Below the pieces are notes generated by a model, which was given only the letters and a program-made list of their open reading frames with translations, searched no databases and was not told where the DNA came from. A program made the position numbers and the translations under genes. From Allobosea sp. (GTDB taxonomy: Bacteria; Pseudomonadota; Alphaproteobacteria; Rhizobiales; Beijerinckiaceae), in contig NZ_JAFKFX010000023.1 of NCBI RefSeq assembly GCF_017308075.1, positions 1-64,000 of the forward strand: DNA of 64,000 nucleotides, given 5' to 3'. This document shows, in pieces, positions 1 to 64,000 of the stretch (positions within the stretch are counted from its first letter, which is position 1; the number at the start of each line of letters is the position of its first letter).

Positions 1-618
1 ACCTTCCACAAGACGGACGGCACGCTGATCGGCGATCTCGACGATCTGCCGTTCAATCAGCTCACCGATCTGACGACGGTCTGGGACGCCGTGGCGCAGA
101 ACAGCGAGAGCTGGGTCTGGGACGTCACGCTCGACCCGGTCTCCGGCCACCCGGTCGCGACCTTCGCGACCTTCTCCAAGCCGGACCCCGCACATACCGA
201 TCATTTCTACCGTCAGGGTCGCTGGAACGGCTCGGCCTGGGTGGTCAAGCTGATCGCGGCTGGAGGCGGCTCGCTCTATCCGCTCGACTCCGTGCCATAC
301 GAGTATTCATATTCGGGCGGTGCGGTGAGCAATCCGGCCGATCCCAACGTCGTCATCTGTTCGCGTGAGGTTAATAGCGCCGGCGCCGTCGTCACCAATG
401 ATCAGGGTGTTCACCACCTCTTCAAGGCGGTGACGGCTGATGGTGGCGACAACTGGACCCTGACGCAGCTCACCTTCGGCTCGGCCAAGCATTTTCGGCC
501 GTTCATCCCCGAGGGCAGCAGCAGGGCGTTCTTCTGCCGCGATCGTCTCCCGGGCGGTTACATCGGCTGGGAAGAGTACGGGACGGTGATCGACAGCATG
601 CCGATCGCGGGGGCTTGA
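1..618 (+). CDS. Prophage tail-fibre-like protein with BNR/sialidase-type repeats, 5' end outside the window
   Basis: The reading frame is open from base 1, so this is the C-terminal 205 residues of a longer protein. Repeated segments of the type W-D-V-T-L-D-P and G-D-N-W-T-L-T resemble BNR (Asp-box-like) blades of sialidase-type beta-propellers. Near the end it carries RPFIPEG, FFCRDR and GYIGWEEYGT, a style common in BNR_4 proteins. In a phage structural operon this suggests a tail fibre or tailspike that binds or cuts surface sugars. It is followed 2 bases later by a small gene. The family call rests on pattern only; catalytic residues cannot be assigned. Confidence 0.55.
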   Translation, partial: TFHKTDGTLIGDLDDLPFNQLTDLTTVWDAVAQNSESWVWDVTLDPVSGHPVATFATFSKPDPAHTDHFYRQGRWNGSAWVVKLIAAGGGSLYPLDSVPYEYSYSGGAVSNPADPNVVICSREVNSAGAVVTNDQGVHHLFKAVTADGGDNWTLTQLTFGSAKHFRPFIPEGSSRAFFCRDRLPGGYIGWEEYGTVIDSMPIAGA

Positions 619-620
619 TC

Positions 621-776
621 ATGACGAAACGGCGCTGCGCCTCGCGCACCGACTCGATCGACTTTGGTTATGGGGACACGTTCTCCGTCACCTCTGACGC
701 AGACGGAAAAGTCAGCAAGGGCGGCTCGCAAGGCCTACTGCGCGCGATCCGCAATAACGCGATGGAGGTCGGGTGA
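621..776 (+). CDS. Small prophage protein of unknown function (51 aa)
   Basis: The ATG lies 2 bases after the tail-fibre stop, and the TGA overlaps the next ATG in a TGATG arrangement, which is typical of translational coupling in phage operons. The product begins MTKRRCASRTDSIDFGYGD and is basic at the N-terminus and polar elsewhere, with no membrane segment or motif I recognise. It is short enough that gene finders may miss it. The tight spacing on both sides is the main reason to accept it. Confidence 0.45.
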   Translation: MTKRRCASRTDSIDFGYGDTFSVTSDADGKVSKGGSQGLLRAIRNNAMEVG

Positions 777-1006
777 TGATTACTGATACTAAAATGGAGG
801 GGTACACCCCCCTCCATCCAGATTGGGCCGCAGATTGTCCTGGCGTGGCGTCTCGTCGTATCCGGGATGAGTCCCATTTCCAGGACGTGATTCCGCCAAG
901 GCATCCGCTTCCAGCCGCGGTCGATGATGCTGCGGCAGCCCTAGTTGGCGTTGAACTACACGCCTTCTACCAGAACGATGGAGTTGTCCGTCAGCGGTTG
1001 ACCTGA
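776..1006 (+). CDS. Small prophage protein, paralogue A of a tandem pair
   Basis: A 76-residue protein whose ATG overlaps the upstream stop. It shares four blocks in the same order with the next gene: M-x-GY-x-PL near residue 7, SRRIR near residue 28, DDAAAALVGVEL near residue 50, and a C-terminal Y-x-x-D-x-x-V-x-x-R. The pair is therefore a duplication within the prophage. No enzyme motif, signal peptide or membrane span is visible. It sits between tail-fibre and holin-like genes, where accessory (moron) genes are often found. The function is unknown. A GTG three bases earlier is an alternative start. Confidence 0.55.
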   Translation: MITDTKMEGYTPLHPDWAADCPGVASRRIRDESHFQDVIPPRHPLPAAVDDAAAALVGVELHAFYQNDGVVRQRLT

Positions 1007-1019
1007 TTATCTAGATAAT
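1006..1019. repeat. Perfect 14-bp AT-rich palindrome between the paralogous small genes
   Basis: ATTATCTAGATAAT reads the same on both strands and begins at the last base of paralogue A. The following 38 bases are also very AT-rich, including AATATT-N7-AATATT, in an otherwise GC-rich phage operon. It could be an operator or a local promoter element for paralogue B. This is inference from symmetry and base composition. Confidence 0.5.
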
Positions 1020-1057
1020 ATTTTAAAACAATATTCTAAATTCATTTGAGGCCGAAC

Positions 1058-1309
1058 ATGCTTTACGATCCTGATGATCCGAAGATGGCGGGCTATGTTC
1101 CGCTTCAGGCTTTCCGCGATATGGACGCCTCGAAATCGAGTCGGCGCATCCGTGAGAAGAGCGATGTCAGCCCTGTTTCGATGCTTAAGATCAAAGAGCT
1201 TTTTGAGGATCTTAATAATTTTGCGGACGACACAGCAGCTGCCATCGGCGGCATCGATATTGGTGAGCTCTACCGGACTGACTCAATCGTGAAAGTGCGT
1301 GTCGACTAA
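1058..1309 (+). CDS. Small prophage protein, paralogue B of a tandem pair
   Basis: An 83-residue protein starting at ATG 1058, with GAGG six bases upstream. An in-frame TTG at 1046 is less likely. It matches the preceding gene through MAGYVPL, SRRIREKS, DDTAAAIGGIDIGELY and a final D-x-IVKVRV. The centre carries an extra acidic stretch rich in Leu, Glu and Asn. Base composition is lower in GC than the structural genes that follow. No known family is recognised. The duplication and own upstream AT-rich spacer suggest an accessory gene added to the late operon. Confidence 0.6.
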   Translation: MLYDPDDPKMAGYVPLQAFRDMDASKSSRRIREKSDVSPVSMLKIKELFEDLNNFADDTAAAIGGIDIGELYRTDSIVKVRVD

Positions 1310-1349
1310 TAACTCTACATTTATTTTTGATAATATTTTTAGGTGTTTC

Positions 1350-1583
1350 ATGAGATTCATTGATAATGCGAAGGAAGCCCTAATCAAGGGCTATGTCGCC
1401 TGGCTTGTCTATATTGGAACTGCGGCGCAGCTCATCTTCGAGTTCGGATTGAACCAGAGCCTACCCAGTTGGACTGTGGTCCTGCTCCTGGTTCTGATTC
1501 TGATCGGACGCACCGTGAAGCAGGAAAGCGTCTCGGGCCCGGCTGCGCCGGAAGTCGAGTTCACCGGGGAGCATGCCGGATGA
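1350..1583 (+). CDS. Holin-like small membrane protein of the prophage
   Basis: The product has 77 residues. It has an amphipathic start (MRFIDNAKEALIKG) followed by two hydrophobic segments, about residues 15-34 and 40-56, and a polar acidic tail. Two short membrane spans in a phage late operon are the usual sign of a class II holin, which permeabilises the inner membrane at lysis. The endolysin candidate lies 9 kb downstream in the same operon. The stop overlaps the next start as ATGA. The start at 1350 is chosen because upstream in-frame codons fall in an AT-rich non-coding stretch. Confidence 0.5.
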   Translation: MRFIDNAKEALIKGYVAWLVYIGTAAQLIFEFGLNQSLPSWTVVLLLVLILIGRTVKQESVSGPAAPEVEFTGEHAG

Positions 1584-1741
1584 ACCCGTTCAAGGCACTC
1601 CAGCGCTTCCTGGAATTGTTTTTCAGCAATAAGCCGGAGACCCAGGCTCCCGCTCCAGCATCCAAGCCGAAGCCGGCCAACCAGGTCACGCCGATGACGA
1701 TCTGCGCCTCTAGTTACCCGTTGGCTGCGTCTGTTTTGTAG
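1580..1741 (+). CDS. Small prophage protein of unknown function (53 aa)
   Basis: The ATG overlaps the stop of the holin-like gene (ATGA). The product opens with an amphipathic segment, MNPFKALQRFLELFF, followed by a Pro/Ala/Lys-rich linker and a short tail with a single Cys. Position directly after a holin-like gene would suit a lysis accessory protein, but there is no lipobox or clear membrane anchor, so a spanin cannot be claimed. The gene stops 4 bases before the next start. Confidence 0.4.
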   Translation: MNPFKALQRFLELFFSNKPETQAPAPASKPKPANQVTPMTICASSYPLAASVL

Positions 1742-1745
1742 GCTA

Positions 1746-3170
1746 ATGTCGGCCGACATGGGCAAGATCTGGGTCAAGGAATTTACGGGCGGTCTGGACG
1801 CCCGCCGGCTCGAGGAAACGACGGCCGGCGGTGTGCTGATCCTCGCTCGTGATGGGCACATCAACCGCGGCGGCGAGTTCGAGCAGCGCGCCGCGTTCAA
1901 GAAGGTCTACATGCTCCCGGCCGGCGCGACGAAGGGCCTGGCCGCCACCGCGGACAGTCTCTACGTGTTCGGACCCTCGGCGGCACCGGCCGGCATGCCT
2001 TCCGGCGTGGCCTACCAGCAGATCGCAGCGCCAGACAGCGCCGACCTGACGAAGGTTCTCTCGGCCACGCTGTTCGAGGGGAAGCTGTTCGTAGCCGCGC
2101 GTTACGCCGACGGCGACGTCTTCAATTTCTTCAACGGCGCGCAAGTGACGGCGCTTAAGGCGGGCACGACGCCCGGCGTCTTCGCGTTGACTGTGAAACA
2201 GAAGGTCTATGTGGCGTCCGGCGCCAACCTGTTGTTCTCGGCGATCGCCAACGCCACGGATTTCGATACCGGCACGGGCGCTGGCTTTATCGACATGTCC
2301 ACGCAGGCCCGCGGCTCGGAACAGCTGACCTCGCTTGCGGCCTACCAGCAGTACATCGCCGTCTTCGCAGGCCGGACGATCCAGATCGAGTTCGTCGACC
2401 CCGACCCCGCCAACAACCGGCAGGTCCAGGTGCTCAACAACACGGGCACGCTGGCGTCACGGTCGGTCATCCAGTTCGGCGACAACGACGTCTACTATCT
2501 CGACCGCTCCGGCATCCGCTCGCTGCGCGCCCGGCAGACGATCAACATCGCCGTGTCGTCCGACACCGGCAACCCGATCGACGACCTCATCATCGCCAAG
2601 CTGAAGACGCTGACGGAGGCCGAACGCTCCAACGCGATCAGCGTGATCGAGCCGGACGACGGCCGTCTGTGGGTCGCGCTGAAGGATGAAATCTACGTCT
2701 TCAGCTTCTTCACGGGGTCCAAGGTCAGCGCATGGACGACGTACTCGCCGGGCTTCAACATCGACGACATGGTCGAGTTCGATGGTCGCATCTACCTGCG
2801 ATCTGGCGACGACATCTACGCATATGGCGGCATCGGCGACACCCTCGAATACGACGACAGCGTCGAGGCTGAAGCCTGGTTGCCGTTCCTCGACGCGAAC
2901 GAACCGACGCAGAAGAAGCGGTTCGATGGCGTCGACGCGGCCTGCCGCGGCACATGGGAAATCCGCGCCAGCTTCGACCCGCAAAACGGCGCGTCCGACA
3001 AGGCCGCGACGATCGTCAACACGACCTACGGCGAAGACCGCATCCCCATCGTTGGCGAAGCGACGCATATCGGCCTGCGCTTCAAGGCCAAGGGCCGCGC
3101 CGCCGATGGCGGGCCGGCGGTTCTCGGCTCGGTCGTCATCCATCACGACATGTCCGATGATGAAGATTGA
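1746..3170 (+). CDS. Phage stabilisation / tail-hub protein, P22 gp10-like
   Basis: A 474-residue protein, close in length to P22 gp10, which plugs the portal after DNA packaging. The N-terminus has HINRGGEFEQRAAF, the centre has AAYQQYIAVFAGRTIQIEF followed by a D-D-V-Y-Y-LD-x-SG blade, and further repeated aromatic blades suggest a beta-propeller. The C-terminal strand with GLRFKAKG resembles the closing part of this type of protein. It is the first large structural gene of the block and overlaps the next gene by 14 bases. The assignment is by style and length, not by database match, so a generic tail protein remains possible. Confidence 0.5.
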   Translation: MSADMGKIWVKEFTGGLDARRLEETTAGGVLILARDGHINRGGEFEQRAAFKKVYMLPAGATKGLAATADSLYVFGPSAAPAGMPSGVAYQQIAAPDSADLTKVLSATLFEGKLFVAARYADGDVFNFFNGAQVTALKAGTTPGVFALTVKQKVYVASGANLLFSAIANATDFDTGTGAGFIDMSTQARGSEQLTSLAAYQQYIAVFAGRTIQIEFVDPDPANNRQVQVLNNTGTLASRSVIQFGDNDVYYLDRSGIRSLRARQTINIAVSSDTGNPIDDLIIAKLKTLTEAERSNAISVIEPDDGRLWVALKDEIYVFSFFTGSKVSAWTTYSPGFNIDDMVEFDGRIYLRSGDDIYAYGGIGDTLEYDDSVEAEAWLPFLDANEPTQKKRFDGVDAACRGTWEIRASFDPQNGASDKAATIVNTTYGEDRIPIVGEATHIGLRFKAKGRAADGGPAVLGSVVIHHDMSDDED

Positions 3171-3648
3171 ACCCGCGACGGCCAGGGACGTCTGGCAAGT
3201 CGCCGTGAAGATGCGCAGCGCCGACTACGAAGAGTTCTCGGCCGTCTCGTTCTCTCGCAGCCGCGCCGAGCTCGCCGAGGATCTGGCCGCCCGCTACGGC
3301 GACAGGCACGACGTCCTGGTCGCGTACCGGGGCGAGACGCCGGCCTGCATTGGCGGCTTCATCATGGCACGGCCGAACGTCGTCACGCTGTTGTTTTTCG
3401 CGACAGACGAGTTCCCCCATATCGGCCTCGGCATCACGCGCTTCATCCGCCAGAACCTGTTCCCCAAGCTCGAACAGGAGGGCGTGCATCGCTTCGAGGC
3501 CGTTTCGCTGGCGACGCATAGCGAGGCCCATAAGTGGCTCGGCGTGCTCGGGCTGACGGCAGAGACAGGGCCGATGCTCGACTACGGCCGGGACGGCGAA
3601 GCGTTCATCCAGTTCGCCAAGGTGCGCGATGTCCAAGATCACCGATAA
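3157..3648 (+). CDS. GNAT-like phage structural protein, T7 gp13-like
   Basis: A 163-residue protein overlapping the preceding gene by 14 bases, with tandem ATGs at 3157 and 3160. The order of a short N-terminal strand, long helix, central ACIGGFIM and VVTLLFFATDEF strands, a helix, and a late aromatic strand follows a GNAT acyltransferase fold. Podoviruses of the T7 group carry such a protein (gp13 type) next to the ejection genes. The acetyl-CoA pyrophosphate loop Q/R-x-x-G-x-G/A is weak here, so it may be structural and not an enzyme. A second GNAT-type gene lies 156 bases downstream. Confidence 0.45.
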   Translation: MMKIEPATARDVWQVAVKMRSADYEEFSAVSFSRSRAELAEDLAARYGDRHDVLVAYRGETPACIGGFIMARPNVVTLLFFATDEFPHIGLGITRFIRQNLFPKLEQEGVHRFEAVSLATHSEAHKWLGVLGLTAETGPMLDYGRDGEAFIQFAKVRDVQDHR

Positions 3649-3826
3649 GGACGTGTTCGCTGCAACAGCAAACGGCGATGGGACCTACAACGGCTTCAAG
3701 CTGGCGCAGTGGCTTTACGAAGCCACTACCGGGAAGCCACTGAGCGACGAAGACGCCAAGAAGCTGGTTGCCGAAGCGCAGGAGAAAGCCAAAGCGAGGC
3801 GCGATGTTCGTTCGCCTGGCTCTTGA
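3629..3826 (+). CDS. Small prophage protein of unknown function (65 aa)
   Basis: It overlaps the GNAT-like gene before it by 20 bases and the GNAT gene after it by 23 bases. The product starts MSKITDKDVFAATANGDG, then has a helical, charged second half rich in Ala, Lys and Glu that may form a short coiled coil. Nothing catalytic is visible. The nested overlaps on both sides support real translation in a compact phage operon. Confidence 0.5.
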   Translation: MSKITDKDVFAATANGDGTYNGFKLAQWLYEATTGKPLSDEDAKKLVAEAQEKAKARRDVRSPGS

Positions 3827-4250
3827 AGAGGACATCCCGGCGATCGTCGAGCTCGCGCGCCAGAACTGCGAGCTGTCGACGCCCTACCTGACATTTGCCC
3901 CGGATCGCGTCGTCGAGACATGCCAGCAATATCTGAACACGGCCAATCCGACGATCTTCGTGTGTGAGGATAAGCGGAAAGTCATTGGGATGCTGGTCGC
4001 GACGATCAGCCAGTACCGGCAAGCCGAGGGTTTGTACACGACGCAGGAAGTGCTATACGTGGATCGCGCGCATCAAGGCAGTCGCGCCGCCGTAGTCCTG
4101 ACAAAGCATCTCATCGCATGGAGCGAACGGCTCGGAGCGATAGAGATCACAGGTGGGAACGACAACGACTACAAATCCGAGCGGACGGCCAGGTTCCTCT
4201 CGCACTTCGGATTTGAGCGTGTCGGCTTCTTCATGCGGCGGATGATGTAG
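3804..4250 (+). CDS. Prophage GNAT-family N-acetyltransferase-like protein
   Basis: A 148-residue protein starting at ATG 3804, with GAGG four bases upstream. It has the GNAT layout: FVRLALEEDIPAIVELAR at the start, a VCEDKRKVIGMLVATI strand pair, a strand with EVLYVDRAHQGSRAAVVL that matches the acetyl-CoA-binding turn region, and a C-terminal ARFLSHFGFERVGFFMRR. This is a better GNAT match than the protein two genes upstream. It may acetylate a virion or host protein, or act only as a scaffold. The next gene starts on the base after its stop. Confidence 0.6.
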   Translation: MFVRLALEEDIPAIVELARQNCELSTPYLTFAPDRVVETCQQYLNTANPTIFVCEDKRKVIGMLVATISQYRQAEGLYTTQEVLYVDRAHQGSRAAVVLTKHLIAWSERLGAIEITGGNDNDYKSERTARFLSHFGFERVGFFMRRMM

Positions 4251-5180
4251 ATGGGCAAGAAGGGCGGCAACAACGAGGCGGCGCAAGCGCGGGCCGACGA
4301 GCAGGAACGCCAAAACCGCATTCGTCAGGGCACGTCCAAGATCAACGAGATCTTCAGCGGCCGCACGATCGGCGACGGCCAGCTCGGCGCCGACGCAGTC
4401 TACGATCCGACCAAGACCTATTACCTGTCGGACGGCTCGACTTGGAGCCCAAAGCCGACGAGCGCGTCGACCGGCAGTGCCACGACGCTTACCGGCATGT
4501 TCGGATCCGGCGGTGCCGCGCAGGGCGGCGCGCAGGCTGGCAACCCCGCGCACAGCAGCGGTGCATTGGACCGCCCCGAAGAGAGCACCCTATCGGCCGC
4601 TGACCAATTTCGGCAGTCGCTCGGCGGCGGGTTGTATTCGGGCGTGAAGCAAACGTCCGGCTTCAACGATGACTACTTCGACAAGCAGAAGCAGTCGTTC
4701 CTCGACTACGCGACCCCGCAGCTCGAGGATCAGTACGGCGACGCGCAGAAGCAGCTCACCTTCTCGCTGGCGCGCTCCGGCCTGCTGGACAGCTCCGTTC
4801 GCGCCGAGAAGTCGGCCGAGCTCCAGAAGAAGTACGATCTGAACAAGCAACAGATCGCCGACCAGGCGCTCTCCTATTCGACCGACGCGCGCAACAATGT
4901 CGAGAAGGCCCGCTCCGACCTCATCACCATGTTGAACGCGACGGGCGACGCGGAAGGCGCGGCCAACTCGGCCATGGCGCGCTCGCAGGCCCTGTCGCAG
5001 CCGCAGGCTTTCAGCCCGCTCACGCAGCTCTTCGCCGACTTCACGTCCGGCCTCGGGCAGCAGGCGGCATTCGAGCGCGCGAACTCCATGTCGCAGCAGT
5101 ACAACCCCGGCGGGCCGCAGATCGGGCGCTACAACACCGGCCTGTTCGGCAACACCAAATCCGTGGTCGTGGGCAAGTAG
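4251..5180 (+). CDS. Putative podovirus virion / DNA-ejection protein (309 aa)
   Basis: The ATG abuts the previous stop. The product begins MGKKGGNNEAAQARADEQER, a charged helix, then a Gly/Ser/Thr-rich disordered region to about residue 110. A long alpha-helical section follows with DNDYFDKQK-like and FSLARSGLLDSS segments and many Gln and Ala. Such sequences are common among podovirus internal proteins that leave the capsid with the DNA. No Cys is present and no membrane span is seen. The family is not recognised with confidence; position between the P22 gp10-like gene and the large internal protein is the main clue. Confidence 0.45.
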   Translation: MGKKGGNNEAAQARADEQERQNRIRQGTSKINEIFSGRTIGDGQLGADAVYDPTKTYYLSDGSTWSPKPTSASTGSATTLTGMFGSGGAAQGGAQAGNPAHSSGALDRPEESTLSAADQFRQSLGGGLYSGVKQTSGFNDDYFDKQKQSFLDYATPQLEDQYGDAQKQLTFSLARSGLLDSSVRAEKSAELQKKYDLNKQQIADQALSYSTDARNNVEKARSDLITMLNATGDAEGAANSAMARSQALSQPQAFSPLTQLFADFTSGLGQQAAFERANSMSQQYNPGGPQIGRYNTGLFGNTKSVVVGK

Positions 5181-5190
5181 GGAGGCTGAC

Positions 5191-5943
5191 TTGTGCGATC
5201 CGCTCACCATTGCAGGCGTCGTCCTCACCGGAGCCTCGGCCGCGGCGAACTCGGCTGCGCAGTCCAGCGTCCAGAAGGCGCGCGACGACGCGATGGCGGC
5301 CGAGCGCATCCGGCAGAAGGGCTTCGACCGCGAGGCCGACGCCACGAACGCGCACGCGCAGAATCAGTACGAGGATTTCGGCGGAAAACAGGACGAACGC
5401 GCGGCGAAGCTGGCTGACTACTTCAAGGGCCAGACCGCGGCACCCGTGACCGACGCCGGCCCTGTCGCCATGCCGGCCTCGTCTAGCAATGTGACGAACA
5501 TCGCCACCGAGAAGGCGTCGTCTGACGCCAGGGCGTTCACGGACAGGCAGGGCGCCTCGCTCGGCCAGCTCCGTTCGTTCGGCGACCTGCTCGGCGAGTA
5601 CGGCCGCGGCACGGCGCGCGACGCGATCACGATCGGCCAGATCGGCGGGTTCAAGAAGGGCTCGTCCGCGGTGCTGCCGTATGAGCTCGAGGCGGCCAAC
5701 GGCAAGGGCGGCGGCATGAAGACCTTCGGCGACGTGCTGGGCGGCCTCGGCAAGATCGGCGTGAGCGCCGGCCTTAGCGGCGCATCGCTGCCCGGCCTCG
5801 GGGGTGGGGCGACAACCGGCGCCAATTTCGTATCCAACACGGCGTCGCCCTTCGCCTTCGGCTCCGGCGGCTACACTGGCTTCGGCCCTTTCATGAACCC
5901 CGGCGCGCAGTCGACCGGCGGCCTCTTCTCCTTGTTCCGGTAG
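5191..5943 (+). CDS. Putative internal virion protein (250 aa), TTG start
   Basis: The start is TTG at 5191, set by GGAGG at 5181-5185, five bases upstream; no ATG fits. The N-terminus (CDPLTIAGVVLTGASAAANS) is hydrophobic and could span or insert in a membrane, followed by a long Ala/Arg/Gln-rich helix. The second half is Gly-rich and low in complexity. Small membrane-active ejection proteins of podoviruses (T7 gp14 type) have this layout. The call is by analogy only. Confidence 0.45.
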   Translation: MCDPLTIAGVVLTGASAAANSAAQSSVQKARDDAMAAERIRQKGFDREADATNAHAQNQYEDFGGKQDERAAKLADYFKGQTAAPVTDAGPVAMPASSSNVTNIATEKASSDARAFTDRQGASLGQLRSFGDLLGEYGRGTARDAITIGQIGGFKKGSSAVLPYELEAANGKGGGMKTFGDVLGGLGKIGVSAGLSGASLPGLGGGATTGANFVSNTASPFAFGSGGYTGFGPFMNPGAQSTGGLFSLFR

Positions 5944-5950
5944 GTGACGA

Positions 5951-7417
5951 ATGGCGTCCCGCAATAACCCGTACCAGCGCGATCCGGCCCTTGCTCAGGC
6001 GTTCAACAATATCGCCAGCATGTTCGGGCCGCCGAGCGGCAGTGACGCAGCGGGCTTTGCTGCGGCCGGGCTCAATTCTGCCAAGCGCCAGCAGCTCCAG
6101 TGGCTCTTCGAGAACTCGGCCGATCCGACTGCGGCGGCGCGCTCGGCGCTGACCGGCGTCCAGACCTACGGCAACACGCCGGAGGGCTTCATGAAGAGCG
6201 ACGCAACCACGCGACGCGGCCAGGACGTCAGCGCCTCCACTGCGCGCGAGAACAACATCCGCGACAACGCGCGGGCGATGGCAACGACGCGCTACGGCGC
6301 GATTTCGGCAGACCAATACCTGCCGGAGATGCCCGGTTCCGTGGCAAGCATGTACGGGCTGCCGGGAAGCCCCGCGCAGCGCGGCATTGTCAAACTTAAC
6401 CAGAACCAGATCGCCGTTGGTCCCGACGGCTCGACGGTTTCCGGCATCAACCGGCCGCAGACGATGGACGAGTGGCAGGCGCAGCAGGCCGAACGCATGC
6501 GCACGGAGGGCGCGCTGCCCGACACCACGCTGGTCGACATCATTCGCGGCAAGCAGACGCCGGCCTTCACGGTTGGGCCTGACGGCAAGACGCCCGTCTA
6601 TGTGGATCCCGGCCGGGCCATGCGTGAAGGACTTCCGGCTGTTGCGGCGCCGTCGAGCGCCACGGCGAAGCGCGATACCGGCACGGCGTTCCTGCCCGAT
6701 GGCCGGCAGGTGCCCGTCACACGCTCGCCGGACGGCATGCAGTGGGTCGACCAGAGCGGCGCGCCCGTGCCGCCGGAAGCCAAGATCACGAACATGGCCA
6801 CGCCGCAGGGCTCGCTCGACCAGGTCGGTGCGACCACGGCCAACAATTCGGAGGCCAACAAGCGCGGCGCCGAGGTCACGCGGACGCTCAACCTGCTCGA
6901 CAGCTACGAGAAGCTGATCGACGAGAACCCCGGCGTGAACGGTATTGTCGGTCTTGTCCGCGGCACGGCGCAGAACGCGGCGCAAACCATCGCCGATCTG
7001 ACGAATGCCTTCGGCAAGGACCAGCAGGGCGTGCAGGAGTTTGCGTCCGAACTGCGCGGCGGCCTCCAGCAGGTCGCGCCCGGCTTGTTCGACCCCAAGA
7101 TCCCCGAGGCCGACTTCTACAAGGGCGCTCTCGCCTATGCGCTGGCCCGCACGGAGAACCCGAGCGGCGAGGTCAGCCGCCAGGCTTACGAGCGTGCCTT
7201 CGAGCGGCTTCAGGGCGGCGGCCTGCTGGCCAACCAGCAGAGCGCGAAGGCGCAGATCGGCGCGTTCCGCAACGTGCTGAAGCAGGAGCTCTCCGGCATC
7301 GGCGCGCTTCGCAATCCTGGTCAGGCGCGCACCGACACATCGAACCCGAACGGTGCAGCGGCTCCGACAGAGCGATGGGTTCGCGACGCAAACGGCAACC
7401 TGGTCAAGGCGCAGTAA
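5951..7417 (+). CDS. Putative phage DNA-ejection / internal protein (488 aa)
   Basis: It starts at ATG 5951 after AGGTGA and ends on the base before the next ATG. The protein is rich in Ala, Gln, Asn and Thr and mostly helical. The middle has a beta-type section with AFTVGPDGKTPVYVDPG and QVPVTRSPDGMQWVDQ, and the last third is helical (about residues 300-450). There is no signal peptide or recognisable catalytic motif. Together with its neighbours it forms the run of large internal proteins expected in a short-tailed phage. Confidence 0.45.
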   Translation: MASRNNPYQRDPALAQAFNNIASMFGPPSGSDAAGFAAAGLNSAKRQQLQWLFENSADPTAAARSALTGVQTYGNTPEGFMKSDATTRRGQDVSASTARENNIRDNARAMATTRYGAISADQYLPEMPGSVASMYGLPGSPAQRGIVKLNQNQIAVGPDGSTVSGINRPQTMDEWQAQQAERMRTEGALPDTTLVDIIRGKQTPAFTVGPDGKTPVYVDPGRAMREGLPAVAAPSSATAKRDTGTAFLPDGRQVPVTRSPDGMQWVDQSGAPVPPEAKITNMATPQGSLDQVGATTANNSEANKRGAEVTRTLNLLDSYEKLIDENPGVNGIVGLVRGTAQNAAQTIADLTNAFGKDQQGVQEFASELRGGLQQVAPGLFDPKIPEADFYKGALAYALARTENPSGEVSRQAYERAFERLQGGGLLANQQSAKAQIGAFRNVLKQELSGIGALRNPGQARTDTSNPNGAAAPTERWVRDANGNLVKAQ

Positions 7418-10400
7418 ATGGCCGAGCGCATCGTCGAATTTGAAGGTCGACGCATCTCGGTTCCGGCCGACGCAACCGACGCCGAGGTCGCGCAGATCCT
7501 GTCGGCGCAGGGCGGCGCGCCCGGCGCGCAGCAGTCCGCGCTACCGACGCCGGCCCCGCAGATCACGCAACCGCCCGCCCCAGCGGCTCCCGGCATCATG
7601 GACCGGGCTGGCAGCGCCATGCAGGCCGTTCGCCAGAACCCCGTCGTGGACGCAACGATCCAGGTGCCGTTCGGCGCGGCAAAGGGCGCCGCCGAAGTGG
7701 CGATGCTGCCGTTGACCGTGCCGCAGCTCGCGAAGGAAGGCGCCGACTACGGCTTCAAGCCCATCGTCGGCGCCGGCCTCGATGCGGGCGAGAACCTGGT
7801 GCGAAGCATCTTCGGCATGCAGCCGCTCGGCCCCGAAGAGCAGGCGCGCCGGCAGCAAGCGGCCGACGAAGCGCAGAAGCGCGTCGACGCGATCAACCCG
7901 GTCGTCCAGATCCCGAACGCCGTCCGCGGGCTTATCGAAATGCTGACGCCGAAGGCGCAGACGCCGTCCGGTCGCATCTCAAACCGCGTCGCGCAGGAAG
8001 TCGGCGCGATGGCCGTGCCCGTGGGCTATGGCATCAACAAGGCCAAGGTCGGCATCGAAGCGCTGCGCGAAGCCCCGACGGTGCTGTCGCGCATGTTCGC
8101 CGAGCCCGCAGCGGTCGGAGGCGCGAAGGCGCTGCTCCAGCGCGAGCTGCCGATCGCAACCGGCGCAGGTGCCGGCGCCGCGGCCACCAACGCTTTCGTT
8201 GGCACGGTCAACAAGGACACGGGCCAGTACGAGCCCGGCTGGGCCGATCTGTTCGGCGCGCTCGGCGGGGCCGGCGCGACCGGCCTGACGCGCTCGATCG
8301 CTGGCCCCGTCGGCACGGCCGCGAGCGCCGTGATGGGAAAGCCGAAATTCATCGACGGCGTCGTTCGCGACGTCTCGGTCGACGAGATCGCGCGCTCGGC
8401 CGGTTTGCAGGCCGACGTCCGCGGCGTCATTGACACCGCTCCGCTCGCGGACGGGATCGACGCCGGCCGCCGCGTTTCGGACGTCGTGCCGGGCTTCCAG
8501 GAGAGCCTGGCCGATCGCACCAAGAACGCCGGCCTCGCCGCGCTCGAGTACAGCCGGCAGAGCGGCGACAACGCCGGCCTGTTCACGAACCTGCGCAACG
8601 CCAACACCAAGGCCGTCGACACGGCGCTGCTGGACGTCAAGCCGCAGGGCCAGCCCGGCGCGATGCGCGAGACGCTGGAGGCCGAGCGCAACCGGCAGCT
8701 CACCGACATCATCATGCAGGCGCAGAAGGCCAGCGACAACGCCGCTGCCGCCGCCCGCGCCGCGCAGCCGGGAATGGCCGACGCCACGACCCGCGGTTCC
8801 GTGGCGCGCTCGGCACTTCAGGACGCCGCCGACGCCGCCAAGAGCAAAGTCGACGAGGCGTACCGCCCGATCAACGAAGCGACCGTTCCGGTCGACGTGG
8901 CGCCGCTGGCGCAACGCTTCGGCGCTGTAACGGAGAACCTGCCGGTCAACGATCGGCAGCGCTTCCTGCCGAGCGAAGCCCGCGTGCCGCAGCAGCTCGT
9001 CGAGCCGGCCGTCCCGCCGACGCCGAGCCCGATCCTCGGCCCCGACGGCGCGCCGATCATGCGCGAGGGCGCCCCGGCGTCGAGCGAAGTGCCGCTGAAG
9101 GAGATCACGTCGATCCGCTCCGGCCTGTCGCAGGACCAGCGCATGGCGCAGGCCGCCGGAGAGGCGCAGCGCGGCCGTGTCGCCGGCCAGTTCCAAGGCG
9201 AGGTCAACAAGTTCCTCGACGACGCCATGCCGCCGGAGCTGCGCAAGCAGTATGAGGACGCGAACGCCGCGCGCCGCGACTTCGCCGATCGTTTCGAGCG
9301 GCCGGGCACGGCGCTCCAGCGCGTGCTCCAGCGCCGCGAGGGCGGCGGCTATCAGCTCGACGACAGCGGCGTCACGCGCAACTTCACGCCGACCGATCAG
9401 GGCAACCTGACGGACTTCCGCGACGCGCTGCGGGAGGCCGGCAAGGACACGCGGATGCGCAGCGCCATCGCCGACGAGGTCGCGTCTGAAGCACAGCGCA
9501 TGGGCATCATGGATCGCCCCGACGCGATGCGGCAGTTCCTGTCGGAGCGCTCGATCGTGCTCAACGAGTTCCCCGAGCTGCGCACCCGGCTCGGCGCAGT
9601 GGCCGACACCACGGAGAAGGCCGGCGCGGCGCGAGCGGCGCAGGGCGAGTTCGAGCGCGGCTACGGCACGCCGGAGAAGCCTGGCTCTAACAACGTCGGC
9701 CGGTATCTCCAGTACAGTGACGCGAAGTCCGACAGCGCCATGACGGAGATCCTGCGCGCCAAGGATCCCGCCAAGGCCGCCGACGAAATCATGAACTTCG
9801 CCAGGAACGACCCGAAGGCGGTCGAGGGCATCCGCACGTCGTTCTGGAGCCGCATGGAGGGCCAGTCGCGCCGCTCGGGCGAGACGACGGCCACGCTCGA
9901 CGGCACCCAGCCGTGGATGCCGGGCAAGCTGAAGCAGTTCCTCGACGACCCGGCGAACGCAGCCGTGGCCGAGCGCCTGTACCGCGACAACCCGGAACAC
10001 CTGAAGCGCATCCGCGAGATCGCCGACGCGATCCAGGGCGTCGACGTGCGCAACGCGGCCAAGGCGCCGAACTCGTCTGGCACGCCGCAGGGTCTCCAGT
10101 CCGGCCATCTGCCGTCCGGCGAGACGCTGGCGTCGCGCATCTTCGCCGTCGAGCGCGGCGTGGTCTCCCCGGCCTTCGCGGCGCTCAACATCGCCGGCAT
10201 CATGGCGCGCAAGGCGACCAAGAGCGCGCAGATGAAGGCCGTCAACATGGCCATCGACCGCGCGCTGACCGACCCCGATTGGGCCGCCGCGCTGCTGCGC
10301 GAGAATAACCCGGCCAACCGCGCAGCGCTGCGGCAGGGCGCGAAGGGCTGGATGGGCAACGAGGCTTCGACGCTCGTCGATCTGCTCACGTCGGGCGGCG

Positions 10401-10489
10401 AGGACGACGAGGTCAAGGCGACGATCATGCGCGACGCGCCGCCACGCGGCGAGAAGCCGAAGACGCGGGACGCGACCTATGGCCAGTGA
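7418..10489 (+). CDS. Large internal virion / ejection protein of the prophage (1023 aa)
   Basis: The largest gene of the block. The first 30 residues (ERIVEFEGRRISVPADATDA) form a small conserved-looking module that recurs at the start of large podovirus internal proteins. A Pro/Gln-rich linker follows, then about 900 residues of Ala-rich helix. Repeated Arg/Glu/Gln heptad-like stretches suggest long coiled coils. A hydrophobic Gly/Ala segment near residues 240-305 could insert in a membrane. No lytic transglycosylase motif was found; the lytic activity appears to be in the next gene, which overlaps it by 11 bases. Confidence 0.5.
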   Translation: MAERIVEFEGRRISVPADATDAEVAQILSAQGGAPGAQQSALPTPAPQITQPPAPAAPGIMDRAGSAMQAVRQNPVVDATIQVPFGAAKGAAEVAMLPLTVPQLAKEGADYGFKPIVGAGLDAGENLVRSIFGMQPLGPEEQARRQQAADEAQKRVDAINPVVQIPNAVRGLIEMLTPKAQTPSGRISNRVAQEVGAMAVPVGYGINKAKVGIEALREAPTVLSRMFAEPAAVGGAKALLQRELPIATGAGAGAAATNAFVGTVNKDTGQYEPGWADLFGALGGAGATGLTRSIAGPVGTAASAVMGKPKFIDGVVRDVSVDEIARSAGLQADVRGVIDTAPLADGIDAGRRVSDVVPGFQESLADRTKNAGLAALEYSRQSGDNAGLFTNLRNANTKAVDTALLDVKPQGQPGAMRETLEAERNRQLTDIIMQAQKASDNAAAAARAAQPGMADATTRGSVARSALQDAADAAKSKVDEAYRPINEATVPVDVAPLAQRFGAVTENLPVNDRQRFLPSEARVPQQLVEPAVPPTPSPILGPDGAPIMREGAPASSEVPLKEITSIRSGLSQDQRMAQAAGEAQRGRVAGQFQGEVNKFLDDAMPPELRKQYEDANAARRDFADRFERPGTALQRVLQRREGGGYQLDDSGVTRNFTPTDQGNLTDFRDALREAGKDTRMRSAIADEVASEAQRMGIMDRPDAMRQFLSERSIVLNEFPELRTRLGAVADTTEKAGAARAAQGEFERGYGTPEKPGSNNVGRYLQYSDAKSDSAMTEILRAKDPAKAADEIMNFARNDPKAVEGIRTSFWSRMEGQSRRSGETTATLDGTQPWMPGKLKQFLDDPANAAVAERLYRDNPEHLKRIREIADAIQGVDVRNAAKAPNSSGTPQGLQSGHLPSGETLASRIFAVERGVVSPAFAALNIAGIMARKATKSAQMKAVNMAIDRALTDPDWAAALLRENNPANRAALRQGAKGWMGNEASTLVDLLTSGGEDDEVKATIMRDAPPRGEKPKTRDATYGQ

Positions 10490-11123
10490 AATTCTGCGCC
10501 GCTACGCCGTCGGGGGCGCCACGCGCCCCGATAGCTTCTCCGGCCTGACGCAAGAGTTAACCGGCTCGCTCGCGGGCCTCTTCCAGGGCGCACCGCCCGA
10601 AATCCAGAACGTCCTGCGCATCTCGTCGGGATATCGCTCGCCGCAACGCCAGGCCGAGCTCTGGCAGGGCGCGCTGGCGAAGTACGGCTCCGAGGCCGTC
10701 GCGCGCAAATGGGTCGCACCGCCCGGCCGCTCGAACCACAACCACGGCCAGGCCGTCGACCTGAAGTACCTCGACCCGTCGGCCCTCGCTTGGGTGCGCC
10801 AGAACGCGAGCAAGTACGGTCTGCATTTCCCGCTCTCGAACGAGAACTGGCACATCGAGCCGATCGGTGCCCGCGGCGGTCAGGGCGTGCAGCCAGGATC
10901 GGCCGTCCCGATGATGGCGCAGGCCGGCGCCCCGCAGCCGGTCACGCCGGGCTTCCAGATGGACGCCGCGCCGGCCGCTATGCCGGGGCCGGTCTCGCCG
11001 CTCGCCGGCATGTTCGCCGCGCAAGCCATCGATCTGGAGCAACAGAAGCGGCGCGAGGAAGAGCAGGCCGCCGAGACACAACGCCGCGCTGCCCTGTTCG
11101 GCGGGCCGTCTCCGTTCGGCTAG
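10479..11123 (+). CDS. M15-family peptidase, probable phage endolysin or virion-associated lysin
   Basis: A 214-residue zinc peptidase of the D-Ala-D-Ala / L-Ala-D-Glu carboxypeptidase type. The zinc motif S-x-H-x-x-G-x-A-x-D appears as SNHNHGQAVDL near residue 87, and the second motif ENWHIEP near residue 123 gives the third zinc ligand. SSGYRSPQRQAELW upstream is the usual substrate-side motif. The catalytic domain ends near residue 130, followed by a Pro/Ala linker and a charged helical tail rich in Glu, Gln and Arg that may bind the virion or cell wall. It overlaps the large internal protein gene by 11 bases and is the last gene of the operon. Confidence 0.8.
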   Translation: MASEILRRYAVGGATRPDSFSGLTQELTGSLAGLFQGAPPEIQNVLRISSGYRSPQRQAELWQGALAKYGSEAVARKWVAPPGRSNHNHGQAVDLKYLDPSALAWVRQNASKYGLHFPLSNENWHIEPIGARGGQGVQPGSAVPMMAQAGAPQPVTPGFQMDAAPAAMPGPVSPLAGMFAAQAIDLEQQKRREEEQAAETQRRAALFGGPSPFG

Positions 11124-11293
11124 AGGCCGAGCGTCCGCAGCAGGAAGGCGATGAAAGTCGCCAGATCGTCTCGAAAATAGATCGCCAGCAGAATGGCTGG
11201 CGCCGCCAGCGCCAGGCCCTGCAAAACGTAACCTGCTGACATCAGCGCGATTAATAGAACCGAGGCGCGCTTGCCCGAAGTATCAGTCTGCAT
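11120..11293 (-). CDS. Small membrane protein of unknown function (57 aa)
   Basis: A minus-strand gene beginning MQTDTSGKRASVLLIALM. It has two hydrophobic segments, about residues 10-38 and 44-54. Its TAG stop overlaps the TAG stop of the endolysin gene on the other strand. Longer starts to 11350 are possible but run into poorly coding sequence. It lies between the endolysin and the tRNA gene, so it is either the last gene of the prophage or host DNA at the junction. No ribosome binding site is clear. The function is unknown. Confidence 0.4.
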   Translation of the reverse strand: MQTDTSGKRASVLLIALMSAGYVLQGLALAAPAILLAIYFRDDLATFIAFLLRTLGL

Positions 11294-11390
11294 TGAACCG
11301 CCCCTCCAAGAGTGCTCCAAATAGTGCTCCATAGGCCACCATACGGACAAAATTTAGGTCGGCGCCAGAGGAAATTCCTCAATGATTTGA

Positions 11391-11465
11391 TGGTGCTGCG
11401 AGAGAGGATTGAACTCTCGACCTCTCCATTACCAATGGAGTGCTCTACCACTGAGCTACCGCAGC
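11391..11465 (-). tRNA. tRNA-Thr (anticodon GGT)
   Basis: On the minus strand the acceptor GCTGCGG pairs with the 3' end, the D arm is AGCTCAGTGGTAGAGC, and the anticodon stem CTCCA/TGGAG encloses TTGGTAA with anticodon GGT. The T arm contains GGTTC-like GAGTTCAATCC (AGTTCAATC), and CCA is encoded. Its 3' end faces the prophage, which is the arrangement left when a phage integrates at the 3' end of a tRNA gene and restores it. Confidence 0.93.
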
Positions 11466-11564
11466 CCTTCGTTCTCCAGATAGCTACCCCGGAAGTTACC
11501 CCGGCGCAAGCGGGTTCTGGAAAAACCCTTTATTCTCAATCTCGTCGCCCAGCGGAGCCGCTCC

Positions 11565-11601
11565 TTACCAATGGAGTGCTCTACCACTGAGCTACCGCAG
11601 C
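11565..11601 (-). repeat. 37-bp duplicate of the 5' half of tRNA-Thr (possible att remnant)
   Basis: The 37 bases are identical to 11429-11465, covering the tRNA from its 5' end through the anticodon. The 3' half is missing. The two copies are direct repeats separated by 99 bases. This may be a scar of an earlier integration or deletion at the tRNA, or a decayed tandem tRNA gene. The remaining 204 bases up to pdeM contain nothing I can identify. Confidence 0.8.
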
Positions 11602-11805
11602 AGGATCGTGCCGTCTGCGCCCGGCCCTTGAAGGGCTTGCCGGCGCCGCGTCGTTCCGAAGCGGCGTCCTGATGCCACAAGCCCCGCCCCGACGCAACCT
11701 GTTCCGCGCATATCCCTGTGTCTGAATTTGAGGGGCTGTGGAATCTTGCCGGTGAGGAGGGGTTCTCTGTCCGCAGATCGCAGCGTGCCGCGCCGCCGCG
11801 CGCCT

Positions 11806-12516
11806 TCAATCGGGCAGCAGCAGGCGCTGGTCGATGCGGAAGAGGCGGCCATCGCCGAGGATATGGGCGCAAAGCCCGAGGCCGAACAGCGGCCGGAAGG
11901 CCGCGTCGCGGACATTGAGGCCGCCGGCATAGGCGCCCATCGCCGGCATCACGCAGCGCGTTGCGGAGAGCACGAAGCACCGCCGGCGCAGCGCCCGGCC
12001 GCGCATCCGGACCTTGGCGGCGGGATGCAGATGCCCGGCGATTTCCGGAAGCATTGCCGCGTGGCTCGGCTCGTGCCGGAGCGCGACGCCGGAGATTTCG
12101 AGTTCGTCCAGCACCGTGCCGCCCATCGCGGCCGAGATCTGAGGATCGTGATTGCCGCTGATCCAGAGCCAGTCGCGGCCGGCCTGGAGGGCGCGCAGGC
12201 TCGCAAGGCAGCTGTCGTCGATCCGCGCTTCGGCGCCGCGATCATGGAAGCTGTCGCCGAGCGCGATCACGCGCGCCGGCTGGTAGCGCGCAATCGCCGC
12301 ACCCAGCAAAGCGAGCGTCGCGGCCGAATCATAGGGCGGCAGCAGGACGCCGCGGGCGGCATAGGCCGAGCCCTTCTCCAGATGCAGGTCGGCGACGACG
12401 AGGGTGCGCTCATCCGGCAGGTAGAGCGCGCCGGAGAGATCGGGGACGAGCGCGAGCCGGCCGAGCATGGAGGCCTCGGCCGCGGCGCCCGTCATCTCTC
12501 TCGTCGCCAGGTTCAC
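11806..12516 (-). CDS. pdeM: Ligase-associated DNA damage response endonuclease PdeM
   Basis: A 236-residue metallophosphoesterase. The metal motifs are in order: VVADLHLEKG (D-x-H), ALGDSFHD (GD-x-x-HD), ISGNHD (GNHD), and AGHLHP (GH-x-HP). This set belongs to the calcineurin-like fold, and the family is defined by its link to an ATP-dependent ligase, an Lhr-type helicase and a beta-CASP exonuclease, all of which are here. The start is GTG at 12516, overlapping the helicase stop as GTGA, so the two are translated from one message. It probably nicks or trims DNA at damage sites in the cytoplasm. Confidence 0.9.
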   Translation of the reverse strand: MNLATREMTGAAAEASMLGRLALVPDLSGALYLPDERTLVVADLHLEKGSAYAARGVLLPPYDSAATLALLGAAIARYQPARVIALGDSFHDRGAEARIDDSCLASLRALQAGRDWLWISGNHDPQISAAMGGTVLDELEISGVALRHEPSHAAMLPEIAGHLHPAAKVRMRGRALRRRCFVLSATRCVMPAMGAYAGGLNVRDAAFRPLFGLGLCAHILGDGRLFRIDQRLLLPD

Positions 12517-15002
12517 GCCATCGCCTCTTCGAGCATGCTTGCTTCCGCCTCGGCCAGGATCTCGTCGGCCGCCTCGCCACTGACCGCCTCGCGCCCGATC
12601 TCGAGCATGACCGAGACCGAGAGCGGCGAGACGTGATCGAGCGGCTGATGCACGATTCGCCCGCTGATCCGTGTCAGCATCTGACCGAGACGGCCGATAT
12701 CGAGCAAGCCGGTCGCGGCGTCGGCACGCGCGGCGCGCAGCAGGACATGGTCGGGCTGGTGCCGGCGCAGCACATCATAGACCAGGTCGGTCGAGATCGT
12801 GACCTGCCGCCCGCTCTTCTCCTGGCCGGGGAAACGCCGCTCGATCAGGCCGCCGATCACGGCGCAGGAGCGGAAGGTGCGCTTCATCAGCGCCGATTCC
12901 GCCAGCCATTCCTCGAGATCGTCGCCGAGCATGTCCTGCGAAAAGAGCTCGTCCAGCGAGAGCGCTCCACGCGCGATCGCCGCCGCCATATCGCCGAGCG
13001 TCCAGACGGCGATGCCATAGTCGTTGCAGACGAAGCCGAGCGGCTTCAGTCGCGCCCGTTCCAGCCGCCGCGTCAGCAGCATGCCGAGCGTCTGGTGGGC
13101 GAGACGGCCCTCGAAGGGATAGGCGACGAGGAAGAAGCGCCCGGTGCGCGGAAAGCTCTCGACCAGCAATTCGCCCGGCTTCGGCAGGCGCGATTTCAGG
13201 CGCTGCGCATGCAGCCAGGACGAGACCTCGTCCGGCAGCTTCGCCCATTCCTTCGGCGTCGCCAGGATGGTGCGCACGCGCGCGGCGAGAAAGGTCGAGA
13301 GCGGGAACTTGCCGCCGGCATAGGAGGGGATTTTCGGATCGGTGCCGGCGGCGGTGCGCGAGCAGACCACCTCGTTCTCGACGATCCCTTCGAAGCGCAG
13401 CACCTCGCCGGCGAAGATGAAGGTGTCGCCGGGCGTCATCGTCTCGGCGAAATACTCCTCGAGTTCGCCGAGAACGCGTCCGCCGCGGCTGAGCATCTGC
13501 TGGCCGCCGGGGCGCGCCGGGCGCGAGCGCCCGAGCCGGACCTTGAGCATGGTCGATTCGACGATGGTGCCGACATTCATCCGGTATTGCTGGATGGTCT
13601 GGGCGTTGCTCGCCCGGTAGAGCCCGTCCTTGCCACGGCGTAGCTTGGCGAAGCGCTCATAGCTCTTCAGCGCATAGCCGCCGGTCGCGACGAAATCGAC
13701 GACGGCGTCGAAATCGGCGCGGTTGAGATCGGCATAGGGCGAGGCCGTCAGGACCTCCCGATAGAGCGCGTCCGGCTCGAAGCCGTCGGAGCAGGCGACC
13801 CCGAGCACATGCTGGGCGAGCACGTCGAGCGCGCCGATGCGCGGCTCCGGCGTGTCCTGCGCCGCCTCCGCCACCGCATCGAGCGCGGCGCGGCATTCGA
13901 GCAGTTCGAAGCGGTTCGACGGTACGAGGAGCGCCTGCGAGGGCTCGTCCATGCGGTGGTTGGAGCGGCCGATGCGCTGCATCAGCCGGCTCGCGCCCTT
14001 GGGCGCGCCGACATTGATGACGAGGTCGACATCGCCCCAGTCGATGCCGAGATCGAGCGTCGCCGTACAGACGACTGCTTTCAGCTTCCCGGCCGCCATC
14101 GCCGCCTCGACCTTGCGGCGCTGGCCGACATCGAGCGAGCCGTGATGCAGTGCGATCGGCAGCGTCTCCTCGTTCACGCGCCACAGCGCCTGGAACATGA
14201 ATTCGGCCTGCATGCGGGTGTTGACGAAGACCAAAGTCAGCCTGTGCGCGCGGATCGCGGCATAGATGTCGTCGACGGCATGGGCGGTGATGTGGCCGGC
14301 GAGCGGTAGCCGGCGGCTGGTCGCCATGATGCCGATCTGCGCCTTCGCGCCGCCCTGGACGGTGACGAGGCCGGACGGCGTGCCCGAGCCGCCGAGATAG
14401 GCCTGGAGATCGGCGGGCTCGCGCACCGTCGCCGAGAGGCCGACCGCGCTCATCTTCGGCGCGAGGCCGCGCAGGCGGGCGAGGTCGAGCGAGAGCAGGT
14501 CGCCGCGCTTGGAGGTCACCAGCGCGTGCAGCTCGTCGAGCACGACCCGGCGTAAGGATGCGAAGAACGGTTTCGCATCGCGATGCGAGACCAGGAGCGC
14601 GAGTTGCTCGGGCGTCGTCAGCAGGATGTCGGGCGGGCGTTCGATCTGGCGGGCGCGCTTGGCCGGCGAGGTGTCGCCGGTGCGGGTCTCGACCTTGACC
14701 GAGAGCCCCATCTCGCGGATCGGCGCCCCGAGATTGCGGGCGATGTCGACGGCGAGCGCCTTCAGCGGCGAGACATAGAGCGTGTGCAGCCCATCGCGCA
14801 CGCCGCCGCGCTCGGTCAGCTCGACCAGCGAGGGCAGGAAGCCGGCGAGCGTCTTGCCGGCGCCGGTCGGTGCGACCAGCAAGGTCGAGCGCCCGGCCCG
14901 AGCCTCTTCCAGCAGCGCGAGCTGATGTGGCCGCACGTTCCAGCCGCGGCTGGCGAACCAAGCCGAGAAGGCAGGGGGAAGGGGGGAGGCGACCGCGTCC
15001 AT
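12513..15002 (-). CDS. Ligase-associated DNA damage response DEXH-box helicase (Lhr-type)
   Basis: An 829-residue superfamily 2 helicase. Walker A is APTGAGKT at about residues 44-51, the DExH box is DELH near 156-159, and motif VI appears as QRIGRSNHR near residue 345. The length fits the Lhr-core group without the long C-terminal extension of full Lhr. It should unwind DNA in 3' to 5' fashion for the repair module. It is the first gene of the minus-strand pair with pdeM. The related exonuclease and ligase lie 1.1 kb away on the plus strand, beyond a methyltransferase gene. Confidence 0.92.
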   Translation of the reverse strand: MDAVASPLPPAFSAWFASRGWNVRPHQLALLEEARAGRSTLLVAPTGAGKTLAGFLPSLVELTERGGVRDGLHTLYVSPLKALAVDIARNLGAPIREMGLSVKVETRTGDTSPAKRARQIERPPDILLTTPEQLALLVSHRDAKPFFASLRRVVLDELHALVTSKRGDLLSLDLARLRGLAPKMSAVGLSATVREPADLQAYLGGSGTPSGLVTVQGGAKAQIGIMATSRRLPLAGHITAHAVDDIYAAIRAHRLTLVFVNTRMQAEFMFQALWRVNEETLPIALHHGSLDVGQRRKVEAAMAAGKLKAVVCTATLDLGIDWGDVDLVINVGAPKGASRLMQRIGRSNHRMDEPSQALLVPSNRFELLECRAALDAVAEAAQDTPEPRIGALDVLAQHVLGVACSDGFEPDALYREVLTASPYADLNRADFDAVVDFVATGGYALKSYERFAKLRRGKDGLYRASNAQTIQQYRMNVGTIVESTMLKVRLGRSRPARPGGQQMLSRGGRVLGELEEYFAETMTPGDTFIFAGEVLRFEGIVENEVVCSRTAAGTDPKIPSYAGGKFPLSTFLAARVRTILATPKEWAKLPDEVSSWLHAQRLKSRLPKPGELLVESFPRTGRFFLVAYPFEGRLAHQTLGMLLTRRLERARLKPLGFVCNDYGIAVWTLGDMAAAIARGALSLDELFSQDMLGDDLEEWLAESALMKRTFRSCAVIGGLIERRFPGQEKSGRQVTISTDLVYDVLRRHQPDHVLLRAARADAATGLLDIGRLGQMLTRISGRIVHQPLDHVSPLSVSVMLEIGREAVSGEAADEILAEAEASMLEEAMA

Positions 15003-15107
15003 GCGCCGACAGAGATAGGCCTTTTCGAACGAAAAGGGAACGGTAGGCTCGCCTCATTCTGGGGCGATGCGCAGTGACGGCCCGACAATCTCGTGAGGAC
15101 GTCGGCC

Positions 15108-16064
15108 TCAGCGCTCCGCGACGACGATCAGCCCCGGCACAGGTTCGCCGCGGTCCATGCGGACGCTCTGTGGCTCGACCAGCATGGGTCTCAGCCGGGC
15201 CTGGCTGAGCGCTTCCCTGATCCAGCCTTCGGCATGGGCGAAACGACGATCCCGGCCGACAATGATGCCGGCGCCCTGATGACTCTGCACCGTGAAGGCA
15301 AGGAGGCCGCCCGTTTTGAGCACGCGCGCGCTCTGATGGAAACTCGGAGCAAGGTCTCCGAGATAGATGAAGACGTCGGTGGAGACGATGAGATCGGCCG
15401 ATGCGTCGGGCCGGCTCGCCAGGAAGGCGGTCAGGTCCGCAGTGGCGAGCTTGTCGTAGAGCGGGCTGCCATCGGCGCGCCTCTTGGCTTGCGCTTTGGC
15501 GATCATTCGGGGTGAGAGGTCGCAGCCGGCGAGGAACCCTGTCTCGGCGCGGATGGCTTCGCCCATCAGGCCGGTGCCGCAGCCGAGATCGAGGGCGCTT
15601 CCGAACTGGAAGGGCCCGCTGGCCTGTGCGCAATGGCGCACCAGCGCCTGCTTCAGCAATGCCGGGCCCTGATATTGCAACTTGCCGACGAGGTGGCTGT
15701 CGAAGCGCTCGGCATAACCGTCGAACAGCGCGCCTGAAAAACACTCCGAGGTCGCCTGCTCGGCGGCGAGCGCGCCGATGCGGGCGAGGTCGAGCCTGGC
15801 GCCGAGACGGTCGCTCGGATCGAGGTCGAGATATTGCCGCCAGGCGGTCGCGGCCTCCTCATTGTGCCCGAGCGCCTCCTGGGCCAGGCCATAGAGATGC
15901 CAGGCAGCGGTGAAACCGTAGTTCTCGGCGAGCGTTTGATCGAGGATGTCAAGCGCCGCCTGCGGATCGCCGGCCTTCAAGGCCTTCTCGGCCCAGGCAT
16001 AGCGGCGGTCGAGACGATCGTCGCCGGAACTGGCGGAGTACACGCTGCTGCCCTTTTCGATCAT
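15108..16064 (-). CDS. TPR-containing class I SAM-dependent methyltransferase
   Basis: A 318-residue protein. Residues 20-95 look like two or three TPR helices (YAWAEKALKAGDPQAALDIL, then AAWHLYGLAQEALGHNEEAA). The methyltransferase part starts near residue 110 with FDGYAERFDSHL and has motif I ALDLGCGTGLMGEAI near 155, then CDLSPRMIAKA and a post-motif VLKTGGLLAFT. The substrate is unknown. It is divergent from the exonuclease gene with only 36 bases between starts, so their promoters must overlap. It separates the two halves of the ligase-associated module, which makes a role in that pathway possible but unproven. Confidence 0.8.
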   Translation of the reverse strand: MIEKGSSVYSASSGDDRLDRRYAWAEKALKAGDPQAALDILDQTLAENYGFTAAWHLYGLAQEALGHNEEAATAWRQYLDLDPSDRLGARLDLARIGALAAEQATSECFSGALFDGYAERFDSHLVGKLQYQGPALLKQALVRHCAQASGPFQFGSALDLGCGTGLMGEAIRAETGFLAGCDLSPRMIAKAQAKRRADGSPLYDKLATADLTAFLASRPDASADLIVSTDVFIYLGDLAPSFHQSARVLKTGGLLAFTVQSHQGAGIIVGRDRRFAHAEGWIREALSQARLRPMLVEPQSVRMDRGEPVPGLIVVAER

Positions 16065-16100
16065 GCTGCGGGTTTAACGGAGGTGCATGACACAGGCCAG

Positions 16101-17159
16101 ATGATGAAGCCTTCCGATCTGCTGATTCCGACACCGGCCGGGCTCTACTGCCCGCTGGCCGATATCCATATCGACCCCGTTCGTCCGGTGGCGCGGGCAC
16201 TGATCACCCATGGCCATTCCGATCATGCGCGCGCCGGCCATGGCGCGGTCCTGGCGACATCAGAGACGTTGGCGATCATGGCGCTGCGCTATGGCGAGGC
16301 GTTCACCGGCTCGCGGCAGGTGGCGGCGCCCGGCGAAACCACTCGCATCGGGGAGGTCGATTTCCGCTTCGTCCCGGCCGGCCATGTCCTCGGTTCGGCG
16401 CAGATCGTGGTCGAGCACAAAGGTCTGCGCATCGTCGTCTCCGGTGATTATAAGCGCGAGCGCGACCCGACCTGCGCGCCCTTCGAGCCGGTCATCTGCG
16501 ACGTCTTCATCACCGAGGCGACCTTCGGCCTGCCGGTGTTCCGCCACCCGCCGGCGAGCGCCGAGACCGCCAAGCTGCTCGATTCCGTCCGGCTCTTTCC
16601 CGAGCGCACGCACATCGTCGGCGCCTATTCGCTGGGGAAGGCGCAGCGATTGATGGCGCTGATCCGCGAGGCCGGCTACGAGCGGCCGCTCTTCATCCAT
16701 GGCGCGGTCGAGAAGATCACCGAGCTCTACCAGGCCGAGGGCATCCCGCTCGGCGATGTCAGAAAGATCGAGCCCGGCGACCGCAAGGCCGAGGGACGCA
16801 AGGCATTTGCCGGGGAGATCGTCATCTGCCCGCCGAGTGCCATCCAGGACCTCTGGTCGCGCCGCTTCCCCGATCCCGTCACCGCCTTCGCCTCGGGCTG
16901 GATGCGGATCAGGGCCCGCGCCCGCCAGAAAGGCGTCGAATTGCCGTTGATCATCTCCGACCATGCCGATTGGGACGATCTCCAGGCGACGATCCGGGAG
17001 GTGCAGGCCGGCGAGATCTGGATCACCCATGGCGAGGCCGAGGCGCTGGCGCATTGGTGCGGCACTGTCGGGCTCAAGGGCATGCCGCTGCATCTCGTCG
17101 GCTATGGCGACGAGGGCGAGGCCGAGCCGGAGGGAAAGCCGGCGGAGGCGTCCGCATGA
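16101..17159 (+). CDS. Ligase-associated DNA damage response exonuclease (beta-CASP family)
   Basis: A metallo-beta-lactamase-fold nuclease of 352 residues. The metal motif H-x-H-x-D-H is HGHSDH at residues 37-42, later motifs are GHVLGSAQ near 94, SGDYK near 114, and a C-terminal ISDHADW and WITHGE. These are typical of beta-CASP nucleases such as the Ysh1/Artemis group. The start is ATG 16101 or 16104; GGAGG at 16079-16083 is too far for either and instead precedes a five-codon frame ending at 16104. The TGA overlaps the ligase ATG, so the pair is coupled. Confidence 0.88.
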   Translation: MMKPSDLLIPTPAGLYCPLADIHIDPVRPVARALITHGHSDHARAGHGAVLATSETLAIMALRYGEAFTGSRQVAAPGETTRIGEVDFRFVPAGHVLGSAQIVVEHKGLRIVVSGDYKRERDPTCAPFEPVICDVFITEATFGLPVFRHPPASAETAKLLDSVRLFPERTHIVGAYSLGKAQRLMALIREAGYERPLFIHGAVEKITELYQAEGIPLGDVRKIEPGDRKAEGRKAFAGEIVICPPSAIQDLWSRRFPDPVTAFASGWMRIRARARQKGVELPLIISDHADWDDLQATIREVQAGEIWITHGEAEALAHWCGTVGLKGMPLHLVGYGDEGEAEPEGKPAEASA

Positions 17160-18787
17160 ACCGCTTCGCCTGGCTGCTCGACCGCCTCGCCTATGAGCCG
17201 CGCCGCAACGGCAAGCTCGCGCTGATCGCGGACTATCTGCGCACCACGCCCGATCCCGATCGCGGCTATGCGCTGGCGGCGATGACCGGCGGGCTGGTCT
17301 TCCAGAACGCCAAGCCCGGCCTGATCCGCGCGCTGATCGCCGAGCGCACCGATCCTGTCCTTTTCGCGCTCTCCTACGACTATGTCGGCGATCTCTCCGA
17401 GACGGTCGCGCTGATGTGGCCGGCTCGGCATGGCGCCAACGACGTGCCGCATCTGCCCGATGTCGTCGCCGGACTGCAAAAGTCCGGCAAGACCGAGATG
17501 CCGCGCCTGATCGCCTCCTGGCTCGATGCGCTCGACGAGACCGGGCGCTGGGCCCTGCTCAAGCTGATCACCGGCGCCCTGCGCATCGGCGTCTCGGCCC
17601 GCCTTGCCAAGACCGCCGCCGCGAGCCTCGGCGGCATTCCCGCCGACGAGGTCGAGCAGGTCTGGCATGGGCTGGAGCCGCCCTATACCGCGCTCTTCGC
17701 CTGGCTGGAGGGCAGGGGCCCACGCCCGGAAGCGAGTGACCCCGCGCCATTCCGCCCGGTCATGCTCTCGCATGCCATCGAGGACGGCGATTTCGACAAG
17801 TTCGACGCGGCCGAATTCGCGGCCGAATGGAAATGGGACGGCATCCGCGTCCAGGCCGTTGCCGGCACGAGACCCGATGGCGGCCGCACCGTTCGTCTCT
17901 ATTCCCGCACCGGCGAGGAGATCGGCGCAGCGTTCCCGGATCTCACCGAGGCGCTGACGCAGGACGGCGCGCTCGACGGCGAATTGCTGGTGATGCGCGA
18001 TGGCACCGTCCAGAGTTTCAACACCCTGCAGCAGCGGCTCAACCGCAAGCAGGTCACCGCGAAGATGCTCGCCGGGTTCCCGGCCCATATCCGCGTCTAT
18101 GACCTTCTCGCCGAGGGCGACGAGGATCTGCGTGAGCTGAGCTATGTGGAGCGGCGCGTCCGGCTCGAAGCTTTCCTCGGCAGGCTGGGGAGTACGCGCT
18201 TCGATCTTTCGCCGCGCATTCCGTTCGCCAGCTGGGAAGAGCTGACGGTGGCCCGCGCCGATCCTGCTTCCGCCGGAGCTGGAGGCGATGCGGAGGCCGT
18301 CGAGGGCTGCATGCTCAAGCGGCTTGATTCGCCCTATCTGCCGGGCAGGCCGAAGGGCTACTGGTACAAGTGGAAGCGCGATGCGCGGCTCGTCGACTGC
18401 GTGCTGATGTATGCCCAGCGCGGCCACGGCAAGCGCTCCTCCTTCTATTCCGACTATACTTTCGGCGTCTGGCGGGTCGGCGAGACAGGCGCGGACGAGC
18501 TCGTTCCTGTGGGAAAGGCCTATTTCGGCTTCACCGACGAGGAGCTGATCGAGATCGACCGCTATGTCCGCAAGAACACGGAGAATCGTTTCGGTCCGGT
18601 GCGCGAGGTCACGCACACGGCTGTGAGCGGCCTCGTCTTCGAAGTGGCCTTCGAGGGGTTGCAGCGCTCGACGCGGCACAAATCCGGTCTCGCCATGCGC
18701 TTTCCCCGGATCAGCCGCATCCGCTGGGACAAGCCGCCGGGCGAGGCCGACCGGATCGAGACGCTGGAGGCGCTGCTGCCGGGCTAG
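17156..18787 (+). CDS. Cisplatin-type / ligase-associated ATP-dependent DNA ligase
   Basis: A 543-residue ligase. The adenylated lysine is Lys226 in EWKWDGIRVQ (motif K-x-D-G), preceded by a helical DNA-binding domain that begins MNRFAWLLDRLAYEP. Further motifs are LDGELLV (motif III), EGCMLKRLDSPY (motif IV) and YWYKWKRD (motif V). The C-terminal OB domain has FGPVREV and GLVFEVAFEG. The family is that found with the helicase, exonuclease and PdeM in many bacteria. It seals breaks independently of the NAD-dependent replicative ligase. The start at 17156 overlaps the exonuclease stop (ATGA). Confidence 0.92.
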   Translation: MNRFAWLLDRLAYEPRRNGKLALIADYLRTTPDPDRGYALAAMTGGLVFQNAKPGLIRALIAERTDPVLFALSYDYVGDLSETVALMWPARHGANDVPHLPDVVAGLQKSGKTEMPRLIASWLDALDETGRWALLKLITGALRIGVSARLAKTAAASLGGIPADEVEQVWHGLEPPYTALFAWLEGRGPRPEASDPAPFRPVMLSHAIEDGDFDKFDAAEFAAEWKWDGIRVQAVAGTRPDGGRTVRLYSRTGEEIGAAFPDLTEALTQDGALDGELLVMRDGTVQSFNTLQQRLNRKQVTAKMLAGFPAHIRVYDLLAEGDEDLRELSYVERRVRLEAFLGRLGSTRFDLSPRIPFASWEELTVARADPASAGAGGDAEAVEGCMLKRLDSPYLPGRPKGYWYKWKRDARLVDCVLMYAQRGHGKRSSFYSDYTFGVWRVGETGADELVPVGKAYFGFTDEELIEIDRYVRKNTENRFGPVREVTHTAVSGLVFEVAFEGLQRSTRHKSGLAMRFPRISRIRWDKPPGEADRIETLEALLPG

Positions 18788-18831
18788 ATCGCCGCGCGTC
18801 CGTTCGGACGCAGTCACGGTGATCTATCTCA

Positions 18832-18888
18832 GTGCTATCGCATCGGAGTTTTCCGAAAAGCGAAATCCACTTTTCGGTCCGATGCTAT
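18832..18888. repeat. Intergenic palindromic repeat (REP-like, Rhizobiales style)
   Basis: GCATCGGA and CCGAAAAG on the left are matched on the right by CTTTTCGG and TCCGATGC, enclosing CGAAATCCA, with a 5-base insertion in the left arm. Repeats containing the GCATCGGACCGAAAAG type core are scattered between genes in many Hyphomicrobiales. It lies after the ligase gene and could also act as a terminator. Only one copy of this type was noticed in the window. Confidence 0.65.
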
Positions 18889-19079
18889 AAGTCGTCCGGA
18901 GCTTCTCCGGCGTTCCCGGGCGGCGCCAGATCGGGCCTGGAAGGCGACGAATCCGTCGAGTTTCGGGCTCCGGCCATCCTTGCTGACCATTGGCCATTGA
19001 CAGCTTGGAGTTGCGGGCCTTGAACGTTCTGGGGGAATCGCGCCGGCATCTCGCCGGGCTTCGGCGCGTGGAGGGCATG

Positions 19080-19757
19080 ATGAGCGGGCATCCGACACGG
19101 ATCGTGATCGCGGACGACCACCCGCTGTTTCGCGGCGCGTTGCGCCAGGCGGTTTCGCATGCATTGGCGGGGGCCGAGGTCAGCGAGGTCGGCTCGCTCG
19201 AGGCGTTGGGCCAGGCATTGGCCGAGGCCGCCGATCTCGACCTGATCCTGCTCGACCTGACCATGCCCGGCGTGCAGGGCTTCTCCGGCCTGCTCTTCCT
19301 GCGCGCGGCCCATCCCGAGATTCCGGTCATCGTCGTCTCGGCCAATGACGATCCGGCGGTGATCCGCCGCTGCATCGAGTTCGGGGCGCTGGGTTTCCTG
19401 CCGAAGACCGCCGAGGTCGCACAGATGGGCGAGGCGATCCGCGCCGTGCTCGATGGCGGGGTCTGGACCCCGCCGGGCGTCGATCTCTCCGCGCCGGTCG
19501 ATCACGAGACCGCCGACATGGTCCGGCGCCTGGCGACTCTGACGCCGCAGCAGGTGCGCGTCCTGATGATGCTGTCCGAGGGGCTGCTCAACAAGCAGAT
19601 CGCCTATGAGCTCGGGGTTTCCGAGGCGACGGTCAAGGCGCATGTCTCGGCGATCCTGACCAAGCTCGATGTCGACAGCCGCACCCAGGCGGTGATCGCG
19701 GCCGCGAAGATCGCCGGCGCCGGCTGGGCCGCCGCCGGCGCTTCCGCGACGAGCTGA
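19080..19757 (+). CDS. LuxR/NarL-family response regulator
   Basis: A 225-residue protein. The receiver domain begins TRIVIADDHPLFR, has the phosphoacceptor Asp in LILLDLTMPGV near residue 52, and the conserved Lys in GFLPKTAE near 102. The C-terminal LuxR helix-turn-helix spans about residues 155-210 with LTPQQVRVLMML and NKQIAYELGVSEATVKAHV. The start is the second of two tandem ATGs, with GGAGGG about four bases upstream. No sensor kinase is adjacent, so the partner is unknown. A palindromic repeat separates it from the ligase gene. Confidence 0.9.
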   Translation: MSGHPTRIVIADDHPLFRGALRQAVSHALAGAEVSEVGSLEALGQALAEAADLDLILLDLTMPGVQGFSGLLFLRAAHPEIPVIVVSANDDPAVIRRCIEFGALGFLPKTAEVAQMGEAIRAVLDGGVWTPPGVDLSAPVDHETADMVRRLATLTPQQVRVLMMLSEGLLNKQIAYELGVSEATVKAHVSAILTKLDVDSRTQAVIAAAKIAGAGWAAAGASATS

Positions 19758-19876
19758 CGCCGCGCTTGCGGGGGACGCACGCTGTCGCTACCTGCAAAGG
19801 CAGGAGAGGCGCCGTTCAGGCTTGGTTCAAGCGGTGAATGGCTGGTCTCGGCCTCACTTTTCAAGAGGATTTCGGC

Positions 19877-20146
19877 ATGGCCAATGGCGGCATCGAGCGC
19901 TTTCTCGGCGGCTCCGTTCTCAGCGTCCTGGTGCGCCTGCTCTTCATCTCGCTCCTGGTCGGCGCGGCGATGGCCTTTCTTGGCCTGTCGCCGACCGGGC
20001 TCTATGAGAGTGCGTTGCGCTTCGTGCGCTCGCTCGGCAATCTCGGCTTCGGCGCGGTGCGCGAGGTCGGCGGCTGGGCGGTGGCCGGCGCGCTGATCGT
20101 CATACCGCTCTGGTTGATCAGCCGGCTCTTCGCCTCGCGGCGCTAG
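19877..20146 (+). CDS. Small integral membrane protein, DUF6460-like
   Basis: The product has 89 residues and starts MANGGIERFLGGSVLSVL. AGAGG-like AAGAGG lies eight bases before the ATG. Two hydrophobic segments (about residues 15-38 and 65-82) flank an amphipathic middle with GLYESALRFVRSLG. The sequence resembles the short DUF6460 proteins of Hyphomicrobiales, of unknown role. An in-frame ATG 39 bases upstream is less well supported. A perfect hairpin follows the gene. Confidence 0.6.
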   Translation: MANGGIERFLGGSVLSVLVRLLFISLLVGAAMAFLGLSPTGLYESALRFVRSLGNLGFGAVREVGGWAVAGALIVIPLWLISRLFASRR

Positions 20147-20154
20147 GCGGGGGT

Positions 20155-20180
20155 GACCGGAGGTTCTGCGACCTCCGGTC
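20155..20180. terminator. Bidirectional hairpin between convergent genes
   Basis: GACCGGAGGT and ACCTCCGGTC form a perfect 10-bp stem with a 6-base loop, 8 bases after the DUF6460-like stop and 12 bases before the cupredoxin stop on the other strand. There is no T-run, so its efficiency as an intrinsic terminator is uncertain, but the placement fits a shared terminator. Confidence 0.65.
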
Positions 20181-20192
20181 GATCGTCGCAGG

Positions 20193-20528
20193 TCACGGCA
20201 GCACGGCGAGCTTTGCCGTCATGCCGGGGTGGAAGCGACAGATGATATCGACGGCGCCGGCCCTGGTGACCGTGCAGCGGCCTTCGGTACTGGCCGGAAG
20301 ATCGACATCGAAGGACTTGTCGCGCGCCGTCGCCGTGTGCCGGACGGGGTCGCGATTGATCCAGGAGATGCTGTCGCCGACTCGGACCTCGCTCGGCATC
20401 GGCCCGAATTTCATCTTGTCGATCAGAACCGCGTGGCTGCGTGGCTCGGCCCGCGCCGGCCGTACCAGTGCGATGATGGTACCGCCGATCGTCAGCAATG
20501 CGCTGCGCCGGGAAGGAAGGGGCGCCAT
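20193..20528 (-). CDS. Cupredoxin-domain (amicyanin-like) periplasmic protein
   Basis: A 111-residue protein with an N-terminal export signal (RRSALLTIGGTIIALVRPARA). The type 1 copper ligands are present: His in VRHTATA and then Cys, His and Met in CRFHPGM, with the amicyanin-type spacing C-x2-H-x2-M. It should carry electrons or bind copper in the periplasm. The ATG overlaps the stop of the DUF4142 gene (TGATG), so both are made from the same ECF-type promoter proposed at 21094-21121. Confidence 0.85.
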   Translation of the reverse strand: MAPLPSRRSALLTIGGTIIALVRPARAEPRSHAVLIDKMKFGPMPSEVRVGDSISWINRDPVRHTATARDKSFDVDLPASTEGRCTVTRAGAVDIICRFHPGMTAKLAVLP

Positions 20529-21046
20529 CACTTCACCGTCTGCGCGAGATGCTCGGCATGCGTCTGATGCGCCGTGAACAGCGCCAATCCGCTTTCGAGC
20601 AGCGCCTTGAGCTCGCCATTATGCGCGCCCGGGATCAGCGCCGTGCTGAGGGCCTGGTTGACCGTACGGTGATAGGCGATTTCGTTGGCGACATAGGCGC
20701 GATCGAAAGCCGCCCCCGAAAGCTTCCTGAGACGCTTTTCGGCCTGCGCCGCCTGCTTGGTCAGGCCCGCGCTGGTCCCATTCGCCTCCGGCTTCACATT
20801 GAGACGCTTGACGAGGGACAGGGCCTTCTCGTTGACCGCGGCATGGTCGCGGGCCATCAGCTCGGCGAAATCCCGGACTTCGGCATTTTTCGTCTTCGCC
20901 AGCGCGAGTTTGGCGGCGTCGACATCGATCTGCCCGGCCGTATAGGCGATATGGGCGATCTGGGGATCGCTGAGCTGCGAATCATGGGCGAAGGCCGCGC
21001 CGGTCGTGATCGCGAGGGCGGCGGCAAGAACGAGCAGTCTGGACAT
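20528..21046 (-). CDS. DUF4142-domain exported protein (ferritin-like helical bundle)
   Basis: The product has 172 residues, with a signal peptide MSRLLVLAAALAITTGAAFA ending near AFA-H. The mature part is four long helices with FAELMARDHAAVNEKAL, which is the DUF4142 signature, and FDRAYVANEIAYHRTVNQAL. DUF4142 proteins are periplasmic, of unknown activity, and often stress-induced. The start is ATG 21046, chosen because it begins the signal peptide. The gene is coupled to the cupredoxin gene and preceded by an ECF-like promoter. Confidence 0.85.
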   Translation of the reverse strand: MSRLLVLAAALAITTGAAFAHDSQLSDPQIAHIAYTAGQIDVDAAKLALAKTKNAEVRDFAELMARDHAAVNEKALSLVKRLNVKPEANGTSAGLTKQAAQAEKRLRKLSGAAFDRAYVANEIAYHRTVNQALSTALIPGAHNGELKALLESGLALFTAHQTHAEHLAQTVK

Positions 21047-21093
21047 GGTGTGGCTCCGTGGCTTGCCGGGGCATCGATCGCCCCGGCAAGCCA

Positions 21094-21121
21094 TTCGATG
21101 GCGCAGCGCAACCAAGGTTCC
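21094..21121 (-). promoter_or_regulatory. ECF-sigma-type promoter for DUF4142-cupredoxin
   Basis: On the minus strand GGAACCT at 21121-21115 is followed by 16 bases and TCGAA at 21098-21094. It has the same architecture as two promoters 700 bases away that face folE and the sigma gene. The -10 lies 48 bases before the DUF4142 ATG. Confidence 0.7.
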
Positions 21122-21133
21122 CGCAGGCGGCGC

Positions 21134-21778
21134 TCAGTGGTCGAGCGCCTCCAACACCTCGCGCCGTGCCCCGGGGGCGGTGTAGAGGCCGCGGAAGGCG
21201 CGGGTGACGAGCGCGCTGCCATGCTTGCGCACGCCGCGCGAGGACATGCAGGCATGGCTCGCCTGCAGCACGACGGCGACGCCTCGCGGCTCGAGTTCGG
21301 CCTCGATCGCGTCGGCGATCTCGGCCGTCAGTCGCTCCTGGATCTGCAGACGATGCGCCAGCGCATCGACCAGCCGCGCGAGCTTGGAGATGCCGACGAC
21401 GCGCTCGCGCGGCAGATAGGCGATATGCGCGACCCCGCTGATCGCCGCCATATGATGCTCGCAGACCGATTCAAGCGGGATGTCGCGCAGCAGGACCAGC
21501 TCGTCATAACCGCCGGTCTCGCCGAATGTCCGTCGTAGGATCGCCCCGGGATCCTGCGCATAGCCGGCGAACCATTCCTCATATGCCCGCACCACGCGGG
21601 CGGGCGTTTCGAGCAGGCCTTCGCGCGCCGGATCGTCTCCGGCCCAGGAGATCAGAGTGCGTATCGCGGCTTCTGCTTCGGCGCGGGTCGCGCGCTGCGG
21701 CGAAAATCCCGGCGGCCGCGAGCAGGAGCACGCCTCCTCCGAAGCCGGAACAGGTGATAGAAGGGATCGAACGGTCAC
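21134..21778 (-). CDS. folE: GTP cyclohydrolase I (type IA, zinc form)
   Basis: A 214-residue enzyme that makes dihydroneopterin triphosphate from GTP, the first step of folate and pterin synthesis. Zinc ligands are present in ESVCEHHM (Cys and His) and in ASHACMSSRGVRKHG (Cys). LVDALAHRLQIQERL and GVAVVLQASHACM are family signatures. The N-terminus has an unusual Cys/Ser stretch (EEACSCSRPPG). The start is GTG 21778, set by GGAGGAG six bases upstream. It is read from an ECF-type promoter divergent from the sigma gene, so it may be a stress-induced copy. Confidence 0.93.
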   Translation of the reverse strand: MTVRSLLSPVPASEEACSCSRPPGFSPQRATRAEAEAAIRTLISWAGDDPAREGLLETPARVVRAYEEWFAGYAQDPGAILRRTFGETGGYDELVLLRDIPLESVCEHHMAAISGVAHIAYLPRERVVGISKLARLVDALAHRLQIQERLTAEIADAIEAELEPRGVAVVLQASHACMSSRGVRKHGSALVTRAFRGLYTAPGARREVLEALDH

Positions 21779-21810
21779 GCTTGGCTCCTCCGAATGCTTG
21801 TCGATCCCCG

Positions 21811-21838
21811 TTCGATGCGCCGGGGCGAAAGAAGTTCC
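21811..21838 (-). promoter_or_regulatory. ECF-sigma-type promoter for folE
   Basis: GGAACTT at 21838-21832, a 16-base spacer, and TCGAA at 21815-21811 on the minus strand, with the folE GTG 33 bases downstream of the -10. The -35 is one arm of an inverted repeat, GTTCCCGG with CCGGGAAC (21834-21860), whose other arm is the -35 of the divergent sigma promoter. Confidence 0.72.
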
Positions 21839-21855
21839 CGGCCCGGAGCCCCCCG

Positions 21856-21883
21856 GGAACCTTTGTGCGCCGCGCGCATCCAA
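21856..21883 (+). promoter_or_regulatory. ECF-sigma-type promoter for the sigma factor gene
   Basis: GGAACCT at 21856-21862, a 16-base spacer, and TCCAA at 21879-21883 on the plus strand. The sigma gene ATG is 25 bases downstream of the -10. The match to the folE and DUF4142 promoters suggests that the sigma factor drives its own transcription. Confidence 0.7.
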
Positions 21884-21907
21884 TCGCCGTTTGCAGGAGA
21901 ACGGCTC

Positions 21908-22630
21908 ATGCTGGAAGTTCCGAGGAGCAGGCCGCTCGCCTGCGAGGCGATGAGCGAGGCGGAACTCGTCGCTCGCGCTCGTCGGCGCGAGCGCGGCGCC
22001 TTCCGAGTCATCATGCAGCGGCACAATCAGGGCCTGTTCCGGGTTGCGCGCAGCATCGTCGCCGACGAGGCCGAGGCCGAGGATATCCTCCAGGAAAGCT
22101 ATGTCCGGGCCTTCGCGGCGCTCGATGGCTTCCGCGGCGCGTCCAGCCTGCTGACCTGGCTGACGCGGATCGTCATCAACGAGGCGCGCGGCAGGCTGCG
22201 CCGCCGCCGGCGTGCCACGGTCGAACTCGATCAGGTCGAAACAGCGCAGGCGGCGGGGGCCGCCGTCGTCGCCTTTCCCGGAGGACAAGCGATGGACGAT
22301 CCGGAAGCCGCCATGGCCCGGGCTCAGATCCGCCTGCTGATCGAACGGGCGATCGACGCTCTGCCCGAGCCGTTCCGGCTCGTCTTCATTTTGCGCGAGG
22401 TGCAGGAATGCTCGGTCGAGGAGACGGCCGAGCTGACCGGAATTCGCCCCGAGACGGTCAAGACGCGACTCCATCGCGCACGCCGCCTATTGCGCCTCGC
22501 CTTGAACGAAACCCTGGCCTCGACCATGCACGAGACCTTTCCTTTTCTCGGCCGGTGCTGCGAGAGGATCACCGCCGCCGTCCTCGACAGGCTGGCGCCG
22601 CTTCAGGGCTGGGAGCCCGGGCCGGGCTGA
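21908..22630 (+). CDS. ECF-type RNA polymerase sigma factor
   Basis: A 240-residue sigma-70-family protein. Region 2 spans about residues 18-90 with DEAEAEDILQESYVRAF and a WLTRIVINEARGRLRRR segment. Region 4 spans about 140-195 with LPEPFRLVFILREVQ and VEETAELTGIRPETVKTRL. There is no region 3. A C-terminal tail (HETFPFLGRCCERITAAV) carries a Cys pair that could sense redox or metal state. The start is ATG 21908 with AGGAGA seven bases upstream. No anti-sigma gene is adjacent, which is unusual for an ECF factor. Confidence 0.9.
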   Translation: MLEVPRSRPLACEAMSEAELVARARRRERGAFRVIMQRHNQGLFRVARSIVADEAEAEDILQESYVRAFAALDGFRGASSLLTWLTRIVINEARGRLRRRRRATVELDQVETAQAAGAAVVAFPGGQAMDDPEAAMARAQIRLLIERAIDALPEPFRLVFILREVQECSVEETAELTGIRPETVKTRLHRARRLLRLALNETLASTMHETFPFLGRCCERITAAVLDRLAPLQGWEPGPG

Positions 22631-22638
22631 GCCCGGCC
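22620..22638. terminator. Hairpin overlapping the sigma-gene stop codon
   Basis: GGCCGGGC pairs perfectly with GCCCGGCC around a 3-base loop that is the TGA stop of the sigma gene, followed by GCCTTTC. pyrD ends 14 bases further on from the other strand, so this can serve both genes. Confidence 0.6.
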
Positions 22639-22643
22639 GCCTT

Positions 22644-23732
22644 TCAGAGCGTCTCGCCGCGTGCGATCTCGGCAGCGTCGCGCCCGACCAGCGCGCTGAG
22701 GCGCGGCAGTCCGGCCTTGCGCGCCTCCGTGGCGAGGCCCTGCTTGATCTCGCAGACCAGGCCCGGCCCCTTGAACACCATCGCCGAATAGAACTGCACT
22801 AGGCTCGCCCCGGCCCGGACCTTGGCGAAGGCGGTCCGGGCGGAATCGATGCCGCCGACGCCGACCAGCGGGAAGCGCCCCTCGACGCGCAGGAAGGTTT
22901 CGGCGAGGAGCCTGGTCGAGGGCGCATAGAGCGGCTTGCCCGAAAGCCCGCCGGTCTCGGCCTTCGCCGCGTTGCGCAGGCTGTCGGGGCGCGCCACCGT
23001 GGTGTTGGAGACGATCATGCCGTCGATGCGACGCTTCAGTGCGACGGATACCATGCTGTCGAGCTCGGGTAGGCTGAGATCGGGCGCGATCTTGAGCAGG
23101 ATCGGCGTCGCCCGCCCTTGCGCACGGACTTCATCGCGCGCCGCGAGCACGCGTGCGATCAGGTCGTCGAGCGCGCTTTCGGCCTGCAGGTCGCGCAGGC
23201 CGGGCGTGTTCGGCGAGGAGATGTTGACGGTCAGGAAATCCGCCAGCGGCGCCAGCCGGCGCGTCAGCACCGCATAATCGGCGCTGCGGTCGGCCGAATC
23301 CTTGTTGGCGCCGAGATTGACCCCGACGATGCCGCCACGGCGCCGGCGCGCGGCCAGCCGCGCCGCCACCGCCTCCATGCCTTCGCTGTTGAGGCCGTAG
23401 CGGTTGATCACGGCCTCGTCCTCCGGCAGGCGGAAGACGCGTGGGCGGGCATTGCCCGGCTGGGGCAGCGGCGTCACGCCACCGACCTCGACGAAGCCGA
23501 AGCCGAGGCCGAGCGTGCCGTCGATCGCCTCGGCATGCTTGTCGAAGCCGGCCGCGAGTCCGACCGGGTTCGGGAAGCGCAGGCCGAAGGCATCGACCGC
23601 GAGTGCCGGATCGTCGGCGGCCGGGCGCAGCGCCGGCGCCTTGGCCAGAGCCGCCACGGCGAGCTTGTGCGCCGTCTCGGCATCGAGTTTGTGGATCAGC
23701 GGCCGTGCGAGGCCGAACAGCGTGCCGATCAC
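22644..23732 (-). CDS. pyrD: Dihydroorotate dehydrogenase (quinone), class 2
   Basis: The product has 362 residues and oxidises dihydroorotate to orotate in pyrimidine synthesis, giving electrons to quinone at the inner membrane. The N-terminal amphipathic helix ([20 protein letters not shown]) is the class 2 membrane anchor. [11 protein letters not shown] and [15 protein letters not shown] bind FMN, the catalytic Ser lies in [15 protein letters not shown], and [11 protein letters not shown] follows. The start is GTG 23732, overlapping the DUF952 stop (GTGA). It ends convergent with the sigma gene. Confidence 0.95.
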
Positions 23733-24085
23733 CTGATATCCTCCGGAAAGAGATGGCCCGCTGCACCGAGCGGCAATGGCGCGATCCAGCGCGCCTGCTT
23801 CGGGTCGAGCATGGCATAGAGATGCGGGAACAGCGCCCCACCGCGCGAGGGCTCATAGCGCAGCCTGTCGCCGAGCCTGGTCGGGTCGACGGCGATCAGC
23901 AATAGCCCTGCCTGCCCGGCGAAATGCCTGGCGGCGGTTTCGCGGGCCTGAGCGCCGGTCGAGAAATGGATATAGCCATCAGCGAGGTCGATGGGGGCGC
24001 CGGCGAAGACACCGGCGCGTTCAGCCTCGCGCCAGAGTGCCTCGGGGCAGATCTTGTAGATCAGCGAAGGGGGGGAGAGCAGCAT
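23729..24085 (-). CDS. DUF952-domain protein
   Basis: The product has about 118 residues. It has the DUF952 core [20 protein letters not shown], then [19 protein letters not shown] and a central [19 protein letters not shown], ending [10 protein letters not shown]. Members are small cytoplasmic proteins that resemble the ADP-ribosyl-transferase/RNA 2'-phosphotransferase fold; the activity is unknown. The ATG at 24085 gives eight residues before IYKI; ATGs at 24097 and 24127 are alternatives. The stop overlaps the pyrD GTG, so the two form an operon. Confidence 0.8.
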
Positions 24086-24400
24086 GCCCGAGGGCATATC
24101 CCCTGTGCTCACCCGGTAAAAGCCCAAACCGGGAGCGTCCGCAAAAACATCGCAGGTGACTGCGGCCGGCTGGAAATCCCGATGCTCCGTCCATATCGGG
24201 CTTTGGCCGTTTCGCGACGGACGGCGGTGCGAGGCGGCGATGAAAACGGCAAAAATCAGATTGCAGTCTTATGCGATAGGGGATATTTCCTATGGTATTC
24301 CCATGCCGACCATGACAAGGCAGTTTCACCGACCCGGCCGTCGCGACCTCGTCGGATGCGGCGCCGGCCCGTCGATGCCGCCAGGAAAGTGACATTGGCC
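24086..24400. other. Divergent intergenic region between DUF952-pyrD and the S24 regulator
   Basis: It holds no credible gene. The central part is AT-richer than its surroundings and contains the imperfect palindromes described separately at 24276-24302. It must carry the promoters for both flanking operons. Confidence 0.5.
24276..24302. promoter_or_regulatory. Candidate operator of the S24/HTH regulator
   Basis: ATAGGGGATATTTCCTAT is an 18-bp imperfect palindrome (14 of 18 positions symmetric), followed directly by GGTATTCCC, which repeats the half-site in inverted form. It lies about 100 bases before the regulator start. Autoregulation is the likely role, by analogy with C2/LexA-type repressors. 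Confidence 0.45.
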
Positions 24401-25027
24401 ATGCTGTCCCATGACCAGATCTGGAGCGCGATCGATCAGCTCGCCCAGCGCTATGGCCTGACGCCATCGGGGCTCGCCCGCAAGGCCGGCCTCGACGCGA
24501 CGACCTTCAACCGCTCCAAGCGCGTCGGTTCCGACGGGCGCGAGCGCTGGCCTTCGACCGAATCGATCGCCAAGATTCTCGCTGCGACCGGAGCGAGCTT
24601 CGATCAGTTCATGAACGCGGTCCGGCGCGGCGCGGCACCCACCCACACCATCCCGTTGATCGGCTTCGCCCAGGCCGGATCCGGCGGTTTCTTCGACGAT
24701 GGCGGCTTCCCGGCGGGAACCGGATGGGACGAGGTCGCCTTTCCCGGTATCGCCGACGAGAAGGCCTATGCGCTGGAGATCGCCGGGGATTCGATGCTGC
24801 CGCTCTATCGCGACGGCGATACCATCATCGTCTCCCCGGCCGCGGCGGTCCGGCGCGGCGACCGGGTGGTGGTCAAGACCGTCGATGGCGAGGTCCTGGC
24901 CAAGCAGCTCAGGCGGCAGACGGCAAAGACGGTCGAGCTGGCCTCGCTGAACCCCGACCATCCCGACCGGGTGCTGGCGCTCTCCGAGATCGCCTTCATG
25001 GCGCGGGTTATCTGGGCGAGCCAATAG
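24401..25027 (+). CDS. S24-family (LexA/C2-like) repressor with helix-turn-helix
   Basis: A 208-residue protein. The helix-turn-helix is in residues 10-75 with GLTPSGLARKAGLDATTFNRS. The C-terminal peptidase fold has the catalytic Ser in EIAGDSMLPLYRDGD near residue 130 and the Lys in GEVLAKQL near 170. A likely self-cleavage Ala-Gly bond lies in AQAGSGG. Such proteins are found as phage repressors and also as stand-alone stress regulators in Hyphomicrobiales; no prophage genes are adjacent. ATG 24401 is used, but TTG 24395 is better spaced from AGGA at 24383. Confidence 0.85.
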   Translation: MLSHDQIWSAIDQLAQRYGLTPSGLARKAGLDATTFNRSKRVGSDGRERWPSTESIAKILAATGASFDQFMNAVRRGAAPTHTIPLIGFAQAGSGGFFDDGGFPAGTGWDEVAFPGIADEKAYALEIAGDSMLPLYRDGDTIIVSPAAAVRRGDRVVVKTVDGEVLAKQLRRQTAKTVELASLNPDHPDRVLALSEIAFMARVIWASQ

Positions 25028-25028
25028 G

Positions 25029-25056
25029 CCGGGGCTCGGCCGGGCGTCGGCCCCGG
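25029..25056. terminator. Hairpin between convergent S24 and histidine kinase genes
   Basis: CCGGGGC at 25029-25035 pairs with GCCCCGG at 25050-25056 across a 14-base GC-rich loop. It lies between two convergent stops with 39 bases between them. There is no T-run, so this is a weak call. Confidence 0.4.
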
Positions 25057-25066
25057 GGGGAGATGT

Positions 25067-26521
25067 TCAGGGGCGGGCCTTGTGCCCGGGCAAGGACACC
25101 TTGAACACGGCGCCGAGCTCGGACGGCTCGAGATGGATCATGCCGCCATGCAGCCGCACGAGTTCGGCAGCGATGGCGAGGCCGAGCCCGGTGCCGCCCG
25201 GGGTGACCGAGCCGCGAAAGGCCTGGAACAGGTTCTGGCGCGCCCGTGCCGGGACGCCGGGGCCGTTATCGGCGACGCGCAGCACGAGTTCGCTGCCCTC
25301 GTAGCCGCCGCTGATCACCAGCGACGGTGCCCGACCATCCTCCAACGTGCCGTCCTCCAACGCGCGGATCGCGTTGCGCATCAGGTTGGAGAGCACGCGC
25401 GCCATCTGGTCGGGGTCGACATTGGCGACGAGCTCTGCCGGCACCTGGTTGACGAAGCCGATCTTGCCGTTCTCGCTCAGCCCGAGCAATTCGGCCTGTT
25501 CGGCGACGAGCTGGCGCAAGACCACCTCGCGCAACTGCGGGGTCGCCTCCGCCGCGCGGCCATAGGCCAGCGTCGCCTGGCAGAACTCGATCGCCCGGTC
25601 GAGCGTCGCGATCAGCCGAGGCGCGAAGCTGCGAATCTTGGTGTCGCGGGTTTCGGTCAGGCGGTCAGACATGAGCTGCGCCGCCGCCAGCATATTGCGC
25701 AGATCATGGTTGATCTTGCTGACCGCCAGCCCGAGCTCGGCGAGGTGCTTCTTGGCGCGCAGATCACTGGCCAGCGTCGCCTGCATGCGGGCCAGGGCCC
25801 GTTCGGCCTCGCCGACCTCGTCGACCCGGTTCGACGGGGTGATGATCCGGTAGGGGTTCTCCGGATCGTTCTCGAACTCCATGACATTGGCGGCGAGATG
25901 CCGGATCGGCGTCACGATAAGCCAGTTCAGCGCGAAATAGATCACCCCGGCGCTCAGTGCCGAAATCAGCAGCGAGATCAGCAGCAGGTTCCACGAGAAT
26001 TTCAGCATCGCCCGGCGCAACGGTGCCTCGTCGATCACCAGCTCGACGAAATCGGCGGCGCCGACGGCTTGCCCGACCACGCGGATCGGCAACTTATGGG
26101 CCGGCCGCAGCAGCATGGAGACCGCTTCCATGATCGAGCCCATTCGGCTCAGATTGCGCAGGTCGACCGTCTGCGCGACTTCGGGCGGCATCGCGTCGAG
26201 GCTGAGCAGACGGCGTGCTCCGCCGACGCGCGCGGCGATCGCCCGTGCGCCGACGCCGGCGAGGAGCCGTTCCTCGCTGCCCTCCGGCAAGCCGTTATTC
26301 GGCGCGCCCTCGAGCACGAGCACGGCGATCTGCGCCGCGGCGAGCCGGTCATTCAGCCAGGAGCGACGGAAGGTCGCGACGGAGGGCAGATAGATCAGCA
26401 CCTCGGCCAGCATCACGAAGAGCGTCGTCAGGACCAGCAGCTTGGCCGACAGGCCGAGGCGCGTCAGTCCTCGTGGAAGGCTGATCGACAGGTTACGGTG
26501 ATCGAACTCTCTCTCCGGCAT
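25067..26521 (-). CDS. Membrane sensor histidine kinase
   Basis: The product has 484 residues. A first membrane helix lies near residues 25-46 (LLVLTTLFVMLAEVLIYL) and a second near 175-198 (LLLISLLISALSAGVIYF), with a periplasmic sensor between them. A HAMP-like segment follows with TPIRHLAANVMEFE. The phosphoacceptor His is in KINHDLRNM, and the ATPase has the N box NLMRNAIRAL, G1 VADNGPGV and G2 GGTGLGLAIA. No response regulator gene is adjacent. It starts 10 bases after the flavoprotein gene on the same strand, so the two are probably cotranscribed, and a redox link is possible. Confidence 0.9.
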   Translation of the reverse strand: MPEREFDHRNLSISLPRGLTRLGLSAKLLVLTTLFVMLAEVLIYLPSVATFRRSWLNDRLAAAQIAVLVLEGAPNNGLPEGSEERLLAGVGARAIAARVGGARRLLSLDAMPPEVAQTVDLRNLSRMGSIMEAVSMLLRPAHKLPIRVVGQAVGAADFVELVIDEAPLRRAMLKFSWNLLLISLLISALSAGVIYFALNWLIVTPIRHLAANVMEFENDPENPYRIITPSNRVDEVGEAERALARMQATLASDLRAKKHLAELGLAVSKINHDLRNMLAAAQLMSDRLTETRDTKIRSFAPRLIATLDRAIEFCQATLAYGRAAEATPQLREVVLRQLVAEQAELLGLSENGKIGFVNQVPAELVANVDPDQMARVLSNLMRNAIRALEDGTLEDGRAPSLVISGGYEGSELVLRVADNGPGVPARARQNLFQAFRGSVTPGGTGLGLAIAAELVRLHGGMIHLEPSELGAVFKVSLPGHKARP

Positions 26522-26531
26522 ATGGCGCAGT

Positions 26532-28007
26532 CTATCCGAAGCGCCGCAGGAAGCCGATCAGGCGGCGCAGGCCGGGCCGCGAGGCGAGGGGAGTGTGAAC
26601 TGACAGCGCGGCGCGCTTCGAGATCTCCGACAATGTCGGCGCGGGCAGGGCGAGATCGGCGACATCCCTGACGTTGAGGCGCTGGCGCACCGCCAGGCTC
26701 CAGAGCCCGATCAGTTCGCCTGCCTGCGCGCCGACGATGGTCACGCCGAGAATATGCCCCCTTCGGTCGGTCACGACCTTGATCAACCCCTCGCTGCGGC
26801 CTTCGGCCCTGGCCCGCTCGTTCTCGGCATAGGGCCAGCGCAACACCCCGATCGTGCCCTGTAGGCGCGCCTCGGCTTCGGAAAGGCCAAGGCTCGCCAG
26901 TTCGGGCTGGCTGAGAGTCAGCCGTGGGAGAGCGGCGCGCGTGGCGTTGACCGGCAGGCGAAACAGCGCGTTGCGCACCACGAGGCCGGCATGGTGCTCG
27001 CCAGCATGCCCGCAGGGGGGGGGGCCGGCGATGCGGGCGCAGTCGCCGATGGCGAAGATGCGACGGTTGGCGGTGCGCAGGCCTCGGTCGACCGTAATGC
27101 CGCTGTCGTCGGCGCGGATGCCGGCGAGGTCGAGATCGAGCCCGGCGAGCCGTGGCTTGCGGCCGTTCGCGAGCAGCAGATGCGTCCCCTCCACCGCAGT
27201 TTCGGCGGCGTTCTCCTCCCGCGGCGCGAGAACGAGGCGAGGGCGGTGGCGGGCGCTCTCTGCCCGTAGCAATTCACGGCCCTCGTGCAGGACGACGCCG
27301 TCGCGCAGCAAGGCGCGCCGGATGAGGTCGCAAGCCTCCGGGTCTTCCTGCGGCAGCAGGCCCTCCGGCAGGATCAGCACGACTTCGCTGCCGAGCCGAC
27401 GCATCGCCTGGGCGATCTCGACGCCCGCCGGTTCGCCGCCGAGGACGAGCAGCCTCTCCGGCCAGCGCGGCGCCACCATGAGCGTCTCGACGGTCAGGAA
27501 GGGCAGTTCGGCAAGGCCGGGCACGGAGGGCGCGGCCGGCTGCGCGCCGAGCGCTATGACGAAGCGCCGTGCCCTGATCCGGTGCTCGCCGGCCGCGAGG
27601 GTGTGGCGATTGAGGAAATGGGGCTCGCCCCGCAGCTGGACGATGCCGAGCGCAGCCAGGCGCTCGGCCGAGCCGTTCAGCGCCAGCGTGTCGGCGAGCC
27701 GCTCGGCCTGTCCGCGCAATTGCGCCGCGTCGACCTGCGGCTCGCCGAGAGACAGGCCGAAGCGGCCGGCTTCGCGGAGCGCCGAAAGTCTCTGCGCGGC
27801 AGCGGCGAGCGCGACGCATGCGCTGGAGCCGGTGACGGGTTGTTCGGCGCCGTCGGTGGCGGGTGGCGTCACCAGCACGACGGAGACGCCGAACAGCGCC
27901 GCGGTGGTCGCGACCGTGAGCGCCCCGGGGCCGGTGCCGACGACGCAGATGTCTGGGGTCATCGGCCCGGGCCTGGCCAATGCGTGGGCGGTTTCGGTCA
28001 ACGCCAC
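26532..28007 (-). CDS. FAD/NAD-dependent oxidoreductase of the disulfide-reductase family, atypical
   Basis: The product has 491 residues with the layout of lipoamide dehydrogenase/mercuric reductase: DICVVGTGPGALTVA for FAD near residue 20, LVLGGEPAGVEIAQAM for NAD near 178, IFAIGDCA near 315, and a C-terminal dimerisation domain. The redox pair C-x4-C is not intact: the region reads VTGSSACVALAAA, with one Cys only and no following PSK. The C-terminal HPT-x-x-E is LPAPTLSE, lacking the His base. It therefore probably does not reduce disulfides. The start is GTG 28007; ATG 27962, just before the FAD motif, is an alternative. Confidence 0.75.
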   Translation of the reverse strand: MALTETAHALARPGPMTPDICVVGTGPGALTVATTAALFGVSVVLVTPPATDGAEQPVTGSSACVALAAAAQRLSALREAGRFGLSLGEPQVDAAQLRGQAERLADTLALNGSAERLAALGIVQLRGEPHFLNRHTLAAGEHRIRARRFVIALGAQPAAPSVPGLAELPFLTVETLMVAPRWPERLLVLGGEPAGVEIAQAMRRLGSEVVLILPEGLLPQEDPEACDLIRRALLRDGVVLHEGRELLRAESARHRPRLVLAPREENAAETAVEGTHLLLANGRKPRLAGLDLDLAGIRADDSGITVDRGLRTANRRIFAIGDCARIAGPPPCGHAGEHHAGLVVRNALFRLPVNATRAALPRLTLSQPELASLGLSEAEARLQGTIGVLRWPYAENERARAEGRSEGLIKVVTDRRGHILGVTIVGAQAGELIGLWSLAVRQRLNVRDVADLALPAPTLSEISKRAALSVHTPLASRPGLRRLIGFLRRFG

Positions 28008-28189
28008 CTCTCCGGGCTCGCTTTCCTGCTTCTGCTGATGCGTTGCCGGCCCAGCTGAATCAAGGCGCCACGCCGATCTCGGGCAGGAGAGGCCCGGTTG
28101 CGGCGGCGGTGGGGGCTATCTGGTCATCGCCACGGACAACAGCAAGGGGTGCCGAGGGCAACTTGCCCTCGAGCACGGGGCCGGCCAGG

Positions 28190-30550
28190 TCAGGCCCGCT
28201 TGCGGGATTCACTCTTGACGAATTCCGAGACCGGCTCGGGACGGCCGAAGAGATAGCCCTGCGCCCGCTGGGCGCCGAGCAGTTGCACCGCCATGCGTTG
28301 CGCTTCGGTCTCGATGCCCTCGACCACGACGTTCATCGAAAGGCGGCGGGCCAGCTGGCAGACCGCTTCGATGATCGCCTTGGAGGCTTCGTCGGCGTTG
28401 ACGTTGCGGCTGAAACTCTGGTCGATCTTCACCTGCGAGAACGGATAGGTGGAGAGATAGGCGAGCGAGGAATAGCCGGTGCCGAAATCGTCGAGCGCGA
28501 ACTTGATGCCGATGGTGCGCAGTTCGTTGATCAGCTCGAGCGTCGCCTTGTTGTCCTCGATCAGCAGCGATTCGGTCACCTCCAGCGTCAACCGGCCCGG
28601 CGCGAGGCCGGCAGCGAGCAGGGCGTCCTTGACGGTCTGAACCAGGCGCACCGGCTCGCGAAACTGCAGCGGCGAGACATTGACCGAGACGCCCACGCCA
28701 TCGGGCCATTTCGCCGCGTCGAGGCAGGCCTGCGCGATCGCCCAGTCGCCCATCCCGGCGATCAGACCGGATTGCTCGGCTATCGGGATGAAGACGCCGG
28801 GTGGCACCATGCCGCGCGTCGGATGCGGCCAGCGCATCAGCGCCTCGCGCGTGACGACCTGCTGGGTGCGAAGATCGATGATCGGCTGGTAGTAGAGCTG
28901 AAGCGCGCCTTCCGCGGTGGCCTGGCGCAGATCGACCTCGATCTCGTGGCGGTCGAGCATCTCCTCGGCCATGGCGGGGTCGAAGAAGGTCGCGGTGTTG
29001 CGGCCCGCCGACTTGGCTTTGTAGAGCGCGGTGTCGGCATGGCGCAGCAGGTCGGCCGGGTTCGCGCCGTCGGTCGGCGCGAGAGCGATGCCGATGCTCG
29101 CGGTGACATAGACGGTCTTGGTATCGAGTTCGAAGGCGCGCCCCATCGCCTCGATCATGCGTTGTGCGATGATGCGGACCGTGTCGACATCGGCGGCAGG
29201 CAAGATCAGCACGAATTCGTCGCCGCCGAAGCGCGCCAGCATGTCGCTCTGCCGGATCGCGGCCTTCAGCCTGGCGGCGGTCTGCACCAGCACCTTGTCG
29301 CCGATGTCGTGGCCGAGATTGTCGTTGACCTGCTTGAAGCCGTCGAGGTCGATATAGAGCAGTGCGAAGGCCTGGCCGGTCCGCTCCTGCTTCTTGAAGG
29401 CCTCGGCGAGCTGGCCATTGAACTCGAAACGATTGGCGAGGCCGGTCAGCTCGTCGAAGCGCGCCATCTGCTCGATCAGCGCCTCGGTCGCCTTCCGCTC
29501 GGTCGCATCCTCGGTGAGCATCAGCACGCCGCCTTCGGCGGCTGGCGCGATGGTGACGACCAGCATCCGGCCGTTGCGCGACTGGAATTCGTAGACCGCC
29601 GCCTGCTGCATCGCCTGGACCCGGTCCAGCGCGGCCTTGATGGCGCGGACCTGCTCGGCGCTGGCGATCTGCCGCTCGACGAGAAAACGCGCGACGGCGG
29701 TGATCGGGGTGCCCGGCAGGGTCAAGGTCTCCGGCATCCCGTAGAGGGCGGCATGCGGGGCGTTGGAGACGGCGAGCTCGAGCTTGCGATCGAACATCGC
29801 CAGCCCATGGATCATGGTGTTGAGCGCAGCGTCGAGGGTCAGGTTCTGCGAGTGCAGGGCCGTGGCCAGTGCCTTGGACTGCTTGGTCGCGTCGCTCAGC
29901 GCCAGCAGGTTGCGATGCAGCGAGTTGGTGATCGCGATGTTCGCCGCCACGTACAGGAAGGCGAAATAGCCGATATAGTGATAATAGGGATTGTGCGCCT
30001 GGATCAGGCCCAGTGCCATCGGCACGCAAAAGGTCAGCAGCTGGACCGTGACGAATTTGGGACGTCCGGCATTGCGCGCGACATAGCCGGAGGCCAGCGC
30101 GATCGTCGAGGCGACGGAGGTTATGTGAGCGGCCGGATCATCGGTGTTGGCCAGCGCCACATAGCAGCTGTAGCCGAGCACGGCGCTGAAGACGGTCGCG
30201 CCGGCGAAGTACTCGCGATCCCAGCGCCGCGTCTCCTCAAAGCTGTCCTCGGAATGATCGAGCCTGCGGTAGCGGATCACCGTCAGGATGCGTAGCACGA
30301 CCACCAGCGCGACCGACAGCGTCAGCGTCATGAAGATCTGCGCGCCGGTCGAGAGCCAGCAGAGATAGGGCGTCAGGATGCCGGCGATGCCGCCGGGAAT
30401 GATCGAGCCCGGCGAAGAGAACAGTGAGGAGACCAGCAGTCTGTAGTCGGCGAGGTCGACCTCGCCGACGCCGCCATGTGCAATGGCAGGTAGCTCCGTC
30501 GTCTCGCTGCGCACTGCGAGCGTGCGCTGCCGGTTCGGCGCTCCCGCCAT
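28190..30550 (-). CDS. Membrane PAS-GGDEF-EAL protein (c-di-GMP synthesis and breakdown)
   Basis: The product has 786 residues. Residues 45-205 hold about five membrane helices. A PAS-like domain (about 225-345) has MIHGLAMFDRKLELAVSN. The GGDEF domain has an intact GGDEF in ARFGGDEFVLIL and the RxxD inhibitory site as RQSD. The EAL domain has EALMRW, the Asn in NVSPLQF, the Glu in LEVTESLL, DDFGTGYSS with the Lys in QVKIDQSF, and VVEGIETE. Both activities look intact. ATG 30550 has GGAG five bases upstream. It lies 168 bases after an RpfF-like gene on the same strand, which suggests a signalling pair. Confidence 0.92.
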   Translation of the reverse strand: MAGAPNRQRTLAVRSETTELPAIAHGGVGEVDLADYRLLVSSLFSSPGSIIPGGIAGILTPYLCWLSTGAQIFMTLTLSVALVVVLRILTVIRYRRLDHSEDSFEETRRWDREYFAGATVFSAVLGYSCYVALANTDDPAAHITSVASTIALASGYVARNAGRPKFVTVQLLTFCVPMALGLIQAHNPYYHYIGYFAFLYVAANIAITNSLHRNLLALSDATKQSKALATALHSQNLTLDAALNTMIHGLAMFDRKLELAVSNAPHAALYGMPETLTLPGTPITAVARFLVERQIASAEQVRAIKAALDRVQAMQQAAVYEFQSRNGRMLVVTIAPAAEGGVLMLTEDATERKATEALIEQMARFDELTGLANRFEFNGQLAEAFKKQERTGQAFALLYIDLDGFKQVNDNLGHDIGDKVLVQTAARLKAAIRQSDMLARFGGDEFVLILPAADVDTVRIIAQRMIEAMGRAFELDTKTVYVTASIGIALAPTDGANPADLLRHADTALYKAKSAGRNTATFFDPAMAEEMLDRHEIEVDLRQATAEGALQLYYQPIIDLRTQQVVTREALMRWPHPTRGMVPPGVFIPIAEQSGLIAGMGDWAIAQACLDAAKWPDGVGVSVNVSPLQFREPVRLVQTVKDALLAAGLAPGRLTLEVTESLLIEDNKATLELINELRTIGIKFALDDFGTGYSSLAYLSTYPFSQVKIDQSFSRNVNADEASKAIIEAVCQLARRLSMNVVVEGIETEAQRMAVQLLGAQRAQGYLFGRPEPVSEFVKSESRKRA

Positions 30551-30718
30551 ATACTCCTGCCCTTCGACAGCCTCGGGAAGGCGGCAACAGCTCAGTCGTT
30601 CGCCCCGTATTTAAACCCGTTTAGACCGGAAAGGTAAAAGTTCCGTGAGATTTACGCGACCGAGTCGCGGGATCGATCGGGGGGGGCCGCCGCCAGGGAA
30701 GCGCCCGGCCGGGCGGCC

Positions 30719-31681
30719 TCAGTGATGTCCGGGGCTACGAGCCTCGGGCTCATCCTGGCGCTGATAGACCCGCGCGAGCATGCGATCCTGCGTCTGGGCG
30801 ATGCGCTGCAGCTTGGAAATGGCGGCAGGGTGCAGACGCAGCATGCAGTCCGTCCAGATTTCACCGAGATGCTCGAGTTCCTCGCGCAAATCGCCGGCGC
30901 GACGGTTGAAGGCCGAGAACAGCGCCGTCTTGGCTGCATGCATCGGCAGGGAGTCGGCAGCGTATTTGCGGATCCAGTCCTCGCCGGTGCCCGTCGGCAC
31001 CACCGCTTCCAGCCCGCCTGCGGCCATGAATTCCTCCGCGCTCAGCTCCTCAGCCGACAACAGCATCCGCTCGGCGGCACGTGCGCCCATGCGGCGCGAC
31101 AGGATCGCCACGGCGGTGATCGGGAAATGGTTGAACTTGATCTCGGGGTAGACGAACGAGGCCTGCTGCTCGGCGATCATGATATTGCATGAGCGCGGCG
31201 CGTCGATGCCGCCGCCGATCGCCTTGGCGTGGATCGTCGACAGCGTCACCACCAGCCCGTTGAGGCCGCTGGCGTTGCGCACGGCCCCTTCGATCGACAG
31301 CCGGGCATATTCGGCCAGCGCGGCCCGGTCGTTCTTGGCCAGGCAGTCCAGATAGAAATCGAGATCGCCGCCGAGCGTGAAGAACGGTCCGGTGCCGCGG
31401 AAGGCGAGGAAACGCACGGGCGCGGCGTGATAATCCTCCGGCGCGCCCCAGAGATCCATGATCGCCTGCTGCACCTTACCCAGGCTGTCGAGCAGTTGCA
31501 GCGTGAAGACCGGCTTCAGCTCCGGTTTGATCGTGACCCAGAGCGTCCGGATCTCCGCCTCGTAGGCCAGCTGCACCTCCGGCAGGAAGCCGGCGCGGTG
31601 CCGGATCGCCTCGATGACCTCCTTGCCTGTCAGTCCCCGAGCCGGCGCGCCGCCGATCGCCGCTGCATAGCTCTGGAACAT
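30719..31681 (-). CDS. RpfF-like crotonase, candidate DSF-family signal synthase
   Basis: The product has 320 residues. It shows the RpfF-specific run: FFTLGGDLDFYL near residue 100, DRAALAEYA, then GGGIDAPRSC and FVYPEIKFNHFP. RpfF uses two Glu residues 20 apart (Glu141 and Glu161 in Xanthomonas). Here Asp160 and Glu180 keep the exact spacing, so the first is replaced by Asp. The C-terminal EIWTDCMLRL matches the RpfF DIW-x-D-x-x-LRL. RpfF makes cis-2-unsaturated fatty-acid signals. The start is ATG 31681 with AGGAGA six bases upstream. A plain enoyl-CoA hydratase is less likely. Confidence 0.72.
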   Translation of the reverse strand: MFQSYAAAIGGAPARGLTGKEVIEAIRHRAGFLPEVQLAYEAEIRTLWVTIKPELKPVFTLQLLDSLGKVQQAIMDLWGAPEDYHAAPVRFLAFRGTGPFFTLGGDLDFYLDCLAKNDRAALAEYARLSIEGAVRNASGLNGLVVTLSTIHAKAIGGGIDAPRSCNIMIAEQQASFVYPEIKFNHFPITAVAILSRRMGARAAERMLLSAEELSAEEFMAAGGLEAVVPTGTGEDWIRKYAADSLPMHAAKTALFSAFNRRAGDLREELEHLGEIWTDCMLRLHPAAISKLQRIAQTQDRMLARVYQRQDEPEARSPGHH

Positions 31682-32193
31682 CCCAACTCTCCTCGTCACT
31701 CAACCCGCCGAAAAGGTACGCGAAGTTAATAATGTGTAAACGAAAACTGGCAGAAATGGTTAATTTCATTAAGATTTGTGAGCCCCCTAAGCAGTTCGGG
31801 CCGCCCGGCGCCGAGGCGCCGAGGAGGTCGATTTCGAATGGGTCGGAGGCTTTTCGTTCGTCACGCCATGGTTGTGCTGCCGCCGTGTTCGCTACGGTCG
31901 CTTGCGCTCGGAACAGTGGGGAATGCCTTCGGCGCGGCCTTCTCGGAGACGAGTTTTCCTGCCGCGAGGCCTGTTCGGAGAGGAAACTGCTCGGCGAAGG
32001 AGTGGAGCTGCTGCCTCGCAAAGGCGGCTATTGGCTCAGTCCTCGGCGGGTTCGGCCGCAGTTGTGCCGCAATCGGTCGGCCATGACGGAGCGCGTTTGG
32101 TGCGCCGGCGGCTTGTCCGCCGTCGCCCGAGCGGCTAACCATTCACCCACCCGCCGCCTCGCCGTGACGGGGCACTTCCGACGAGCTGACGCC
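31682..32193. other. 512-base intergenic region, divergent promoters of the RpfF-like gene and murA operon
   Basis: The first 90 bases are AT-rich, with a near-CtrA site TTAA-N7-TAAAC at 31726-31741 and TTAACCAT on the minus strand at about 31756-31763. A perfect 7-bp hairpin (CGGCGCC-GA-GGCGCCG) lies at 31806-31821. The remaining 370 bases are GC-rich without a gene or RNA that I can recognise, and short open frames there look random. Confidence 0.45.
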
Positions 32194-32358
32194 TTGAGCC
32201 GCCAGACCGAAGCCGACGAGCAGAAAAGGGCGCGCCTCGCCGCCGCCCTGCGCGAGAACCTGAAACGCCGCAAGGCGCAGGCGCGCGCGCGGCGGACGGC
32301 CGAGACGGAAGCGACAGACGAAACGCCGCCCGCCCAGGCCGAAACCTCACGGTCCTGA
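32194..32358 (+). CDS. Small basic protein upstream of murA (54 aa)
   Basis: The product is a short helical protein containing RARLAAALRENLKRRKAQAR, a motif seen in small proteins encoded just upstream of murA in Hyphomicrobiales. The start is TTG 32194, the only codon that removes the poorly coding upstream part; no strong ribosome binding site is visible. Its role is unknown. It lies 54 bases before murA and may be cotranscribed with it. Confidence 0.5.
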   Translation: MSRQTEADEQKRARLAAALRENLKRRKAQARARRTAETEATDETPPAQAETSRS

Positions 32359-32412
32359 CCAAATCCCTCCCGCCGGCGCTCCCCTGCCGGCCGCGCCAGC
32401 AGGACGAGCCAG

Positions 32413-33702
32413 ATGGACCGTATCCGCATCACCGGCGGTCAACGCCTCGACGGCGTCATCCCGATCTCGGGCGCCAAGAACGCGGCCCTGCCGCTGATGA
32501 TCGCCAGCCTTTTGACCGACGAGACGTTGACGCTCGCCAATGTGCCGCGCCTCTCGGATGTCAGCGCGCTCTCCCGCATCCTCTCCAATCACGGTGTCGA
32601 TCGCTCGATCGCCGGCAAGCGTGTCGGCCAGACCTCGGAAACCGGCCAGACCTTCGCGCTGACCGCACGCCAGATCGTCGACACCTGCGCCCCCTACGAG
32701 CTGGTCTCGACCATGCGCGCCAGCTTCTGGGTGATCGCGCCGATCCTCGCCCGCATGGGTGAGGCGAAGGTCTCGCTGCCCGGCGGCTGCGCCATCGGCA
32801 CGCGCCCGGTCGATCTCCTGCTGATGGCGCTCGAGCGCCTCGGCGCCAAGATCGATATCGAGAACGGCTATGCGCTGGCGCGGGCGCCGAAGGGCCTTAA
32901 GGGCGGCGATATCGTCTTCCCGAAGGTCACGGTCGGCGGCACCCATACCGCCCTGATGGCGGCCGTGCTCGCTGACGGCGTCACCACCATCGAAAACGCC
33001 GCGCGCGAGCCCGAAGTCGTCGACCTCGCCGACTGCCTCAACAAGATGGGCGCCAAGATTGAAGGCGCCGGCACCTCCACCATTACCATTCGCGGCGTCG
33101 GGCGGCTTGGCGGCACGCATCATGCCGTGCTGCCGGACCGGATCGAGACCGGGACCTACGCGATGGCGGTGGCGATGACCGGCGGCGACGTGCTGCTCGA
33201 AGGCGCCCGCGCCGACCTGCTCCAGGCCGCGCTCGACGTGATGGTCGAGGCCGGCGTCGAGGTCTCCACCAGCAATGAAGGCGTCCGCATTCGCCGCAAC
33301 GGCGCGGCGCTGGAGCCGGTCGACGTCACCACCGACCCGTTCCCCGGCTTTCCAACCGACCTGCAGGCGCAGCTCATGGCGCTGATGACGCGCGCCAACG
33401 GCACCTCGCGCATTCGCGAGACGATCTTCGAGAACCGCTTCATGCACGTGCAGGAGCTCGCCCGGCTCGGTGCGAAGATCAGGCTCGACGGCGACGCGGC
33501 CTATGTCGACGGTGTCGAGAAGCTGACTGGCGCCCCGGTGATGGCGACGGATCTGCGTGCCTCGGTCTCGCTGGTGATCGGCGGGCTGGTCGCCGAGGGC
33601 GACACCATGATCAACCGCGTCTACCATCTCGATCGTGGCTTCGAGGCGCTGGAGGCCAAGCTCGGCCGCTGCGGCGCCCAGATCGAGCGCATCAGCGGTT
33701 GA
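32413..33702 (+). CDS. murA: UDP-N-acetylglucosamine 1-carboxyvinyltransferase
   Basis: The product has 429 residues, the usual family length. It transfers enolpyruvate from PEP to UDP-GlcNAc, the first committed step of peptidoglycan synthesis, in the cytoplasm. The N-terminus [26 protein letters not shown] is diagnostic, and the catalytic, fosfomycin-reactive Cys is Cys126 in [29 protein letters not shown] and [13 protein letters not shown] are further family blocks. It is followed after 31 bases by the DUF2948 gene. Confidence 0.97.
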
Positions 33703-33733
33703 CGCCGGCTGGCGTCCCCGCCAGATAGGATGG

Positions 33734-34180
33734 ATGTCCGATCCCGCCGCCGAGCCCCTGAAGCTGATCGCCCTCGACGCCGAGGATCTCGCGGTCGTCT
33801 CGGCGCATCTGCAGGATGCGGTGGTGCGCAAGGGCGACATCGCCTGGCTCCCGGCCGAGCAGCGTTTCGCGCTCGCCTTGCGCCGCTTCGACTGGGAAGG
33901 TGCTGAGCGCGGCCAGAAGCGCCGTCGCCTCGCGGCGCTGCATTTCGAGCGTGTCACCAGCGCGCGCAGCGTCAAGATCGAGCCCGGCGCCAAGGATGCC
34001 GTCTTCAGCCTGCTGGCGGTGACCTTCGCCGAGGCGCAGAGCCCGGCGGGCGAGGTCACCCTGCATTTCTCCGACGGGGCCGCGATCCGGCTCGGCGTCG
34101 AATGCATCGAGGCCCAGATGAAGGATCTCGGGCCGATCTGGGAGGCCGCGGCCACCCCGGCCCATCCCGATCCGGGCTGA
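33734..34180 (+). CDS. DUF2948 family protein
   Basis: The product has 148 residues. The signature features are LKLIALDAEDLAVVSAHLQDAV, then KGDIAWLPAEQRFALALRRFDWE and a C-terminal EAQMKDLGPIWEA. The family is alphaproteobacterial, cytoplasmic, and of unknown function, and is almost always found between murA and hisD, as here. The ATG at 33734 is preceded closely by AGGA. Confidence 0.9.
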   Translation: MSDPAAEPLKLIALDAEDLAVVSAHLQDAVVRKGDIAWLPAEQRFALALRRFDWEGAERGQKRRRLAALHFERVTSARSVKIEPGAKDAVFSLLAVTFAEAQSPAGEVTLHFSDGAAIRLGVECIEAQMKDLGPIWEAAATPAHPDPG

Positions 34181-34205
34181 ACTCCTCCTCCGTCCAGGAC
34201 TTTCC

Positions 34206-35495
34206 ATGCCGATCAGGCTTGATGCACGTGATGCCGGTTTCGAGCAGGGCTTTGCCGCCCTGCTCGCGACCAAGCGCGAGGTTTCCGAGGATGTCGACCA
34301 GGTCGCTGCGGCGATCATCGCCGAGGTGCGGACGCGCGGCGACGCGGCGCTGCTCGATTATACCGCACGCTTCGACAAGCTGGAGCTGACGCCGGCGACC
34401 TTGCGCGTCACCGAGGCCGAGATCGAGGCCGCTGTCGCCGCCTGCACGCCCGAGCAGCTTGCGGCGCTCGAGACGGCGCGCTCGCGCATCGAGGCCTATC
34501 ATCTGCGCCAGAAGCCGGCCGATTCCTGGTCGCGCGACGCACTCGGCGTCGAAAGCGGCTGGCGCTGGAGCGCGATCGAGGCCGTCGGCCTCTATGTGCC
34601 CGGCGGCACGGCGAGCTACCCGTCCTCGGTGCTGATGAACGCCGTTCCGGCCAAGGTCGCCGGCGTCGAGCGCCTCGTCATGGTCGCCCCGACCCCGCGC
34701 GGCGAGAGCAACCCGCTGGTGCTGGCTGCGGCGCGGCTCGCCGGCATCGACGAGATCTACCGCATCGGCGGGGCGCAGGCGGTGGCCGCGCTCGCCTATG
34801 GCACGCAGACCATCGCCCCCGTCGCCAAGATCGTCGGCCCCGGCAACGCCTATGTCGCGGCAGCCAAGCGCCGCGTCTTCGGTACCGTCGGCATCGACAT
34901 GATCGCCGGCCCTTCCGAGGTTCTGGTCCTCGCCGATGCCAGCGCCAATCCCGACTGGATCGCGGCCGACCTGCTGGCCCAGGCGGAGCACGACACCGCC
35001 TCGCAATCGATCCTGATCACCGATGACGCGGAACTCGCCACCGAGGTCGAGCGCGCGGTCGCAAGTCAGCTCAAGACGCTGCCGCGCGCCGAGATCGCGG
35101 CCGCGAGCTGGGCCGATTTCGGCGCCGTCATCCTGGTCGAGACATTGGAGGCGGCGATCCCGCTTGTCGACCGGCTGGCCCCGGAGCATCTCGAGATCGT
35201 CACCGGCAATCCGGAGCGCCTTGCCGAACGCATCCGCAATGCCGGGGCCATCTTCCTCGGCGGTCACACGCCGGAGGCGATCGGCGACTATGTCGGCGGT
35301 TCCAACCACGTCCTGCCGACGGCGCGCTCGGCGCGCTTCTCCTCCGGGCTCGGCGTGCCGGATTTCATGAAGCGGACCTCGCTGCTGAAATGCGATGCCG
35401 GTGCCTTGCGGGCGCTCGCCGGCGCGGCGGTCGAACTCGCCGAAGCCGAGGGCTTGCAGGCCCATGGCCGTTCCGTGACGATCAGGCTGAACTGA
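34206..35495 (+). CDS. hisD: Histidinol dehydrogenase
   Basis: The product has 429 residues and catalyses the last two oxidations of histidine synthesis, from L-histidinol to L-histidine with two NAD. Family blocks are [18 protein letters not shown], the motif [12 protein letters not shown], and [16 protein letters not shown] with the zinc-side His. The catalytic pair near the end lies in LAPEHLEIV, and [21 protein letters not shown] closes the active site. It starts 25 bases after the DUF2948 gene. Confidence 0.97.
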
Positions 35496-35542
35496 GGCGC
35501 CGATCGCGATCGCGCAGATTCGGCGCCGGCAGGGGAGGGCAC

Positions 35543-36016
35543 ATGTCCGAAACCAACCGCCTGGTCGGCGTCACGCTCGATGAAGCTTCGCTCGGGCGTG
35601 GCGCGCCGGATCAGGAGCATGAACGCGCCATCGCGATCTACGACCTGATCGAGCGCAACAGCTTCGCCCTGCCGGGATTCGATGGCGGGCCCTATGCGGT
35701 GCATCTGGCGCTGGTCGAGCGCCGCCTCGCCTTCGAGGTGCGCAGTGCCGACGGGGCGGCGCTCGTCACCCACCATCTCTCGCTGACGCCGCTGAAGCGG
35801 CTGATCAAGGACTACGAGATGGTCTGCGAGAGCTATTATGCGGCGATACGGACTGCGACACCGGCGCAGATCGAGGCGATCGACATGGGCCGGCGCGGCC
35901 TGCATGACGAGGCCGCGGTCATCCTGGTCGAGCGTCTCGCCGGCAAGGTCGTGCTCGACCGTGAGACGGCGCGGCGCTTCTTCACCCTGATCTACGCGCT
36001 GCACTGGAAGGGCTGA
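35543..36016 (+). CDS. UPF0262 family protein
   Basis: The product has 157 residues. It contains the family-typical [28 protein letters not shown], and [18 protein letters not shown], and ends [15 protein letters not shown]0262 proteins occur in alphaproteobacteria in this same position after hisD; the function is unknown. AGGGGAGGG lies a few bases before the ATG. The next gene begins 4 bases after its stop. Confidence 0.9.
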
Positions 36017-36020
36017 ACGC

Positions 36021-36464
36021 TTGGAGCCGGCCCCGCGCAAGCTCCAGAGTGTGCTCTTCATGTGCGCGCTGAACGCGGTCCGCTCGCCGATGGCGGAGGC
36101 GATGGCCAAGCATTTCTTCGGCAGGTCGATCTATGTCCAGTCGGCCGGCGCGAAGAAGGGCGAGACCGATCCGTTCGCGCTCGCCGTTCTCGACGAGATC
36201 GGCATCGATGCCCGCAAGCACCGGCCGAAATCGATCGAGGAGCTGGAAGAGTGGGAGGGGCTCAACTTCGACCTGATCGTCACATTGTCGCCGGAGGCTC
36301 ACCACAAGGCGCTCGACCTGACCCGGACCACCGCTGCCGAAGTCGAGTACTGGCCGACGGCCGATCCCTCCGCCGTGCAGGGTTCGCGCGAGCAGGTGCT
36401 CGATGCCTATCGTGAGGTCCGCGACGGGTTGATGCGCAGGATCAAGGCGCGGTTGAAAAGCTGA
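36021..36464 (+). CDS. Low-molecular-weight phosphatase / arsenate reductase-like protein
   Basis: The product has 147 residues. The P-loop C-x5-R-S is Cys15 to Ser22 in FMCALNAVRSPMAEA, and the late Asp of the family may lie in WPTADPSAVQG. The fold is that of low-molecular-weight tyrosine phosphatases and thioredoxin-type ArsC. The start is TTG 36021, since no ATG precedes the first strand. It is the last gene of the murA-hisD block. In related genomes infA and maf often follow, but here an intergenic region and chemotaxis genes follow instead. Confidence 0.85.
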   Translation: MEPAPRKLQSVLFMCALNAVRSPMAEAMAKHFFGRSIYVQSAGAKKGETDPFALAVLDEIGIDARKHRPKSIEELEEWEGLNFDLIVTLSPEAHHKALDLTRTTAAEVEYWPTADPSAVQGSREQVLDAYREVRDGLMRRIKARLKS

Positions 36465-36809
36465 AGCCGAATGCCGGCGCAGAAGCGATGGCCATGCGGC
36501 CTGGCGGTGATCCACCGAGCGCCATGGCCGCAGCCGAGGACGGCGTCACGAATAGGTGTCCGGAACCGGGTACACGAGATTGCAGCTGGCATAAGCGCCT
36601 TCGCACGTCGCCGAATGGCTAAATGATGCAGGAGGAAATGGCGTCACAATCCATGATGTTCTACAATAAGTTGTAATATTGTGGAGTGCTAAAAACGTTT
36701 AATGATTAGTTAATGCATGAATATCATCTGCTTAATAAAAAATCAATACAGCGCCTTCAAGTCATGCATTCGTATCTTATGCCTAGGCGCGCCGAAAGAC
36801 TGCAACGAT
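36465..36809. other. 345-base AT-rich intergenic region before the chemoreceptor operon
   Basis: The part from about 36620 to 36760 is strongly AT-rich compared with its surroundings and holds a CtrA-type box, described separately. No RNA gene or credible protein is recognised. In-frame start codons upstream of 36810 fall inside the promoter-like sequence. Confidence 0.5.
36699..36713. promoter_or_regulatory. CtrA-type binding site
   Basis: TTAA, seven bases (TGATTAG), TTAA is an exact match to the alphaproteobacterial CtrA spacing TTAA-N7-TTAA. It lies about 100 bases before the operon of a small membrane protein and a chemoreceptor, the kind of motility gene that CtrA often controls. Confidence 0.6.
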
Positions 36810-37166
36810 ATGCGGCAGAACCCTATCCCCTCATGCACTCGATCCGAGGGGCGTGGACGACTGCGCGACGGTCTGGCGATCGCAGCCCTCATCATTTCCT
36901 CCGGCCTCATCGCCATGACCGGTCTGCCCGGACGGAGCGACACGCCTAGCCAGGAACTGGCGGCGGTGTTCCCGCCCTGGACCAGCAGCCGCGAGGCCGC
37001 GGCGCGCAGCCTCGCGGCGGGCATGCGGGTTCTGCGCAGCGGCGCCCTGCCTTTCGTGATGATCGTCGCAGCGAGCGAGCAAGAGGCCGTCAGACCGGAC
37101 GGCGCCTTGCTGCTGCTGCGGCTCGAAGGGCTGGCAGGCTGTCTTTCCGGCGGAGCCGCTTCATGA
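36810..37166 (+). CDS. Small inner-membrane-anchored protein, chemoreceptor operon
   Basis: The product has 118 residues. One hydrophobic segment ([20 protein letters not shown]) near residues 17-36 is followed by a soluble part with [20 protein letters not shown], then [15 protein letters not shown] and a C-terminal [15 protein letters not shown]. It probably sits in the membrane with most of the chain outside. Its stop overlaps the chemoreceptor ATG (ATGA), which implies linked function. I do not recognise a named family. The ATG at 36810 is chosen over 36717. Confidence 0.6.
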
Positions 37167-38620
37167 TCCTGACCTTGCCCGGCCTGCGTGATCTGACGGC
37201 GCGCTGCCTGATCGGCCTTGCCTTCGTCCATGTGCCACTTCTGGCGGCCACGGCGACGATCCTGGGCAATCTCGCCTTCGCCCCTGGTGCCGGCGGCTTC
37301 GTACTGGCGGCTGCCGCCCTGTTGGCCTATCGCACGCGCGGAGCCACGACCGCGACCCAGCTCGTCATCGCGACGGCGCTGATCGGGCAGGTCTCGATCT
37401 TCGTCGCGAGCTTCGCCGGCCATCCCTGGCAGCCCGACAGCCACATGTATTATTTCGCCGTGCTCGCGCTGCTGGCCGGCTTCTGCGACTGGCGGCCCAT
37501 CCTCATGGGCGCAGGGCTCACTGCAGCGCATCACCTGGTTCTGCAATATGTCCTGCCCGCGGCCGTGTTCTATCAGGGCGGCAGCCTGGCCCGTGTGCTG
37601 CTGCACGCCGTCATCGTCGTGGTCGAGACCACCTTCCTCACTGCCATCGCGGTGATCACCGCCCGCATCCTCGCCGAGAACGACGCCAATCTGCGCCGGG
37701 CGGAAGAACTCGTCATGCGCGAGCGCCGCGCCAGCGAGCTCGAGAAGAGGAATGCCGAAGAGATCGACGCACGCTCCCAGGCGATCCGCGAGATCGTCGG
37801 TGGCTTCCACCGCGAGATGGAGCATGCCATGGCCGTGCTCGACCGGGCGGCGGAGGCCATGCAGGTGAATGCCCGCGAGCTGACGGGCGCTTCCGAGCAG
37901 GCGCGCCAGCAGAGCAGCGTCGTCGCCCATTCCTCCGGCGAGACGACGCGCAGCATCGATCAGACCGCCGCAGCAGCCCAGGAACTGGCGAGCTCGATCG
38001 CCGAGATCGGCCGCAGCGTCACGCATTCCGCCGATAGTTCGAAGGCGGCGGCGGCGCTTGCCCGCACCGCGAGCGCCGAGATCGAGGCCCTGGCCCAGAC
38101 CAGCGAGAGCGTCGGGGCCGTCGTCGAGATCATCCGCGGCGTCGCGGCGCAGACCAGCATGCTCGCGCTGAATGCGACCATCGAAGCGGCCCGCGCCGGC
38201 GCGATGGGCAAGGGCTTCGCGGTCGTCGCCAGCGAGGTCAAGACCCTCTCGACCCAGACCGCCAACGCTACCGAGGAGGTGGCGCGCTCGATCGGCGCCA
38301 TCCAGACCGCATCGCAGCGCTCGCTAAAGTCGATCCGCGCGATCGTCTCGGCGATCGGCGAGGTCGAGACGGTCTCGGTCGCGATCGCCCATGCGGTCGA
38401 GGAGCAGAACCGCGCCACGAACGAGATCGCCCATGAGGTGCAGATCTCCTCCGACGGGGCCAATCGCAGCGCCGAGGCGCTCGGCGGCTTCCGGACGGTG
38501 ACGGCACGCACCCATGACGCGGCCGCGGAGTTGCAGCAATCCTCGGACGATCTGGCACAGCAGGCCTCTAAGATTCGCCGCGAGGTCGCCGAGTTCTGCG
38601 AGAAGGTCGCGGCCGCCTGA
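37163..38620 (+). CDS. Methyl-accepting chemotaxis protein with six membrane helices
   Basis: The product has 485 residues. About six hydrophobic helices occupy residues 5-175 without a periplasmic ligand domain. A coiled coil ([14 protein letters not shown]) leads to the signalling domain, whose hairpin tip is [24 protein letters not shown], the canonical CheA/CheW contact. No CheR-docking tail (NWETF type) is present. A membrane-embedded sensor suggests detection of an intramembrane or energy-state signal. It is coupled to the small membrane protein gene before it and preceded by a CtrA-type site. Confidence 0.92.
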
Positions 38621-38630
38621 GGCCGTCTGC

Positions 38631-39848
38631 CTACCAGCTCCGTCCAGGCCCGACGGTGCCGATGCCGAGCCAGGTGCCGAGCGTGGCGGCGATGTCGGCA
38701 AAGCTCTCGCGCCGCCCGATCGGCCCGGCCGCGACGCCAGCTCCGAAGGCGAGCACAGGCACGTGCTCGCGGGTATGGTCGGTGCCCGGCCAGCTCGGAT
38801 CATTGCCGTGATCGGCGGTGATCACGGCCAGGTCGCCGGGTCTCAGCCTCGCCTCGAGCCTCGGCAGGTCGCGATCGAAGGCTTCGAGCGCCGCCGCATA
38901 GCCGGGGATGTCGCGGCGGTGGCCATATTCGGTGTCGAAATCGACGAGGTTGACGAAACAGAAGCCGCCATCCGGCAATGTCTCGACCGCTTCGAGCGCG
39001 GCCGAGAACATCGCCGCATTGCCGAAGGGCTTGATCTCCAGCGCCGTGTTGCGATGAGCAAAGATGTCGCCGATCTTGCCGACGGTGACGATGGCACGGC
39101 TCTGCTGCGCCAGCCGATCCAGAATCGTTTCGTCCGGTGGCGGTATGGAGAAGTCCTTGCGGTTGCCGGTGCGGGTAAAACCGGACTCGGCCGTGCCGAT
39201 GAAGGGGCGGGCGATGACGCGGCCGATCCTGAGCGGGTCGACCAGAATCCGGACCTTGCGGCAAAGCTCGTAGAGTCGCTCCAGCCCGAAATGCTCCTCA
39301 TGCGCCGCGATCTGCAGGACAGAGTCGACCGAGGTGTAGCAGATCGGCTTGCCGGTCGAGATATGCTCCTCGGCCAGCTCGTCGATGATCGCCGTGCCGG
39401 AGGCGTGCTTGTTGCCGAGGATGCCGGGCAAGACTCCTTCGCGGATGATGGCGGCGACGAGGTCGGGCGGGAAGGAGTTCTCCAGCGCGGTGAAATAGCC
39501 CCATTCGAACGGTACGGGGCAGCCGGCGATTTCCCAGTGGCCGGATGGCGTATCCTTGCCCTGGCTGACCTCGACGCCATAGCCGTACTGGCCCTGCGGC
39601 GCTTCCGGTCGCGCGACACCGGCCAGCGGCTTGCCGGTCGAGGCTTGGCAGGCATGGCTCAGCCCCAGCCGGGCAAGATTGGGAATAGCGAGCGGCCCGC
39701 TGCGTAGTCCTTCGCGGTCGCCGCGGCCCTCGGCGCAAGCCTGGGCGATATGGCCGAGCGTGTCCGCACCGGTATCGCCATAGCGGGCCGCATCCTCCGC
39801 CCCGCCACAGCCGACGGAGTCGAGCACGATCAGGATGGCGCGCGTCAT
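38631..39848 (-). CDS. deoB: Phosphopentomutase
   Basis: The product has 405 residues and interconverts ribose-1- and ribose-5-phosphate in nucleoside salvage. It belongs to the alkaline-phosphatase fold: [16 protein letters not shown] holds the first metal Asp, [10 protein letters not shown] the nucleophile Thr, and [25 protein letters not shown] the later metal ligands. It starts 2 bases after the yejF stop, so it is read from the yej message. Confidence 0.96.
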
Positions 39849-39850
39849 CG

Positions 39851-41479
39851 TCAGTCCCGCACCGCGGCCGTTTCGGCCGGTTCGAGGTTGAGGGCGGCGG
39901 CGAGCAGGGCCCTGGTATAGGGCTCGCGCGGCCGGGCGAAGACCTCCTCGGCCGGGCCTTCCTCGACGACCTTGCCGTTCTGCATGACCAGAACCCGGTG
40001 CGACAGCGCCCGTACGACCTTGAGGTCGTGGCTGATGAAGAGATAGCCGAGCTTGCGCCGTGTCTGGAGCGCGCGCAGCAGCTCGACGATCTGAGCTTGC
40101 ACCGACATGTCGAGCGCCGAGGTCGGCTCGTCGAGCACGACGAATTTCGGATCGAGGGCCATGGCGCGGGCGATCGCGATGCGCTGGCGCTGGCCGCCGG
40201 AGAATTCGTGCGGATAGCGGTCCATGGTCGCCGGATCGAGTCCGACATCGGCGAGCGCCTGCGCCACGATCTCGCGCTGGCGCTGATAGCTCAGCCCCTT
40301 CTGCTGAACGGTCAGCCCCTCCGCTACGATATCGGCGACCGACATGCGCGGCGAGAGCGAGCCATAGGGGTCCTGGAAGACGACCTGCAGGTCCTTGCGC
40401 TTCGGCCGGACGGCGGCGGCCTTGAGCCCGTCGATCCGGTCGCCGAGAAACAGGATCGGCCCTTCCGAGGAAATCAGCCTGAGGATGGCGAGCCCTAGCG
40501 TCGTCTTGCCCGAGCCGGACTCGCCGACGACGCCGAGCGTCTCGCCCTCGCGGACTTGCACAGAGATGCCGTCGACGGCCTTCACATGGCTGGTCGTGCG
40601 CCGCAGCAGGCCGGTCTTGATCGGGAACCAGACCTTGATCGGTCCGGCTTCGAGCAGCGTTACGGCGCTCTCCGCCACCGGCTCCGGTCGGCCCTTGGGC
40701 TCGGCTGCAAGCAGCCGCCTCGTATACTCGTGCTGTGGTCGCGCAAATATCTCCGCTACCGGGCCCTGCTCGACGATCCTGCCCTTCAGCATCACGCAGA
40801 CCCGGTCGGCGATGCGCCGGACGATGCCGAGATCGTGGGTGATGAATAGCACGGCCATGCCGAGCCTTGTCTGCAATTCCTTGAGCAGGGTCAGGATCTG
40901 CGCCTGGACGGTGACGTCGAGCGCCGTGGTGGGCTCGTCGGCGATCAGGAGGTCGGGCTCGTTGGCGAGCGCCATCGCGATCATCACGCGCTGGCGCTGG
41001 CCGCCGGAAAGCTGGTGCGGATAGGCGTCGAGCCGGCTTTCGGCATCGCGGATGCCGACGAGGCTGAGCAGTTCGAGCGTCCTTGCGCGCGCCTTGTCGC
41101 CGCGCAGCCCCTTGTGCAGTTCTAGGATCTCGCCGATCTGCCGCGCGATTGTGTGCAGCGGGTTGAGCGAGGTCATCGGCTCCTGGAACACCATGGTGAT
41201 GTCGTTGCCGCGCACCTTGCGCATCGCGTCCTCATCGGCCGCGATCAGATCCTGGCCGTTGAACAGCACCTTGCCGGAGGGGTGATGCGCTGCCGGATAG
41301 TTCAGCAGCTTCAGGATCGACAGCGCCGAGACCGATTTCCCCGAGCCGGACTCGCCGACCAGCGCCAGCGTCTCGCCCCTGGCGATCTGGAAGGAGACCT
41401 TGTCGACGGCGAGCGTCTCCTGCCCGCCCTGGCGGAAGGCGACGGAGAGGTCCTGGACGGAGAGGAGGGGAGCGGTCAC
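39851..41479 (-). CDS. yejF: Peptide/microcin C ABC transporter, double ATPase YejF
   Basis: The product has 542 residues with two complete ATPase modules. The first has Walker [14 protein letters not shown] near residue 37, signature LSGGQRQR and Walker [13 protein letters not shown]. The second has [11 protein letters not shown] near residue 320, signature [14 protein letters not shown] and [12 protein letters not shown]. Each is followed by the oligopeptide-binding-type motif. It drives uptake of peptides by YejBE. It overlaps yejE by 4 bases. Confidence 0.93.
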
Positions 41480-42654
41480 GCGAAGGTCTTCCTGGGGTCG
41501 AAAGCATCGCGGACCGCCTCACCGATGAAGATCAGCAGCGACAGCATCATGGCGATCACCACGAAGCCGGCGAGGCCGAGCCAGGGCGCCTGCAGGTTGG
41601 CCTTGCCCTGCGCGAGCAGTTCGCCGAGCGAGGGCGAGCCGGGCGGCAGGCCGAAGCCGAGGAAGTCGAGCGAGGTCAGGGTGGTGATCGAGCCGTTGAG
41701 GATGAAGGGCAGGAAGGTCAGGGTCGCGACCATGGCGTTCGGCAGGAGGTGCTTGACCATGATGGCGCGGTCGGTGAGCCCGAGCGCCCGGGCGGCGCGC
41801 ACATATTCGAAATTGCGTGCGCGCAGGAACTCGGCCCTGACCACGCCGACCAGTGCCACCCAGGAGAACAGCAGCAGGATGCCGAGCAGGACGAAGAAGC
41901 TCGGCGTGATGATCGCGGCGACGATGATCAGGAGGTAGAGCGCCGGGATCGAGGTCCAGATCTCGATGAAGCGCTGGAAGATCAGGTCGGTCCAGCCGCC
42001 AAAATAACCCTGCACCGCCCCGGCGGCGATGCCGATCACCGAGGAGACCGAGGCCAGGATCAGCCCGAACAGGATCGAGATGCGGAAGCCGTAGATCAGC
42101 CTCGCGACGACGTCGCGGCCCTGGTCGTCGGTGCCGAGCCAGTTCCATTCGAGGTCGCGGCAGGTCGCGCCGCCCGTGCGCTCGGCGATCGGGCGGCATT
42201 GCTCGTCCTTCAGCATCCAGGTTGGCGGGGCAGGGGCCGGCACCGGCAGGTCGAGATTATGCGTGCGGTAGGAATAGCGGATCGGCGGCCAGAGCACCCA
42301 GCCATGCGCCGCGATCTCCCTGGCGATCACCGGGTCGCGGTAATCGGTGGTGGCGAGGAAGCCGCCGAACTTCTCCTCGGGATAGTTTACCGCGACCGGG
42401 AACAGCGTCTCGCCCTTGTAGCGGACGAGCAGCGGCCGGTCGTTGGCGATGAACTCGGCGAAGAGCGAAAGCACGAACAGCGTCAGGAAAATCCACAGCG
42501 ACCACCAGCCGCGCTTGTTGGCCTTGAAGCTGTTGAGGCGGCGCCGGTTGATCGGTGAAAGCCTGAGCCAGCCCTGGCGCGCCGCAATCGGCGCGCTTGC
42601 AGGGGTGGCGGCGCGCAGGGCCGGCGGCGGGACGTCGAGCAGCGTGTCGCCCAT
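41476..42654 (-). CDS. yejE: Peptide/microcin C ABC transporter permease YejE
   Basis: The product has 392 residues. An N-terminal membrane helix (WWSLWIFLTLFVLSLFAEFI) is followed by the long periplasmic insert typical of YejE (YPEEKFGGFLATTDYRDPVI to HNLDLP), then the MetI-type domain with GTDDQGRDVVARLIYG and about five helices. The EAA loop is VRAARALGLTDRAIMVKHLLP. The start is ATG 42654, one base after the yejB stop. It pairs with YejB to form the channel. Confidence 0.93.
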   Translation of the reverse strand: MGDTLLDVPPPALRAATPASAPIAARQGWLRLSPINRRRLNSFKANKRGWWSLWIFLTLFVLSLFAEFIANDRPLLVRYKGETLFPVAVNYPEEKFGGFLATTDYRDPVIAREIAAHGWVLWPPIRYSYRTHNLDLPVPAPAPPTWMLKDEQCRPIAERTGGATCRDLEWNWLGTDDQGRDVVARLIYGFRISILFGLILASVSSVIGIAAGAVQGYFGGWTDLIFQRFIEIWTSIPALYLLIIVAAIITPSFFVLLGILLLFSWVALVGVVRAEFLRARNFEYVRAARALGLTDRAIMVKHLLPNAMVATLTFLPFILNGSITTLTSLDFLGFGLPPGSPSLGELLAQGKANLQAPWLGLAGFVVIAMMLSLLIFIGEAVRDAFDPRKTFA

Positions 42655-42655
42655 C

Positions 42656-43750
42656 TCAGGCCTCCCGCGATTCGAAGTCGATGCGCGGGTCGACCCAGGC
42701 ATAGGTCAGGTCGGTGATCAGGTGCACGACGAGGCCGATCAGCGAGAAGATGTAGAGATTGGCGAAGACCACCGGGTAGTCGCGATTGACGATCGCTTCG
42801 AAGGAGAGCAACCCGAGCCCATCGAGCGAGAAGATCGTTTCGATCAGCAGGGAGCCGGCGAAGAGCGCGTGCACGAAGGCGCCGGGAAAGCCGGCGATGA
42901 CGATCAGCATCGCATTGCGGAAGACATGGCCGTAGAGCACGCTGCGCTCGGACAGCCCCTTCATCCGGGCGGTCAGCACATATTGCTTCCTGATCTCGTC
43001 GAGAAAGGAGTTCTTGGTCAAAAGCGTCGAGGTCGCGAAGGCGCCGAGCGCCATCGCCGTCACCGGCAGCGCGATATGCCAGAGATAGTCGAGAACCTTG
43101 TCGAGCGGGCCGAGCTGCGCCCAGTTCTCCGAGGTCAGGCCGCGCAAGGGGAAGATCTGCCAGAACGAGCCGCCGGCGAAGAGCACGATCAGGAGGATCG
43201 CGAACAGGAAGCCGGGGATGGCGTAGCCGACGATGACGACAGCGCTCGTCCAGGTGTCGAAGCGCGAGCCGTCCTTGACCGCCTTGCGGATGCCGAGCGG
43301 GATCGAGATCGCATAGGAGAGCAGGGTCATCCACAGCCCGAGCGTGATCGAGACCGGCAGCTTCTCCTTGATCAATTGCAGCACCGGCGCGTCGCGGAAA
43401 TAGCTGCGGCCGAAATCGAATGTCGCATAGTCCTTCAGCATCTTCAGGAAGCGCTCATGCGCCGGCTTGTCGAAGCCGAACTGCTTCTCCAGCTCCTTGA
43501 TGAAGGCCGGGTCGAGCCCTTGTGCGCCGCGATAGGCCGAGCCCGAATCCATGGCCTGCGTCCCAGCATCGCCGCCTGCGCCGCCACCGACGCGGTCGGC
43601 CGCGCCACCGCTGTTCGGGTTCTGGAGCTGCGAGATCACGCGCTCGACCGGCCCGCCCGGCGCGAACTGCACGATGACGAAAGAGATCAGCAGGATACCG
43701 AACAGGGTCGGCACCATCAGCGCCAGGCGCCGGGCGATGTAAGCCAGCAT
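42656..43750 (-). CDS. yejB: Peptide/microcin C ABC transporter permease YejB
   Basis: The product has 364 residues. It begins [24 protein letters not shown], the DppB-type first helix, followed by APGGPVE and a Gly/Ala-rich insert near residues 45-65 that is more extended than usual. The MetI domain has [19 protein letters not shown] and the EAA loop [21 protein letters not shown]. The start is ATG 43750; an upstream TTG adds three residues. Seventy-six bases upstream is a toxin-antitoxin pair that separates it from yejA. Confidence 0.92.
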
Positions 43751-43826
43751 CAGCGGCAAAGCTCAGGTCGAGAGAAGACGAAACGCGGCATGGACGAGGT
43801 GGCGCGCAGTTCGCGGTGAATAGTGT

Positions 43827-44192
43827 TCATGACTCGCTCTCCGCTGCCATAATGATTGCCGGGAGGTGAGCGAGCAATGCGGGCAATGCCGTTCGTGCCG
43901 TCTCCCAGACAATGACGAGATTGATGTCGAAATAGCCGTGCGCGATACGATTGCGCATCCCCTTCATGCTTTTCCAGGGCACATCCGGGTAGCAGTCGAG
44001 GAAATCGGCATGGCTTTGCAGCAATCTGGTCGCAGCTTCACCGATGATCACGAGGTTCAGGATAACGGCCTGTTGCGTGCGCTCGTCGGCCAGAAAGTCG
44101 GCTTTCTCCATGCCCTCGATATAGCTTCCCGTCTTGCGCGCCGCGTCGGCCATATGCCGTAGATAATCGGCCAGTCTCTGGCGATCGCTCAT
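43827..44192 (-). CDS. hepT: HepT-type HEPN ribonuclease toxin
   Basis: The product has 121 residues of the DUF86/HEPN family. The catalytic motif R-x4-H-x-Y is Arg80 to Tyr87 in MRNRIAHGYF, complete, so an active RNase is expected. The Tyr is the residue modified by the partner nucleotidyltransferase in characterised HepT/MntA pairs. ATG 44192 overlaps the mntA stop (ATGA). The gene lies between yejB and the mntA gene on the strand of the yej genes. Confidence 0.9.
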   Translation of the reverse strand: MSDRQRLADYLRHMADAARKTGSYIEGMEKADFLADERTQQAVILNLVIIGEAATRLLQSHADFLDCYPDVPWKSMKGMRNRIAHGYFDINLVIVWETARTALPALLAHLPAIIMAAESES

Positions 44193-44479
44193 ACCGGCTG
44201 CGCCTCGGCCAGCACGTGATGGCGGAAGCTGGGCGGCAAATCTTCGGCGGTCAGAACATCCACGCTGACGCCAAGCAGTTCCTCCAGCGCGACCTGCAAG
44301 CCGCCGAGATCGAACAGGGTTGCCCCTGGGAGAGGGTCGATCAGGATGTCCAGATCGCTGTCCTGTCGATCCGTGCCACGCAGGACAGAGCCGAAGATGC
44401 GAGGATTGCTGGCGCGGAAACGGCTCATTGCCTCGCGCACCGCGTCGCGGTTCAGAGCAAGAGCGGTCGATGGCTTCAT
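44189..44479 (-). CDS. mntA: MntA-type minimal nucleotidyltransferase antitoxin
   Basis: The product has 96 residues. The motif G-S-x10-D-x-D is Gly30-Ser31 to Asp42 and Asp44 (FGSVLRGTDRQDSDLDILID), and a later acidic residue lies in VDVLTAEDLPPSF. Such proteins adenylylate the HepT tyrosine and thereby neutralise the toxin. It lies 49 bases upstream of the yejA stop, transcribed in the same direction, so read-through from yejA is possible. Confidence 0.9.
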   Translation of the reverse strand: MKPSTALALNRDAVREAMSRFRASNPRIFGSVLRGTDRQDSDLDILIDPLPGATLFDLGGLQVALEELLGVSVDVLTAEDLPPSFRHHVLAEAQPV

Positions 44480-44527
44480 GGCAGCTTCTTACCTGCTTCG
44501 TCGTCCGGCGGCACACCCTGCAATCAG

Positions 44528-46390
44528 CTAGCCCTTCCCGATCCGCTTCGCCTTTTTAGGATCGTACCACCAGATCGCCGGGGCACCGGAGGAGAATTTC
44601 GGCTTGGTCTGGGGCCGATCGTACATGTCCCAGAAGGCCAGCCATTCGCTGGCGTTCCACCACATCGGGATCCAGTAGCGTCCGGCCCGCAGCAGCCGGT
44701 CGAGGCATTTGGCCGCGACGACGACCTTGGCGTAGCTGTCGGCTTGGCCGATCTTGTCGAGCATCGCGTCGATCGCCGGGCTCGAAATGCCGCCGACATT
44801 GCGCGAGCCGCGCGTCTTGGCCGCCTCCGAGCCGTACACGACGCGCAGCGAGTCGCTGGGTATCGCGCTGCCGCTCATCGCGCGGCTGATGATGTCGAAG
44901 TCGAACTCGTCGAGCCGGCGCTGATATTGTGCGCCATCGACGATGCGCGAGGTCGCATTGATGCCGAGCCGCTTGAGATTGGCCTGGAAAGGCTGGGTAT
45001 GCGGCTGCAGCGACGGCGTCGAATCGAGGAACTCGATCTCGAAAGGCTGGCCGTTCGGCAGCTTCAGCACATTGCCGTCGCGCTTGCAGCCGGCGGCGCG
45101 CAGCATCTCGTCGGCGCGGCGCAGCAAGGCGCGGTCGCTACCGGAGCCGTCCGAAACCGGCGGCAGGAAAGGCTCGCCGAAGACCTCGTCCGGAACCTTG
45201 CCGCGGAAGGGCTCGAGCAAGGCGAGTTCCTCCGGCGAGGGCATGCCCACCGCCTTCGAATCCGAATTCTCGAAATAGGAGGTCGCCCGCGAGAAGGACG
45301 AGAACATGATGTTCTTGTTGGTCCACTCGAAATCGAACGCGAGGCCGAGCGCCTCGCGAATGCGCGGATCGGCGAATTTTTCGCGCCGGAGGTTGTAGAT
45401 CCAGCCCTGCGAGCCGATCGGTTCGGTCTTCGGCAGGGCTTCCTTCTTGACCTTGCCTTCCTTGATCGCCGGGAAATCGTAGCCCGTCGCCCAGATCCGC
45501 GAGGTGAACTCCTCCTGGAAGGTGATCACGCCGCTCTTGAACGCCTCGAAAGCGACCTGCCGGTCGCGGAAATACTCCCAGCGCACCCGGTCGAAATTGT
45601 TCGTACCGATATTCACCGGCAGATCCTTCGCCCAGTAATCGGGGACCCGGTCGAATTCGATGAAGCGGCCCTGCTCGAAGCGCCCGACCTTGTAGGCGCC
45701 GGAGCCGAGCGGCGGCTCCAGCGTCGAGGCCTCGAAATTGCGGGTCGACCAGTACTTCTCCGAGAACACCGGCAGGCCGGCGACGATCAGGTGCAGGTCG
45801 CGGCTGCGCTTTGGCGAGAGCTTGACGACGATGAAGCCGTTACCCTCGGCGGTGGCCGATTCCATCTCGTTCAGGATCAGCCGGTAGCTCGGATGGCCCT
45901 TGGTCTTGAGGATGTTCAGGCTGAAGGCGACGTCGCCGGCGGTGACCTGCGAGCCATCGTGGAATCTCGCCTCGGGCCGCAGGCGGAAGCGGTAGGTCAG
46001 CTTGTCCTGGGAGACGGCGACGCTCTTCGCCAGCAGGCCGTAGAGCGAGCCGGGTTCGTCGCCCGAGCCGGCCATCAGGCTGTCGAAGCAGGCATCCATG
46101 CCGGCTGCGCCATCCCCCTGCAGCACATAGGTGTTGAGGGTGTTGAAGGTGTCGAAGCTCTGGTTGCCGCCAGCGCGCTTGATCTGGACGGTGATCGAGC
46201 CGCCCTTGGGCGCCTGCGGATTGACATAGGCGAAATGCGGGAAGTCGGGCGGTAGCGCCAGTTCGCCGAAGGTGGACAGGCCATGGATTTCGGCATCCTG
46301 CGCCAGGGCCAGCCCGCCCGGCAGGCCCGCGGCCCCGACCAGGGCGCCACCGGCCTCCAGCAGCCCGCGACGAGTGATCCGCACAGCCAT
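44528..46390 (-). CDS. yejA: Peptide/microcin C ABC transporter substrate-binding protein YejA
   Basis: The product has 620 residues with a Tat signal, ITRRGLLEAGGALVGAAG, then a cleavage region LALAQDAE. The family block HGLSTFGELALPPDFPHFAYVNP and GGSITVQIKRAGGNQSFDTFNTLNT marks the YejA/family 5 peptide-binding group. It binds peptides in the periplasm and feeds YejBEF. ATG 46390 has AAGGGGA six bases upstream. Normally yejA and yejB are adjacent; here hepT-mntA lie between them. Confidence 0.93.
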   Translation of the reverse strand: MAVRITRRGLLEAGGALVGAAGLPGGLALAQDAEIHGLSTFGELALPPDFPHFAYVNPQAPKGGSITVQIKRAGGNQSFDTFNTLNTYVLQGDGAAGMDACFDSLMAGSGDEPGSLYGLLAKSVAVSQDKLTYRFRLRPEARFHDGSQVTAGDVAFSLNILKTKGHPSYRLILNEMESATAEGNGFIVVKLSPKRSRDLHLIVAGLPVFSEKYWSTRNFEASTLEPPLGSGAYKVGRFEQGRFIEFDRVPDYWAKDLPVNIGTNNFDRVRWEYFRDRQVAFEAFKSGVITFQEEFTSRIWATGYDFPAIKEGKVKKEALPKTEPIGSQGWIYNLRREKFADPRIREALGLAFDFEWTNKNIMFSSFSRATSYFENSDSKAVGMPSPEELALLEPFRGKVPDEVFGEPFLPPVSDGSGSDRALLRRADEMLRAAGCKRDGNVLKLPNGQPFEIEFLDSTPSLQPHTQPFQANLKRLGINATSRIVDGAQYQRRLDEFDFDIISRAMSGSAIPSDSLRVVYGSEAAKTRGSRNVGGISSPAIDAMLDKIGQADSYAKVVVAAKCLDRLLRAGRYWIPMWWNASEWLAFWDMYDRPQTKPKFSSGAPAIWWYDPKKAKRIGKG

Positions 46391-46500
46391 TCCGTTCCCC
46401 TTGCGATTCGTGCCCTGAATATCCCGTTGGAGCGGGCCAAGGCCAGCACCATGCGCATAGGCCGGCATGGTGACGGCATTTGCATGGCGACCACAAGCAA

Positions 46501-46523
46501 AAGCCGGGCTTTCGGCCCGGCTT
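46501..46523 (-). terminator. Intrinsic terminator after cycM
   Basis: AAGCCGGGC pairs perfectly with GCCCGGCTT (9 bp, 5-base loop). On the minus strand the stem is followed by TTGCTTG, so the T-run from the stem end is four. It is 36 bases after the cycM stop. Confidence 0.75.
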
Positions 46524-46558
46524 GCAAAGTCACATCGGTAGGAAGGCTGCTGCCGCCC

Positions 46559-47104
46559 TCACTCCTTCGGCAGCGGCTTGGGCGCGTCGGCCAGCGAGTT
46601 GAGATAGGCGACGACGTCGGCGCGCTGATCCGGCTTGCTCAGGCCGGCGAAGGCCATTGTCGTGCCCGGCATATAGGCCTTCGGATTCTTCAGGAAGCCG
46701 TCGAGCTGCTCGGCCTCCCACTTCTCCGAAGCCTTGCCCTTCATCGCCGAGGAATAGCCGAAGCCTTCGATGGAGGCCTTGTTGCGGCCATAGACGTCGA
46801 ACAGATGCGGGCCGACCTTGTTGGCGCCGCCCTTCTCGAAGGTGTGGCAGGCCTTGCAGGCGCCGACGGCCTTTTCGCCCTTGGCCGGATCGGCCTTGGC
46901 GAGGCGCACCGCGATCGGCTCCTCGGCCGCTGCGGCCGGGGCCGCAGCGCCGCCGGCGGCCGCCGGCTCCAGGCTCGGCAGGTCGAAGCCGGGGATGGCC
47001 GGCTTCTTCGGGGCGAAGACGATGCCGGCGCCCATGTTCAGAGCCATTACGACGAGCAGCGTCGAGAGGCCCGCGCCGGCGATCTTGTTCAGTTCGATAT
47101 TCAT
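46559..47104 (-). CDS. cycM: Membrane-anchored c-type cytochrome CycM
   Basis: The product has 181 residues. An uncleaved N-terminal helix (IAGAGLSTLLVVMALNMGAGIVF) anchors it, followed by a Pro/Ala linker. The haem-binding site C-x-x-C-H is Cys83-His87 (CKACH), and the distal axial ligand is Met149 in YMPGTTMAF. In Bradyrhizobium, CycM carries electrons from bc1 to aa3 oxidase. Divergent from kdsB with about 170 bases between. A terminator follows. Confidence 0.93.
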   Translation of the reverse strand: MNIELNKIAGAGLSTLLVVMALNMGAGIVFAPKKPAIPGFDLPSLEPAAAGGAAAPAAAAEEPIAVRLAKADPAKGEKAVGACKACHTFEKGGANKVGPHLFDVYGRNKASIEGFGYSSAMKGKASEKWEAEQLDGFLKNPKAYMPGTTMAFAGLSKPDQRADVVAYLNSLADAPKPLPKE

Positions 47105-47277
47105 CGTCTCGGGACTCCCGGCCTCGCCGCGCGCGAAGCAAGATAGCGCTCTGGCCGGAGGCTCGCGCACTCCGGCACTCGCAGGCTGCTTAACCGCTTT
47201 GCGCGCTGCATTGCAACTCGTATAAGCACGCACCGCTTTGAGACCATTTGACGCTTCCGCCGAGCAAGCCCGCCACG

Positions 47278-48021
47278 ATGCCAAATCCGCTGATCCTGAT
47301 CCCCGCCCGCATGCAGGCGACGCGCCTGCCCGGCAAGCCGCTGGCCGACATATTGGGCGAGCCGATGATCGTCCGCGTCTGGCGCCGGGCGGTGGAATCG
47401 GGGGTCGGCGAGGTCGTGGTCGCGACCGACGAGGCCCGTATCGTCGCGGCGATCGAGCAGGCTGGCGGCCGGGCGGTGATGACCAGCCCCGCGCACCAGA
47501 CCGGCTCGGACCGCATTAAGGAAGCCGCCGACATCGTCGATCCCGAGCGCCGGCACGACATCATCGTCAATGTCCAGGGCGATTTTCCGACCCTGGCGCC
47601 GACCGCCATCGCCGCGGCGGTCGAGCCGCTCGCCGATCCCGCCGTCGATATCGCGACGCTGGCCGGCGAGATCACCGATGAGGAAGAGAAGACGGCGCCG
47701 AGCGTCGTCAAGCTGATCGGCAGCGAGGTTTCCCCCGGCCGCATGCGCGCGCTCTACTTCACCCGCGCGACGGCGCCCTATGGCGACGGGCCGCTCTATC
47801 ACCATGTCGGCCTCTACGCCTATCGCCGCGCGGCCCTCGACCGCTTCGTCAGCCTGCCGCAATCGCCGCTCGAATTGCGCGAGAAGCTCGAGCAGCTGCG
47901 GGCCCTCGAGGACGGCATGCGCATCGACGCGATGATCATCGATCACGTCCCGCGCGGCGTCGACACCCCCCCCGACTTGGACCGCGCCCGCGCGTTCCTG
48001 ACACCAAGCGCCGGAGCCTGA
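47278..48021 (+). CDS. kdsB: 3-deoxy-manno-octulosonate cytidylyltransferase
   Basis: The product has 247 residues and activates Kdo to CMP-Kdo for lipid A core synthesis. The nucleotide-binding N-terminus is [21 protein letters not shown], then [20 protein letters not shown] and [17 protein letters not shown], all family blocks. [13 protein letters not shown] follows. ATG 47278 starts at the family N-terminus; an upstream TTG would add ten residues. pheA follows 5 bases later. Confidence 0.96.
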
Positions 48022-48026
48022 AGACC

Positions 48027-48881
48027 ATGTCTGTCGTCGTATCCTACCAGGGCGAGCCCGGCGCTTTCTCGTCGCAAGCTGCCCTGCAGGCCTTCCCGGA
48101 TTGCGAACTCCTGCCGTGTCCGACCTTCGAGGATGCGCTCGCCGCCGTCTCCGAGGGCAAGGCGCGCTATGGCATGATCCCGATCGACAATTCGATCGCC
48201 GGTCGTGTCGCCGACATCCACCATCTCCTGCCGCGCTCGGGGCTGCACATCATCGGCGAGCATTTCTTGCCGATCCGCTTCCACCTGATGGCGGTCGAGG
48301 GCGCGACGCTCGCGACCCTGAAGACGGTGCAGAGCCACATCCATGCGCTCGGCCAGTGCCGCAAGATCATCCGCAAGCTCGGCCTCAAGGCCGAGGTCGC
48401 GGCAGATACGGCAGGCTCGGCGAGGCAGGTTGCGGAAGCCGGTGATCTCACCCGCGCCGCGATCGCCCCGCACATCGCCGCCGATGTCTACGGCCTCAAC
48501 ATCCTGATGGAGGATATCGAGGACGAGAAGCACAACACCACCCGCTTCGTGATCCTCTCGAAATATCCCGAGTTCGCCCGTCACGGCTCCGGCAAGACGG
48601 TCACGACGCTGATCTTCCAGGTCCGCAACATCCCCGCAGCCCTCTACAAGGCGCTCGGCGGCTTCGCCACCAACGGCATCAACATGACCAAGCTGGAAAG
48701 CTACATGGTCGACGGCCATTTCTCGGCGACGATGTTCTACAGCGATGTCGAGGGCCATCCCGACGATCCCGAGCTGAAGCGCGCGCTCGACGAACTCTCC
48801 TATTTCTCCAAGGAGATGAAGGTCCTTGGCGTCTATCCGGCGCATCCCTTCCGCGACACCTTCCCGGAGGCCGGAGAGTAA
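48027..48881 (+). CDS. pheA: Prephenate dehydratase
   Basis: The product has 284 residues and converts prephenate to phenylpyruvate in phenylalanine synthesis. The dehydratase part has YQGEPGAFSSQAALQAFP and the catalytic T-R-F motif HNTTRFVIL near residue 170. The ACT domain near 195-270 has IPAALYKALGGFATNGINMTKLES, the phenylalanine feedback site. There is no chorismate mutase domain. It is in operon with kdsB. Confidence 0.96.
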   Translation: MSVVVSYQGEPGAFSSQAALQAFPDCELLPCPTFEDALAAVSEGKARYGMIPIDNSIAGRVADIHHLLPRSGLHIIGEHFLPIRFHLMAVEGATLATLKTVQSHIHALGQCRKIIRKLGLKAEVAADTAGSARQVAEAGDLTRAAIAPHIAADVYGLNILMEDIEDEKHNTTRFVILSKYPEFARHGSGKTVTTLIFQVRNIPAALYKALGGFATNGINMTKLESYMVDGHFSATMFYSDVEGHPDDPELKRALDELSYFSKEMKVLGVYPAHPFRDTFPEAGE

Positions 48882-48989
48882 CGCCGGCGCCCGCCCCGGG
48901 CAGTCGGGACGGCGAATACGGTATCCCAGCGGGTCGCGCTTGCGCCGGCCCCTGGGTCATAGCCTAGGACTTGCTGCAGGAGGCAAGTC

Positions 48990-50087
48990 ATGGCGAAGAA
49001 GACGCAGGGCGCCGTCGAGCACGAATGGCTCGCGGCGCATGAATGTGCCAGCCGGATCGGCCTGACGGTACGGGCGCTGCGGCTCTACGAGCAGCGCGGG
49101 CTGATCCGACCGCGGCGCACGGACAAGGGCTGGCGGCTCTACGGAGCCGGGGAGATCGCCCGTCTCCACGAAATCCTCGCCCTCAAGCGGCTCGGCTTGT
49201 GTCTCAGCAGCATCGTGGCGCTGCTGCAGGGCAAGGCGATCGACCTCGAACGAATCCTGACACTGCAATCGCAGGCGCTGTCGCGGCATCGCGTCCAGGC
49301 CGAGCGCGGGCTCGCGCTCGTCGAGACTGCGCGGGCGACGCTCGCTGCCGGCCACACGCTCTCGATCGAGGATCTCATCACGCTCGCAAAGGAGACCAAT
49401 ATGACGGAGCTGACACCAGACAGCGTCGCGCGGCGACGCTATGAGCAGGCGAGGCCGCGCACGGCGGTCAGGCTCGATCCCGCGCTGTTCGAGCGCTATG
49501 TCGGCCATTACCGGCACCCGTCGGGCGCGATCATCGCGGTCGAGAGGCGCGGCGACAGCCTGTTCGGCCAGCTTACCGGCCAGCCGGCGCTCGAATTGTT
49601 CGCCGAGGCCGAGGACGCGTTCTTTCTGAAGGCCATAGCCGCACAGATCGCCTTCGCGGCGTCCCGCGGCGGGGCCGCGCCATCCCTCACTTTGAGTCAG
49701 GAGGGCTTCGACGTCGTCGCATCGCGGATCGACACCGATGAGGCGGCCGCCCAGGAAGCCGCAATCGCCGCCAGGGTCCGTAACAGGACGCCCCATCCGG
49801 GCAGCGAGGCAGCGCTGCGCGCCATCATCGTCGAGCAGCGGGAAGGGCGCACCGGCGAGGAGCGGATGAGCCGGGAACTCGCCATCGTCGTCGGCGAACA
49901 GTTCCCGTTCGTGCAGGCGGAACTCGCCGCAAAGGGGGATCTGCGCCAGCTGATCTTCAAGGGCGTCGAGCCGTCGGGGCCAGCCGACATCTACGAGGCG
50001 CAGTTCGCCAACGGCAAGCTGGAATGGGGCATCGGCCTGGCCGATGACGGCAAGGTCCATGCGCTCTGGCTGACGCCGTCGCGCTGA
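48990..50087 (+). CDS. MerR-family regulator fused to a DUF3471-like sensory region
   Basis: The product has 365 residues. The MerR helix-turn-helix is in residues 12-80 (ASRIGLTVRALRLYEQRGLI, then GEIARLHEILALKRLGL), followed by a dimer helix to about 110. Residues 160-250 (YVGHYRHPSGAIIAVERRGD, QLTGQPALELFAEAEDAFFL) look like the DUF3471 module that caps beta-lactamase-family proteins. A C-terminal region with YEAQFANGKLEWGIG completes it and may be a ligand-binding unit. This is unlike the GyrI-type or TipAS ends of other MerR proteins. GGAGG lies nine bases before the ATG. The ligand is unknown. Confidence 0.75.
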   Translation: MAKKTQGAVEHEWLAAHECASRIGLTVRALRLYEQRGLIRPRRTDKGWRLYGAGEIARLHEILALKRLGLCLSSIVALLQGKAIDLERILTLQSQALSRHRVQAERGLALVETARATLAAGHTLSIEDLITLAKETNMTELTPDSVARRRYEQARPRTAVRLDPALFERYVGHYRHPSGAIIAVERRGDSLFGQLTGQPALELFAEAEDAFFLKAIAAQIAFAASRGGAAPSLTLSQEGFDVVASRIDTDEAAAQEAAIAARVRNRTPHPGSEAALRAIIVEQREGRTGEERMSRELAIVVGEQFPFVQAELAAKGDLRQLIFKGVEPSGPADIYEAQFANGKLEWGIGLADDGKVHALWLTPSR

Positions 50088-50108
50088 CGGCGGTGCATAT
50101 CGCCGTCA
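50085..50108. terminator. Hairpin shared by convergent MerR and nudC genes
   Basis: TGACGGCG and CGCCGTCA pair perfectly across an 8-base loop. The left arm starts with the TGA of the MerR gene and the right arm ends with the stop of nudC on the other strand. No T-run is seen. Confidence 0.6.
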
Positions 50109-51074
50109 GGCGCTGGATGTCGGCATCTCGCCGTCGATGGCCCAGGCCTTGAGGATCGTGCTGGCGATCGCGATGTGCTGCGGGCAGCTCAGCCCGTCCG
50201 GATGCCGCCCGTCGATCATCAGCAGCGCTTCCTCTCGACTGAACCAGCGCCCGTCCTCGAGCTCGGTGCCGTCGAGCACGATGTCGTCGTTCAGCGCCTC
50301 GGCGATGCAGCCGATCATCAGCGAGCTCGGGAAAGGCCAGGGCTGCGAGGCGATGTAGCGCACCGCCCCGGTGCGCAGGCCCGCCTCTTCCCAGGTCTCG
50401 CGGCGTACCGCGTCCTCGAGCGTCTCGCCGGGCTCGAGGAAGCCGGCGATGCAGGAATACATCTTCGGCGCGAAACGCGCCTGGCGGGCGAGCAGGCATT
50501 TGTCGCCGCGTACGGCCAGCATGATCACGACCGGGTCGGTGCGCGGAAAATGCAGCGCGCCGCATTGCGCGCATTCGCGCCGCCAGCCGCCGCTGACCAT
50601 CAGCGCCGGGCCGCCGCAATTGGCGCAGAAGCGGTGCCGCGCATGCCAGTCGAGTATCGCCTTGGCCTCGCCGAGCGGCCCGACCTCCTCGGCCGGAACC
50701 AGGCGCTTCAGCGCGACGCTGCGCAGATCGCTGACCACCAGGTCCTCGCGCTCGCGTAGCGGGTCGGTGAGCTGGCGCTCGATCAGCCGCCCGAAGCAGG
50801 CCTGGCCTTCCGGATGGATGCCGAGAAAGACCTCGTCGAGCGCTTTGCCGACGCCGTCCGCCTGCGCTTCGTCGAACCAGATCGTCAGGTCTTCCGGCCC
50901 GATTCGCCGCAGGATCGGCGTCTCGCCCGCGACGATGGCATGGCGCGTGCCTGGACTGGCGCGATAGCGCGCGACCGCATCGGGCTGGTCGCGCTGGTCG
51001 CCGCGTCGGTCGAGCGGGTTGGTGGCGAAGCCGGTGAGGGCGGAGCGTTCGCGGGGGCGGAAGGCGTCGTTCAT
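50106..51074 (-). CDS. nudC: NADH pyrophosphatase / NAD-decapping enzyme NudC
   Basis: The product has 322 residues. The zinc ribbon has FCANCGG and CAQCGALHFPRTDP. The Nudix box is GFLEPGETLEDAVRRETWEE, giving the metal site, and SQPWPFPSSLM is the NudC-specific substrate motif. It hydrolyses NAD(H) and removes NAD caps from RNA in the cytoplasm. The start is ATG 51074, since upstream in-frame sequence is not coding-like. Confidence 0.94.
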   Translation of the reverse strand: MNDAFRPRERSALTGFATNPLDRRGDQRDQPDAVARYRASPGTRHAIVAGETPILRRIGPEDLTIWFDEAQADGVGKALDEVFLGIHPEGQACFGRLIERQLTDPLREREDLVVSDLRSVALKRLVPAEEVGPLGEAKAILDWHARHRFCANCGGPALMVSGGWRRECAQCGALHFPRTDPVVIMLAVRGDKCLLARQARFAPKMYSCIAGFLEPGETLEDAVRRETWEEAGLRTGAVRYIASQPWPFPSSLMIGCIAEALNDDIVLDGTELEDGRWFSREEALLMIDGRHPDGLSCPQHIAIASTILKAWAIDGEMPTSSA

Positions 51075-51162
51075 GACACCTGTCCTAGCGCGCTTTCGAA
51101 TCTTCCGGAACGGCCGAAAGCGAAGAATTCGTATGCGCGCAAATGATCCCCCGGGCGCGCCG

Positions 51163-52050
51163 CTACTGCCCCTCGCGACCGCGCAGCAGATGGATGATGC
51201 CGGAGAAGTCGGTGCCGCCTTCGCCCCAGGCATTGTGGAGGGCGTAGAGCTGCGCCGCAGCAGCGCCGAGCGGCGTCGAGGCGCCCGCCGCCTGGGCCGC
51301 CTCCTGCGACAGCTTCAGGTCCTTCAGCATCAGCGCGGAGGCGAAGCCCGGCTTGTATTCGTTGTTGGCCGGCGAGGTCGGCACCGGGCCGGGCACCGGG
51401 CAATAGGTGGTCAGCGACCAGCACTGGCCGGACGAGCTCGAGGCGACGTCGAACAGCGCCTGATGCGACAGGCCGAGCTTCTCGGCCAGCACGAAGGCCT
51501 CCGAGACGCCGATCATCGAGATGCCGAGGATCATATTGTTGCAGATCTTCGCCGCCTGGCCGTTGCCGGCATCGCCGCAATGCACGACGCGCCGACCCAT
51601 GGCCGAGAGGATCGGCTCGCCCTTGGCGAAAGCCTCGTCGCTGCCGCCGACCATGAAGGTCAGGGTCGCGCCCTTGGCGCCGCCGACGCCGCCCGAGACC
51701 GGCGCGTCGAGCGAGAGGCAGCCGCGCTCGGCGGCGCGCGCATGCGCCTTGCGGGCGCTCTCGACGTCGATGGTCGAGGAATCGATCACCAGCGTCCCCG
51801 GCGCCACGGCGGTCAGGATGTCGGCCCAGACGCCGAGCACATGCTTGCCGGCGGGCAGCATGGTGACGACGACCTCCGCCCCTGCCACCGCATCCTTGGC
51901 AGAGGCGGCGATGCCGACTCCGAGCTCGGCGGCTGCGTCCTTGGAGGCCTGCGACAGGTCGAAGGCTTTGACCGTATGCCCCGCCTTGACGAGGTTGCCG
52001 GCCATCGGCCCGCCCATATTGCCGAGCCCGATGAAGGCGATCGTGGTCAT
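51163..52050 (-). CDS. mmsB: 3-hydroxyisobutyrate dehydrogenase
   Basis: The product has 295 residues. The NAD-binding GLGNMGGPMAGNLVKAGH is at the start, and VIDSSTIDVESARK and SLDAPVSGGVGGAKGATL mark the family; the catalytic Lys lies in NGQAAKICNNM. It converts 3-hydroxyisobutyrate to methylmalonate semialdehyde in valine breakdown, just upstream of the MmsA step. ATG 52050 is preceded by a GAGAGAACG stretch. A palindromic repeat separates it from the acyl-CoA dehydrogenase gene. Confidence 0.93.
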   Translation of the reverse strand: MTTIAFIGLGNMGGPMAGNLVKAGHTVKAFDLSQASKDAAAELGVGIAASAKDAVAGAEVVVTMLPAGKHVLGVWADILTAVAPGTLVIDSSTIDVESARKAHARAAERGCLSLDAPVSGGVGGAKGATLTFMVGGSDEAFAKGEPILSAMGRRVVHCGDAGNGQAAKICNNMILGISMIGVSEAFVLAEKLGLSHQALFDVASSSSGQCWSLTTYCPVPGPVPTSPANNEYKPGFASALMLKDLKLSQEAAQAAGASTPLGAAAAQLYALHNAWGEGGTDFSGIIHLLRGREGQ

Positions 52051-52081
52051 GGTCGTTCTCTCCCTGCCTGTATTTCGGGTC

Positions 52082-52174
52082 GTCATCCCGGCCGCAGCGA
52101 AGCGGAGAGCCGGGATCCATGCCTGAACCGTTCCGGAATGGATCCCGGGTCGGACTATGTCCGCCCGGGATGAC
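52082..52174. repeat. Intergenic palindromic repeat (GTCATCCCGG type)
   Basis: The outer arms GTCATCCCGG and CCGGGATGAC and the inner arms CCGGGATCCAT and ATGGATCCCGG form a nested inverted repeat of about 93 bases. Repeats of this style (CATCCCGG... GGATCC) are scattered between genes in Hyphomicrobiales. It lies within the valine operon between acd and mmsB. Confidence 0.75.
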
Positions 52175-52183
52175 CCGGGTTTG

Positions 52184-53338
52184 CTAGTTCCCCTTGGCCC
52201 GTCCGACCAGCGAACGCGCCACGATCATCCGCATCACCTCGTTGGTACCTTCGAGGATCTGGTGGACCCTGAGGTCGCGCACGATCTTCTCGATCCCGTA
52301 ATCGGCGAGATAGCCGTAGCCGCCATGAATCTGCAGCGCCTGGTTGGCGACCTCGAAGCCGGTATCGGTCGCGACGCGCTTGGCCATGGCGCAGAGCCTG
52401 GTCGCATCCGGCGCCTTATCGTCGAGCGCCGCGGCGGCCCGCCAGAGGAAGGTCCGGGCGGCCTCGAGCTCGGTCGCCATGTCGGCGAGCTTGAACTGCA
52501 GCGCCTGGAAGTCGGCGATGCGGGTGCCGAAGGCCTTGCGCTCCTGGGCATAGGCGAGCGCCCTGTCGAGCGCGCCCTGCGCCCCGCCGATCGAGCAGGC
52601 GCCAATATTGAGTCGCCCGCCATCGAGCCCGGCCATGGCGATCTTGAAGCCGATGCCTTCCGGACCGATCCGATTCGCCACCGGTACGCGGCAGTTCTCG
52701 AAGATCACGGCGCGCGTCGGCTGGGCGTTCCAGCCCATCTTCTTCTCATTGGCGCCGAAGGAGAGGCCGGCCGTGTCCTTCTCGACGACGATCGTCGAGA
52801 TGCCGGAGGCGCCGGCCTCGCCGGTGCGCACCATCACGACATAGATGTCGGAGACGCCGGCGCCGGAGATGAACTGTTTCTGGCCGTCGAGCACGTAATG
52901 ATCGCCGTCGCGCACCGCCTTGGTCTTCAGCGCCGCGGCGTCCGAGCCGGCGCCGGGCTCGGTCAGGCAATAGCTCGCCAGATGCTCCATGCTGCAAAGC
53001 TTCGGCAGGTACTTCTGCCGCTGCTCGTCCGAGCCATAGCGGTCGATCATCCAGGCGCACATGTTGTGGATCGAGATATAGGCCGCGACCGTCGGGCAGC
53101 CCGTCGAGAGCGCCTCGAAGATCAGCGCCGCGTCGAGACGCGACAGGCCGGAGCCGCCGACATCGTCGCGGATATAGATGCCGCCCATGCCGAGCGCCGC
53201 GGCGGCACGCATCTCCTCGATCGGAAAATGCTTTTCCTCGTCCCAGCGCACGGCATGGGGGGCGAGCGTCTCGGCGGCGAAGGAGGCCGCCATGTCGCGG
53301 ATGGCGATCTGGTCTTCGGTGAGGGAGAAGGCGGTCAT
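52184..53338 (-). CDS. Acyl-CoA dehydrogenase, probably isobutyryl-CoA dehydrogenase
   Basis: The product has 384 residues. FAD-binding [19 protein letters not shown] and the C-terminal [22 protein letters not shown] are family blocks, and the catalytic Glu is expected in the latter half near [11 protein letters not shown]. Being in operon with mmsA and mmsB points to isobutyryl-CoA oxidation in valine catabolism. Its ATG overlaps the stop of the RHH gene (ATGA). A GTG or other start further upstream is not needed. Confidence 0.92.
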
Positions 53339-53544
53339 GGCTCGTCATCCAAAACGATGACATAAGCGCCGGCGAAGTCCTCACGAGGGAGAGCTGCGCC
53401 GCGCGCGATTATGTCGAGGATGTAGTCGCTCACGCCTCTGCCCATGAGCTCGGCGCGCCGGCGGAAATCCGCGATCAGCGCATCGTCGATATCCGGGATA
53501 AGGATATCGTTCGGGCCGAGCTCGATTTCGCTGAGTTTCGGCAT
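53335..53544 (-). CDS. Ribbon-helix-helix antitoxin-like protein (FitA type), no toxin
   Basis: The product has 69 residues. [20 protein letters not shown] and [16 protein letters not shown] have the FitA/VapB ribbon-helix-helix layout, with the helix pair near residues 20-50. The C-terminal tail [14 protein letters not shown] would be the toxin-binding part, but no PIN-domain toxin is encoded nearby. It is coupled by overlapping ATGA to the acyl-CoA dehydrogenase and lies 31 bases after mmsA. It may act as a DNA-binding regulator of the operon. Confidence 0.7.
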
Positions 53545-53575
53545 GGCGACATCCCCTCCCTTTTGGGCGACCGTA

Positions 53576-55072
53576 CTACCCCATCGTCGGGATGACGAAG
53601 CTGGCGCCGTCCTTGATGCCGGAAGGCCAGCGCGCCGTCACCGTCTTGGTCTTGGTGTAGAAGCGGATCGAATCCGGGCCATGCTGGTTGAGGTCGCCGA
53701 AGGCGGAGCGCTTCCAGCCGCCGAAGGTGTAGTAGGCGAGCGGAACCGGGATCGGCACGTTGATGCCGACCATGCCGACCTGGACCTTCGAGGCGAAGTC
53801 GCGGGCGGCGTCGCCATCGCGGGTGTAGATCGCGGTGCCGTTGCCGTATTCGTGATCGTTGGTGAGCTTCAGCGCTTCGTCATAGCTCTCGGCGCGCAGC
53901 ACGGAGAGGACGGGGCCGAAGATCTCCTCCTTGTAGATCCGCATGTCCTTGGTGACGCCATCGAACAGGCAGCCGCCGACATAGAAGCCGTTCTCGTAGC
54001 CCTGCATCTTGAAGTTGCGCCCGTCGACGAGGAGCTTGGCGCCTTCCTTCACGCCGATGTCGACATAGGACTTGATCTTCTCCATCGCAGCCTTGGTGAC
54101 GACCGGGCCGTAATCGGCCGAGGTGTCGGTCGAGGGGCCGATCTTCAGGCTTTCCACGCGGGGGATCAGCCGCTTCACCAGCTCGTCGGCGGTCGCCTTG
54201 CCGACCGGGACAGCGACAGAGATCGCCATGCAGCGCTCGCCGGCCGAGCCGTAGCCGGCACCGATCAGCGCATCGACCGCCTGGTCCATGTCGGCGTCGG
54301 GCATGATGATCATGTGGTTCTTGGCGCCGCCGAAGCACTGCACGCGCTTACCATTGGCACAGCCACGCGAGTAGATGTACTCGGCGATCGGCGTCGAGCC
54401 GACGAAGCCGACGGCCTTGATGTCATGGTCGTCGAGGATGGCGTCGACCGCTTCCTTGTCGCCGTTGACGACGTTGAGGATGCCGGGCGGGCCGCCAGCC
54501 TCGATGAAGAGCTCGGCAAGGCGCATCGGCACGCCGGGATCGCGCTCGGACGGCTTCAGGATGAAGGCGTTGCCGCAGGCGATGGCGGGGCCGAGCTTCC
54601 AGAGCGGGATCATCGCCGGGAAGTTGAACGGGGTGATGCCGGCGACGACGCCTAGCGGCTGGCGCAGCGAATAGATGTCGATACCGGGGCCGGCGCCGTC
54701 GGTGAACTCGCCCTTCATCAGACCGGGAACGCCGAGGGAATATTCGACGACCTCGACGCCGCGCTGGATGTCGCCCTTGGCGTCGGGGATCGTCTTGCCG
54801 TGCTCGCGGGCGAGCAGCTCGGCGAGCTCGTCATTGTTCTGCGCGATCAGGTCGATGAACTTCATCAGCACGCGGGCGCGGCGCTGCGGATTGACCGCCG
54901 CCCATTTCGGCTGCGCCTCCAGCGCGTTCTCGACCGCGGCGCGCAGCTCCTTCTGCGAGGCGAGGGCGACCTGGCCGATCACCGAGCCATCCATCGGCTG
55001 ATAGATGTCGGCCGTGCGGCCAGAAGTTCCCGCGACATGCTTGCCGCCGATGAAGTGCCCGACCTGACGCAT
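53576..55072 (-). CDS. mmsA: Methylmalonate-semialdehyde dehydrogenase (CoA-acylating)
   Basis: The product has 498 residues, the family's usual length. It converts methylmalonate semialdehyde to propionyl-CoA in valine breakdown. GVVAGITPFNFPAMIPLW and KPSERDPGVPMRLAELF belong to the aldehyde dehydrogenase fold, and the catalytic Cys281 is in GSAGERCMAIS. The family-typical VGQVALASQKELRAAVENA is near the start. It is the first gene of the minus-strand operon, with the LysR gene divergent 123 bases away. Confidence 0.95.
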   Translation of the reverse strand: MRQVGHFIGGKHVAGTSGRTADIYQPMDGSVIGQVALASQKELRAAVENALEAQPKWAAVNPQRRARVLMKFIDLIAQNNDELAELLAREHGKTIPDAKGDIQRGVEVVEYSLGVPGLMKGEFTDGAGPGIDIYSLRQPLGVVAGITPFNFPAMIPLWKLGPAIACGNAFILKPSERDPGVPMRLAELFIEAGGPPGILNVVNGDKEAVDAILDDHDIKAVGFVGSTPIAEYIYSRGCANGKRVQCFGGAKNHMIIMPDADMDQAVDALIGAGYGSAGERCMAISVAVPVGKATADELVKRLIPRVESLKIGPSTDTSADYGPVVTKAAMEKIKSYVDIGVKEGAKLLVDGRNFKMQGYENGFYVGGCLFDGVTKDMRIYKEEIFGPVLSVLRAESYDEALKLTNDHEYGNGTAIYTRDGDAARDFASKVQVGMVGINVPIPVPLAYYTFGGWKRSAFGDLNQHGPDSIRFYTKTKTVTARWPSGIKDGASFVIPTMG

Positions 55073-55195
55073 GGCGTCCTCCCGATTGTGCTGCGAAAAT
55101 TCTGCTTGCGCTTACCCCTACCATTATCGTTTGCGCACGACTATAGGGAGATTAAGCCGCCTGCCGTGCACAAAAGCAGATATGGAGGGAGCGTC

Positions 55196-56122
55196 ATGGA
55201 ACGGTTCGACTGGGATGATCTGCGCTTCTTCCTCGCCGTCGCCCGCTCCGGCCGCCTGACGGCCGCCGCCCGACGGCTCGGTGCCGATCACGCCACCGTC
55301 TCGCGCCGCATCACCTCGCTGGAGGAATCGCTCAAGGCCAAGCTGTTCGAGCGCCGGCCTCAGGGCTACGCGCTGACCGGCCATGGCGAGCAGTTGCTGG
55401 CCAAGGCGGAGAGCATGGAGACCGAGGCGCTCGCCATCCAGAGCGAGATCGGTGGTGCCGACATGGCGCTGTCCGGCACGGTCAGGATCGGCGCGCCCGA
55501 CGGCTTCGGCGCCTCCTTCCTGGCGCCGCGCCTGTCGTCACTGGCCAAGGCCTATCCGGGACTGGAACTCCAGCTGATCGCCATGCCGCGGCTGCTCTCG
55601 CTGTCGAAGCGCGAAGCCGATGTCGCGATCACGCTGGCGCCGCCCAAGGAGGGCAAGGTCGTGGCGCGCAAGCTCTGCGACTACCGGCTCGGCCTCTACG
55701 CCTCCCGCGACTATCTCGACTCAATGCCGCCGATCACGACGCCCGAGGATCTCTTCGCCCATCGCATCATCGGCTATATAGACGATCTGATCTTCACGCC
55801 CGAGCTCGACTATCTCGACGAGGTCGCCAAAGGCCTGCGGGCTCAGATCCAGAGCTCGAGCGTGCTCGCCCAGATGAACGCTGTCGCAGCGGGGGCGGGC
55901 ATAGGCGTCATCCACCATTTCATGGTGCCGTCCGAGCCGGGCCTCGTGCCGGTTCTTCCCGAAACCGTCTCGATCACGCGCTCCTTCTGGCTGCTCGTCC
56001 ATGCCGATCTGAAGGAGGTCGCCCGCGTCAGGGCGATCGTCGACTTCATCGTGCGGGAGGCGAAGGCCTCGCGCAGCCTGCTGATGGGGGAGGCGAAGCC
56101 GGAGCAGCAGCCGGCGGCGTAG
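55196..56122 (+). CDS. LysR-family regulator of the valine-catabolism operon
   Basis: The product has 308 residues. The winged helix-turn-helix is residues 3-62 with DDLRFFLAVARSGRLTAAARRLG and ATVSRRITSLEESL. The effector domain follows from about residue 90 with MALSGTVRIGAPDGFGASF. ATG 55196 has GGAGGGA six bases upstream. The divergent position opposite mmsA suggests it controls that operon. The intergenic 123 bases contain CCCTA and TAGGG in inverted order, which could be part of its operator, but this is weak. Confidence 0.88.
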   Translation: MERFDWDDLRFFLAVARSGRLTAAARRLGADHATVSRRITSLEESLKAKLFERRPQGYALTGHGEQLLAKAESMETEALAIQSEIGGADMALSGTVRIGAPDGFGASFLAPRLSSLAKAYPGLELQLIAMPRLLSLSKREADVAITLAPPKEGKVVARKLCDYRLGLYASRDYLDSMPPITTPEDLFAHRIIGYIDDLIFTPELDYLDEVAKGLRAQIQSSSVLAQMNAVAAGAGIGVIHHFMVPSEPGLVPVLPETVSITRSFWLLVHADLKEVARVRAIVDFIVREAKASRSLLMGEAKPEQQPAA

Positions 56123-56149
56123 TCGCCGGCTCGTCGGGGTGAGCTTCCG

Positions 56150-56983
56150 TCAGAACTGCATGGAGGCGCCGAGCACCGGCCCGTGCTGCGTCACGTTCCA
56201 CAGGAAGCCGCCTTCACGATAGTCCTGATACAGCGCCCGGTAGCCGGCGCGCAGCATGGTCGGCCGGCCGAACAGGGTGGTGCGGTAGCCGAGATAAGCC
56301 TGCGCGTTGTAGGTGATCCGCGAGCCGACGCCGAAGCCGCCGATATCGGCCTCGGCGGTCAGGTTCCAGCGCTCGTCGAGGTCGAGTGTCGCGCGCGCGC
56401 CGACATAGGGATCGAGCCAGCTTTCGCTTTCCGACCGGCCGAAGCCGGCGACCCGGATGCTGCCGGTCAGACGCGTCCAGCGGACGCCGACGAGCGGATC
56501 GAGCGCGAACACCCGCGGTGCTCCGTGAAGCGTGCTGCCGCCCAGCGGGCTTTCGAGGATGCGGTAGAAGGCGCCTGCCGCCAATACGGTCATCCTCGAG
56601 CCGATGCCGATATCGAGCCGCCGAAAATTGTCCTGGCTCTCGATGTCGGCATATTGGCCGTTCACATAGAAGCCGAGCTTGCCGCGCTGGATCTCGACGG
56701 CTCCCATGAAGCCGAATTTGAGGTCCTTGACGGTGTCGCGGAAGGGTATGTCGACCGCGCGCTTGTGGCCGAGCACCGCGGCATCGCCGTCGAGACTGGT
56801 CGCCCAGAGATAAGGCGAGACCGTGATCGCCCACTCCGGCGCGGCCGCCGCCGGCGCTGTCATCGTCGGCGAGGTCATGTCCGCAGCGCCGACCGCCGAG
56901 GCGGAGGGGAGCCAGGAGACGAGGCTGAGCGAGGCTGCTCCGAAGAACCGTCCGAAGCGGCTGTGCAAGCGCGCTGATGCCAT
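56150..56983 (-). CDS. Outer-membrane beta-barrel protein of unknown function
   Basis: The product has 277 residues. A signal peptide near residues 1-34 ends at VGAADM-like Ala residues. The rest alternates short amphipathic strands (ISPYLWATSL, FGFMGAVEIQRGKLGFYVNGQY, SWLDPYVGARATLDL) and ends in Phe (LGASMQF), the usual outer-membrane insertion signal. It resembles porin-like or OmpW-style barrels, but the family is not certain. It is convergent with the LysR gene, 28 bases apart. Confidence 0.75.
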   Translation of the reverse strand: MASARLHSRFGRFFGAASLSLVSWLPSASAVGAADMTSPTMTAPAAAAPEWAITVSPYLWATSLDGDAAVLGHKRAVDIPFRDTVKDLKFGFMGAVEIQRGKLGFYVNGQYADIESQDNFRRLDIGIGSRMTVLAAGAFYRILESPLGGSTLHGAPRVFALDPLVGVRWTRLTGSIRVAGFGRSESESWLDPYVGARATLDLDERWNLTAEADIGGFGVGSRITYNAQAYLGYRTTLFGRPTMLRAGYRALYQDYREGGFLWNVTQHGPVLGASMQF

Positions 56984-57067
56984 GATGTCGAGGCCCCCGG
57001 CCGAAATAGCTTCTGGTGCGGCGGGCGGTCTGCACAGCTCCGCTGTAGGATTAAACGCCTGCCCCGT

Positions 57068-58183
57068 TCAGCGCTTCGGGAACGCCAGGGCGGGAGCGGC
57101 CATGCCCGGCTTGAGCTCGGCGCTGACGATGGCGTTGGCGTCGAGGTCGAAGCTCTTGAAGTCGATCGCGCGCAGGACAGGATCGGTGTAGGTCTTAACA
57201 TAGAAGACGCGGTTGGTCAGATCCGCCACCGTTGACCATTGCGTGTATTCCAGCGGCTCCCCGCCTGCCTTGATCCAGCCCTTGGGGATGTCGAAATTGT
57301 TGACGATATGCTCGGCGAGTCGAACGCTCTCGATGCCGCTCGGCTTGCGTTCGACGGAGAGCGTGTAGCCGAGTGCGCGCAGGAAACGGGAAGGCGGGGT
57401 GGGGTCGCCGGGGATGCCGAGCATGCCCGAGCCCTCGCCGAGCGGCGAAAAGCTCTGCGAGCCGATCTTCAGGGGCGGTGCGTTGTGGGGCGAGAGCTTC
57501 ACATAGTTGCGCAGATTGGTCAGGTGCCAGTCGAAGGGCGGCGCGTTGGTCATCACGCCCAGCGGATTGTCGTAGAGCTTGAGCTTCCCGTCGATCGGCT
57601 CGATCACCAGCGAGGCGCCCGAGGCATCGTGCAGCGTGTAGTGCACCGGTGGCACCATCTTCATCTGCTGCTGCTCGACGCCGATCACCGCCATGCCTTC
57701 CAGCGCGGCCTTGACCTCGGCGATGGTGGCGAAGTTCGTCAGCGCCCAGGTCAGCACATCCCAGGGTGCAAGCGACTTCGCCGGGTCGGACTTGCCCGCA
57801 TCGGCATAGCCGGCAAAGCCTGGAAAGTAGAGAATTCCCCCGACAAGCCCCTTCTCGTTCATGCCGTCGACCAGCGCCGTGACGCCAAGCGCGTTCAGGC
57901 CGACGGCGGCATATTTGCTGGTCCAGCTGGCGGCCGGCTTGCCGTCAGCGCCGCTGCTGGCGAGCTTGTAATTTCGCGGGATCATCATGGCACGCGATTC
58001 GAGCTCGAAGCCGAACTCCATGGTCCGGCCATAGACGGCGCCATTATCCGAGGTCGGAATCAGGAAGCTCGTGCAGGCCGATGCGGCCTGGGAGGTGAGC
58101 ATGCTGGCCGCGAGCAAGAGCGTGCCGAGAGAGCGCAGCCGCTGTGCTGGTGACCGCGCCGATCTGGCAGAGTCTTCGATCAT
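57068..58183 (-). CDS. Choloylglycine hydrolase / penicillin V acylase family (Ntn hydrolase)
   Basis: The product has 371 residues. A signal peptide ends ASA before CTSFLIPTSDNG, so maturation exposes the nucleophilic Cys. The Arg18 of the family is in GRTMEF, with Glu where many members have Asp21. GMNEKGLVGGILYFPG and VMTNAPPFDWHLTNL carry the expected Asn residues. It cleaves an amide in the periplasm; candidates are bile-type conjugates, penicillin V or acyl-homoserine lactones. ATG 58183 fits GGGGGA eight bases upstream. Divergent or convergent neighbours are not functionally linked. Confidence 0.85.
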   Translation of the reverse strand: MIEDSARSARSPAQRLRSLGTLLLAASMLTSQAASACTSFLIPTSDNGAVYGRTMEFGFELESRAMMIPRNYKLASSGADGKPAASWTSKYAAVGLNALGVTALVDGMNEKGLVGGILYFPGFAGYADAGKSDPAKSLAPWDVLTWALTNFATIAEVKAALEGMAVIGVEQQQMKMVPPVHYTLHDASGASLVIEPIDGKLKLYDNPLGVMTNAPPFDWHLTNLRNYVKLSPHNAPPLKIGSQSFSPLGEGSGMLGIPGDPTPPSRFLRALGYTLSVERKPSGIESVRLAEHIVNNFDIPKGWIKAGGEPLEYTQWSTVADLTNRVFYVKTYTDPVLRAIDFKSFDLDANAIVSAELKPGMAAPALAFPKR

Positions 58184-58397
58184 GGACGGCATCCCCCGAA
58201 TCGTAAGCTGAGCCGAAGGTGGCATGCCGCCGCTTGCCCCGGAAGCGACGGGCGACGATGTCGGCATGCCGTCAGCGCAAAGCAGGCGGCGCTGGCCCGG
58301 AGCTGTGGGATGAGCTTGCGAAGGGAAGGGCGGATGCTAGCCCCAGACCTGCCTGCTCCTGCCGCATGCCTCGATGGTGAGCCGCAGAAGCGAGGCG

Positions 58398-59705
58398 TCA
58401 GGCGGCCTGAACGCAGACTCGGTTGCGGCCTTCGCGCTTGGCGGCGTAGAGCGCGCGGTCGGCGGCGACCAGCGCCTGGTCGAAGCTGACATTCTCGTCG
58501 ATCTCGGCGACGCCGATCGAGGCGGTGAGGGCGACTTGATGCTCGCCGAGCGTCACCGTTTCATGGGAGACGTCGAGCCGGACATGGTCGGCCCGGCGCA
58601 TCGCGGCCTTGGCGTCGAGGCCGGGAAACAGGATGGCGAATTCCTCGCCGCCAATCCGGGCGAGGAGGCTGTTGCTCCCCTCGATCGACTGCGAAAGACA
58701 GCGCGCCACGCCGGCCAGGGCGCGGTCGCCGAGGTCATGGCCGTGGCTGTCGTTCAGCTGCTTGAAGTCGTCGATGTCGAGGATGGCGACCGCGCTTTTC
58801 TGCCAGCGCGCGCGCGCTTCGGCGATCAGGGCCGGCGCATGCTCGAAGAAATGGCGGCGGTTGAACAGACCGGTCAGGGCGTCGCGCGAGGCGAGATTGC
58901 GCAGTTGCTCGATCTGCTCCTGTGTCTCGGCGTTGCTTGCGATCCGGCACTGCAGCTCTTCGGGCACGAAGGGCATCGAGATGAAGTCATGGGCGCCGGC
59001 CTTCAGGAAGCCGACGGAGACCATGCGGTCATTGGACGAGGAGACGCCGATCACGCGCAGGCCGCTGGCGGAGAAGCGGCGCCGGATATGGCGGGTCAAC
59101 GCATACCCGTCCATGCCCGGCATGTTGTAGTCGGTGACGACGAGGCGGACATCGGGGTTGGCTTCCAGATACGCAAGCGCCTCGGCGCCGGAGCTGGCCT
59201 CGACGACGTCGTATTGCTGCACGGTCAGCATCCGGGCGAGCAGGCCGCGGGTCGCCTTGACGTCGTCGACGACCAGGATCCGGGTTCGCCGGTTGGCCAG
59301 TGCCCGCCTGACGGTGCGGACCACGGTCTCGAGGGCGAACTCGCTGTCCTTCGGGACATAGTCGATGACGTCGCGCTCCATGATGCGGTTGCGCGTCTCG
59401 AAATCGAAGGTGCCGGTGTGGACGATGGTCGGGATGCCGCGCTGGACCGTGAAGTCGATCGCCTCGCCCCGCGGCGCGTCCGGCAGGTTCAGGTCGACGA
59501 CCGCCAGGGTATAGGCCGCGATGTTCTCGGTGACGGCCTCATGCAGTTCGTTGAGCGAGCGGCAGGCGACCAATTCTAGGCCGATCTCTTCGGTCAGGCG
59601 GCGACAGAGGGCGATCGAGTAGGTCTTGGAATCCTCGACCACGAGGATCTTCCGGTCGTCTGCGGTGGCCTCTTGCGGGAGGCGGTCGGTGGCGCGGTAG
59701 GCCAT
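58398..59705 (-). CDS. PleD-like diguanylate cyclase with two receiver domains
   Basis: The product has 435 residues. Receiver 1 has the phosphoacceptor Asp71 in AVVDLNLP and Lys119 in YVPKD. Receiver 2 has Asp192 in VTDYNMPGMDG, but Met244 stands where the conserved Lys should be (FISMPF), so it is probably an adaptor, as in PleD. The cyclase motif GGEEF is at 352-356, and the RxxD inhibitory site is not present (EGSN). It makes c-di-GMP upon phosphorylation. A CtrA-type box lies about 105 bases upstream. Confidence 0.92.
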   Translation of the reverse strand: MAYRATDRLPQEATADDRKILVVEDSKTYSIALCRRLTEEIGLELVACRSLNELHEAVTENIAAYTLAVVDLNLPDAPRGEAIDFTVQRGIPTIVHTGTFDFETRNRIMERDVIDYVPKDSEFALETVVRTVRRALANRRTRILVVDDVKATRGLLARMLTVQQYDVVEASSGAEALAYLEANPDVRLVVTDYNMPGMDGYALTRHIRRRFSASGLRVIGVSSSNDRMVSVGFLKAGAHDFISMPFVPEELQCRIASNAETQEQIEQLRNLASRDALTGLFNRRHFFEHAPALIAEARARWQKSAVAILDIDDFKQLNDSHGHDLGDRALAGVARCLSQSIEGSNSLLARIGGEEFAILFPGLDAKAAMRRADHVRLDVSHETVTLGEHQVALTASIGVAEIDENVSFDQALVAADRALYAAKREGRNRVCVQAA

Positions 59706-59809
59706 TGGGCTCGGGCGTCCTTGATCGAAGCCGTCTGCTGGTAACGGCGTCGACCCTAATCCAGGCGGCGGAAGGCGAATGCCATCGCGGTAAACATCCG
59801 GCGGGCATG

Positions 59810-59825
59810 TTAATTTCCGCTTAAC
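59810..59825. promoter_or_regulatory. CtrA-type binding site upstream of the PleD-like gene
   Basis: TTAA, seven bases (TTTCCGC), TTAAC is an exact match to the CtrA box TTAA-N7-TTAAC. It lies in the 183-base gap before the diguanylate cyclase start, in GC-rich sequence where such a match is rare by chance. Confidence 0.65.
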
Positions 59826-59888
59826 TAACGCGGTCCGCGCGCAGAAATCCAGCGCTGAGCCTCCCGCCTCTCGGTTTCGGTGCCGGGC

Positions 59889-61652
59889 TCAGATCCGCCA
59901 GGGCAGGATCTGAGCCGGCAGGCGCCGTCCGGCGAGATCGAGCCCGAGCATCGCCAGGAGGATCACGGCCGAGGCGCTGATCGCAATGGCGGCGGCCTCG
60001 CCGGCGAGACCCGCCTCCTTCAGGCTGAACAGCACGACGCCAAGCGTCTCCGTGCCGGACGACCAGAGCAGCGCCGAGACGGTGAGCTCGTTGAAGGCGA
60101 CGAGGAAGACCATCAGCGCGCTCACCGTCGCGGCCGGCGCCAGGATCGGCGCGACGATGAAGCGCAGCATCTGCCAGGCGCTCACGCCGTCGAGTTTGGC
60201 CGCTTCCTCGTGATGGGCCTCGATCTGGGCCATCGCCGCGACCGGCGCCTTCAGCGCCAGCGGCAGGAAGCGGGCGAGATAGGCGAACAGGATGATGAAG
60301 GGCGTGGCGTAGAGGCTGAAGCCGACCAGGGGCAAAGGTCTCAGGAACAGCAGGATGCAGGCGATGGCGAGCACCACGCCGGGCAGCGCATAGGGCAGCT
60401 CGATCACCAGCTCGACGGCTCGCCTGAACCGACCGAGCCGCCGCTCGAGCGTATAGGCGAAGGCGATCGAAAGCAGCGCCAGCAGAAGCGCGGCCGTCCC
60501 GGCGAACAGGAAGGAGTTGCGGAAGGCGCGCACCGTCACATCCTGCCGCAGCAGCACCTCGGCGAATTTGTCGAAGGTCAGGCTCTGCCAGGAGAGAGCC
60601 ACGCCCAGCGCCGGCGTCAGCGCCTCGCCGAGCAGGGCGAGCAGCGGCAGGCCGAGCTTGAGTGCGAGCAGCAGCCAGAGGCCGCCTGCGACGAAGGGGC
60701 GGGCACGGCCGAGCTGCCAGAAGGGCTGCAGCGGCCGCTCGATCTCGACCTTCCCGCCGCCCTGACGCATCGCCAGCATGCCGGCGAGGATGCCGAGCCC
60801 GGCGAGCAGCGCGACCAGGAGCGAGAGCGCTGCCGCATCCGGCAGGCCCTCCGGCCCGAAGCTCGAGAGCCGGCGATAGATCAGCGTCGGCAGGGTGAGA
60901 TAGTTGACCGGCAGGCCGAGCAGGGCCGGAATTCCGAAGTTCCCGATGCCGGCGACGAAGGCGAGCAGGGCGGCGGCGACGATCTGTGGCCGCAGGACCG
61001 GGATGAGGATCCGCGTCGCGATCACCCGCGAGGAAGCGCCTTCCATCTGGGCGGCCTCGACCAGCGAATGCGGCACGCTGCGCAGCCCGGTCCAGAGCGT
61101 GATCGCAACCAGCGGCGCATGGTGGAGCGCCATGACCAGGATGATGCCGCCGCGGCCGAGCAGCGGGTTCGGCGTGCCGGGCGAAGGCGACAGGCCGATG
61201 AGGGCCAGGAGCGGCGAATGCGGAGCGAGCAGGCTCAGGAAGGCGAGAGCCGCCACCTGCGGCGCGATCATCATCGAGAAGACCAGCCCGAAGGCGAGCG
61301 GGCGCTTGCCGCGCAGATCGGTGACGGCGAGCAGCAGGGCGAAGCAGCCGCCGACCAGCAGCGCGCCGAACGCCGAGAAGGCCGCCGTCTCGAGGCTGTG
61401 CAGGGTCGCATTGACCGCGGCGCGGCCGCCGATCGCCTCCAGCACGGCGCCCGGCGCGAACTGGCCGCCGGGGGCGAAGGCCGCGAAGGCGAGGCGCAGG
61501 AAGGGCAGGGCGCCGAGCAGCACGGCGACCAGCGTGATCGCGGCGGGCAGGCCAAGCCCGGCCGGGAGGCGCAGCCTCGGCCGGGCGAGACGCAAACGGC
61601 TCTGCCGCAGCCGGGGCCGCGGCAGAGCGGATGAAGGGGCGGCGAGCGTCAT
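59889..61652 (-). CDS. Two-domain ABC transporter permease (FbpB/phosphonate type)
   Basis: The product has 587 residues, made of two fused MetI-type halves with about twelve helices. The EAA loops are VEAAQMEGASSRVIATRILIP in the first half and HHEEAAKLDGVSAWQMLRFIV in the second, both with the G seen in binding-protein-dependent importers. It resembles permeases for ferric iron or 2-aminoethylphosphonate. The start is ATG 61652, 34 bases after the SBP stop. No ATPase gene follows; a diguanylate cyclase gene is next. Confidence 0.88.
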   Translation of the reverse strand: MTLAAPSSALPRPRLRQSRLRLARPRLRLPAGLGLPAAITLVAVLLGALPFLRLAFAAFAPGGQFAPGAVLEAIGGRAAVNATLHSLETAAFSAFGALLVGGCFALLLAVTDLRGKRPLAFGLVFSMMIAPQVAALAFLSLLAPHSPLLALIGLSPSPGTPNPLLGRGGIILVMALHHAPLVAITLWTGLRSVPHSLVEAAQMEGASSRVIATRILIPVLRPQIVAAALLAFVAGIGNFGIPALLGLPVNYLTLPTLIYRRLSSFGPEGLPDAAALSLLVALLAGLGILAGMLAMRQGGGKVEIERPLQPFWQLGRARPFVAGGLWLLLALKLGLPLLALLGEALTPALGVALSWQSLTFDKFAEVLLRQDVTVRAFRNSFLFAGTAALLLALLSIAFAYTLERRLGRFRRAVELVIELPYALPGVVLAIACILLFLRPLPLVGFSLYATPFIILFAYLARFLPLALKAPVAAMAQIEAHHEEAAKLDGVSAWQMLRFIVAPILAPAATVSALMVFLVAFNELTVSALLWSSGTETLGVVLFSLKEAGLAGEAAAIAISASAVILLAMLGLDLAGRRLPAQILPWRI

Positions 61653-61686
61653 GCGCGCGCGCCCCGGTCCGTTACGCGGCAGGGCT

Positions 61687-62667
61687 TCACTCGAAGATCG
61701 CGCTGAACCGCTTGCGGGCGGCCGGCTCCTCGGCGAGCGCCTTGGCGGCGTCGAAGGGCATGAGCTTGATCGCATCGCGGGCGGGATAGCCGGCCGGGAG
61801 GGCAATCTGCGGATGGGCGGCGACATAGCCCTGCTTCAGCGCGAGCTCCTGCCCCTCCTTCGAGATCAGGAAGTCGACGAAGGCCTTGGCGGCGTCCGGG
61901 TTCTTGCTGGCTTTCAGGATCGCGACCGGCTCGCTCACCGCGGAGACGCCCTCCTTCGGGAAGACGAAGGCGACCGGGGCGCCCTTGGCCTTCTCGCGGA
62001 TCGGCATGAAGTCGACGATCATGCCGTAGAGCTTCTCGCCGGTGGCGACCTGCCGCAGAATGTCGCCATTGGCGCCCGCCGCGAGCGCGCCGTTCTTCTG
62101 CAGGTTCTCGTAGAAGCCCCAGCCGCCGGGCAGGTTGCCGGTGAGGGTGATGGTGTGGATCATCGCCGCGCCCGAATTCAGCGGGCTCGGCATCGCCAGC
62201 AGGTTCTTCGCCTCCGGCTTGGCGAGATCGAGCCAGCTCTCCGGCTTCATCGTCGCCTTGGTGTTGTAGACGATGCCGGTGGTGATCAGCTTGGTGGCGA
62301 ACCAGAACTTGGCGGGGTCGTGCATGCCGGCCGGGTAGGCGGCGGTGTCGGCCTTGTCATGGGCGAGCAGCCGGCCCTCCTTCTTGAGGCCTTCCATCGT
62401 CACCGCATCGGCGATCAGCAGCAGGTCGGCCTGTGGTGCTCCGGCTTCGAACTCGGCCCGGAGCTTGGCCATGACCCGCGGCGTTCCGTCGCGCACGAAG
62501 CTGATCTCGACCTTGGGGTATTTGGCCTTGAAGGCGTCGATCGTCTGCTGCGCATCGGTGTTGGGCTGGCTGGTATAGAGCACGAGCTTGCCCTCGACGG
62601 CGCCTGCCTGCGTGGCGGGAAGGGCGAGGCCGAGCGCGAGCGCGGCGGCGAGTGCGAATGAGCGCAT
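61687..62667 (-). CDS. ABC transporter substrate-binding protein (iron/phosphonate type)
   Basis: The product has 326 residues. A signal peptide MRSFALAAALALGLALPATQ is followed by GKLVLYTSQPNTDAQQ and VRDGTPRVMAKLRAEFEAG, typical of the family 1 iron or 2-aminoethylphosphonate binders. The tandem Tyr iron ligands of FbpA are not clear, so a non-iron ligand is possible. ATG 62667 has GGAGA six bases upstream. It is in operon with the permease, and divergent from a second SBP gene. Confidence 0.85.
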   Translation of the reverse strand: MRSFALAAALALGLALPATQAGAVEGKLVLYTSQPNTDAQQTIDAFKAKYPKVEISFVRDGTPRVMAKLRAEFEAGAPQADLLLIADAVTMEGLKKEGRLLAHDKADTAAYPAGMHDPAKFWFATKLITTGIVYNTKATMKPESWLDLAKPEAKNLLAMPSPLNSGAAMIHTITLTGNLPGGWGFYENLQKNGALAAGANGDILRQVATGEKLYGMIVDFMPIREKAKGAPVAFVFPKEGVSAVSEPVAILKASKNPDAAKAFVDFLISKEGQELALKQGYVAAHPQIALPAGYPARDAIKLMPFDAAKALAEEPAARKRFSAIFE

Positions 62668-62983
62668 GGAAGTCTCCGTGGGCCTTGGGAGGGAGGACCT
62701 GAGGGTGGAAGGCTTGCGTCCGCGCTCCGCCTTGCGGTGTCGGAGCCTTCTTGGCCTGCCGGTTAAGCCGCTTAGACGACACATCTGTGACAACGCCGCG
62801 AGCGCCCGGGGAAGAACGGCGGGAAAGCGGCGCGGGCAAGCCGTCACGGCGGCTTCCACCTTGTCGGAAATGCGCGAATTTCACTCATCTGGACGGCTTG
62901 TTTATCGGGGGGCTTTTCGACTAGGCTCCGGCCGAAGGCGCCCATAATCGCCTAATCTAAACGTTTTAAATGGGAGGTTTCCG
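62668..62983. other. 316-base divergent intergenic region between two SBP genes
   Basis: It holds promoters for the minus-strand SBP-permease operon and for the plus-strand SBP gene. A LacI-type palindrome near the right end is listed separately. No gene or RNA is recognised in the rest. Confidence 0.5.
62959..62966. promoter_or_regulatory. LacI-family-like operator
   Basis: AAACGTTT is a perfect palindrome, within CTAAACGTTTTAAA, located 17 bases before the SBP start. LacI-family repressors often use an AACGTT core. No LacI gene is in the window, so this is speculative. Confidence 0.35.
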
Positions 62984-64000
62984 ATGAGAACGATGCGTAA
63001 TCTGGTGAGTGGAGCCGCTCTGGCCGCGCTCGCCGTCGGCTGGTCCGGAGCCGCCCTCTCGCAGGAGACGGTGACGGTCTGGTTCACCAAGGGTTTCTAC
63101 AAGGGCGAGGACGACGCGCTGCTCGCCGTCGTCGACAAGTTCCAGAAGGCGACGGGCGTCAAGGTCGACCTATCACTCTACGCGACCGAGGATTGCGTGA
63201 CCAAGTCGGTCGGCGCGGTCCAGGCCGGCACGCCGCCAGATGTCGGCTTCTGCACGACCTATGATTTCCGCACCACCGGCCAGTGGGCCTTCGAAGGCAA
63301 GCTCGAGGACGTCACCGACGTCATCGAGCCGATGAAGAAGGAATTCCAGCCGCAGGCGCTCGCCACCACCTTCCTGATGAACGGCAAGACCAACAAGAAG
63401 GCCTATTACGCCTTCCCGGTCGAGCAGCAGATGATGCACATCACCTATTGGAAGGACATGCTCGAGGAGTTCGGGTTCAAGGAAAGCGATATTCCGAAGA
63501 CCTGGAACGGCTATTGGGACTTCTGGTGCGACAAGGTTCAGGGCGCGGCGCGTGCCAAGGGCAAGCGGATCTATGGCATCGGCCACCCGCTCGGCGTCGC
63601 CGCTTCCGACACCTTCTATTCCTTCCTGACCTTCGCCAACGCCTATGGCGCGCAGGTCGTCGACGAGAGCGGCAAGATCGTTCTGGACGAGCCGAAGAAC
63701 CGGGCCGCGATGATCGAGGCGGTGAAGTCCTATGCCAACATCATGCAGCGCGGCTGCACGCCGCCCTCCTCGGTGAATTGGCTCGACCCGGACAACAACG
63801 TCGCCTTCCATAACCGCACGACGATCGCGACCCATAACGCGACGATCTCGATCGCCGGCAAGCATATGGACGACATGAACAACCCGGCGCTGACCCAGGA
63901 ACAGCGCGACGCGGCCAAGAAGAACTATTACGACAATATCCGCACCGCCGAGTTCCCCAAGAAGCCCGACGGCAGCAACATGACCAACCTCGCGGCGGTC
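62984..64000 (+). CDS. Carbohydrate-type ABC transporter substrate-binding protein, 3' end outside the window
   Basis: At least 339 residues; the frame is open to the last base. A signal peptide (NLVSGAALAALAVGWSGAAL) is followed by ETVTVWFTKGFYKGEDDALL, then VQAGTPPDVGFCTTYDFRTTG and AYYAFPVEQQMMHITYWKDM, which are typical of family 1 sugar binders. ATG 62984 has GGGAGG six bases upstream. Permease genes are expected downstream outside the window. It binds a sugar or polyol in the periplasm; the ligand is unknown. Confidence 0.85.
   Translation, partial: MRTMRNLVSGAALAALAVGWSGAALSQETVTVWFTKGFYKGEDDALLAVVDKFQKATGVKVDLSLYATEDCVTKSVGAVQAGTPPDVGFCTTYDFRTTGQWAFEGKLEDVTDVIEPMKKEFQPQALATTFLMNGKTNKKAYYAFPVEQQMMHITYWKDMLEEFGFKESDIPKTWNGYWDFWCDKVQGAARAKGKRIYGIGHPLGVAASDTFYSFLTFANAYGAQVVDESGKIVLDEPKNRAAMIEAVKSYANIMQRGCTPPSSVNWLDPDNNVAFHNRTTIATHNATISIAGKHMDDMNNPALTQEQRDAAKKNYYDNIRTAEFPKKPDGSNMTNLAAV

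Follow-up and report, generated by a model that had tools for sequence, protein, structure and literature searches.

The locus studied here sets the gene for an ECF sigma factor divergent to a folE gene and a DUF4142-cupredoxin gene pair, and raises the question of which genes this sigma factor serves and by what its own activity is set. The window (the whole stretch of DNA analysed, 64,000 nucleotides) had been given a preliminary description in which an autoregulated sigma factor drives an alternative folE and the copper-binding pair from three promoters of common form. Sequence comparison strongly supports a predicted regulon in which sigma, folE and DUF4142-cupredoxin lie under one promoter type; the features are collected in Table 1.

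Table 1. Features of the locus, in window positions
Feature	Position	Strand	Remarks
Four-gene unit absent from nearest relative compared	20147..22643		blastn of 15000-28000 vs. G108, G011 and G062 stretches
Cupredoxin (amicyanin-like), overlaps DUF4142 stop	20193..20531	-	Pfam and NCBIfam matches below cut-offs
DUF4142 protein, 172 aa, conserved His/Asp/Glu	20528..21046	-	PF13628 1.4e-35
ECF29-type DUF4142-cupredoxin promoter	21094..21122	-	GGGAACCTTGGTTGCGCTGCGCCATCGAA; exact motif; matrix 23.9, rank 3
Second folE, GTP cyclohydrolase I, 214 aa, GTG start	21134..21778	-	TIGR00063 194.6 bits, cut-off 181.6
ECF29-type folE promoter	21811..21839	-	GGGAACTTCTTTCGCCCCGGCGCATCGAA; exact motif; matrix 28.0, rank 2
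Inverted repeat from two divergent GGGAAC -35 boxes	21834..21860		read from sequence
ECF29-type sigma-gene promoter	21855..21883	+	GGGAACCTTTGTGCGCCGCGCGCATCCAA; exact motif; matrix 37.7, rank 1/127,944
ECF29-type sigma factor, 240 aa	21908..22630	+	ATG 21908; SD-like GGAG just upstream
Tail motif F211-P-F-x-G-x-x-C218	22538..22561	+	C218 codon 22559-22561

Three promoters of one type

The promoters had been described as GGAACYT-N16-TCSAA at 21121-21094 (minus strand), 21838-21811 (minus strand) and 21856-21883 (plus strand), and both the strands and the 16-base spacers were confirmed. The -10 element reads CATCSAA at all three sites, and the DUF4142-cupredoxin promoter sits in the gap that separates the end of folE from the start of DUF4142. 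The further remark that nothing similar had been noticed elsewhere held for one form of the pattern and failed for another. Bare GGAACYT-N16-TCSAA has five exact matches in the window's own genome (5,551,342 bases), three of them at this locus, vs. two in the reversed control, and is thus not unique, whereas GGAACYT-N14-CATCNAA, with the longer -10 of the family, has exactly three exact matches in the genome, all of them here. Specificity was lost when two mismatches were tolerated: the genome then yielded 67 matches vs. 58 in the control, and the window 14 vs. 8.3 expected, with 14 or more occurring in 4 of 100 shuffles. Across 25 genomes or records (three plasmid records together with 22 of the 36 genomes that have a sigma match; two of the plasmids, from Aminobacter, show no sigma gene), GGGAACNT-N14-CATCNAA gave 39 matches distributed over 22 of them and none in the control.

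A matrix of 29 positions was built from 27 sigma promoters in 27 named loci of other species, none being from the window. The training sites, which lie before sigma genes, were chosen by the form GGGAAC-N16-CATCNAA, which agrees with the published consensus; the matrix therefore tests rank and position relative to genes, and not the form itself. The three promoters took the first three ranks among 127,944 positions in the window, and the fourth-best position scored 8.3. Over all 80 named loci, 96 sites exceeded 15 (the 27 training sites included), and 91 of these were near the sigma gene, i.e., within -1300 to +1700 of the sigma match; the remaining five preceded DUF4142 (three), folE (one) and an unidentified ORF (one). 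Chance or a coding artefact as the origin of the three sites was ruled out by the matrix rank together with the zero control matches. In other genomes an ECF29-type site recurs before the corresponding genes: corresponding sigma genes carry it, in keeping with the proposed autoregulation, and so do corresponding DUF4142-cupredoxin genes, which likewise favours that pair as a predicted target.

The sigma factor as a member of ECF29

The sigma protein matched NCBIfam PRK11922 at 271.6 bits (cut-off 204) as well as Pfam Sigma70_r2 and Sigma70_r4_2. The rpoE8 locus of Sinorhizobium meliloti 1021 was located on pSymB by its published promoter, and a 6-kb locus was compared; its sigma product is 45% identical to that of the window over 230 aa (tblastn), and the DUF4142 protein and cupredoxin are 56% and 39% identical, respectively. 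Because the window genes match the RpoE8 locus in this way, the sigma factor is, judged by its sequence, an ECF29 member and kin of RpoE8, an assignment resting on that kinship, the promoter and the neighbours. RpoE8 (SMb20592) is placed in ECF29, with SMb20593 and AmcY as neighbours, and the ECF29/RpoE8 promoter consensus is GGGAAC / GCATCCAA (PMC6180224, cited throughout for its available portions). In the window, 21855-21883 reads GGGAAC...GCATCCAA, and a DUF4142-type protein and a blue copper protein adjoin, the cupredoxin models scoring below their cut-offs. EcfQ of Bradyrhizobium was considered as closest kin and dropped, as its promoter elements differ and the available part of its source assigns it to class 33.

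One rpoE8 transcription start has been mapped behind the GGGAAC / GCATCCAA motif in S. meliloti; SMb20593 also carries the motif, yet its start could not be mapped, and amcY rose in nodules of an rpoE8-SMb20593 deletion strain (PMC6180224). When rpoE8 was overexpressed 126-fold, no target was raised; the portions available report no RpoE8 target and no candidate anti-sigma factor for ECF29, and describe the control of RpoE8 as a mystery (PMC6180224). The null result fits a sigma factor that needs activation, and also one that is inactive in S. meliloti.

The preliminary description had noted that no anti-sigma gene is adjacent, and this stands: no anti-sigma-like protein was found by Pfam and NCBIfam among seven scanned (the sigma factor and the products of folE, DUF4142, cupredoxin, pyrD, the DUF6460 gene and the response regulator gene), and an unlinked one could exist. 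No second sigma factor of ECF29 kind was found in the window's own genome.

The DUF4142-cupredoxin pair

In the DUF4142 protein, H68, H126, H160 and H163 are conserved in 48/48 sequences, and the N-terminus resembles an export signal. The window cupredoxin carries a Cys-x2-His-x2-Met ligand motif, and Cys-x2-His-x2-Met/Gln occurs in 46 of the 47 cupredoxins of fetched loci. The unit is flanked by pyrD on one side and by the DUF6460 gene and the response regulator gene on the other.

A second folE and its clade

By family match and ligands, the window folE is taken to encode a GTP cyclohydrolase I (FolE, type IA); its C106, H109 and C177 are invariant in alignments and are presumably the zinc ligands of that enzyme (two Cys, one His). 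It is one of two PF01227 genes in its genome, the other being the canonical copy. The earlier label of an alternative folE is apt, given this second copy besides the canonical one, and the ECF29-type promoters that precede folE in other genomes favour the gene as a predicted target. Of the 61 genus genomes, 60 yielded a canonical folE, which is 52-59% identical to the window copy; a further paralogue (39% identity) is present in three genus genomes.

The 80 named loci, the best 80 of at least 399 confirmed candidates, include 13 with a folE match; nine of the matches are nearby genes for the same type of enzyme. These nine lie within ~1.7 kb of the sigma gene, in Thermomonas, an unclassified Pseudomonadota MAG, Phenylobacterium, Sphingobium, Ferrovibrio, Nitratireductor, two Afipia and a Hyphomicrobiales MAG. 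The folE of L251, L264 and L266 are of a distant type (33-37% identity), and that of L232 is ~4 kb from its sigma gene and groups with ordinary folE; the matrix found no ECF29-type site before folE in L232, L251 or L264. Matrix scores before folE were highest in Ferrovibrio (36.8), Nitratireductor (32.8), L279 (31.0) and Afipia L200 (24.2), followed by L196 (23.5), Sphingobium (22.6), both Aminobacter plasmids (21.6) and Thermomonas (15.0). In Afipia L202 (7.5) and Phenylobacterium L245 (-1.5) the motif is present but its spacer is off by one base, being shorter or longer, and the folE of L194, which has no ECF29-type site, may be read on from sigma. A Rieske and pyridine-nucleotide oxidoreductase (~510-570 aa; Rieske-FAD) accompanies ECF29-linked folE in L083, L192, L194, L200 and L202; the gene is missing from the window unit.

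A search of 72,556 plasmids with folE at a limit of 1e-60 gave one record, that of an Aminobacter plasmid which has the order folE-DUF4142-cupredoxin, ECF29 motifs before folE and DUF4142, and no sigma gene in the stretch compared; the gene order is shared by another plasmid from Aminobacter. In a tree of 62 FolE, nine ECF29-linked proteins, the window's included, form a clade with support of 100/99, two of the nine (Aminobacter) being linked by promoter and neighbours and not by a sigma gene. The tree needs two label changes vs. 11.1 in shuffles, with 0 of 500 shuffles as low. The FolE of the two Afipia and the Hyphomicrobiales MAG fall outside the clade, and the Afipia folE is best read from its sequence as having joined ECF29 separately.

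A folE-profile search of 385 genomes of the class, in which the sigma gene was not used, gave scores that do not separate the clade from other folE. Among 29 other folE loci then fetched, two were flagged: L279, which has a sigma gene and the motif and falls in the ECF29-linked clade, and L294, which has only a motif-like site ~630 bases upstream and falls outside it. In the enlarged tree, from which one Aminobacter copy was omitted, 9/9 clade members are ECF29-linked (support 99/94; two changes vs. 11.2), and nine of the ten members across both trees have a site of at least 15 before folE. The sister group (three genes, one family) is not ECF29-linked; L245, L247 and L220 are long branches of unsure placement. 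The trees thus gather ECF29-linked folE from Alpha- and Gammaproteobacteria, the window's among them, into a clade that is separate from the remaining folE sampled.

The canonical folE of Bosea was also considered. An ECF29-type site (matrix above 10) lies ~132 bases before it in 10 of 59 Bosea genomes, i.e., in 6/8 sigma carriers vs. 4/51 genomes without sigma; the same test by mismatches gave 6/8 vs. 4/52 (Fisher 1e-4). The six carriers present in the 62-FolE tree lie in one 8-row group. When kinship was controlled for, the DNA tree needed four label changes and independent pairs were not significant; since kinship thus removes the significance, the correlation between canonical folE and sigma is a lead and not evidence. 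A strong site precedes canonical folE, with and without sigma, in L045, L049, L050, L053, L054, L059, L115 and L117; it is weaker in L055 and L121, and decayed in L052 and L043.

Distribution and other output modules

At E<=1e-25, 8 of the 61 genus genomes have a sigma match, as do 4 of 60 in the family sample and 26 of 199 in the order sample, the window's own genome being counted each time. Six of the order matches (L035-L040, 34-35% identity) were set aside as other ECF factors in which the tail is absent. DUF4142 accompanies sigma in 17 of 29 closer relatives, for which short flanks were compared, and, among the best 80 of at least 399 confirmed candidates, DUF4142 is present in 50 and cupredoxin in 49.

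Other genes also adjoin ECF29-like factors or their sites. A TTHB210-like exported protein, often together with a plastocyanin-type cupredoxin, stands behind ECF29-type sites in L159 (a Microvirga lotononidis plasmid), L220, L223, L230 and L254, and constitutes a second ECF29 output module. A Ferritin_2-type protein adjoins ECF29-like factors in L256, L242, L266 and L247, three of the four also having cytochrome c; the site before sigma in L256 and L266 reads GGAACG with a spacer one base longer. In L158 (genome G306), far from the sigma locus, an ECF29-type site at 2496-2524 on the minus strand lies ~150 bases before a truncated globin, whose sequence we read as carrying a Tat-like signal, so that it is probably exported. 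The ferritin-like/cytochrome c, TTHB210-like/cupredoxin, Rieske-FAD oxidoreductase and exported globin genes all point to periplasmic redox or metal chemistry.

Origin of the unit

Genome G108 has no sigma match, and its canonical folE is the closest to the window genome's own copy among the genus genomes compared (96%). Its flanking DNA is continuous with that of the window, with 49 bases replacing 20147-22643. What lies between pyrD and the DUF6460 gene differs among Bosea genomes (L311, L312, L313); G011 has a transporter and an HxlR-like regulator there and G062 an acetyltransferase, these gene names being our reading of the translations. From its sequence, the complete regulon appears as one insertion or deletion unit of ~2.5 kb at a variable site.

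Seven other sigma factors of this kind were found in the genus, of which L010 was left out of the sigma tree (90 rows, built by a quick method that left 37 of 87 forks open). The other six all fall in a starred 44-row group (98), from which the window's is absent; L006, from the same family, is likewise not a member. The window sigma is in none of the starred sets that comprise half the rows or fewer, and its nearest kin, with Inquilinus, Phenylobacterium, Brevundimonas and Thermomonas as candidates, are unsure. Given the gap in G108 and the position of the window sigma outside the other Bosea ECF29 group, the unit looks horizontally acquired, and transfer into the Bosea lineage is its most likely origin.

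The sigma C-terminal tail

After region 4 the sigma factor carries a tail, which in relatives has the form F-P-F-x-G-x-R-C. It was compared in 107 proteins, comprising the window's, those of all 80 named loci, and 26 of 29 relatives (L010, L023 and L025 were left out). C218 is conserved in 107/107, and at no other position do eight or more of them have Cys; position 217 is R in 102/107, and Cys only in the window protein (codon 22556-22558). Of the Cys pair put forward as a possible sensor in the preliminary description, C218 is therefore conserved, and C217 is peculiar to the window protein. Cys217 gives that protein a vicinal CC unique among the 107. The tail is absent from two other ECF factors found in the same genome and from six distant ECF proteins.

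The AlphaFold model of the sigma factor (pLDDT 88.3; pTM 0.68, i.e., unsure on domain arrangement) has a helix at 215-232 and block mean pLDDT values of 78, 95 and 73, and a fold search with it listed ECF and other sigma factors first. None of 30 PDB sequence matches reaches past profile position 213, and none of them covers the tail. A role of the tail, through C218, as a sensor or metal ligand is the weaker part of our reading. The null overexpression of RpoE8 and an invariant tail cysteine are together what an on-board sensor would look like; counting against tail sensing, one cysteine cannot make an internal disulphide. A single Cys is compatible with metal binding, a mixed disulphide, another modification or a purely structural role.

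Proposed regulon and alternatives

We put at about 0.8 the probability that the locus is a self-contained, most likely transferred ECF29 regulon, with the stress response and tail-set activity outlined here included. Active sigma factor would amplify its own synthesis, and would drive extra GTP cyclohydrolase, and hence pterin/folate supply, along with periplasmic metal-site proteins, in what may be an answer to redox or copper stress. The C-terminal tail might set the activity of the sigma factor, perhaps with C218 as sensor or metal ligand, which could be why there is no anti-sigma factor. As signal we favour oxidative or copper stress, from the chemistry of the neighbouring proteins and by analogy with Rhodobacter, where GTP cyclohydrolase is a target of the singlet-oxygen factor RpoE (PMC7074977, available portions). 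A bolder version, which we hold tentatively and think rather unlikely in full, makes ECF29 a one-protein switch: the cysteine of FPFxGxRC would sense an oxidant, an electrophile or copper and turn on a mobile module of periplasmic copper or ferritin-like proteins and a dedicated GTP cyclohydrolase, the co-travelling FolE being a stress-adapted isoenzyme that outlasts the housekeeping FolE. If true, cells would meet periplasmic redox or metal stress partly by supplying pterins. Counting against the regulon as proposed, folE of this type is close to ECF29 in a minority of loci (9/80, among the best 80 of at least 399).

The promoter assignments could be read in other ways. The 8-bp arms GTTCCCGG / CCGGGAAC at 21834-21860 were correctly described as the -35 boxes of folE and sigma, and they could form an operator through which a dimeric regulator governs both divergent promoters. 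However, each arm is itself a -35 box, so any divergent pair at this spacing yields an inverted repeat, and the DUF4142 promoter holds a single copy; we regard an operator as very improbable. EcfG, the general stress factor of ECF15, has a -35 of GGAAC, a -10 of CGTT and a PhyR-NepR partner switch. The shared GGAAC would allow the three sites to be general stress promoters and the local sigma factor a passenger, but the -10 here is CATCNAA and not CGTT, and across the 80 loci the motif goes with the sigma gene (91 of 96 high sites near it, 27 of them training sites); together with the lack of PhyR or NepR among the seven proteins scanned, this led us to reject EcfG, to which we assign hardly any probability. 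It is also improbable, if a shade less so, that folE merely adjoins sigma and owes its promoter match to chance or to the back-to-back GGGAAC boxes. The minority of ECF29 loci with a linked folE, and the loss of significance of the canonical-folE correlation once kinship is considered, would suit a bystander. Against this, the folE site is second-best of 127,944 with a matrix not trained on it, sites precede folE in Ferrovibrio, Nitratireductor, the Aminobacter plasmids, Sphingobium, Thermomonas and others, and there is a dedicated FolE clade.

A more serious alternative accepts the regulon and concerns its control. The sigma factor might be regulated by amount alone, through another regulator or promoter, or by an anti-sigma factor that is encoded elsewhere or escapes recognition, the tail then being structural; we give this a little less than even odds. 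The strong match to the autoregulatory promoter and the lack of any other conserved Cys in the sigma factor are in its favour, as is a review that files ECF29 under 'others' in its set of factors with regulatory extensions and gives no mechanism in the portions available (PMC8999054). Counting against it are the invariance of C218 in all 107 proteins, while the tail is missing from the two own-genome and six distant ECF proteins, and the failure of rpoE8, when overexpressed by itself, to raise any target (PMC6180224).

Significance

The ECF29 group, its promoter and its DUF4142-cupredoxin partners are already known. Beyond print, as far as searched, are the recurrent dedicated folE under an ECF29 promoter and the single-segment, probably transferred regulon: neither was found in the open PMC papers, in their available portions, to which this absence is limited, and the word folE is absent from PMC6180224 and PMC8999054. 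With three promoters, four genes, and no second such sigma factor found in the genome, the window is a compact test case; folE is a metabolic target with an assayable product, the way a dedicated folE clade recurs gives a fresh hint at the role of ECF29, and the invariant tail Cys offers one residue to test.

Comparison with known systems

The promoter of RpoE-ChrR (ECF11) differs from the ECF29 type, and no ChrR-like protein was found among the seven scanned, so that system was rejected. RpoE of Rhodobacter sphaeroides also owns the zinc anti-sigma factor ChrR (PMC8999054, available portions, as below) and has another target set. The folE clusters under LitR/LOV in Pseudomonas are alike in that folE belongs to a wider light-induced set, with photolyase and an FAD oxidoreductase, but there a LitR/CarH-family regulator acts on sigma-70-type promoters in place of an ECF factor (PMC9758184, available portions). 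CorE and CorE2 (ECF238) of Myxococcus xanthus, which are switched by copper or cadmium/zinc, share with the window the lack of an anti-sigma factor, Cys in a C-terminal extension and a link to copper proteins (PMC8999054). Unlike the window protein, with its one invariant Cys, they possess both a Cys-rich domain and a CXC motif within the sigma2-sigma4 linker (PMC8999054); CXC occurs in 0/107 of the proteins compared here and C218 is the sole conserved Cys, and a CorE-like assignment was rejected.

RpoE8 remains the closest comparison. It is unlike the window in having no folE match within the 6-kb locus, in the co-directional order of its three genes (here, folE and DUF4142-cupredoxin are divergent to sigma), and in that its overexpression showed no regulon (PMC6180224). 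Like the window, it combines the sigma factor, DUF4142 and cupredoxin genes, at the identities given above, without an anti-sigma gene, and has GGGAAC/GCATCCAA before both the sigma gene and the DUF4142 gene.
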